DNA of 32,621 nucleotides from Deltaproteobacteria bacterium (GTDB lineage Bacteria; Desulfobacterota; Dissulfuribacteria; Dissulfuribacterales; QOAL01), in contig JALVJO010000110.1 in assembly GCA_027028245.1 (NCBI GenBank), positions 1 through 32,621 of the forward strand. Direction: 5' to 3'. The first letter of the stretch is position 1, and every line of letters starts with the position of its first letter. Below, piece by piece: positions 1-32,621 of the stretch. The notes below the pieces were generated by a model. The model did no database searches. It was not told where the DNA came from and saw nothing but the letters and a program-made list of their open reading frames with translations. A program made the translations under genes and the position numbers.

Positions 1-4
1 CCCG

Positions 5-3000
5 TCAAGCTGCCTGGAGCTCTGTAGCGGCTTTATGTGTGGTTTTAAGGTCACAAATTTTTATTTTTGAACCAGCTTGTCTCTGAGCCGGTGCACCGCT
101 CCAGGAACTATCTGACGGAAGCGTTTCCCCTTTCATGACAAGGGAAAGTGCATCAAGTCTCACCCTGTCTTCCAGGATGGAATCGTAGAGGATTACTGCA
201 CGAGGCCCAACAGAGCATCCGTTTCCTACCTTGAGTCTGGACATTTTCATGACCCTGTCTTCAAAAAGATGGGTCTGGAGAGAGCATGCCATGCCAATAC
301 TGCAGTCGTCACCAATGGAGACGAGATCAAACTCGGTCATGAAGGTAGTCTCAATGTAACAACGTCTTCCCACCTTGGCGCCAAGGAGCCTGAAAACCAG
401 GGCTGTAAAGGGGGTCCCTGTAAGAAAGAGCAGCAGGGACGGCACTACCACGTTCTCATAAAGGCCTGTTACAAGCTCAGTGCGCCTTACAAATGTGCTC
501 CACAGAGGCTGTACCTGGGGCCTGTATGTGCCAATGAGAAGCCACTTAATGGCTGCCACCACGGCCGTATTCAGGAATCCAGCCAGAAGGACAAGGATGG
601 ATGAGCCAAGGGTTGCTACCGGCAGGCTGGTATTTACAAGCAGCCATGAAACAAGAGGAAATACCCACGAGACAGCGAAGAAGTAGAGGCTTGCTGGCCC
701 GGTTGCCCTGAAGAACTCGTAAAAGAGCCTCTCAATAATCCGCCTTGTGGTCGGCTTAAATGTCTCTGTCTCCGGAAAATACAGGCTTTCCTGTCGTCGC
801 GGCAGGAAGATTGGCGGAGATCCAAGCCATGTGGTGCCTGGTTTGATGGTGCCTCGAGGAGGGAGTGAAAGTACACCAATGAGGCATTCATCAGGAAGAA
901 CGGTTCCCTCTGGTACAAAGGCGCTGTTTCCAACAAAGGTTCTCCAGCCGATTTTTGTTGGCCTGACCCTCATCCTGCCCCTGAATACACACGCAGGTCC
1001 AACACTTGCTGCATCGGCTATGAAGCTTTCACCATCGATTTCCAGAAGGTCTGGAGTGATGTTTGCAATTGTGGAGATTTCAGCAAGTCTGCCTATCTTG
1101 GCACCGAGGGAGCGAAGAAATGGCAGGAGGTAAAGGGTTGCATAGAGGGAGTCGCACAGTCTAAGGCTCATGCCTATGAGGCTGTCAACAAACCACTTTC
1201 TAAGATAAAACAAGCTGTTGACCGGATAGATTCCAGGCTTAACCCTTGGAAGCACCGTCCATTTCCCGGTAATGATCAGGAGGCAAAGGCTCACAACGAA
1301 GGACAGGCCTGCCAGCGGTATGCCAAGGAAGAGCCAAGGTGCGCCAAGATGTAAGTCAATGGCCGCAAGGATGGCAAAACCTGGAATAACGGACAGGGAA
1401 AGGACCGCAAATGCTGCAATTATTGCCATAATAAAGCCTGGTATCAGGAGGACATTGCTCACGCAATGTGTCTTTCGAGAGGGAGTGTTCTTAAAATCCT
1501 CCATCTCCCTCTTAAAATCGTCATCAGGTTCAGCAGGGGAGCCTGCCCATGCCTGCCCCCGTGGTATTTTTGATCCACTTGACAAAAGGGACTGATTGCC
1601 GAGGAGGGCTTCATCCTCCATGCGAGAACCTGGCATTATCACAGAGTTGGGCCCCACGTAACAGCCTTTTCCAATGCTGACCCTATTGAGTATCAGAACT
1701 CCGTCCCTGACTTCATATGCATATATATGGGTGCCTATATCAACGGAGGTGTTGTCTCCTATTTCTATGAGATCCATGCAGTGGAGAAGGTTCGTCCTGA
1801 TGAGGCAGTTCCTGCCTATCGTGGCACCAAGTGCCCTTGCATAGGGGGCAAAGAGCGGGGTGCCAGTAAAAAGGGACAAGGGAGACATGTGGACAACCCG
1901 CTCTGTTATCCACCAGCGGAGAAAGAAAAGGCCCCAAAGCGGATACTCTCCAGGCGTTAACTTCCCCATTACAACCCGTTTGAACAAGATCGGGAGTATA
2001 AAGGCCAGCAACAACTCAGCGCCAAGGCCCTTTGCCAGATATGATGCTGCAAGCCCGGTGGCATGGATGTCTTTTTCTAGGACAAGAAGGGACTTTTTTA
2101 AGAAGAAGAGCCCTGGCATTGTAAAGATGAAACCGTAAAGCAGGAGGGCCGAAAGCTGTCCAATACCACAAATCCAGACCCGCCTGTTACTATATGTCCT
2201 GATAAGGCCTTCACGCTGTCTCCTTCTGTTATCTTTAATCGGGCAAACCCGTGTTTTTACGGTTTTTTTAGAGGCTGTGGTGATAAGTTTTTTCGCAAGG
2301 CAGCGTACAGATGGGTTGGCGTAGATATCTGCAAGGCCTAGTTGTGAAAAATCCTGATCTCTTCTTAGCATGGAAACCAGCCTTGCAGCGACCAGGGAAT
2401 GACCTCCAAGGTCCTGGAAGAAATCATCTGTCACAGACACGTTTTCAAGTCCAAGGGCCTTTGCAAAGATGGCTGCAAGCCTCTTTTCAAGGTCATTTGC
2501 AGGCGGGATAAACTCCTTGTGGTTGAGGGCAAGCCTCTTCCCAAAGGGTGCTGGCAGACGCGATCTGTCCACCTTACCGCTTGGAAGCATTGGTATCTCA
2601 TCAATACGTTGAATATAGGCAGGTATCATGTAGCTTGGCAGCTTTTGTCCAAGGGTTCTCAACAATGCCTCTATTATCTCCCTATCATCCTTTTTGCAGC
2701 CAGGCTTCATGGTGAACCAGGCGGCAAGCTCGGTCATTCCTTCAGAAGGACTGTATGTGGATACAACGGCCCGTTCCACGTCTGGAACAGTGAGCATGAC
2801 GGATTCAATCTCGCTGGTTTCGATCCTGTAGCCCCGGATCTTTACCTGTGTATCCATGCGCCCCAAATACTCAATTTCACCCTCTTCGTTAATGCGTCCC
2901 AGGTCTCCTGTGCGGTAGATGCAGCCAGGCGGCTCTGTCTTTGATACTGTTGGATCAGGTATGAATTTTTCTGCAGTAAGTCTTGGCCTGTTAATGTATC

Positions 3001-4042
3001 CCCTTGCCACTCCTATGCCGCCAATACATATCTCCCCTATTTCACCCCGGGGAACTGGCCTGAGGTTCTCATCCATTATTTCTACCCTGTAGGAGGGAAG
3101 TGGCCTTCCTATGGTGACCTTTTTGCCTGGCACAAGTTCACTATATGTGGCAGTGACTGTTGTCTCCGTTGGGCCATAGGTATTCAGAATGCGGCGCCCC
3201 GGCCTGCTCCACCGGCGCACGAGTTCAGGCGAGCATGCCTCGCCGCCAACTATTAAAAGCCGCACTGAAGGAATGTCATCCTCCATGGTGGCGAGGAGGG
3301 TGGGAACGCAGCAAAAGACGCTGACCTTGTTCTTTGTCAAAAATTCTCCAAGCTCAGGCCCTATGCGACGGCAGTCTGTTGGGCCTGGTACGATTGCAGC
3401 ACCTACAGTCAGGGGAATCCATATCTCCTCGATTGAGAAGTCAAAGGCAATTGTCATCCCTTGGTAGATCCTGTCTTCCTTTTTATATTGGTAGACCTGT
3501 TGTGCGACCTTCACGAAGTTGCAAATGCTTGGATGTTCAATGGCAACACCCTTGGGTTTTCCAGTGGTCCCAGAGGTGTAAATTATATAGCAAAGGTTGT
3601 CTCTGGCAGGAGGCAGGGTGTGTTCGTCAATAGGCTCTGGGCTAAGCAGTGAGATTTCATGCGCTTCTTTGTCAAGCACAATGGCCTTTACGCCTTTTGC
3701 CATGACCGATTCTGCAATTTCAGAGGTGGTAATTACTGCTGAGACATGGGCATCTTCCATTATGAAGTGCTTTCTGTCCCTGGGGAATCCAGGGTCAAGG
3801 GGCACGAACGATGCATGCACCTTCAGCACTGCAAGCAGGCTTACGTAGGTATTTACAGAGCGTATCAGGTGGATGGCCACCCGGTCGTCTGGCTTAATGC
3901 CCGAATTCAACAGGTGTCGGGCAAGGCGGTTGGCCCTCTGGTCAAGCTCTTCATAGGTTATCTTCCTTTTGCCCGTTATTATTGCAGTTCGATGCTTGTT
4001 GGCCCTACAGCACTGCTCGAACAGATGATGTAATCGTTCCAT
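5..4042 (-). CDS. Pls-like membrane-bound nonribosomal peptide synthetase (A-T-three C-terminal TM/LbH modules)
   Basis: Predicted to activate one amino acid as adenylate, load it on its carrier domain and polymerise it at the inner membrane, as in the epsilon-poly-lysine synthetase (Pls) family. The adenylation domain covers about residues 1-500: core A3 YTSGTTGKPKG at 155-165, A5 NTYGPTE at 287-293, A7 YRTGDLGR at 376-383, and the catalytic lysine of PSGKVDR at 490. The carrier motif LGGHSL has its phosphopantetheine serine at 549. Three repeats of a membrane-segment pair plus a hexapeptide-like soluble domain follow (about 625-838, 865-1078, 1112-1320), the Pls layout. There is no condensation or thioesterase domain. 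The start at 4042 was chosen because AAAGGAGG lies just upstream; an in-frame ATG at 4111 has no better signal. The gene overlaps the upstream transferase by 64 bp. Family call is firm; the product is inferred. Confidence 0.92.
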   Translation of the reverse strand: MERLHHLFEQCCRANKHRTAIITGKRKITYEELDQRANRLARHLLNSGIKPDDRVAIHLIRSVNTYVSLLAVLKVHASFVPLDPGFPRDRKHFIMEDAHVSAVITTSEIAESVMAKGVKAIVLDKEAHEISLLSPEPIDEHTLPPARDNLCYIIYTSGTTGKPKGVAIEHPSICNFVKVAQQVYQYKKEDRIYQGMTIAFDFSIEEIWIPLTVGAAIVPGPTDCRRIGPELGEFLTKNKVSVFCCVPTLLATMEDDIPSVRLLIVGGEACSPELVRRWSRPGRRILNTYGPTETTVTATYSELVPGKKVTIGRPLPSYRVEIMDENLRPVPRGEIGEICIGGIGVARGYINRPRLTAEKFIPDPTVSKTEPPGCIYRTGDLGRINEEGEIEYLGRMDTQVKIRGYRIETSEIESVMLTVPDVERAVVSTYSPSEGMTELAAWFTMKPGCKKDDREIIEALLRTLGQKLPSYMIPAYIQRIDEIPMLPSGKVDRSRLPAPFGKRLALNHKEFIPPANDLEKRLAAIFAKALGLENVSVTDDFFQDLGGHSLVAARLVSMLRRDQDFSQLGLADIYANPSVRCLAKKLITTASKKTVKTRVCPIKDNRRRQREGLIRTYSNRRVWICGIGQLSALLLYGFIFTMPGLFFLKKSLLVLEKDIHATGLAASYLAKGLGAELLLAFILPILFKRVVMGKLTPGEYPLWGLFFLRWWITERVVHMSPLSLFTGTPLFAPYARALGATIGRNCLIRTNLLHCMDLIEIGDNTSVDIGTHIYAYEVRDGVLILNRVSIGKGCYVGPNSVIMPGSRMEDEALLGNQSLLSSGSKIPRGQAWAGSPAEPDDDFKREMEDFKNTPSRKTHCVSNVLLIPGFIMAIIAAFAVLSLSVIPGFAILAAIDLHLGAPWLFLGIPLAGLSFVVSLCLLIITGKWTVLPRVKPGIYPVNSLFYLRKWFVDSLIGMSLRLCDSLYATLYLLPFLRSLGAKIGRLAEISTIANITPDLLEIDGESFIADAASVGPACVFRGRMRVRPTKIGWRTFVGNSAFVPEGTVLPDECLIGVLSLPPRGTIKPGTTWLGSPPIFLPRRQESLYFPETETFKPTTRRIIERLFYEFFRATGPASLYFFAVSWVFPLVSWLLVNTSLPVATLGSSILVLLAGFLNTAVVAAIKWLLIGTYRPQVQPLWSTFVRRTELVTGLYENVVVPSLLLFLTGTPFTALVFRLLGAKVGRRCYIETTFMTEFDLVSIGDDCSIGMACSLQTHLFEDRVMKMSRLKVGNGCSVGPRAVILYDSILEDRVRLDALSLVMKGETLPSDSSWSGAPAQRQAGSKIKICDLKTTHKAATELQAA

Positions 4043-4827
4043 GTTCCTTCCTCCTTTGACAATTTTGCCATTTCGTTTCGGTTTAAATGAGGGATCCGAC
4101 TTTTTAGACAAAGGTCCGGATCAAAGAGATGAAAGCTTACTTGTGGCCTTTTGAGGCCTTCCAGCCGAAGGGTGAGCGACAGGCTGAAGGCCCGGCCTGA
4201 AAAGTCAATAATTCGGTTTAAGAAAAATAGAGATTTATCAACCCTTCTGCCCCTGTCGTATAAGATTTCAGGAGGCTCAAGCCTGGCCTGGACGTTGCGT
4301 GGGTCGAGTTTTAGACCCAGGCCAAGTAGTTTCAGATAAGACTCCTTGAGGGTCCAGAGGCGTATTAGTTCCCTGGTTCTAAAGGCAGGGGCAATTTTTG
4401 TTATTTCCTCACGTTCCTCCTTTGTGAGTACGGCCTCCATGTCTTCAATAGCCAGTTTTTGATCCAACGGCTCGATGTCTATGCCAAGGCAGTGGCGCTC
4501 AGAGACGGCGACAACTGCCAGATCATCTGCATGGGATATGTTGAAATGGACGCCCCTATCTGTCACAGGCTTGCCGCCTGGAAGAGTGGTAATAAGCCAC
4601 TCAGGGGGCTTCCTCCTTACAGCTGATGCTGCTGAAAGGGCCACTTTTGTCACCGCCCTTGAAACTACGAAACGGGATGCGTCAAAAGGGCGTGAAAAGG
4701 TCATGGCCCTTGCGAACTCATCTTGATTCAGGAGTTGGCCGTACCTTGATAGATCAGGGAAAGGAGGTATATGAGCAAGCCATACTTGAATTTTATCTTT
4801 TTTAGACATTATTTTACTAATAGCCAT
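3979..4827 (-). CDS. Sfp-type 4'-phosphopantetheinyl transferase
   Basis: Transfers 4'-phosphopantetheine from coenzyme A to the conserved serine of carrier proteins. The 282-residue length is near the Sfp/EntD group. Visible motifs are GIDIE (Mg/CoA-binding Asp and Glu) and the WTLKESYLKLLG block near residues 158-170, both diagnostic of the family; an upstream HFNISHADDL block matches the usual FNLSHS motif. The 3' end runs 64 bp into the synthetase start, so the two are almost certainly co-transcribed and this enzyme very probably primes serine 549 of that synthetase. The start at 4827 follows AAGGA; an ATG at 4809 lacks a ribosome site. A sigma-54 promoter lies about 100 bp upstream. Confidence 0.93.
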   Translation of the reverse strand: MAISKIMSKKDKIQVWLAHIPPFPDLSRYGQLLNQDEFARAMTFSRPFDASRFVVSRAVTKVALSAASAVRRKPPEWLITTLPGGKPVTDRGVHFNISHADDLAVVAVSERHCLGIDIEPLDQKLAIEDMEAVLTKEEREEITKIAPAFRTRELIRLWTLKESYLKLLGLGLKLDPRNVQARLEPPEILYDRGRRVDKSLFFLNRIIDFSGRAFSLSLTLRLEGLKRPQVSFHLFDPDLCLKSRIPHLNRNEMAKLSKEEGTWNDYIICSSSAVGPTSIELQ

Positions 4828-4925
4828 TCAATCCTTGTCATTTGATCAGTTTGGCTTTGTTATTAAATAATCTGCCTTAGACTCATATGCCCAAGGGAAT
4901 TCTTTTTACTTTTACTAATTATTAC

Positions 4926-4941
4926 GCAATGATCGTGCCAA
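4926..4941 (-). promoter_or_regulatory. Sigma-54 (-24/-12) promoter for the transferase-synthetase operon
   Basis: The minus strand reads TTGGCACG-ATCA-TTGC, an exact match to the sigma-54 consensus (TGGCACG, four bases, TTGC) with correct GG-to-GC spacing. It points at the transferase start at 4827; transcription would begin near 4914 and leave a leader of roughly 87 nt. The gene just upstream (5175-6575) is a sigma-54 activator. The surrounding 4828-5174 gap is AT-rich and holds no convincing gene. Confidence 0.85.
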
Positions 4942-4950
4942 CCTGATAAG

Positions 4951-4962
4951 GTTATTGATAAC
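4951..4962. promoter_or_regulatory. Small palindrome next to the -24 element
   Basis: GTTAT-TG-ATAAC, a perfect 5+2+5 inverted repeat whose edge is 10 bp upstream of the -24 box. It could be a repressor or integration-factor site, but short AT-rich palindromes are common and no function can be assigned. Confidence 0.25.
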
Positions 4963-5041
4963 AAGCAGAAGAGATCAGAAAATACTGATTGATGGTGATG
5001 AGAACAGAATCAGGGGATGTGTGGAAAAATTATTGAATGGT

Positions 5042-5063
5042 CAAAGAAAATATGTTTTCTTTG
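5042..5063. promoter_or_regulatory. Perfect palindrome, candidate activator (enhancer) site
   Basis: CAAAGAAAA, four bases (TATG), then TTTTCTTTG: a perfect inverted repeat with 9-bp arms. Its centre is about 139 bp upstream of the inferred sigma-54 start, the usual range for NtrC-type activator sites. Binding by the adjacent regulator is inferred. A low-GC setting makes some chance symmetry possible, but 9 of 9 paired positions is well beyond the background here. Confidence 0.55.
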
Positions 5064-5174
5064 TGGTCTTAATGATACATTGTGTTGTTTTATTACTACA
5101 GTTTTCAATGAATTTTGAGTATATGTTCTATCTAACCAAGCCATGCCGCGACAATATAACAAGGACTGAGCTAG

Positions 5175-6575
5175 CTAATCTTCCTTCCTGATTTTTATGT
5201 CCAGCTTCTTCAGCTTTTTATAGAGGTTTGTCCTGATAATGCCGGTCTGTCTTGCCGCAAGGCTCACATTTCCCTTGCACCGTTCCAATGCCGTGAGGAT
5301 GTATTCCCTTTCAAAACGTCTTTTTGCATCTGAGTATGGAAGCATCCTGTCGTCTTCCACAAACTTCATGCTTCGTGGCAGGGCTGAAAGTCTTCCATCG
5401 TAGTTGAGGTAACGGGTCGTTATCTTGTGGGAGGTTTCAAGGGATACTGCCGCCTCGATCACGTTTTCAAGCTCTCTCACGTTTCCGGGCCACGGGTAGC
5501 TGCACAACAACTCCATAGCCATTGGCGTAAAACCCTCTATCTTCTTGCCCGCCTCCTTGGCGTATTTTTTAAGAAAGTGCATTGCAAGAAGGGGTATGTC
5601 CTCCACCCTGTCCCTGAGGGGCGGAATGGTTATGGTCAGGACGTTTAGACGGTAATAGAGGTCTTCACGGAATCGTTTTTCCTCCATTGCCTTTTTTAGA
5701 TCCTGGTTTGTGGCCACAAGCAGCCGCACATCCACCTTCACGGGCGTGGTGCTTCCAACAGGAACTATCTCCCGTTCCTGCAGGACCCTCAGCAGCTTGG
5801 CCTGGATACCTGGGCTGATCTCAGCGATTTCGTCCAGAAAGAGGGTGCCGCCGTTTGCCATCTCGAAAAACCCCTTCTGGGTCTTGTAGGCGCCGGTAAA
5901 GGCACCCTTTACGTGTCCGAAAAGCTGGGATTCAAGCAGGGTGTCCTGGAGGGTGGCAGCATTGACGCACACTATCTTCTTGTTCTTGCGGGGGCTGTTG
6001 TAATGGATGGCCTTGGCCACAAGTTCCTTGCCTGTGCCGCTCTCACCCTGGATGATCACTGTACAGCGGCTGTCAGCGGCCCTGCGGATGAGTTCAAAGA
6101 GGTCCTGCATGGGCTTGCTCTTGCCTATTATGTTGTTGAAGCCGTAGCGTTCCTGTATTTCCTCCCTGAGCATGGACATCTCTATCATGGTCTTACGCTT
6201 GTCCCATGCCTTTGCTGTCAGGCGTATCAGATCGTTTTTCTGAAATGGCTTACCTATAAAATCGTAGGCTCCATATTTCATGGCCTCAACCGCCGTTTCT
6301 ATTGTGCCGTAGGCGGTTATCATTATGGCTACGATGTTTTCATCGTGCTTTTTTATATGTTTTAGAAGGGTTATCCCGTCGTAGCCTGGCATCTTGTAGT
6401 CGAGAAACACAAGATCGATGTCCTCCTGCTCAACTATCTTCAGGCCCTCGGCCGGGTCTGTGGTGCTTATCACCTGGAAGCCCTCCTTTTTAAGGAGACT
6501 TTCAAGAAGCTCGCAAAACCCCTGCTCATCATCCACCACCAAAACCTTGCCCTTTGGTTCCATGGTCCTATTCAT
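5175..6575 (-). CDS. NtrC-family sigma-54-dependent response regulator
   Basis: Cytoplasmic transcription activator. The receiver domain occupies residues 1-130 with phospho-acceptor Asp59 (FLDYKMPG) and acidic pair DDE near 15-17. The AAA+ domain follows with Walker A GESGTGKE (177-184), the GAFTGA loop that contacts sigma-54 (224-229) and Walker B TLFLDEI (244-250). A Fis-type helix-turn-helix (NVSLAARQTGI...LYKKLKKL) ends the 466-residue protein. All residues needed for phosphorylation, ATP hydrolysis and sigma-54 contact are intact. The start overlaps the end of the kinase gene by 8 bp and uses GGGAG inside that gene, indicating translational coupling to its cognate kinase. A sigma-54 promoter lies just beyond its stop, before the transferase-synthetase operon: the likeliest target. 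Confidence 0.96.
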   Translation of the reverse strand: MNRTMEPKGKVLVVDDEQGFCELLESLLKKEGFQVISTTDPAEGLKIVEQEDIDLVFLDYKMPGYDGITLLKHIKKHDENIVAIMITAYGTIETAVEAMKYGAYDFIGKPFQKNDLIRLTAKAWDKRKTMIEMSMLREEIQERYGFNNIIGKSKPMQDLFELIRRAADSRCTVIIQGESGTGKELVAKAIHYNSPRKNKKIVCVNAATLQDTLLESQLFGHVKGAFTGAYKTQKGFFEMANGGTLFLDEIAEISPGIQAKLLRVLQEREIVPVGSTTPVKVDVRLLVATNQDLKKAMEEKRFREDLYYRLNVLTITIPPLRDRVEDIPLLAMHFLKKYAKEAGKKIEGFTPMAMELLCSYPWPGNVRELENVIEAAVSLETSHKITTRYLNYDGRLSALPRSMKFVEDDRMLPYSDAKRRFEREYILTALERCKGNVSLAARQTGIIRTNLYKKLKKLDIKIRKED

Positions 6576-8115
6576 CTTTCTCCCTGTGATTTTTTATGGG
6601 GAAAATAATGCTGAAGGTGCTACCCTGTCCATGGATACTTGTCACCTTCAGGATGCCCCTGTTTCTTCTAATGAGTTTCCAGCAGATGGATAGACCGAGT
6701 CCCGTGCCCTCTTTCTTGGTCGTATAAAACGGCCTGAATATCTTTTCTATTTCTTCCTGGCTGATTCCGCAGCCTGTATCAGTCACTTCTATCTCAACTG
6801 CCTGATCCCCTGGTTTCATGTTGGTCTTAACACGTGGAATCCTAAGAGAAAGGGCGCTTCCCGGATCTTCCATAAGCAGGGTGCCAGATTGAACCACAGG
6901 TGCAGTGAGCATAATGACATCCTCCCTGGTAAGGGTGACAATGCCGGTGGTAATGGTAATTTGGCCCTCTTTTTCAATGGATTCCTTCGCGTTTTTTATA
7001 AGATTGATCAAGACCTGCTCCAGCTGGTCAGGGTCCGCCTGGATTTCTGGCAGGTCCTCCGCAAGGTTGCACACCACTTCTATACCCTTTACCGGGGGGT
7101 AGAATACGAACTGCACTGTCTCCCTTACGAGCCTGTTCACGTCAATCTTGCGAAAGACCGGCTCCTGAGGCCGGGCAAAGGCCAGGAGGTCCTGAAGTAT
7201 TTTCTGGCAGCGTATAAGCTCCTGTTCCATTCTCTTGAGCTTTGGATAGTGTGCATGGTCCGTGGGCACTTCATCTAGCAGATGCTGGGTAAATCCCAAT
7301 ACTATGCCCATTGGATTGTTGAGTTCGTGGGATATGCCTGCGGCGAATTCTCCCAGGGCCGTGAGTGTGCCGGCCCTCAAGAGATATTCCTGGGTGGCCT
7401 CAAGATCCTGGGTCACCTTCCTGAGGGAACGCCTTAGGCCGTCGGCTTCCTCTTCAAGCCTGCTGCACCTGTCTTTGGATGCGGCAAGCTCACTTTCCAT
7501 CTTCTTGAACCTGTCCATTGCCAGCCGCAACAGCTCCTTAAGATCCTTTGTATTGCTGGTGCTTGAGACCCCTGCAATCCTGGATAAGAGGGGTCGGCAG
7601 CCTTCCATTTGGCTGCGGGGCCTGAGCAGGAAAAAGGCGAATGAAAAGGTGATGGTAAGAAGGGAAAACAGGGCCAGGGCCCATACGAGCCAATTGCCCG
7701 TGGTGGCCTGCCAAAGGAGGTCCCTGTTTGTACTGATCACAACCACTGCCTCTGAGGAAGGGATGACCTCGTAACCTTTCTCTATGTTTTCTATTCTCGT
7801 GTTCGATTTTAATGCAAACTCCATGTCTTGCAGCAGGTCCCTTCCAAGGGCCGGGCTGCCTTTATGGAGCCTTGAAACATCCTTGCTGAAACAGGAGATG
7901 TTAAGCAGTGCATTGGAGTCGAGTCTGCAAAGCCTTTGCACATACTCTGGTGATGACGCACAGGCGGAAATGGCGTCTGAAAGCTGTGATATTTCAAGTT
8001 CTGCCATTTTCCCGGCATGCCACCTGATCACCATGAACATGATTCCTGCAAGCAGGCAGAGCAGGAGGCATGTTCCAAGGATCAACTGCGTAAATTCACG
8101 TCTGTTTCCCGGCAT
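6568..8115 (-). CDS. Membrane sensor histidine kinase (NtrB/ZraS-like)
   Basis: Cognate kinase of the overlapping sigma-54 regulator. Two membrane helices (about residues 10-31 and 142-164) flank a periplasmic region of about 110 residues containing several cysteines. A coiled coil (about 200-245) leads to the dimerisation/phospho-acceptor site ISHELNNPMG with His263, then the ATPase domain with N-box NLIKNAKES, G1 DTGCGIS and G2 GTGLGLS. The periplasmic domain matches nothing I can name; its ligand is unknown. The start at 8115 was chosen because GGAG lies 8 bases upstream; an ATG at 8121 is only two bases from it. It lies 37 bp after the FecR-like gene, in the same apparent operon. Confidence 0.93.
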   Translation of the reverse strand: MPGNRREFTQLILGTCLLLCLLAGIMFMVIRWHAGKMAELEISQLSDAISACASSPEYVQRLCRLDSNALLNISCFSKDVSRLHKGSPALGRDLLQDMEFALKSNTRIENIEKGYEVIPSSEAVVVISTNRDLLWQATTGNWLVWALALFSLLTITFSFAFFLLRPRSQMEGCRPLLSRIAGVSSTSNTKDLKELLRLAMDRFKKMESELAASKDRCSRLEEEADGLRRSLRKVTQDLEATQEYLLRAGTLTALGEFAAGISHELNNPMGIVLGFTQHLLDEVPTDHAHYPKLKRMEQELIRCQKILQDLLAFARPQEPVFRKIDVNRLVRETVQFVFYPPVKGIEVVCNLAEDLPEIQADPDQLEQVLINLIKNAKESIEKEGQITITTGIVTLTREDVIMLTAPVVQSGTLLMEDPGSALSLRIPRVKTNMKPGDQAVEIEVTDTGCGISQEEIEKIFRPFYTTKKEGTGLGLSICWKLIRRNRGILKVTSIHGQGSTFSIIFPIKNHREKDE

Positions 8116-8152
8116 GGTCATAACTCCAATTACCGTTTATCCCCCGGTTTCA

Positions 8153-9310
8153 TCAGTGATGGCCTGCCCTTGAAGGTGTTTCCCTGCCAGGCTCGCGGTG
8201 TGATGATGACGGCACGTGTTCGTGTAAGGACAGGCTTGGGCCTGCCTGACTGCTATAGGAGGTATGTTGAGCAGAGGGCGCTTCATGTACCATGCCCCTG
8301 TCTGTCATATTGTGCTGATCCATGCCCGAATGCTTGACGTCCGTGTGGTGGTCGCTCATGTGGTGATGATCCGAAACTTCATGGTGGCTTTCATGTACGT
8401 GAGAGTTCTGCCCTCCGGCTTCGGTCTTTGATGAATGGCTTCCACGGTCTTCGTAATGCATTCCCTTTTCATTTGCCGCCTGTGTTTTCTCATTGCCATT
8501 GCTGTACCTGTAGGTGCGCGGTGGCTCAATGTCTGTCAGGACGTCCGGGGAGTAGCCCCTTGAAAATACGCCTCTGTAACGGCTGCTCGTCTCTGAAAGG
8601 GACTCCTGTAAGCCAAGGCCCAGGTGAAGTTTAAGACACTCTTCATACCTTTTGCGTTCCTTTTTGTTCATGGGCCTTGGCGGCAGCAGGGGGCGTTTGG
8701 GTTCAATTCGCACTATGAAGTCTGGGCCCACCATGACCGGTTTTCCGGCAAGGCCCTTTTGCCACGCTATTACGTGGCCCTTAAGGACTGCAATGTACAG
8801 TACTCCTGGAACCGACAGGTCCATGGCAAACCGCGTGCCAGTAACCCCGGCCGTGCCTATTGGGGTGTCCACCAGAAGGGGCAGTCCGGAAAAGGAAGGG
8901 GAGACGTAAAAGAGTGCCTTGCCCCTTTTGAGTTGTATAAGCGTGGCGGTTCTGCAAGAGTCTTCCTGGCAGGCGCCGGGGCGTGCCTTTGAAAGGGCCT
9001 TTTTTAGCCTTTCGAGCATACTCCTGACCAGCATTTCGCTGTTCTCCTTCATGCGTACTATAGCACCGCTATCAAGGAGCAGGTCCACTGAGGCCCCTGA
9101 AAGCGTCCTGACCCTGGCCCCTTCTGGTAGCTCCATCCATTTGCGGCCGGCCTCCCAAGGGCCATTGCCACCTTTGGAAACGAGGACTGTGCCGGAGACA
9201 CGGACCACTAGTATCTTTCCCCAGCCTCCATGGGCATCTGCACCAAAAAGGCATGAAAACACCAGTAATGCCGTAACTAACCCTATGGTGTTAATAATAT
9301 GTCTTCTCAT
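8153..9310 (-). CDS. Exported FecR-domain protein with His-rich C-terminal tail
   Basis: 385 residues with an N-terminal signal peptide (cleavage likely after ADA, residue 26). The FecR-like region spans about 35-205, including LPEGARVRTLSGASVDLLLDSGAIVRM and DTPIGTAGVTGTRFAMD, the typical sequence of this domain. The rest is low complexity: about 20 histidines among residues 285-385, with clusters such as SDHHHMSDHHTD, mixed with Asp, Ser and Met. The tail looks able to bind transition metals, which is inference. Classical FecR is an anti-sigma partner with a cytoplasmic N-terminus; this form instead looks periplasmic, as in FecR/CHASE2 gene pairs. It starts 4 bp after the CHASE2/HD-GYP stop and precedes the kinase by 37 bp. 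Confidence 0.88.
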   Translation of the reverse strand: MRRHIINTIGLVTALLVFSCLFGADAHGGWGKILVVRVSGTVLVSKGGNGPWEAGRKWMELPEGARVRTLSGASVDLLLDSGAIVRMKENSEMLVRSMLERLKKALSKARPGACQEDSCRTATLIQLKRGKALFYVSPSFSGLPLLVDTPIGTAGVTGTRFAMDLSVPGVLYIAVLKGHVIAWQKGLAGKPVMVGPDFIVRIEPKRPLLPPRPMNKKERKRYEECLKLHLGLGLQESLSETSSRYRGVFSRGYSPDVLTDIEPPRTYRYSNGNEKTQAANEKGMHYEDRGSHSSKTEAGGQNSHVHESHHEVSDHHHMSDHHTDVKHSGMDQHNMTDRGMVHEAPSAQHTSYSSQAGPSLSLHEHVPSSSHREPGRETPSRAGHH

Positions 9311-9314
9311 TTTC

Positions 9315-11486
9315 TCACCCGCATAAAATAGAATTTTTCATCTCCACGATGGTCTTCACCACCGTGGCATCGAACTGAGAGCCTGCCCTTTGCTGGATCT
9401 CTGAAATGGCCTGTTCCTTTAAATCCTCGATTTCTGCGTCAGGGTTTGCCTGAATCTTTTTCTCCATGATAGAGACAAAAGCCTCGGCCACAGCGAGAAT
9501 CCTGCCCCCAAGACTTATTTCTTCCTGAGCAAGGCCGTCTGGATAACCCTTTCCGTCGTAACGTTCATGATGCTGGCGTATCAGCGGGGCACAAGCAGCA
9601 AGCTGCGGTGCCTTTGACACCATCTCCGCCCCTGTGACCGGATGGCTTTCGATCCATATCCGCTCCTCCGGGCTCAGGGCATCTTGTTTCATAAGTACAG
9701 TGTCCGGAACGCCTGCAAGGCCGATATCGTGCAGCAGGCCAGCCTTGTAAATAAGTTCCACCTTGTCTTCTTCAAGTCCCATGCGAAGAGCGATTTTCCT
9801 TGCGATTTCAGCAACCTGGCGGGAATGTTCAAGAAGCCCGGGGGCCTTTCTGCTAAGGGTATCCAGTAAGATATCGAGTGTTCCCATGCACTCTCTCTGA
9901 ATCTTCTCAAGAAGCATCCTGTGCTGCAGTATGAGTGCAGAGCCACGGGCCACGTCCCTGGCCTGTTCGAGCCTGTCTCTTGGAATGTCCTTGTCAACAG
10001 GTGAAAGGAGTAGGTACAGGCCTGGCCGGTCAGGGCCCGAGTCAACGGGAATAATGTGCCATCTGCCTTCCCTTGTCCTGACCCACTCTTTTGTCGCGCT
10101 TTCCAGGTCGTTTTCTTCTGCCAGCATCTCAATATCTTCAATGGGAATGAGGCCTGGTTTTCCGGCATAATGGACCCGGCGTTCTCCCTCAAGTCCCTTA
10201 AAGATTCCAATTACACATTGGGCCCCGGCGGTTTCGGCAACAATTGAGCACAGATCCTCCATTGAAGATGTATCTTTCATCTGAGTTATCTTCTTGATAC
10301 GATCCCTCTGGCGTTTGAGCTCGGCCCTGTAGCCATAGGCCCTGGCGGCCATACCCATTATTATGGAAGTATTCCAGGTGATTGCCATGGGGGTCATCGG
10401 GATAACGGCCAATAAGAATTTCATGCACGCCGCACCTATCAGCCAGAGAACGGGGGTGCTGGCAAATACAAGGGCCAACGCCCATTTTAGTGGGATTATC
10501 TGGCTCAAGATGCCCCCCAACAGGCCAAGCACAATGGTCAAAAGCAAGGTAGCACTGGCTGGAAGTTCACGGGGGATTTCCCTCCCTATCAACGTGCTCG
10601 TAACATTCGCCATGACCTCTACACCAGCCATTCCGCCTTTTCTTGCAAAGGGCGTGGTCCACTGGTCGGAGATGCCGGTTGCAGTGACACCCACCAAGGC
10701 CATCTTGCCGGAAAATATCTCAGGGGGCACCCTGCCTTGTAAAACGTCCCAGGCGGAAACCCGCGGAAAGGACCCGGGAGGGCCAAGGTATCTGATAAGG
10801 AAAAAGCCGTGGCTGTCAAGGGGGATGTCAAGAGTGCCGAGCCGAATGCACCCCTGACTAAGCACAAGGTCATTGGGTTTGAGTCTATTCCAGAGCGCGG
10901 CAAGTTCGATACCCAGTGAGGCAAAGGAGGCATGTGAATCGTAGATGAAGGCCGGGATCCTTCTTATGATCCCGTCGCTATCGTAAACGAGGGTTGCATG
11001 TCCCAAGGCGGCTGCAGCCTTTGAAAGAAGATATGATGGCAGGCGGATGGATTCTACCTGGAGCCCGTACCTATTATGTTTTCTGCCACCTGTTTCAGGT
11101 GTATAAACAGGCAAGGCCGTTGGTACCTGTTTCATTGCCTGGGCAAGGACACGGTCCGAAGGACGCGGCCTGTCAAGTAGAAGGTCTATGGCTACAAGCC
11201 TTGCCCCAGAGTTGGCAAGGACGTCAACAAGCCTGCCGTATGTGCTCCTTTTCCAGGGCCAGGGGCCAACGTGATCTATTGAGTTGTCATCAATTGCCAC
11301 GATGATGATGGGGACTTGGCCCCCTGATGCTGCAAGCCTTGTCCAGGAATCAGAAAATACGTAATCTAGTCCTTTTACGTAAGAATCAGTGACTGGGCAG
11401 ACCGAGAGGAAGAGTGCAATTAGTGCTCCTGCACTCCCTGTCATAAGGACATTCCATAATCTGTTGGTTAAAAAAAACTTAGCCAC
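9315..11486 (-). CDS. CHASE2 sensor / HD-GYP domain protein, likely cyclic-di-GMP phosphodiesterase
   Basis: An N-terminal membrane helix and large extracytoplasmic CHASE2 domain (about residues 10-300, with VAIDDNSIDHVGPWPW and VAIDLLLDRP) are followed by three membrane helices (about 310-380), a short coiled coil, a GAF-like region (about 405-510) and a complete HD-GYP domain (about 530-723). Catalytic residues are present: LLHDIG (His586-Asp587), QHHERYDGKGYPDG (His639-His640, GYP 647-649). Expected activity is hydrolysis of cyclic di-GMP. I chose the GTG at 11486 (AGGA seven bases upstream); a TTG at 11537 would add 17 residues with no good ribosome site. First gene of the four-gene minus-strand unit ending at the sigma-54 regulator. 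Confidence 0.92.
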   Translation of the reverse strand: MAKFFLTNRLWNVLMTGSAGALIALFLSVCPVTDSYVKGLDYVFSDSWTRLAASGGQVPIIIVAIDDNSIDHVGPWPWKRSTYGRLVDVLANSGARLVAIDLLLDRPRPSDRVLAQAMKQVPTALPVYTPETGGRKHNRYGLQVESIRLPSYLLSKAAAALGHATLVYDSDGIIRRIPAFIYDSHASFASLGIELAALWNRLKPNDLVLSQGCIRLGTLDIPLDSHGFFLIRYLGPPGSFPRVSAWDVLQGRVPPEIFSGKMALVGVTATGISDQWTTPFARKGGMAGVEVMANVTSTLIGREIPRELPASATLLLTIVLGLLGGILSQIIPLKWALALVFASTPVLWLIGAACMKFLLAVIPMTPMAITWNTSIIMGMAARAYGYRAELKRQRDRIKKITQMKDTSSMEDLCSIVAETAGAQCVIGIFKGLEGERRVHYAGKPGLIPIEDIEMLAEENDLESATKEWVRTREGRWHIIPVDSGPDRPGLYLLLSPVDKDIPRDRLEQARDVARGSALILQHRMLLEKIQRECMGTLDILLDTLSRKAPGLLEHSRQVAEIARKIALRMGLEEDKVELIYKAGLLHDIGLAGVPDTVLMKQDALSPEERIWIESHPVTGAEMVSKAPQLAACAPLIRQHHERYDGKGYPDGLAQEEISLGGRILAVAEAFVSIMEKKIQANPDAEIEDLKEQAISEIQQRAGSQFDATVVKTIVEMKNSILCG

Positions 11487-11946
11487 TGCCGATTCCTGAA
11501 CATTTTTGCAATTTTTCCCCTGAATTGGCAACAGCAAGCCCTATTCCAAAGACCTTGTCCCATTTCAGGCATAGGCATTTCATCTCCGCATAGCGCCTTC
11601 TATGTATATTTTTATCGCATTAAAGCCTTTTTCCTCTTTATTGCACGGGCAGCATCATCTGAAAAGGTTTTATCAGGGAAGGCCAGCCAAGTGTAGTTTT
11701 TTTTATACACAACGTATCCCTTTTACTACCCTCTTAGTCATCGGGTGCAGGACAGTGGCCTGCTATTGTTAGGGGGCATGCCTGGATCCGGTGGCTTCTG
11801 GCTTAATTCCATTCGGTTTTCAACAAGGCATCTTATGTGCAAAAAAACGAGAACTATAATAACGTATCTTTATGATGCTATAAGGTGTGAAAAAGGGAGT
11901 TTTTTTCTCTTTTGTCACCATTAATCGGAAAGGGGGGGCATGTGAT
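11487..11946. other. Divergent intergenic region
   Basis: About 460 bp between the CHASE2/HD-GYP gene and the outer-membrane gene must hold both promoters. On the plus strand a consensus TATAAT stands at 11855-11860, but no good -35 is at the right distance. A small dyad GCAGG...CCTGC lies near 11746-11762. I looked for a cyclic-di-GMP (GEMM) riboswitch and a sigma-54 promoter and found neither. No convincing gene. Confidence 0.4.
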
Positions 11947-13233
11947 ATGAGGATGAGAAAAATCGGTCTTTTTATTATTTGGGTTTGTCTTATGACATTT
12001 CTTTCACCAGGACAGCTACTTGCTGAGCTATCCGTTACGGCGACCCCACGTATTACTACGGATGGGTACTATGATGACAATATTTACTTTGCGAGCAAGG
12101 ACGCCGTATCAGATTTTGTAACACGTTTGGCACCGGGATTAGATACTTCCATTTCAGCAGAAACCTGGGGCCTAGACGTTGATTATGAGATGCAACAGGT
12201 GTTTTACCATCACGAGTCAGCGCGTAACTCCCTGAACCATTTTCTGGATCTTGACGGATCAGTCGACCTGCCGGGCAAGTGGGAGCTGTCCGTGGAGGAC
12301 AGTTTCATACATTCCAAGGACCCGGTGCAGATTAGCAGGTCCATAGGCGCCATCAGCTATGAGAACCTGAAATACGATTATAACGAGGGCGTTGTACGGC
12401 TTCACAGGTCCTTTAGAGACAAGGGCAGCATGGAAGCGGGGTACAGGAGCATGTTTTTCAAGAATAGATCTTCTCTTGTTGCAGATACGGTAAATCATTT
12501 CCCGTATGTTGATTTTCGTTACTGGGTGAGACCCCAGTATGGCGTTGGTATAGAGGGAGGCGCAAATATCGGGCTTTTTGATTACTCAGACGACTTCAGC
12601 GAACCAAGAGGGGCTCTCACCCTGTTTTACCGTCCTGGTCTCGATACCACTGTAAACGTAAGAAGCGCTGTATCTTCCATGAATTTTTCAGGTACAACCC
12701 CTGACTATGACATTTATGATTTCACTGCCGGGGTTACCCATGCCTTCAGCGAAACAGCAGGATTAACGGTTGGATTGGGATATTACTTTCAGACGCGCCT
12801 TCATGGCAGTGGCCTGGATAACTATGACGGCATAAGCTACCAGGCTCGGTTTCATCAGGATACGAACAGGTATTCCCTGAAAATAGAGGCCAGCAAGGGA
12901 TACGACGAGGTCTATTTTGATGGTGAGGACCTGGGCTTTTCAAGCTGTTATGTCGTTGGTTTTGATCTGGATTATGCCTTAACCAACAGGATCGAGCTGA
13001 GCTTAGAGTCATCATACCGGGACGACACCTTTCCCTATGCAGGAGGCTGGGATGAAAAGATAAAGGAAAGGACCTGGGATGTGTCCATGGAGGTTTACTG
13101 GCATCTGACCAGATGGCTTGACGCAGGTATCTCCCTGTCGCACTGGGACAGGGACGCCAGTGAAACCGATTATGAGTACCTTGACAACAGGGCCATGTTC
13201 ACCCTGCGCCTTTCAAAGGAGTTTACCTGGTAA
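11947..13233 (+). CDS. Outer-membrane beta-barrel protein, function unknown
   Basis: 428 residues with a signal peptide (MRMRKIGLFIIWVCLMTFL..., cleavage near LLA). The body alternates polar and aromatic residues in short strands (DGYYDDNIYF, GLDVDYEMQQVFYHH, YSLKIEASKGYDEVYF) and ends in FTW, the terminal aromatic signature of outer-membrane barrels. It resembles the putative beta-barrel porin type found near polysaccharide export genes; the substrate is unknown. The start at 11947 follows a G-rich ribosome site AAAGGGGGGG; an upstream in-frame start at 11887 would put a hydrophilic stretch before the signal peptide. It stands alone, divergent from the signalling operon and convergent with the next gene. 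An outlet or anchor role for the synthetase product would be speculation. Confidence 0.82.
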   Translation: MRMRKIGLFIIWVCLMTFLSPGQLLAELSVTATPRITTDGYYDDNIYFASKDAVSDFVTRLAPGLDTSISAETWGLDVDYEMQQVFYHHESARNSLNHFLDLDGSVDLPGKWELSVEDSFIHSKDPVQISRSIGAISYENLKYDYNEGVVRLHRSFRDKGSMEAGYRSMFFKNRSSLVADTVNHFPYVDFRYWVRPQYGVGIEGGANIGLFDYSDDFSEPRGALTLFYRPGLDTTVNVRSAVSSMNFSGTTPDYDIYDFTAGVTHAFSETAGLTVGLGYYFQTRLHGSGLDNYDGISYQARFHQDTNRYSLKIEASKGYDEVYFDGEDLGFSSCYVVGFDLDYALTNRIELSLESSYRDDTFPYAGGWDEKIKERTWDVSMEVYWHLTRWLDAGISLSHWDRDASETDYEYLDNRAMFTLRLSKEFTW

Positions 13234-13283
13234 GCCAGGCGCTAACTATTTGAAAGTGCGAGAAAAGAGGAAAGAGAGGAAGT

Positions 13284-13314
13284 AGGCATCTCCGCAAGGG
13301 GGGCGGAGATGCCT
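13284..13314. terminator. Strong hairpin between convergent genes
   Basis: A perfect 12-bp stem, AGGCATCTCCGC (13284-13295) with GCGGAGATGCCT (13303-13314), and a 7-base G-rich loop, about 50 bp after the barrel gene and 50 bp beyond the end of the opposing gene. Neither side has a true T-run, so it may act with Rho or simply stabilise both transcripts. Confidence 0.55.
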
Positions 13315-13366
13315 GTTGAGCGGCTGTTATAATGGAGTGGTGTGAAACCTGGTTGGGTTGGCGTTA

Positions 13367-13933
13367 TCAGTTGCTTGTCCCATTGGACAGGGGGTCCATC
13401 TCGTAGTTGTCACAGATGCCGTCTCCATCAACATCCACGAAGTTTTTCATGCCCATTCTCATATAGGCCTCCCTTGTCTCAAAACAGTCGCAGATGCTGT
13501 CCTCGTTTTCATCAATACAGGGGCCTACTCCGAGATTACGGAACATGTCAGTGTCCTGGACTATGTCGCAAACACCGTCGCCGTTTTCGTCCACAAAGGG
13601 CATACCATGAGTAAACTCTTCATATTTCCTGGGATTTACGAATAGATCATCGGAAAGATCCACATCGAAGGGCGGGTAATGCTGAGGGCCCATTCCGAAT
13701 CTGAAGTTAGCCCTTTTGATATGGTGCATCATGGTTGCATTGGTTGACATCTCACCACGATGCATATTGTGGTGCATCATGGTTGCATTGGTTGACATCA
13801 TCTCGCCATGATGCATGTTGCGGTGGGTGTTGGTCTCACGTGCACCATTGGTTCCCCTCCATGCCTGTACCTGCGAGGAGAACATGATCAGTGAAAGTGT
13901 GAAAAAGATTGCCGGTACTATCTTCTTGGTCAT
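13367..13933 (-). CDS. Exported Met/His-repeat protein with EF-hand-like calcium loops
   Basis: 188 residues. A signal peptide ends near VQA (residue 24). Residues 37-71 are a tandem repeat of about 16 residues (NMHHGEMMSTNATMMHH then NMHRGEMSTNATMMHH) very rich in Met and His, ligands typical of copper or other soft metals. The C-terminal half has three Asp-rich loops: FVDENGDGVCD (113-123), CIDENEDSICD (139-149) and FVDVDGDGICD (166-176), like single-loop calcium sites of dockerin/thrombospondin-3 type, each with a Cys. The strong ribosome site AAGGAGG precedes the start. Metal binding is inferred from composition; no family name is recognised. Confidence 0.8.
   Translation of the reverse strand: MTKKIVPAIFFTLSLIMFSSQVQAWRGTNGARETNTHRNMHHGEMMSTNATMMHHNMHRGEMSTNATMMHHIKRANFRFGMGPQHYPPFDVDLSDDLFVNPRKYEEFTHGMPFVDENGDGVCDIVQDTDMFRNLGVGPCIDENEDSICDCFETREAYMRMGMKNFVDVDGDGICDNYEMDPLSNGTSN
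13723..13799. repeat. Tandem 48-bp coding repeat
   Basis: An identical 29-bp block (beginning GGTGCATCATGGTTGC) occurs at 13723-13751 and 13771-13799, 48 bp apart, that is 16 codons. It encodes the duplicated Met/His motif of the exported protein and looks like a fairly recent in-frame duplication. Confidence 0.85.
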
Positions 13934-13960
13934 TTTGAAACCTCCTTCTGTGATAGTTTT

Positions 13961-13972
13961 GACCGGCCGGTC
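13961..13972. promoter_or_regulatory. 12-bp perfect palindrome upstream of the Met/His-repeat gene
   Basis: GACCGGCCGGTC, fully self-complementary, 28 bp upstream of the start at 13933 in otherwise AT-rich sequence. It lies in the expected leader or promoter, so it could be an operator; no binding protein can be named. Confidence 0.3.
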
Positions 13973-14408
13973 GTAAAAATTTAAAATGCAAAGGGTATGC
14001 CATCGGAAAATGTATGTGCAGGTAGGGCGTCCATGAGTTCCATGGAGAATATCTTGAGGAGCGAGGCAAGATAAAGGTTAATTTCAAAGGGAGCGGATGG
14101 ATAACTCATTTGGGAACTAAGAGGTGTCTTTATAAGCGGAAAGGCAGAACAAAGAGGTTGTCGGGTCAGAAATACGTTGCAGCCTCAAGCAAAATTCACC
14201 AGTAGTGAAAAAGGAATCACCGCATGAATACACGGATAAGTAATTTCAAACCGAACAACCTCTGTGGCTGAAGTTTTTCACATTCATTTTACGCCCAAGG
14301 GATGTTGTAAAACGGTGGGTTTTGAGGCCTTTATTGGGTTTTCATCCCTGTATCAACATTTCTGCGCCGATACAGGGATGGATGCCGAATTTCTTATACC
14401 GCTCTATT
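13973..14408. other. Intergenic region with a 12-bp hairpin
   Basis: No gene is supported here. CATCCCTGTATC (14343-14354) pairs perfectly with GATACAGGGATG (14369-14380) across a 14-base loop, about 30 bp beyond the end of the Asp/His-repeat gene on the minus strand. It has no T-run on either side, so it is at most a weak or Rho-assisted terminator or an mRNA stabiliser. Nothing else stands out. Confidence 0.5.
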
Positions 14409-15401
14409 TTAGTCGTCTACCGGATCTGTCAAAAGTATAACCTGGTTAGCCGGTTTTGACCATGAACACTCAAATGGATCATCTAAATCTATATCCAAAC
14501 TGATTACCCCATGGAACCTGTCAGAAAAACTCTTGTGTAACGTTCCGGCCTTAACCGCCCTAAAAGAGGAGTCCTGGCAATTTGGGCAGGGTCCGAAGAA
14601 TATAAGCGTAGGCATGTCATCATCCGAGAATATTGATGCAGTCTTGGAGTAACTTACTGCCCAGCGAGGTTCACCCTGGTCATCGTAGAAGTAGGATACT
14701 ACAGCGACGTTATCACCTTCTGTATCTACAGAGTAACCGTAACCCGACTCTTCACTGTTGTACCAGAGGCCCGTTAGGCTGACATGGGTACTGGTATGAT
14801 CAACATCATGATCGGTATCATGGTCCGTGTCGTGATCGGTATCATGATCTACATCATGGTCGGAGTCATGATCAGTATCGTGGTCCACATCGTGATCGGT
14901 ATCGTTGTTTGTGTTGGAGTCCATGTCCTGATCAGTGTCATGGTCCGTGTCATAATCAGTGTCATGGTCGGTATCCACATCATCCATATTAAATTTGACA
15001 ATGGATTCGTTCCCGCCTTGCCCGTTTAACGTCCACTGGAACGTTCCCGTGGTTTTGGTCAAAAAATTAACCGTCATTGTACCAACAACAGAGGGTACTG
15101 CCGTAGCACCTTCCCAGTGATACTTATTTAAGGGTGCAGACCAGGTATGGTTACCAGAAAACGGACCAACAGCAAGATACCAGATGGGAGTCCCATCTTG
15201 CTCATACGTGTACCAAACTGCTGCCAGAGTGGAGTCATCCAACTCAAAGTCTATGCCATGTCCAGGCTTGTTCTTATCATACCAAAGACCTGACTTGGGT
15301 TTGAATTCAAGCTTTACATCATCATCTGAAAAAGCTATTTGACAAAGATTAATCCAGACAAACATTGCTGCCAGGATAAGGAATAGGTATTTTGTTTTCA
15401 T
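14409..15401 (-). CDS. Exported two-module GLWY protein with Asp/His repeat linker
   Basis: 330 residues. A signal peptide ends near AFS (residue 25). Two related modules each start with a similar signature: SGLWYDKNKPGHGIDFEL (37-54) and TGLWYNSEESGYGYSVD (210-226), each followed by a WY-rich strand segment (VWYTYEQDGTPIWYLAVGP; VSYFYDDQGEPRWAVSY). Between them residues 142-202 are an almost uninterrupted Asp-Thr/Val-Asp-His repeat. The second module has a CPNC pair (272-275). The linker is strongly acidic with regularly spaced histidines and could bind calcium or transition metals; this is inference. I recognise no named family. AAGGAGG precedes the start, and a plausible promoter lies at 15465-15493. 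Codon choice in the repeat varies, so protein sequence rather than DNA is being kept. Confidence 0.78.
   Translation of the reverse strand: MKTKYLFLILAAMFVWINLCQIAFSDDDVKLEFKPKSGLWYDKNKPGHGIDFELDDSTLAAVWYTYEQDGTPIWYLAVGPFSGNHTWSAPLNKYHWEGATAVPSVVGTMTVNFLTKTTGTFQWTLNGQGGNESIVKFNMDDVDTDHDTDYDTDHDTDQDMDSNTNNDTDHDVDHDTDHDSDHDVDHDTDHDTDHDTDHDVDHTSTHVSLTGLWYNSEESGYGYSVDTEGDNVAVVSYFYDDQGEPRWAVSYSKTASIFSDDDMPTLIFFGPCPNCQDSSFRAVKAGTLHKSFSDRFHGVISLDIDLDDPFECSWSKPANQVILLTDPVDD
14796..14978. repeat. Degenerate 12-bp minisatellite coding for Asp-Thr/Val-Asp-His
   Basis: About fifteen units of 12 bp within the exported two-module gene. Units differ mostly at third positions (Asp as GAC or GAT, His as CAC or CAT), with some Thr/Val/Ser changes and an imperfect stretch coding QDMDSNTNN near the middle. 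Confidence 0.85.
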
Positions 15402-15464
15402 TTCTTCTTTCCTCCTTCAAGTCAAAAAAATTACCCCAAAATTACCCACCGCCAACATTCAACG

Positions 15465-15493
15465 TTATCAAAGCACAATCCATACCGAATCAA
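15465..15493 (-). promoter_or_regulatory. Candidate sigma-70 promoter of the Asp/His-repeat gene
   Basis: On the minus strand TTGATT (15493-15488), a 17-bp spacer and TGATAA (15470-15465). Transcription would start near 15458 and give a leader of about 57 nt to the start at 15401. Fair match; AT-rich setting lowers confidence. Confidence 0.35.
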
Positions 15494-15800
15494 TATTTGG
15501 TAATTTTTTTAATTATTTCAATATGGTTTATTCTTTTTGTGTTTCCTAACCCCTTATCCCTTAAAGAAAAATGTAGGTTTTTAAGTACACTCCTAGATGT
15601 TTAACGACAATTATTTTTCCCGGTCGGGGACAATTATAATTCCCGACTCAACCATTCAATTTCATTGACTGATTTTCCCATAATTTTTCTTTTCATCTTG
15701 CCATCCTCCCAAAGCCTCTCTATTCTTGCCATGCCAACCCGGAAGATAAGGCAACGCTGAGGAGCGACCCGAGCGCCGAGGTTGGTGCCGAGAGGATGGA

Positions 15801-15839
15801 GGCCCGGCTGCCACCAGGGGCCGGGTCTTCTTTTTTTTT
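15801..15839 (+). terminator. Orphan intrinsic terminator, plus strand
   Basis: GGCCCGG (15801-15807) pairs with CCGGGTC (15821-15827), one G-T pair, followed by TTC and nine T residues. It is a good Rho-independent terminator, yet no plus-strand gene precedes it between 15402 and 15800. The preceding 60 bp (about 15741-15800) are GC-rich with several short repeats of GCCGAG type, so a short non-coding RNA is possible but unproven. Confidence 0.6.
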
Positions 15840-15879
15840 CTCCCATCCATTTGGCCTCAATGCGTAAAACCTCGGGGGT

Positions 15880-15897
15880 ATGGGGGCTGGCCCCCAT
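15880..15897. repeat. GC-rich palindrome
   Basis: ATGGGGGC-TG-GCCCCCAT, perfect 8-bp arms with a 2-base centre. It lies between the orphan terminator and the transposase remnant. The loop is too short for a normal hairpin; as DNA it could be a repeat or insertion boundary. Confidence 0.4.
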
Positions 15898-16049
15898 ATG
15901 TAGCTGACAACCCTCTGTGTCAATGTAAGTGAGACATCTACTTGTTGGTAAATTAGTGTAGGGCGGTTAGGAGATTATCATTGAACGTGAACACATTAAA
16001 CAAGCTGCTTGAAAAAAGGTGTCCATTTTTACTTGACCATTACATTACA

Positions 16050-16225
16050 GATGGGAGAAAGAAGACAGACAAGGAAAATGAAGAACTTACTGCTGAGCTA
16101 TAGAGGCAGATCGGTCAGCCGAAAGTGGAGCTGGACTGGCTAAAAAAATCCGCATTACTCAGCTGAGAAGAAGCGATCTATGATAGAACCCGGCTCAGAG
16201 ATCCATTAGCAGGCAATGTGAGTTC
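16050..16225 (+). pseudogene. Decayed IS3-family transposase fragment (OrfA end and OrfB start)
   Basis: From 16050 the plus strand reads GRKKTDKENEELTAEL, stop (16101-16103), RQIGQPKVELDWLKKSALLS, stop (16164-16166). ELYxQIGQLKVELDWLKK is the hallmark coiled coil at the end of IS3-family OrfA, with the usual Tyr replaced by the first stop. In another frame from 16171, KRSMIEPGSEIH resembles the OrfB N-terminus before a further stop. No DDE domain or terminal repeats remain, so the copy is dead. The 15402-16267 gap is otherwise non-coding as far as I can see. Confidence 0.7.
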
Positions 16226-16267
16226 CCTGGGCTGTTTCCTCACATTCGACAGTGAAGGATTCAGGTC

Positions 16268-17521
16268 TTACAATAATCCTTTAGCGTCCATTAGTTCCTG
16301 TATCCTGTCAAGTATGTGTTCCGACACCTCGGCCTTATCCATGAAAGGCAGCTCCTCGATATTTTCTTCAGTATCTATAATAAAGACCTTGTTGGTATCA
16401 GAATCAAATCCCGCTCCAGGAAGCGTGATATCGTTTGCAACAACCAGATCCAGGTTTTTCTTTTCAAGCTTGGAAAAGGCATTTTTTACAAGGTCCCGGC
16501 TTTCTGCGCAGAAACCCACCAGTACCAGGCGGTCTGTCTTGTCTTTGCCAAGCTCTAGGAGTATGTCAGTGCTTTTTCTCAGGTTAAGGCAGAGTTTTTC
16601 TTCTGATTTTTTAAGCTTATGGGCAAGGCGCTCTGCCGGGGTATAATCGGAGACTGCAGCAGCCATGATGATTACGTCCATCTTGTCTGCAAGTGAGAAC
16701 ACGGCCTGTGCCATTTCTTCAGCCGTTTCCACCTTGTGGAGTTTTACTTCCGAAGGTGCACTGAGGGATACCGGGCCTGATACAAGGTGGACCTGGGCGC
16801 CTCTAAGGGCTGCTGCCTCTGCAAGTTTATAACCCATTTTGCCGGAAGAGCGGTTGGATATGAACCTGACTGGATCTATCTGTTCCCTGGTAGGGCCTGC
16901 AGTTACCAGGATTTTTTTACCCAAAAGTCCCTTGGGCCAGAGGGCCTTTTTTATATGAAACAGGCAGGTTTCCCAGCCAGGCAGCCTGCCCTTGCCCTTT
17001 GCTCCGCACACCACGATTCCCTCTTCCGGTTCTATGATGTATGTTCCCCTCTGCCTGAGACTTGAAATATTTGCCTGGGTTGCTGCGTGGCTGTACATGT
17101 CGGGATTCATGGATGGAAAAAGAAGAACCGGCCCTGTAAATGAGAGAAAGATGGTACTCAAAAGGTCGTCTGCAATGCCGTGAGCAAACTTGGCAATAAT
17201 ATTTGCAGTGGCAGGTAGCACCACCATAACCTCTGCCTTTTGTGCAAACCTGATGTGAGGGATTTCATGGCAGCTGGATTCATCAAAGAGGTCCAGGGCT
17301 GCCTTCTGGCCGGAAAGGGCCGAAAAGGTACAGCAGGTTACAAATTTTTCCGCGCTTTTGGTGATAACAGGCTGGACAGAGGCTCCTTCCTTGGCAAGGT
17401 TCCGCACATATTCTGCTGCCTTGAAGCACGCAATGCCGCCGGTAACGCCGAAGAGGATTTTCCTGTCTGAAAGGGGCTTGAATGTATTATACTCTGTATC
17501 AAAATCCCGGTCCTGCTCCAT
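16268..17521 (-). CDS. coaBC: Bifunctional phosphopantothenoylcysteine decarboxylase / phosphopantothenate-cysteine ligase
   Basis: Catalyses two consecutive steps of coenzyme A synthesis: cysteine addition to 4'-phosphopantothenate and decarboxylation to 4'-phosphopantetheine. The flavin-dependent CoaC domain covers about residues 18-195: GVTGGIACFKAAE (25-37), catalytic-type His89 in PHIRFAQKAEV, PATANIIAKFAHGIADDLL, the PSMNPDM block and the Cys172 loop VCGAKGKGRLP. The CoaB domain follows from about 200 with ILVTAGPTREQIDPVRFISN and SSGKMG. Length 417 is normal. The start at 17521 is set by GGGGAG seven bases upstream; an earlier ATG at 17581 lies well inside the previous gene. Overlaps the lipoprotein gene by 23 bp. 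Confidence 0.96.
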   Translation of the reverse strand: MEQDRDFDTEYNTFKPLSDRKILFGVTGGIACFKAAEYVRNLAKEGASVQPVITKSAEKFVTCCTFSALSGQKAALDLFDESSCHEIPHIRFAQKAEVMVVLPATANIIAKFAHGIADDLLSTIFLSFTGPVLLFPSMNPDMYSHAATQANISSLRQRGTYIIEPEEGIVVCGAKGKGRLPGWETCLFHIKKALWPKGLLGKKILVTAGPTREQIDPVRFISNRSSGKMGYKLAEAAALRGAQVHLVSGPVSLSAPSEVKLHKVETAEEMAQAVFSLADKMDVIIMAAAVSDYTPAERLAHKLKKSEEKLCLNLRKSTDILLELGKDKTDRLVLVGFCAESRDLVKNAFSKLEKKNLDLVVANDITLPGAGFDSDTNKVFIIDTEENIEELPFMDKAEVSEHILDRIQELMDAKGLL

Positions 17522-17969
17522 GATCTTCTCCCCGTTCTGAAATGGGCTCTGCCATCCAGATTTCAACCCTTGTATAACCAAAACTGGTCCTGGAATAGGT
17601 TATCAGGCACTGGCCGTTGCCGTCCTTGCTGAAGGCCATAAGTCCCCTTCCGGCATTCAGGGAGCTGACAAATTTCCAGCCCTTTTGGGGAAGTGTATCC
17701 AGAAAGTAGTTTTGAACAGCAACAGGCGAAAGACTTCCCTTAAGTATAATAAGCCCTCCCTGGTAGCCTGGAGAGGAAATAATCACCGATTCGTCCTCGT
17801 TGATCTCAAGTGGTGCCGGTATTGGAAGATCCGGGAAAATGAGGGTGACCTTTTCTTTATCCAGGCCGGCGGCAGTCTCTGAATAGCTGCTGTTTGCAGC
17901 ACATGCTGCCATTAGGGGCAGAATCAATATGAGGAAAGCACTGGTAAAAAATCCACTGGTCTTTTTCAT
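17499..17969 (-). CDS. Putative lipoprotein
   Basis: 156 residues with a lipoprotein-type signal peptide (hydrophobic stretch ending LPLMAAC, acceptor Cys22). The mature part has FPDLPIPAPLEINEDESVIISSPGYQGGLIILKG followed by VQNYFLDTLPQKGW, a pattern I associate with small periplasmic lipoproteins of sulfate-reducing and related bacteria, but I cannot give a family name or function. It overlaps the nitroreductase stop by 4 bp (ATGA) and the coaBC start by 23 bp, so it is translated within that operon. Membrane attachment is likely; which membrane cannot be told. Confidence 0.8.
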   Translation of the reverse strand: MKKTSGFFTSAFLILILPLMAACAANSSYSETAAGLDKEKVTLIFPDLPIPAPLEINEDESVIISSPGYQGGLIILKGSLSPVAVQNYFLDTLPQKGWKFVSSLNAGRGLMAFSKDGNGQCLITYSRTSFGYTRVEIWMAEPISERGEDHGAGPGF

Positions 17970-18472
17970 TTTTCGAACACCACCAGTTCTTCAATGGGCT
18001 TTCTGGTGCTTTTCTGGTCTTTTCTTGCAGGGTGCCCCAGGGCAACCACGGCCATAAGCTCGAGGGTTTCAGGAAGCTCCAGGAGCTGCCTGACCTGGTC
18101 TGCACTTTTGAGGATTTCTCCGAGCCAGACAGCACCAAGTCCCAGGCTGTGAGCTGCCAGGAGCATGTTTTCTATACACGCGCCCACTGCCTGGTGGTCC
18201 TTGACCGGGTGGTACATGCTTATCTTGTCCACAAAAACAGGAATCAGGCAGTCTGCGGCCCGAATCACCCTGCTGTACTTGGTCAGGGCCTCGAATTCCT
18301 TTTTTAATCCCCTGTCTTTGACAACGGCAAACCGCCAGGGCTGGTTGTTAAGACCTGAAGGCGCCCAGCTTCCAGCCTTTAAGATCTCCACGATGTGGGC
18401 GCGGTCAACCGGCTCCTCAGTAAAATGCCTTACGCTTCGGCGGCTGTAAATGGTTTCAAGAACTGGGTTCAT
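17966..18472 (-). CDS. Nitroreductase-family flavoprotein
   Basis: 168 residues, typical of short NAD(P)H/FMN nitroreductases. The N-terminal block IYSRRSVRHFTEEPV is the flavin phosphate-binding motif; SWAPSGLNNQPWRFAVV follows, and the C-terminal GLGAVWLGEIL and VALGHPA blocks are also standard. Substrate unknown; the family includes nitroaromatic, quinone and flavin reductases. First gene of a three-gene minus-strand operon with the lipoprotein and coaBC genes. A consensus -10 (TATAAT, 18552-18547) lies about 75 bp upstream, with a weak -35. Confidence 0.9.
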   Translation of the reverse strand: MNPVLETIYSRRSVRHFTEEPVDRAHIVEILKAGSWAPSGLNNQPWRFAVVKDRGLKKEFEALTKYSRVIRAADCLIPVFVDKISMYHPVKDHQAVGACIENMLLAAHSLGLGAVWLGEILKSADQVRQLLELPETLELMAVVALGHPARKDQKSTRKPIEELVVFEK

Positions 18473-18546
18473 GGCAATCCACTTTCCGGCATGGTGTTAT
18501 TGATTCTTCAGCATTTACTCGGCAATAAGTTGAGATATATTTTTTT

Positions 18547-18552
18547 ATTATA
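18547..18552 (-). promoter_or_regulatory. Candidate -10 element for the nitroreductase-coaBC operon
   Basis: TATAAT on the minus strand, 75 bp upstream of the operon start. The best -35 at 17 bp spacing is only TTTATC. The 18473-18770 gap also holds a plus-strand TTGGTT...TATGAT pair (19-bp spacing) and an inverted repeat CTGTCG...CGACAG (about 18731-18752) before the TonB receptor gene. No gene is supported in the gap. Confidence 0.35.
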
Positions 18553-18770
18553 CAACCTTCAATACCTGTGATAAATAAAAAAGCATCCATGTCCTAAATA
18601 GCATCAAGGATATCAGCAAGGTGGGCAGGCCGCAGGTACCAGAACTGCAAAAATCCAGGGATAATTGCTGTTTCCAGGGCCTATTGGTTCTGGATGTATA
18701 TTTTCCGATATGATTAACAGACTGTCGATTATTCGGCGACAGGATATATCCGTCATGGAAGAGAGGAGTT

Positions 18771-20864
18771 ATGCGTCTGTTAGGTAAGCTGAACTTTTGG
18801 CTGTTGGCTGACATAGCTGCATGTTTTAAGGCCATGATATTTGAGGCAGGCCGGTTTGCACCCTTGTCCTTGGTCTTTTTTTCATGCCTTTTTCCAAACC
18901 CGGCAAGTGGTGCCTCACCGGTCCAGCCTGATGAAGGGTTGTTTTCAATGAGCCTGGAAGAACTCATGAATCTTGAGGTCACCTCTGCATTTAAGAAGCC
19001 CCAGAGCATAAAGGACACCCCTGCAGCAGTGTTTGTTATTACCCAGGAAGACATCCGCAGGTCCGGTGCCTCTTCGATCCCCGAGTTACTTCGTATGGTC
19101 CCGGGGGTTAACGTGGCAAAGATAGATAACGGCAACTGGGCTGTGTCGATCAGGGGATTTAACGGCATTTTCTCAGACAAGCTCCTGGTGTTGATGGATG
19201 GCAGGACACTTTATGATCCGCTCTTTTCAGGGGTTTTCTGGGATGTTCAGGATACAATGCTTGAGGACATCGATCGTATTGAGGTAATACGGGGGCCTGG
19301 TGCCAGCAGTTGGGGCACCAATGCTGTAAACGGTGTGATCAATATTATCACAAAGGATGCTTACGCCACCAGGGGGGTGCTGTTGAGCGGCGGCGGGGGC
19401 AGCATTGAACACGGTTTCGGCTCTGGAAGACTTGGTTCCAAGGTCGGTGATATCGGGGCTGTGCGTTTTTACGCCAAGGCCTTTGAGCGAGGAGCACAGG
19501 AAAAGAAAGACGGGGGAAGTGCATGGGATGATCGGCGGATGCTGAGATCGGGTTTTCATTCCAACTGGCATTTTGCCTCCAATGATTCTGCCGCTGTTCA
19601 GGGAGATATATATACCGAAGAAGTCACCTCACGAGTACTTGGTTTCAACGAGTCCTTCTCTGAGCGCAGAATCATTGAATCCGACATTCCCGCATCAGGC
19701 GGGAACATACTTGTCAGGTGGAAGCATCTTTTTGATAAGGAGAACGAACTCAATTTCCAGTTCTATTATGACCACACTGACAGAAAATTTACCGACATGG
19801 GCAGGGAATCCCGTGATACCCTGGATTTCGAATTCCAGCACCGTTTTCCATTGTTTGGCTTCAATGACATCCAGTGGGGCTGTTCCTACAGGCATACCTG
19901 GGATGATATTCCCATAAAGCACGGATATAATGTCGGCTCGTTCCAGCCAAGTTCCAGGAAGGACGATCTTTTTGGTTTCTACGGCCAGGATGAGATGGAT
20001 TTCTTCCAGGACAGGCTGCGGTTTTTGCTGGGTGTCAGGCTGGATCACAACAACTATACCGGTATGGAGGTGGAACCCACGGTGAGGGTGATCTACAGCC
20101 TTAATTCCCGTCAGGATTTGTGGGCAGCCTTTTCCAGGGCTGTCAGGGTGCCCAGCCGTTACAACCGTGATGCCATCTGGCTGCTTGGAACAGAAAGAGA
20201 TCTTACCAGGCAGCTTCCCATCGAAATGGCTTTCAAAGGGGACCATGATTTCAGGAGCGAGAAGCTGTGGGCTGCAGAAATCGGCTACAGGTGGACTGCA
20301 TGTACCAGGCTTGCCTTTGATATTACAGGTTTTGCAAATTTTTACGATGATCTTTTTACTGCCGTGGCCGGTGAGATATTTGACCATCATGGAATGTTCA
20401 TCCAGCCCATCCTGCCTGAAAATTATGGAAAGGCCAATAACTTCGGCATTGAACTTACAGGTAATTTTAATCCTCTCGACTGGTGGAGGCTGGAACTTTC
20501 CTATTCCTATCTGAACACCAATTACTGGATAGAATCCGAACACAGGGCAGGTTCAGGACTGCCTGCTGAATACATGGAGGCGCCGGACCACCAGGTTTCC
20601 TTCAGATCCAATATGAATTTTACTGAAAAATTGGAACTGGACGTATGGCTCCGTTATGTTTCAAGTCTTTCAAAACTCGATATACCTTCTTATACAGGTG
20701 TTGATATAAGAGTCGGGTGGCATCCTCTTGAGAGTCTGGAAATTTCCGTAGCTGCAAAGAATCTTCTGGATCCTCGACACCCTGAGTACAAGGACGATTT
20801 CTTGCAGCTGATATCCACTGAAATCCCGAGATCTGTTTACGCAAAGGCAGTCTGGAAGTTTTGA
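18771..20864 (+). CDS. TonB-dependent outer-membrane receptor
   Basis: 697 residues. After a long N-terminus with a hydrophobic signal stretch (APLSLVFFSCLF, cleavage near ASG) come the short SMSLEELMNLEVTSAFKK segment and a complete plug domain: PAAVFVITQEDIRRSGASSIPELLRMVPGVNV, SIRGFNG, LVLMDGRTLYDPLFSGVFWD, RIEVIRGPGASSWGTNAVNGVINIITK. The 22-strand-type barrel follows and ends in a terminal Phe (AVWKF). The substrate is unknown. A 4-bp overlap with a YfiR-family gene, then a hybrid kinase, is a recurring arrangement for this receptor type. The start at 18771 follows GAGAGGAG at short spacing; an ATG at 18834 would give a shorter signal peptide and remains possible. Confidence 0.92.
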   Translation: MRLLGKLNFWLLADIAACFKAMIFEAGRFAPLSLVFFSCLFPNPASGASPVQPDEGLFSMSLEELMNLEVTSAFKKPQSIKDTPAAVFVITQEDIRRSGASSIPELLRMVPGVNVAKIDNGNWAVSIRGFNGIFSDKLLVLMDGRTLYDPLFSGVFWDVQDTMLEDIDRIEVIRGPGASSWGTNAVNGVINIITKDAYATRGVLLSGGGGSIEHGFGSGRLGSKVGDIGAVRFYAKAFERGAQEKKDGGSAWDDRRMLRSGFHSNWHFASNDSAAVQGDIYTEEVTSRVLGFNESFSERRIIESDIPASGGNILVRWKHLFDKENELNFQFYYDHTDRKFTDMGRESRDTLDFEFQHRFPLFGFNDIQWGCSYRHTWDDIPIKHGYNVGSFQPSSRKDDLFGFYGQDEMDFFQDRLRFLLGVRLDHNNYTGMEVEPTVRVIYSLNSRQDLWAAFSRAVRVPSRYNRDAIWLLGTERDLTRQLPIEMAFKGDHDFRSEKLWAAEIGYRWTACTRLAFDITGFANFYDDLFTAVAGEIFDHHGMFIQPILPENYGKANNFGIELTGNFNPLDWWRLELSYSYLNTNYWIESEHRAGSGLPAEYMEAPDHQVSFRSNMNFTEKLELDVWLRYVSSLSKLDIPSYTGVDIRVGWHPLESLEISVAAKNLLDPRHPEYKDDFLQLISTEIPRSVYAKAVWKF

Positions 20865-21460
20865 AAAAAAGGATTGACACATACAGGGGCCATTGGGATC
20901 AGGCCCTGCCGAGTCGTGTGGTTTCGGCAGTTTATAACCCGGCGGCATGGATAATTGCCGTGTTTTTCCTCTATGCGTTTCACGTGCATTCATCGGCTGC
21001 AGGCTTCCATCACCCAGAGACAGATGTAAAGGCAGCTTTTATCTATAATTTTACCAAATTCATCCAATGGCCCGAGTCGTCCTTTAGAGACGATTATCTT
21101 GTTATAGGTTACTGGGGCAGGGGAACCATGGTGGATGCCTTGCGAAAACTTGAGGGCAGAAAGAGCCTGGACAAGGAAGTGAAGATAAAGGAGGTTTCGA
21201 ATCCATGCGATATTCAGGGCGTTCAGGTACTTGTAATGGCAGAGGAACAGTTTATTGATAAAAAAACACTGAGCAGCCTTGAAAAAGGACATGTGCTTAC
21301 CATCTCCGAGGGCAAGGAGGCACTTGAAAGGGGCGTGATAATTGCACTTTTCAAGGAAGGCAACAAGATACGATTTGCAGTAAATCTCAAAAACGCAGGC
21401 AGGAGCGGGCTCAAGATCAGCAGCAGGCTACTGAAACTTGCAAAATTCATCGTTCAATGA
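20861..21460 (+). CDS. YfiR-family periplasmic regulator (DUF4154)
   Basis: 199 residues with a signal/anchor helix ([14 protein letters not shown], about 29-42). The mature domain shows the family pattern [19 protein letters not shown], then LVIGYWGRG, a [16 protein letters not shown] segment, a [11 protein letters not shown] segment and the closing [25 protein letters not shown]. In Pseudomonas YfiR is a periplasmic protein that restrains the diguanylate cyclase YfiN; here the downstream partner is a kinase instead. The start is a TTG overlapping the receptor's TGA (TTGA); GTG codons further in are alternatives. Its end overlaps the kinase start by ATGA. Confidence 0.88.
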
Positions 21461-24315
21461 GATCTCTTTCCATACAAAAAAAACTGATGCTCTTTATGAC
21501 ATTAACAGCATCAGTAGTGCTTGCAGGGGCAACCCTCTTTTTCCTGGGATATTTTTTCTGGTCCGGGCATGTCCAACAGAGACTTCAGGCTCAGGTCATT
21601 GCAAAGACCATTGGCTCCAACTGTGCAGCTGCCATCTTTTTTGAAGACAAGGAAGCCGCTTTAGATACCCTTTCAGCCCTTAAATCCGTCAAGAAAGTGA
21701 AACAGGCCTGCATATTCAGCCGCGAAGGAAAGTCACTGGCATGTTTGTACAAATATTCAGGCCTGGAAAGGCCCCAAGAGGAGAAAATAAGGAACTTAAT
21801 TGGGGGATCCGACCATGCCGAGGCATCCAGTCACGATTTCGGGTATTATTTCAGCAAATTTATCGATACCTATGGGCCTGTAAGCTTTCACGGCGAACGC
21901 ATTGGTCTGATATGGGTACGAGAGGATCTGTCCGGCTTTTTCCGTGCGTTTTGGTCAACTGTGATCATGTCATTTTGCATGTGGTTTTTCCTGGTACTTG
22001 TTTCAATCTTTATCTCCGACTATCTCAGCAGCAGATTGGTTGAACCCATGCAGAAACTGGTTTCCTCCATGAAAAGGGTGTCAGAGACCAAGGATTATTC
22101 CCTGAGGGTGAAAAAAAACAGTGATGACGAACTAGGGACGCTGATCGAACAATTCAACTTGATGCTTGAGAAGATCCGGGGCCATGAGAAACTGCTGAGG
22201 GCCCATGGAGAGGAACTGGAGGAAAGGGTCAGGGAGAGGACAGAGGAGCTGTCACGGGCAAATCTGGAACTGGAGCAGCTGGTAGAAAAATATAAAAAGG
22301 CCAAGGAGCAGGCAGAGGAGGCCAGTAAGGCCAAGAGCCAGTTCCTGGCCAACATGAGCCATGAAATCAGAACTCCCATGAATGGGGTGATAGGCATGGC
22401 CGAGCTTCTGCTTCGCTCCAACCCGGGGCCAGAGCAGCTGCCCCTTATCCAGGGGATCATGAAATCAGGCCAGATCCTTTTGAATATAATCAATGACATA
22501 CTTCAGTTTTCTACCATGGAAGCCGGGAAGGTAAGGATCAGAACCAGTTGTTTTTCTCTGCAAAAGGCAGCCAGGGAAGTCATTGAACTGCTTTCTGTGC
22601 AGGCAGCCAAAAAGGGAATCAATATCTTTTTCAGCTGCGACCATTCCATTCCCAAAAAGGTAATAGGGGATCAGGATAAGGTAAAAGAGATTCTCATCAA
22701 CCTCATAGGAAATGCTGTAAAGTTTTCCAATGAGCAGGATATCATACTCAGGCTCAAGAAGATTTCGCAGCATGGCGATATGGTGAAGATTCTAATGGAA
22801 GTGGAAGATAGGGGGCCGGGCATAGAGGAGACGAGGCTCCAGGAGATCTTTAATGCGTTCTCTCAGGGAGATGAATCAGCTTCCAAATCCTATGAAGGAA
22901 CCGGGCTGGGCCTGGCCATTGTAAAAGGGCTTCTTCAGCACTTAGGTGGCGAAATACAGGTGAAAAGTTCTCCTGGTTCTGGTTCTCGTTTCAGCTGTTT
23001 TCTCAATTTCCAGGCAGCAGATGACAAAGCGCATGAGGAAGCTGCAGATGATCTTTATTGCCCGCTTGTCATCATAGTAAGCAGGAACGACTTCTTGAAG
23101 GAGGCAGTTTCAAGCATCATCAGTGGGATTAAAGGCTGCAGGCAGTTTCTTGCTGAAACCGCAGAGGAAGCATTGAATATTGCATCAGAACATGAAGAAA
23201 GGATCAACGGCAGAATCTGGATAATCATTGATCAGGATATCCTGGACGACAGTCCAGATCTTCAGAAATCCATCTCAAGCCTCAGGGAATTTTCCCACAG
23301 GCACGGCAACCTGGGATTCGTGTTGCTGGGGGATGAAAAAGATACGTCCCTCCCAAATGCCTTGGAAGGCACACTGGTTGTTGATAAGGGTGCCCTCTAC
23401 AATTCCCTGCCGGAGATATTGAAAAAGGAAGGCCCCGGTGACCAAGATATGAAGCAGGAGAAGGCTTTGTTCAAGCCAGTGGAAAACGGCAGAGAATTTT
23501 CAGGGATGAAAGTCCTCCTGGTTGAAGATAACCCTGTAAACCAGGAGCTCTGCATGACTATACTCTCGGTATTGGGCTGCCAGGGGGTCCTTGCAGAAGA
23601 TGGTCAGCAGGCCCTTGAAATCCTGGAACGGGAAGAGTTTGACGTGGTCTTGATGGATTGTCAGCTTCCGGTTCTTGACGGGTATGAAACCACAAGGAGA
23701 TTCAGGCAGATGGAAAAGACAGGCAGGCATACTCCTGTCATTGCCCTTACCGCTTATGCCATGGATGGAGATGAAAGAAAATGTATTGATGCCGGCATGG
23801 ATGATTACCTGGCAAAGCCCTTCAAGATTGATGAGCTTTCTGAAAAGCTCAAAAAATGGAGAAGGAAAGGGACAGCTGCTGCAGAAACTTCAGGCCCTTT
23901 TCAAAAGGATATACTTGCCCCGGGCCTTGATGAAGGGGCCGATGGTTCAAAGGGGCCCTTGGATTTGGAGGTAATCAGGGAACTCAAAATGCTGGATCGG
24001 CATGGGGGAAGACGATTTTTTTCTGAATCCGTGGACAAGTTTTTTCAGAACAGCGAAAGGTATCTGAAGGCAATGGAAGAGGCCATAGACAAAGGAGATC
24101 TTGAACAACTTCGTTTTAATGCCCATACCTTTAAGGGCAGCAGCGGGTTCATGGGAGCTTACCGGCTGAGCAACCTCTGCCTTGAAATGGAGAAAATGGC
24201 AAGGAACAAAAAGGCGGCAGGAGCGGGGAAACTGCTGCTGGAGATAATTTCGGAATATCAAAAGGTCAGGCAGGAACTGGAAGGACTTCGTCTAACTGAT
24301 CACAGGTTCCAATAG
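21457..24315 (+). CDS. Hybrid sensor histidine kinase (CHASE8-like, HAMP, HisKA, HATPase, REC, Hpt)
   Basis: 952 residues. Two membrane helices (about 11-33 and 166-188) flank a periplasmic CHASE8-like domain (40-155; [29 protein letters not shown]). HAMP follows (about 190-245), then a coiled coil, the phospho-acceptor region [15 protein letters not shown] with His302, and the ATPase domain (N-box [11 protein letters not shown]1 DRGPGI, G2 GTGLGLAIV). A poorly conserved receiver-like region (about 535-655) precedes a complete receiver with Asp734 ([11 protein letters not shown]) and Lys787, and an Hpt domain with His890 (AHTFKGSSG). All phosphorelay residues are present; no DNA-binding output is fused, so a separate regulator elsewhere is expected. 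Coupled by ATGA to the YfiR gene, whose product probably tunes the CHASE8-like sensor (inference). Confidence 0.93.
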
Positions 24316-24345
24316 GGTTTATCCCAACCTGTAGGCGCTCTCAGG

Positions 24346-24581
24346 GGGAGCATTCCCGGTTTGTCCCCTATTTGTACCACTGACGAGGAAGGGCAAGGAA
24401 GGGGTGTTTCCTTCAAGGTTCACCAAGCCGCTGTGCAGATTTTAAATTTTTCCTGGATACAGACATCACCAATCTCAGCGGCTTGACTGCGGCTGAAGTT
24501 GGCTTCCTTGTGGTGAAGCCTTTCAAGAAACACCCCTTCCTTGTCAGTGGTACAAATAGGGGACAAACCGGGAATGCTCCC
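24346..24581. mobile_element. MITE-like palindromic element with target duplications
   Basis: Non-coding 236-bp element bounded by terminal inverted repeats starting GGGAGCATTCCC. The outer 40 bp of each arm (24345-24384 and 24543-24582) are perfectly complementary. After a 10-base insertion in the left arm the match continues imperfectly inward (AAGGAAGGGGTGTTTC paired with GAAACACCCCTTCCTT), and an inner pair CAAGCCGCTG (24424-24433) / CAGCGGCTTG (24476-24485) surrounds a loop of about 42 bp. CTCTCAGG flanks both sides (24338-24345 and 24582-24589) as an 8-bp target duplication. No transposase is present, so it would move in trans. It sits between convergent genes and as RNA would fold into a long hairpin that could end both transcripts. 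Confidence 0.82.
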
Positions 24582-24659
24582 CTCTCAGGGTGCCAGAGAT
24601 GTAAGGCAGCGGGCCATCGCGGGACAGATGTGGTGTCCTGTGAAGCGCTTACGTCTTCG

Positions 24660-25481
24660 TTAGACTTCTTCTGTCACACCCGAATACACAAGGACTGCCG
24701 TGCCTTCCAGGTAAACCTTGCGGAAAGAAGGCCTTTCATCCTTCTGAAAATAGATCTTGAGTTTTTCTCCTCCCCAGGTCTTTACCTCCACGGGAGGTTC
24801 TACCAGGCCCTTAAGGCCTGCAATAAGGGCACTTGCCACAGCACCTGTGCCGCAGGCATGGGTTTCATCCTCCACACCCCTTTCATAGGTGCGCACCAGA
24901 ATGCTTGATGGTCCGGTCACCTTTACGAAATTTACGTTTGTACCCTCAGGGCTGAATGCCTTGTGATATCTTACAAGCCTTCCGGTCTCAAAAACGGGTT
25001 CTGCTTCTATGTCAGCGGGAAATAAAACAGCGTGGGGGACTCCGGTATTGATAAAATCAATAGTTCTTTCTTTGTCGTGGATTGTTATCCTTATATCGGT
25101 TTTCAGATCTTTTGGAGGGGTAAGCTGCAGTTTGACCAAGGCATCCTTCACCGATGCCTCAATAATGCCTGCCCCGGTCTCGAACTTGAGTTCCGGGCCG
25201 CAGATGCCTTGCAAAACGGCAAAACGGGCTGCACACCGACCTCCATTTCCACACATGTCTGCCCGGCTTCCATCTGCATTGAAAAAGTGCCAGCGAAAGT
25301 CGGCCTTCCGGGAATCTTCAATAAGAATCATTCCGTCTGCACCAATCCCAAAGTGCCTCTTGCAGTAGCGTACCGCTGCCTTTGGGGCCTTATCAGGTTC
25401 GATCCAGTTCTGTCTGTTGTCTATCAAGATAAAATCATTGCCGCTTCCGTGCATTTTTTTAAAGGGAATGTGCGATTTCAC
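24660..25481 (-). CDS. dapF: Diaminopimelate epimerase
   Basis: Interconverts LL- and meso-diaminopimelate, for peptidoglycan and lysine. Both active-site cysteines are visible in their motifs: Cys77 in DMCGNGGRC and Cys210 in HACGTGAVAS. KMHGSGNDF near the N-terminus and ERGVEDET before the second Cys are also standard. Start: the GTG at 25481 gives 273 residues and the usual N-terminal length before KMHG; GGAGG is 10 bases upstream. A GTG at 25499 overlaps the lysA end and lacks that support. It follows lysA by 5 bp and is the last gene of the operon; dapA, which often follows in related genomes, is absent and a MITE-like element lies there instead. Confidence 0.95.
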   Translation of the reverse strand: MKSHIPFKKMHGSGNDFILIDNRQNWIEPDKAPKAAVRYCKRHFGIGADGMILIEDSRKADFRWHFFNADGSRADMCGNGGRCAARFAVLQGICGPELKFETGAGIIEASVKDALVKLQLTPPKDLKTDIRITIHDKERTIDFINTGVPHAVLFPADIEAEPVFETGRLVRYHKAFSPEGTNVNFVKVTGPSSILVRTYERGVEDETHACGTGAVASALIAGLKGLVEPPVEVKTWGGEKLKIYFQKDERPSFRKVYLEGTAVLVYSGVTEEV

Positions 25482-25486
25482 CAGTA

Positions 25487-26752
25487 TTAATCCTCCCACT
25501 GAGGGATGGTTTCACCCCTGATGAGGTCTTCATAGGTCTCCCTCTGTCTGATTATCTCAAAACGGCTGCCTCTGACCATGACCTCTGCAGCCCGTGGCCT
25601 GGAATTATAATTGGATGACATGGTAAACCCGTAGGCACCGGCACTCATGACTGTCAAAAGTTCTCCAGGGGATAAAATTGGTAAATCCCTGTCCCGTGCC
25701 AGAAAGTCTCCTGTTTCGCAGATGGGTCCGACAACATCCACTGTGATGTTATCTGCCCCCGGCCTTTCATGTACAGGCCTGATTTCGTGATAGGCATCGT
25801 AGAGACTTGGACGGCCAAGGTCGTTCATTGCCGCATCCACCACGTAGAAGGTTTTAAGGGAATTTTTCTTGGTGTACAGCAGCCTGGTTACAAGGACACC
25901 GCTATTGCCGCATATTGCCCGGCCGGGTTCCATGATGATGGTCTGGCTAAGACCGCTTGCCCTTTTCAGGATAGACGACACATAGTCTTCAGGTTCGGGC
26001 GGTGATTCGCCATGATAGGAAATACCGAGACCGCCTCCCAGGTCGACATAGGAAGGATTTATCCCCTCTGATTGCAGTTTTTCCAGAAGAATTTTTATCT
26101 TTTCAAATGCATGGACAAAGGGATCTGTTTCAAGGATCTGGGATCCTATATGGAAGGCTATGCCCGTGACCTCCAGCCAGGACCTGCGGCTTGCCTTCCT
26201 ATATGCATCAAGTGCCTGTTCGATGGAAAGACCGAACTTGTTTTTCTTGAGGCCTGTGGAAATGTAAGGATGAGTCTTTGGATCCACGTCCGGGTTTACC
26301 CTGATGGCTATCCTGGCCTTTTTCTTCTCCCTTGAGGCTACGGCATCAATGACCTCCAATTCTTCCATGGATTCCACGTTGAACATGAGTATGTCTTCCT
26401 TGAGGGCGTAGGCCATTTCGCTCCGGGTTTTCCCAACCCCCGAGTAGACAATGCGTCCGGCCGGGATACCTGCCTTAAGGGCCCTGAAAAGTTCTCCCCC
26501 GGAGACAATGTCTGCGCCAGCTCCAAGCTCACCAAGGGTATTGAGCACTGCAAGATTGCTGTTTGCCTTTACTGCAAAGCAGACGAGATGGGGTGTTTGG
26601 CCAAAGGCTTCCTCATAGGCTCGAAAACGGGAAACCAGATGGGAATATGAATAGCAGTACACAGGGGTGCCTGTCTTGCTGGCTATTTTCCTTATGGGGA
26701 CTTGTTCACAGTAAAGTTCTCCGTCCTTGTAATAAAAGATGTCATCCTTCAT
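25487..26752 (-). CDS. lysA: Diaminopimelate decarboxylase
   Basis: PLP enzyme for the last step of lysine synthesis, meso-DAP to L-lysine. The fold-type III barrel shows the PLP lysine Lys62 in CFAVKANSN, GAGADIVSGGEL, the HIGSQI block, GGGLGISY and the EPGRAICGNSG phosphate/pyridoxal motif; the C-terminal CETGDFLARDR supplies the expected active-site Cys and Glu. Length 421 is typical. AAAGGA precedes the start by 9 bases. It lies 21 bp after the lipoprotein gene and 5 bp before dapF. Confidence 0.96.
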   Translation of the reverse strand: MKDDIFYYKDGELYCEQVPIRKIASKTGTPVYCYSYSHLVSRFRAYEEAFGQTPHLVCFAVKANSNLAVLNTLGELGAGADIVSGGELFRALKAGIPAGRIVYSGVGKTRSEMAYALKEDILMFNVESMEELEVIDAVASREKKKARIAIRVNPDVDPKTHPYISTGLKKNKFGLSIEQALDAYRKASRRSWLEVTGIAFHIGSQILETDPFVHAFEKIKILLEKLQSEGINPSYVDLGGGLGISYHGESPPEPEDYVSSILKRASGLSQTIIMEPGRAICGNSGVLVTRLLYTKKNSLKTFYVVDAAMNDLGRPSLYDAYHEIRPVHERPGADNITVDVVGPICETGDFLARDRDLPILSPGELLTVMSAGAYGFTMSSNYNSRPRAAEVMVRGSRFEIIRQRETYEDLIRGETIPQWED

Positions 26753-26773
26753 GAATCGGGATCCTTTGCAGTT

Positions 26774-27826
26774 TTAACGTATGTCTATGTAAATTATCTT
26801 CGATGGAGGACTTTCATTCGGGGGATAGGAATCATCCACAGCTGTAACAAAGTATCCGTAGCGCCCCGGGGGCAGACTGGTTCTGTCTGTAAAAGACGTG
26901 GTTTTTATAGGATGCAGGTTGAGCTTAAAGATGATCTTTGATGGATCTTTCCTGTAGATATTGTAACCCGATATATCGTACCGTTTGGTCTTACTCCACA
27001 ACACGGCAATGCCTTCTGGATCTTTTCTGACGTCCAGCAGAACAGGCGCCTTCAGGTGGCCGAACCCCTTGGCCCTTACCAGTAGGGGAAGGGATGGTCT
27101 TCCCGGGATATCAGTACCGTGGTATGAAAATACAGGAATTACCTTGTATTCTGCATACCTGTAAGTACGCCTGATTTTGTCCATATAAGACGTTTCCTTG
27201 ACACCCTTTCGCAGGGTGGTCCAGGTCTTTTCATCGTCAAATTTTCTCAGAATGCGGTATTTGAGCGGCCCCTTTAGTGGAAGCCCGTCCTGGAATTTCG
27301 CCGGCGGAAGCCATTTAATCAGTATGCCCTTTTCAGATACCTTGGCCGTCAGGTTCTGGGCGGCATCAGGAGGACAGTGCCAGGCAAAGGAGATCTTATT
27401 GGAAAGGTCTGAGACATTGAGCAGGTTTTTTACAGTTCTTACCTGGTAAATATAATAATAGCCGGGCCTAAGCGTGGTGTCTTCATAGCTTATTTTCTGG
27501 CCGGGTTCAGGCTTGGAGTCCAGCCGGACTGAAATTGGTTCTTCATACCTGGGGGGGCAGTCCAGGCATCCGCCCTGGATCGGAACCTCTGCCTTGTAGA
27601 GCCTGAACTCCTTGACATGGGAAAGGGGGCTGCCGTCGTGGTTTCTAACAGGCACTGTCCAGGAAAGAATGACCCCCTTTGCAGTTATCTTGTAGGACAG
27701 GTCCTTTATTCTCTCAGGCCTCAGGGTGCCGGGAGGAACAGGCGCCCTTTTTCTTCCGCACGAAACAGGCAGCAAGAAGAGACACATAAACAGGATGCAG
27801 GCGGCCTTTTTTAGGTTTTCCTTCAT
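26774..27826 (-). CDS. Lipoprotein with fibronectin type III-like domains
   Basis: 350 residues. The N-terminus MKENLKKAACILFMCLFLLPVSC is a lipoprotein signal peptide (Cys23), followed by basic GRKRAPVPPG. Three beta-sandwich repeats fit fibronectin type III: each has an ILSW/LIKW/AVLW strand and a YxYxxxxV strand (YYYIYQVRTVK, YRYAEYKVIPV, GRYGYFVTAVD), at about 38-145, 150-245 and 255-350. It probably binds another envelope protein or polymer; function unknown. Its ATG overlaps the argH stop (ATGA). A lipoprotein gene just before lysA is a known arrangement (small LppL), but this protein is much larger. An alternative start at 27850 would run further into argH. Confidence 0.85.
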   Translation of the reverse strand: MKENLKKAACILFMCLFLLPVSCGRKRAPVPPGTLRPERIKDLSYKITAKGVILSWTVPVRNHDGSPLSHVKEFRLYKAEVPIQGGCLDCPPRYEEPISVRLDSKPEPGQKISYEDTTLRPGYYYIYQVRTVKNLLNVSDLSNKISFAWHCPPDAAQNLTAKVSEKGILIKWLPPAKFQDGLPLKGPLKYRILRKFDDEKTWTTLRKGVKETSYMDKIRRTYRYAEYKVIPVFSYHGTDIPGRPSLPLLVRAKGFGHLKAPVLLDVRKDPEGIAVLWSKTKRYDISGYNIYRKDPSKIIFKLNLHPIKTTSFTDRTSLPPGRYGYFVTAVDDSYPPNESPPSKIIYIDIR

Positions 27827-29235
27827 GTCAGTCTGAAATCGGCCAGCCATCTTTCTGCCTCATGGAGCTGGTCTTTTACAGGGATGGTGCCTGTGCCTCC
27901 AGGGCACTTTCTTGAATCAACAGAGCCCCTTACGTCCAGGACACGGAAGACATCTTCATCTATTTCAGGGTGCAGGGACTGCAGCTCGGAAAGTGTCAGG
28001 TCCGTGAGCTCCTTTTTTGATGCAAGGCACTTTGCCACCGCCTTTCCGACGATTTCATGTGCCTGCCTGAAGGGGACTCCCTTTTTGACAAGGTAATCGG
28101 CAAGATCCGTGGCTGTAAGAAAACCTGTCCTGGAATCGTCGGCCAGCCTGTCTTCACGCGGTTTCATACCGGCAACAAGGAATTTGGTTATGTTCAGGCA
28201 GGCCGAGCAAGTATCAAGTGCATCAAAAAGGGCCTCCTTATCCTCCTGGAGATCCCTGTTGTAGGCCAGGGGCAGCCCCTTGAGCAGGGTGAGAAGGCCA
28301 ATAAGATGACCGTAGACCCTGCCGGTTTTGCCCCTTACGAGTTCCGGAACGTCGGGATTCTTTTTTTGGGGCATGATGCTGGAGCCTGTACAAAATTCAT
28401 CCGGCAGTTCAACATAGGAAAATTCAGAAGACGTCCATATCACGAGTTCCTCGGAAAGACGGCTTAGATGCATCATGATCACGGACAGGACAAAGACAAA
28501 TTCGATGGCAAAATCCCTGTCGGAAACCGCGTCCAGACTGTTGGCACTTATATCGTCAAAACCAAGTTCCCTTGCAGTCATGAAACGATCGATCTCGAAA
28601 TCGGTTCCAGCAAGGGCGGCACTTCCCAGGGGGAGAATATTTACCCGTCCAAGGCAGTCCCTTAGTCTCAAACGATCCCGCCTGAACATCTGGAAATATG
28701 CCAGCATGTGATGCGACCACAGGACAGGCTGGGCCTTTTGAAGATGTGTAAAACCGGGCATTACAAGGCCCAAGTGCTCCCTGGCCTGATGAATAAAAGC
28801 CCCCTGCAGACCTGCAAGCAGTCTGTCTATGAGAAAGATCTGTTCACGTACGAACATCCTCAGGTCTGTAGCCACCTGGTCGTTTCTGGATCTTGCCGTG
28901 TGCAGCCTGCCTCCAGCCTCGCCGATGGCATCGGTAAGGGCCTTTTCGATGTTCATGTGGACGTCTTCAAGTTCGGGCTTCCAATCAAAGCTTTTATTTT
29001 CTATGGCAAGCTTTATATCCTGAAGCCCGGAGACTATTCTTTCCGCATCTTCTGGAGAAATGACTCCGCACCTTGCCAGCATGCGGGCATGGGCCTGGCT
29101 GCCAAGGATGTCCTGGGAATAAAGGCGCCTGTCAAAGTGCTCTGAGGCAGAAAATTTTTCTACCATCTCGTTGGTGGTCTGGGAAAATCTGCCTCCCCAG
29201 AGTTTCTTCTTGTTTTTCCCTTGCTGGTTTTCCAC
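27823..29235 (-). CDS. argH: Argininosuccinate lyase
   Basis: Cleaves argininosuccinate to arginine and fumarate. The lyase signature GSSIMPQKKNPDVPELVRGK is intact, as are KLWGGRFSQ near the N-terminus, DVHMNIEKAL, HTARSRNDQVATDLR and THLQKAQPVLWSHH. The 470-residue length is standard. Start is a GTG with GGAG 10 bases upstream. First gene of the argH-lipoprotein-lysA-dapF operon, which therefore joins arginine and lysine synthesis; a terminator 56 bp upstream separates it from ahcY. Confidence 0.96.
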   Translation of the reverse strand: MENQQGKNKKKLWGGRFSQTTNEMVEKFSASEHFDRRLYSQDILGSQAHARMLARCGVISPEDAERIVSGLQDIKLAIENKSFDWKPELEDVHMNIEKALTDAIGEAGGRLHTARSRNDQVATDLRMFVREQIFLIDRLLAGLQGAFIHQAREHLGLVMPGFTHLQKAQPVLWSHHMLAYFQMFRRDRLRLRDCLGRVNILPLGSAALAGTDFEIDRFMTARELGFDDISANSLDAVSDRDFAIEFVFVLSVIMMHLSRLSEELVIWTSSEFSYVELPDEFCTGSSIMPQKKNPDVPELVRGKTGRVYGHLIGLLTLLKGLPLAYNRDLQEDKEALFDALDTCSACLNITKFLVAGMKPREDRLADDSRTGFLTATDLADYLVKKGVPFRQAHEIVGKAVAKCLASKKELTDLTLSELQSLHPEIDEDVFRVLDVRGSVDSRKCPGGTGTIPVKDQLHEAERWLADFRLT

Positions 29236-29290
29236 TTAAACAATACTCCGGATAATTCATCCCGAATCTGGTTCAAAAACTCAAAAAAAC

Positions 29291-29321
29291 AAAAGGGCAG
29301 AAACCATTCTTCTGCCCTTTT
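29291..29321 (-). terminator. Intrinsic terminator after ahcY
   Basis: A perfect 12-bp stem (AAAAGGGCAGAA with TTCTGCCCTTTT) and a 7-base loop. On the minus strand it is followed by G and seven T residues; the plus side also has a short T-run. It lies about 155 bp past the ahcY stop. The 29322-29476 stretch between them holds no gene that I can see. Confidence 0.88.
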
Positions 29322-29476
29322 TAAAAGTTATGACTGGTTATGTAAACAGCTTTTTTCAGGCAGCTGTTAAACCGGGAGCATCATTCCAAATTATGCGCTT
29401 CAGATGCCCGAGAATACGTCTCTGCATCCAGTAGGTTTTGCATCTTTGGCAAACCTAAGAACTGCGTATTTTGGGA

Positions 29477-30763
<1,287 letters not shown>

Positions 30764-30772
30764 TCATAAAGG

Positions 30773-31927
30773 CTAAAGACCTGCCTTTTCCTTTAAAGTT
30801 TCCACCATGTCAAGCTTTTCCCAGGTAAACTCCGGCTCAGGCCTGCCGAAATGCCCGTAGGCAGCAGTCTTCTTGTAGATGGGTCTCCTGAGATCCAGGT
30901 ACTCGATGATGTCCTTGGGCTTGAAGCTGAAATTTTCCTCTATGAGTTTTACAATGGCATCTTGTGGAATCTTTTCTGTGCCGAAGGTCCGTACGTTTAT
31001 TGCCAGGGGTTTTGTTACGCCGATGGCATAGGCCACCTGGACCTCGCATTCTCCGGCAATGCCTGCTGCGACAATGTTCTTGGCAACGTAGCGGGCCATG
31101 TAAGAGGGGGACCGGTCCACCTTCGTTGGATCCTTTCCGGAAAAGGCACCTCCGCCGTGATGGCCTCTGCCTCCGTAGGTATCTACTATGATCTTTCTTC
31201 CTGTAACCCCGCAGTCTGCCAGCGGCCCGCCTACCACGAACCTGCCGGTGCTGTTGATGAAATATTTAGTCTCCTTGGTCAGGTGCTCAGGTGCCACAAC
31301 CGGCTTTATGACCTCTTCGATAATGGCCTCTTCTACCTCCTTGTGGGTCACGTCCGGGGTGTGCTGGGCCGCTACCACCAGGGAATGGACTGATACGGGT
31401 TTTCTGTCCTTGTACTGGATGGTGACCTGTGATTTACCGTCCGGCCTGAGGAATGGAATTACGCCATTTTTACGGACCTGCGCCAGCTTCTGGGCAAGTT
31501 TATGCGCATACCAGATGGGCATGGGCATAAAATCAGGTGTTTCATCAGTTGCATAGCCGAACATGAGGCCCTGGTCTCCTGCTCCTATGTCGCCGTTTCT
31601 GTCAACTCCCATGGCGATGTCAGGGGACTGCTTATCAATACTGGTAAGCACTGCACAGGTCTGCCAGTCAAAGCCCATACTTGAATCACTGTAACCTATT
31701 TCCTTTATGGTGCCTCTTACGACCTTGGGCATGTCCACGTAAGCTTCAGTTGTGATCTCGCCTGCTATCAGCGCCAGGCCCGTTGTAACCAATGTTTCGC
31801 AGGCAACCTTGGCATAGGGGTCCTTGGCCAGGATAGAGTCGAGAATGGCATCCGAGACCTGATCTGCAACCTTGTCGGGATGACCTTCGGTAACGGATTC
31901 GGATGTAAACAAAAAATCTGTCATCAT
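30773..31927 (-). CDS. metK: S-adenosylmethionine synthetase
   Basis: Makes S-adenosylmethionine from methionine and ATP. Family motifs are complete: [24 protein letters not shown] at the N-terminus, [19 protein letters not shown] and [23 protein letters not shown]. The length of 384 residues is normal. The start is ATGATGACAG at 31927, preceded by AGGAGG 11 bases upstream; open frame runs upstream into the tRNA gene but codes for nothing. I looked for a SAM riboswitch in the 80 bp before it and found none; a small terminator stands there instead. Confidence 0.97.
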
Positions 31928-31966
31928 GGTGTCTTTTTCCTCCTGGAAAATTTGAGGGCTGAATAC

Positions 31967-31989
31967 AAAAAAACCGGCAGTTCTGCCGG
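31967..31989 (-). terminator. Intrinsic terminator between the tRNA genes and metK
   Basis: CCGGCA-GAAC-TGCCGG on the minus strand followed by seven T residues. It ends the tRNA transcript 18 nt after the CCA end and about 40 nt before the metK start. metK must rely on read-through or a promoter within that short stretch. Confidence 0.75.
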
Positions 31990-32006
31990 ACTGGATGCTT
32001 AAAGAT

Positions 32007-32098
<92 letters not shown>

Positions 32099-32123
32099 TG
32101 ACGCCAAACATATTTTCAATTTG

Positions 32124-32211
32124 TGGCGGAGGGAGTAGGATTCGAACCCACGGTGCCTCTCGGCACAGCGGTTTTCAAGACCGCCGCCTTAAACCACTCG
32201 GCCATCCCTCC
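32124..32211 (-). tRNA. tRNA-Ser (anticodon UGA)
   Basis: Acceptor GGAGGGA/TCCCTCC, D-arm GGCCGAGTGGTTTAAGG, anticodon loop CTTGAAA (UGA, reads UCN), variable arm TGTGCCGAGAGGCAC, T-loop GGTTCGAATCC, discriminator G and encoded CCA. It lies 25 bp upstream of the other serine tRNA; the shared promoter makes them one transcript. Confidence 0.97.
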
Positions 32212-32245
32212 GCAGGGGTCGACCTCCAGGTCGGTAAGTTAAAAT

Positions 32246-32274
32246 AATGTACTTAAAGCCAAAATTTTAGTCAA
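32246..32274 (-). promoter_or_regulatory. Sigma-70 promoter of the serine tRNA genes
   Basis: Minus strand TTGACT (32274-32269), 17-bp spacer, TACATT (32251-32246). Start expected near 32239. A hairpin CGACCT-CC-AGGTCG (32220-32233) lies in the short leader. Confidence 0.75.
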
Positions 32275-32501
32275 GAACGTAAATCCCGCACGGTAAAAGG
32301 GAAAAAATTGTTTTTTTGTATTTTTATAAACAATTAACTTTCAAAAAACACATCGGCAAAATTCACGTCTTACGTGAATGTTCTCTTTTGTTTTTTGCCC
32401 CCTTTTGCCGTACAGGATTTATAAAGAATTAGAAGGCTTATCTTCATCCCGGCAGATACAGGCGGCTTGATCGGCCCTTTCCAGGATTGAATGTATGTTT
32501 G
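32275..32501. other. Intergenic region with inverted repeats
   Basis: ATTCACGT-CTT-ACGTGAAT (32361-32379) is a perfect 8-bp dyad, nested inside CGGCAAAA (32353-32360) and TTTTGCCG (32403-32410). It may form a hairpin after the gene at the right edge, or be an operator. No gene seen. Confidence 0.4.
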
Positions 32502-32621
32502 TCAGTGAAGGAAGAGTTTTATGAGCTCAAAGAGAAAGGGGATTGTCAGAAAGCTTAGAAATATTCCGATTCCTACAAGGGCTGCTGTAAGTCTCGGCGC
32601 AAGGTCTGCCAGGATGGCCAG
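32502..32621 (-). CDS. C-terminal end of a membrane protein (partial; possibly AEC-type transporter)
   Basis: The last 39 codons of a gene that starts beyond the right edge: LAILADLAPRLTAALV, then a hydrophobic helix GIGIFLSFLTIPFLFELIKLFLH and a TGA stop. A final helix with an LSFLTIP turn resembles the end of auxin-efflux-carrier (AEC) family permeases, but so short a piece cannot fix the family. Confidence 0.55.
   Translation of the reverse strand: MAILADLAPRLTAALVGIGIFLSFLTIPFLFELIKLFLH

Follow-up and report, generated by a model that had tools for sequence, protein, structure and literature searches.

A Pls/PosA-family synthetase with a pocket of the basic amino acid type lies in a conserved, putatively σ54-regulated gene cassette of an uncultured Deltaproteobacteria lineage

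The window, the 32,621-nucleotide stretch of DNA analyzed here (contig JALVJO010000110.1), opens with a gene for a Pls/PosA-family synthetase (positions 5..4042, minus strand). The reading frame starts at an ATG at position 4042 behind a strong ribosome-binding site (AAAGGAGGAAGG) and stops at 7..5; the contig ends directly beyond the stop codon, and the 1,345-amino-acid protein is complete. An initial annotation, made from the DNA sequence alone, had given the coordinates of this gene exactly but overlooked that it lies on the minus strand. Its assignment to a Pls-like family was upheld by the TIGR02353 Pls/PosA family terminal domain, which scored 594.4 bits against a curated NCBIfam cutoff of 423.1.

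An adenylation (A) domain with intact core motifs occupies residues 1 to 500 (2543..4042, minus strand; TIGR01733, 433 bits) and was also recovered in an AlphaFold2 model superposed on PDB structures. It is followed by a carrier (T) domain (2291..2482, minus strand; PF00550) with a GGHS motif, in which the phosphopantetheine site, Ser549, is conserved in at least 95% of the aligned homologues. The rest of the protein is a polymerizing membrane domain (29..2257, minus strand; TIGR02353 and AlphaFold2) of paired transmembrane helices and three left-handed beta-helix repeats, and a Pfam scan of the synthetase identified no classical condensation or thioesterase domains. AlphaFold2 modeled this C-terminal half with a pLDDT of 91 and a pTM of 0.90 as a helical pair plus left-handed beta-helix in three copies; the modeled repeats matched hexapeptide acetyltransferases with Z scores of 10 to 14, and six transmembrane helices with three acyltransferase-like beta-helix repeats are predicted overall. 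Profile scans, alignment, and model thus bore out the A-T-three-module arrangement proposed earlier, and as judged from its sequence the enzyme has the full layout of the cationic homopolymer synthetases. The third repeat carries the motif QTHLFEDRVMKM (residues 1256 to 1267; 242..277, minus strand), invariant in 87/87 homologues. It includes H1258, the sole invariant histidine of the C-terminal half in these 87 proteins, which we propose as a candidate catalytic base.

The initial annotation had overlooked both a phosphopantetheinyl transferase gene coupled to the synthetase and a σ54-type regulatory cassette upstream of the pair. The transferase, of the Sfp/HetI 4′-phosphopantetheinyl type (3979..4827, minus strand; PF01648), reads from 4827 to 3979 and overlaps the start of the synthetase by 64 bp; the two genes also adjoin in relatives carrying a window-type synthetase, in Desulfobulbaceae, and in genome G014. 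Upstream of the pair lies a −24/−12 promoter sequence that matches the σ54 consensus perfectly (TGGCACgatcaTTGC; 4926..4940, minus strand), preceded by a response regulator of the NtrC/AtoC type (5175..6575, minus strand) in which Pfam and motif checks identified the GAFTGA loop that contacts σ54. Both features expected of a σ54 operon, the −24/−12 promoter and a GAFTGA activator, were found. Further upstream on the same strand are a sensor histidine kinase (6568..8121; Pfam), a FecR-domain protein with a His-rich tail (8153..9310; PF04773) whose position is syntenic in relatives, and a protein combining a CHASE2 sensor with an HD-GYP domain of the c-di-GMP phosphodiesterase type (9315..11537; PF05226 and PF13487, with HD and GYP motifs present). 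In the direction of transcription, the cassette thus runs CHASE2-HD-GYP, FecR, histidine kinase, σ54 activator, σ54 promoter, transferase, synthetase. A divergent gene (11887..13233, plus strand; PF10082) encodes a BBP2_2 beta-barrel outer-membrane protein and is syntenic in G001 (L150, 748-2055).

Perfect σ54 sites occurred nine times in the 2.86-Mb genome to which the window belongs, and a reversed control pattern occurred 0 times. The site that separates regulator from transferase recurs unchanged in L040 and nearly so in L041 (TGGCATcattaTTGC). Since two exact sites arose in 4/100 shuffles of the window, the genome count and the conservation are the stronger evidence for the promoter. A second perfect consensus (8840..8826, minus strand) precedes the start of the kinase gene by approximately 700 bp; it falls within the FecR gene and was left out of the promoter argument. 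RpoN was not found in the draft assembly of the window's own genome (96% complete) and was present in 8/8 relatives tested.

The order of the cassette is kept in four species, with contig breaks interrupting two of them. The four upstream genes of G001 and G018 follow the window order until the contig stops, with the transferase-synthetase pair on a separate contig; we infer the junction between regulators and pair in these two genomes, and it was seen directly in L040. In G011, a contig starts within this synthetase, of which it encodes the final 124 residues, and continues with hydrogenase-like genes in convergent orientation; judging from this contig start, nothing downstream of the synthetase seems to belong to the operon. 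The histidine kinase was identified in 4 of 19 genomes of the family, all with a window-type synthetase; this corresponds to 4/5 synthetase genomes versus 0/14 others (P = 0.0013, a value that ignores relatedness).

Beyond the cassette, two proteins that matched no Pfam family (13367-13933 and 14409-15401, both minus strand) carry His/Met-rich or Asp/His-rich repeats (DTDHDTDH...) and are possibly secreted metal-binding proteins. A TonB-dependent receptor, a YfiR/HmsC-like protein, and a CHASE8 hybrid sensor kinase are encoded consecutively at 18771-24315 on the plus strand. An Rfam scan of the window identified two tRNAs and nothing else.

The specificity pocket of the A domain (2573..3442, minus strand) was read from homologue alignment columns as D201, F202, E205, C244, I264, G266, T288, V296, T297, and K490, the same ten residues (DFECIGTVTK) that had previously been assigned by eye. 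PosA of Acinetobacter baumannii (L136, a plasmid record) served as a positive control for the column mapping. Read through the same columns it gave DMEHNGTVSK, the published code, which had been tested against crystal structures and mutants (PMC10522769); this agreement validates the mapping. Additionally, the A-domain model superposed on the PosA crystal structure (8g97_B) with a Z score of 52.5 and an rmsd of 2.1 Å over 388 residues. The end points of this superposition are consistent with a constant numbering offset of +16, by which D201, F202, E205, T288, and T297 would be equivalent to PosA D217, M218, E221, T304, and S313. A text search of the literature for the pocket codes returned no matches.

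Some codes for neutral residues likewise have a glutamate at pocket position 3. Among the 83 homologues that could be read at this position, 82 carried Glu and 1 carried Asp, so its presence in the window is not a chance occurrence. Two of the PosA residues, D217 and E221, are essential, with T304 and S313 in an assisting role and M218 setting a limit on chain length; Glu221 binds the terminal amine of the substrate and is reported to be conserved across the Pls/PosA family (PMC10522769). The window pocket has both the Asp at position 1 and the Glu at position 3. The earlier suggestion that an acidic residue signals a basic substrate gains from E205 being the equivalent of this amine-binding Glu, which supports a diamino substrate. 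A basic amino acid is therefore a well-supported prediction for the substrate class.

PMC10522769 describes an inverse size relation at position 2, in which larger substrates go with smaller residues: Phe for diaminopropionate or diaminobutyrate, Met for ornithine, and Ala for lysine. Phe202 fits the pattern given for poly-diaminopropionate (PDAP) and poly-diaminobutyrate (PDAB) synthetases and is neither the Ala of Pls nor the Met of PosA. Under this rule, which is applied here as stated in that paper, the window enzyme would be expected to prefer diaminopropionate (Dap) or diaminobutyrate (Dab). The initial annotation had listed lysine, ornithine, and diaminobutyrate; the basic class stands, but with Phe at position 2 lysine becomes the least likely of the three.

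Pockets of the form DFExxGTVTK were found in Actinomycetota, Desulfobulbaceae, the family of the window, Planctomycetota, Cyanobacteriota, and other groups. Within a sample of 395 genomes from the phylum, a TIGR02353-type domain exceeded the cutoff in only 3, all from one family. A tree built with a quick method grouped the window clade with Desulfobulbaceae and a Chloroflexales MAG; a Paenarthrobacter plasmid gene also fell with this clade, on a long and unsure branch.

Several gene neighborhoods recur among relatives elsewhere. One actinobacterial operon (L051, 11963-14972) encodes a Pls-like synthetase, a DDAH/arginine-dihydrolase-like protein, BPL_N, and an HGSNAT-type membrane acyltransferase. 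Similar operons with varying gene order were found in L053, L054, L057, L059, L069, L091, L107, and L109, and BPL_N and/or HGSNAT neighbors were present at most actinobacterial loci. Loci with a sister pocket, DFECLS[AV]VTK, have a gene of the diaminobutyrate aminotransferase type directly downstream (L055, 11893-13401; L084, 11949-13451; L058; L088) and are likely poly-diaminobutyrate clusters. SbnA-like (cysteine-synthase-like) neighbors proposed for L087, L104, and L110 were dropped; family scans identified the genes of L087 and L110 as histidine kinases.

The most likely monomers are ornithine, or diaminobutyrate or diaminopropionate made by another route, and the two options are about level. 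A synthetase for poly-diaminobutyrate or poly-diaminopropionate, with the monomer supplied by a noncanonical aminotransferase or other route, would account for Phe at position 2, the reported mark of such enzymes (PMC10522769). The sister-pocket loci point the same way: all four have a class III aminotransferase directly downstream, and both of the two that were scanned exceeded the NCBIfam Dat cutoff. Supply genes argue against it. In the 96% complete draft genome of the window (G000), the best match to Dat scored 225 bits against a cutoff of 402 and that to SbnA 225 bits against 350, and neither gene exceeded its curated cutoff in the genomes of close relatives. Dat was present in 22 and SbnA in 12 of the 42 genomes with DFExxGTVTK pockets; 18 had neither, among them the complete genome of Singulisphaera acidiphila. 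The genome of the window does encode an unassigned class III aminotransferase, on contig C189, but this gene does not track the synthetase: it occurs in G002, where the synthetase is missing, and G018 has the synthetase yet no match of comparable strength. We regard this substrate assignment as a serious candidate at somewhat less than even odds.

An enzyme for poly-ornithine, like PosA and drawing on arginine biosynthesis, is given the same standing. Its monomer is universally available, and Thr288 and Thr297 correspond to Thr304 and Ser313, the delta-amine contacts of PosA. In 11 actinobacterial loci of the same pocket type, an arginine-dihydrolase/DDAH-like gene comes next after the synthetase (after BPL_N in L109), a neighbor that by its sequence hints at arginine or ornithine chemistry. 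The reaction is only putative, however, since the one such protein scanned (from L051) fell under every curated NCBIfam cutoff, and no PF19420 protein was found in the genome of the window. Phe in place of Met at position 2 should also shorten the pocket.

A neutral or guanidino substrate, or transfer of a single aminoacyl group instead of polymerization, is improbable: one Bdellovibrionales homologue prefers arginine (PMC10522769) and HGSNAT-like membrane N-acyltransferases adjoin the synthetase in actinobacterial relatives, but both acidic pocket residues and the entire polymerizing domain are conserved. Slightly less probable still is a lysine enzyme of the epsilon-poly-lysine type: Glu at position 3 is shared with lysine enzymes, but these carry Ala at position 2 (PMC10522769), and in the tree the Pls-like DAES pockets branch separately.

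We favor, with a probability of roughly 75% for the explanation as a whole, a Pls/PosA-type synthetase of a cationic homo-poly(amino acid) that is σ54 regulated and uses a small diamino substrate, lysine being unlikely. The neighboring transferase would arm Ser549, and the A domain would adenylate ornithine, diaminobutyrate, or diaminopropionate, holding the alpha-amine through Asp201 and the side-chain amine through Glu205 with Thr288 and Thr297. The monomer, once loaded onto the T domain, would then be polymerized iteratively by the pseudo-trimeric beta-helix domain embedded in the membrane, with a probable part played by His1258 in the third repeat; the product would be a short polycation with isopeptide linkages, located at the membrane or outside it. 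Arming, adenylation, loading, and iterative condensation are steps of characterized homologues (PMC10522769, PMC4668381). Expression would be turned on by the adjacent kinase and σ54-activator pair at the TGGCAC-N5-TTGC promoter. More tentatively, DFExxGTVTK synthetases may polymerize a monomer that is new to this type of enzyme or made by an unknown route; in the lineage of the window, the polymer would then be an envelope component whose production is controlled by a σ54/HD-GYP cassette of its own.

PosA, the delta-poly-L-ornithine synthetase of A. baumannii, shares the architecture, the Asp and Glu, the polar T/S-type contacts, and the A-domain fold (Z score, 52) of the window enzyme, but has Met rather than Phe at position 2, is approximately 35% identical over its full length, and is encoded in a single-gene operon in contrast to the multigene setting seen here. 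Pls, the epsilon-poly-L-lysine synthetase, likewise combines A and T domains with three tandem C domains and transmembrane helices but differs in Ala at position 2. PDAP and PDAB synthetases of Streptomyces and relatives have the same Phe and Glu at positions 2 and 3 (PMC10522769), whereas the window genome lacks above-cutoff matches to the known Dab/Dap supply genes expected with such enzymes. The architecture and the pocket logic are known already; the regulated cassette and the identity of the monomer are what is notable. That a Phe-type pocket occurs in a genome with no above-cutoff Dab/Dap supply gene bears directly on the published pocket-size rule. Natural cationic homopolymers are few in number and antimicrobial, and to our knowledge little is understood of the part they play in biology. 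Here, an uncultured "Deltaproteobacteria" lineage has a synthetase together with its own transferase, its own sensor system, and a σ54 promoter in a self-contained cassette, which offers a defined unit for expression and a defined signal to seek.

The Desulfobulbaceae loci L044, L045, and L048 encode synthetases with approximately 52% identity to that of the window and the pocket DFECIGTVTK (the first three positions are missing in L048). As in the window, a phosphopantetheinyl transferase adjoins the synthetase in L044 and L045, but in these two an outer-membrane protein gene follows the synthetase. No kinase/σ54 cassette was seen in the examined flanks of the Desulfobulbaceae loci. L044 and L045, together with L147/L148 of G014, represent a second locus type consisting of transferase, synthetase, and a MetA-pathway-type beta-barrel protein; the G014 locus continues with a subtilase-domain protein with a low-complexity start and then an ECF-type sigma factor. 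A further Pls-like gene was found in a Methanothrix MAG (L064, 3-3815); its pocket, DFEGEGTITK, is unusual, and downstream of it lies a transferase-like gene, its archaeal origin being putative and dependent on binning.
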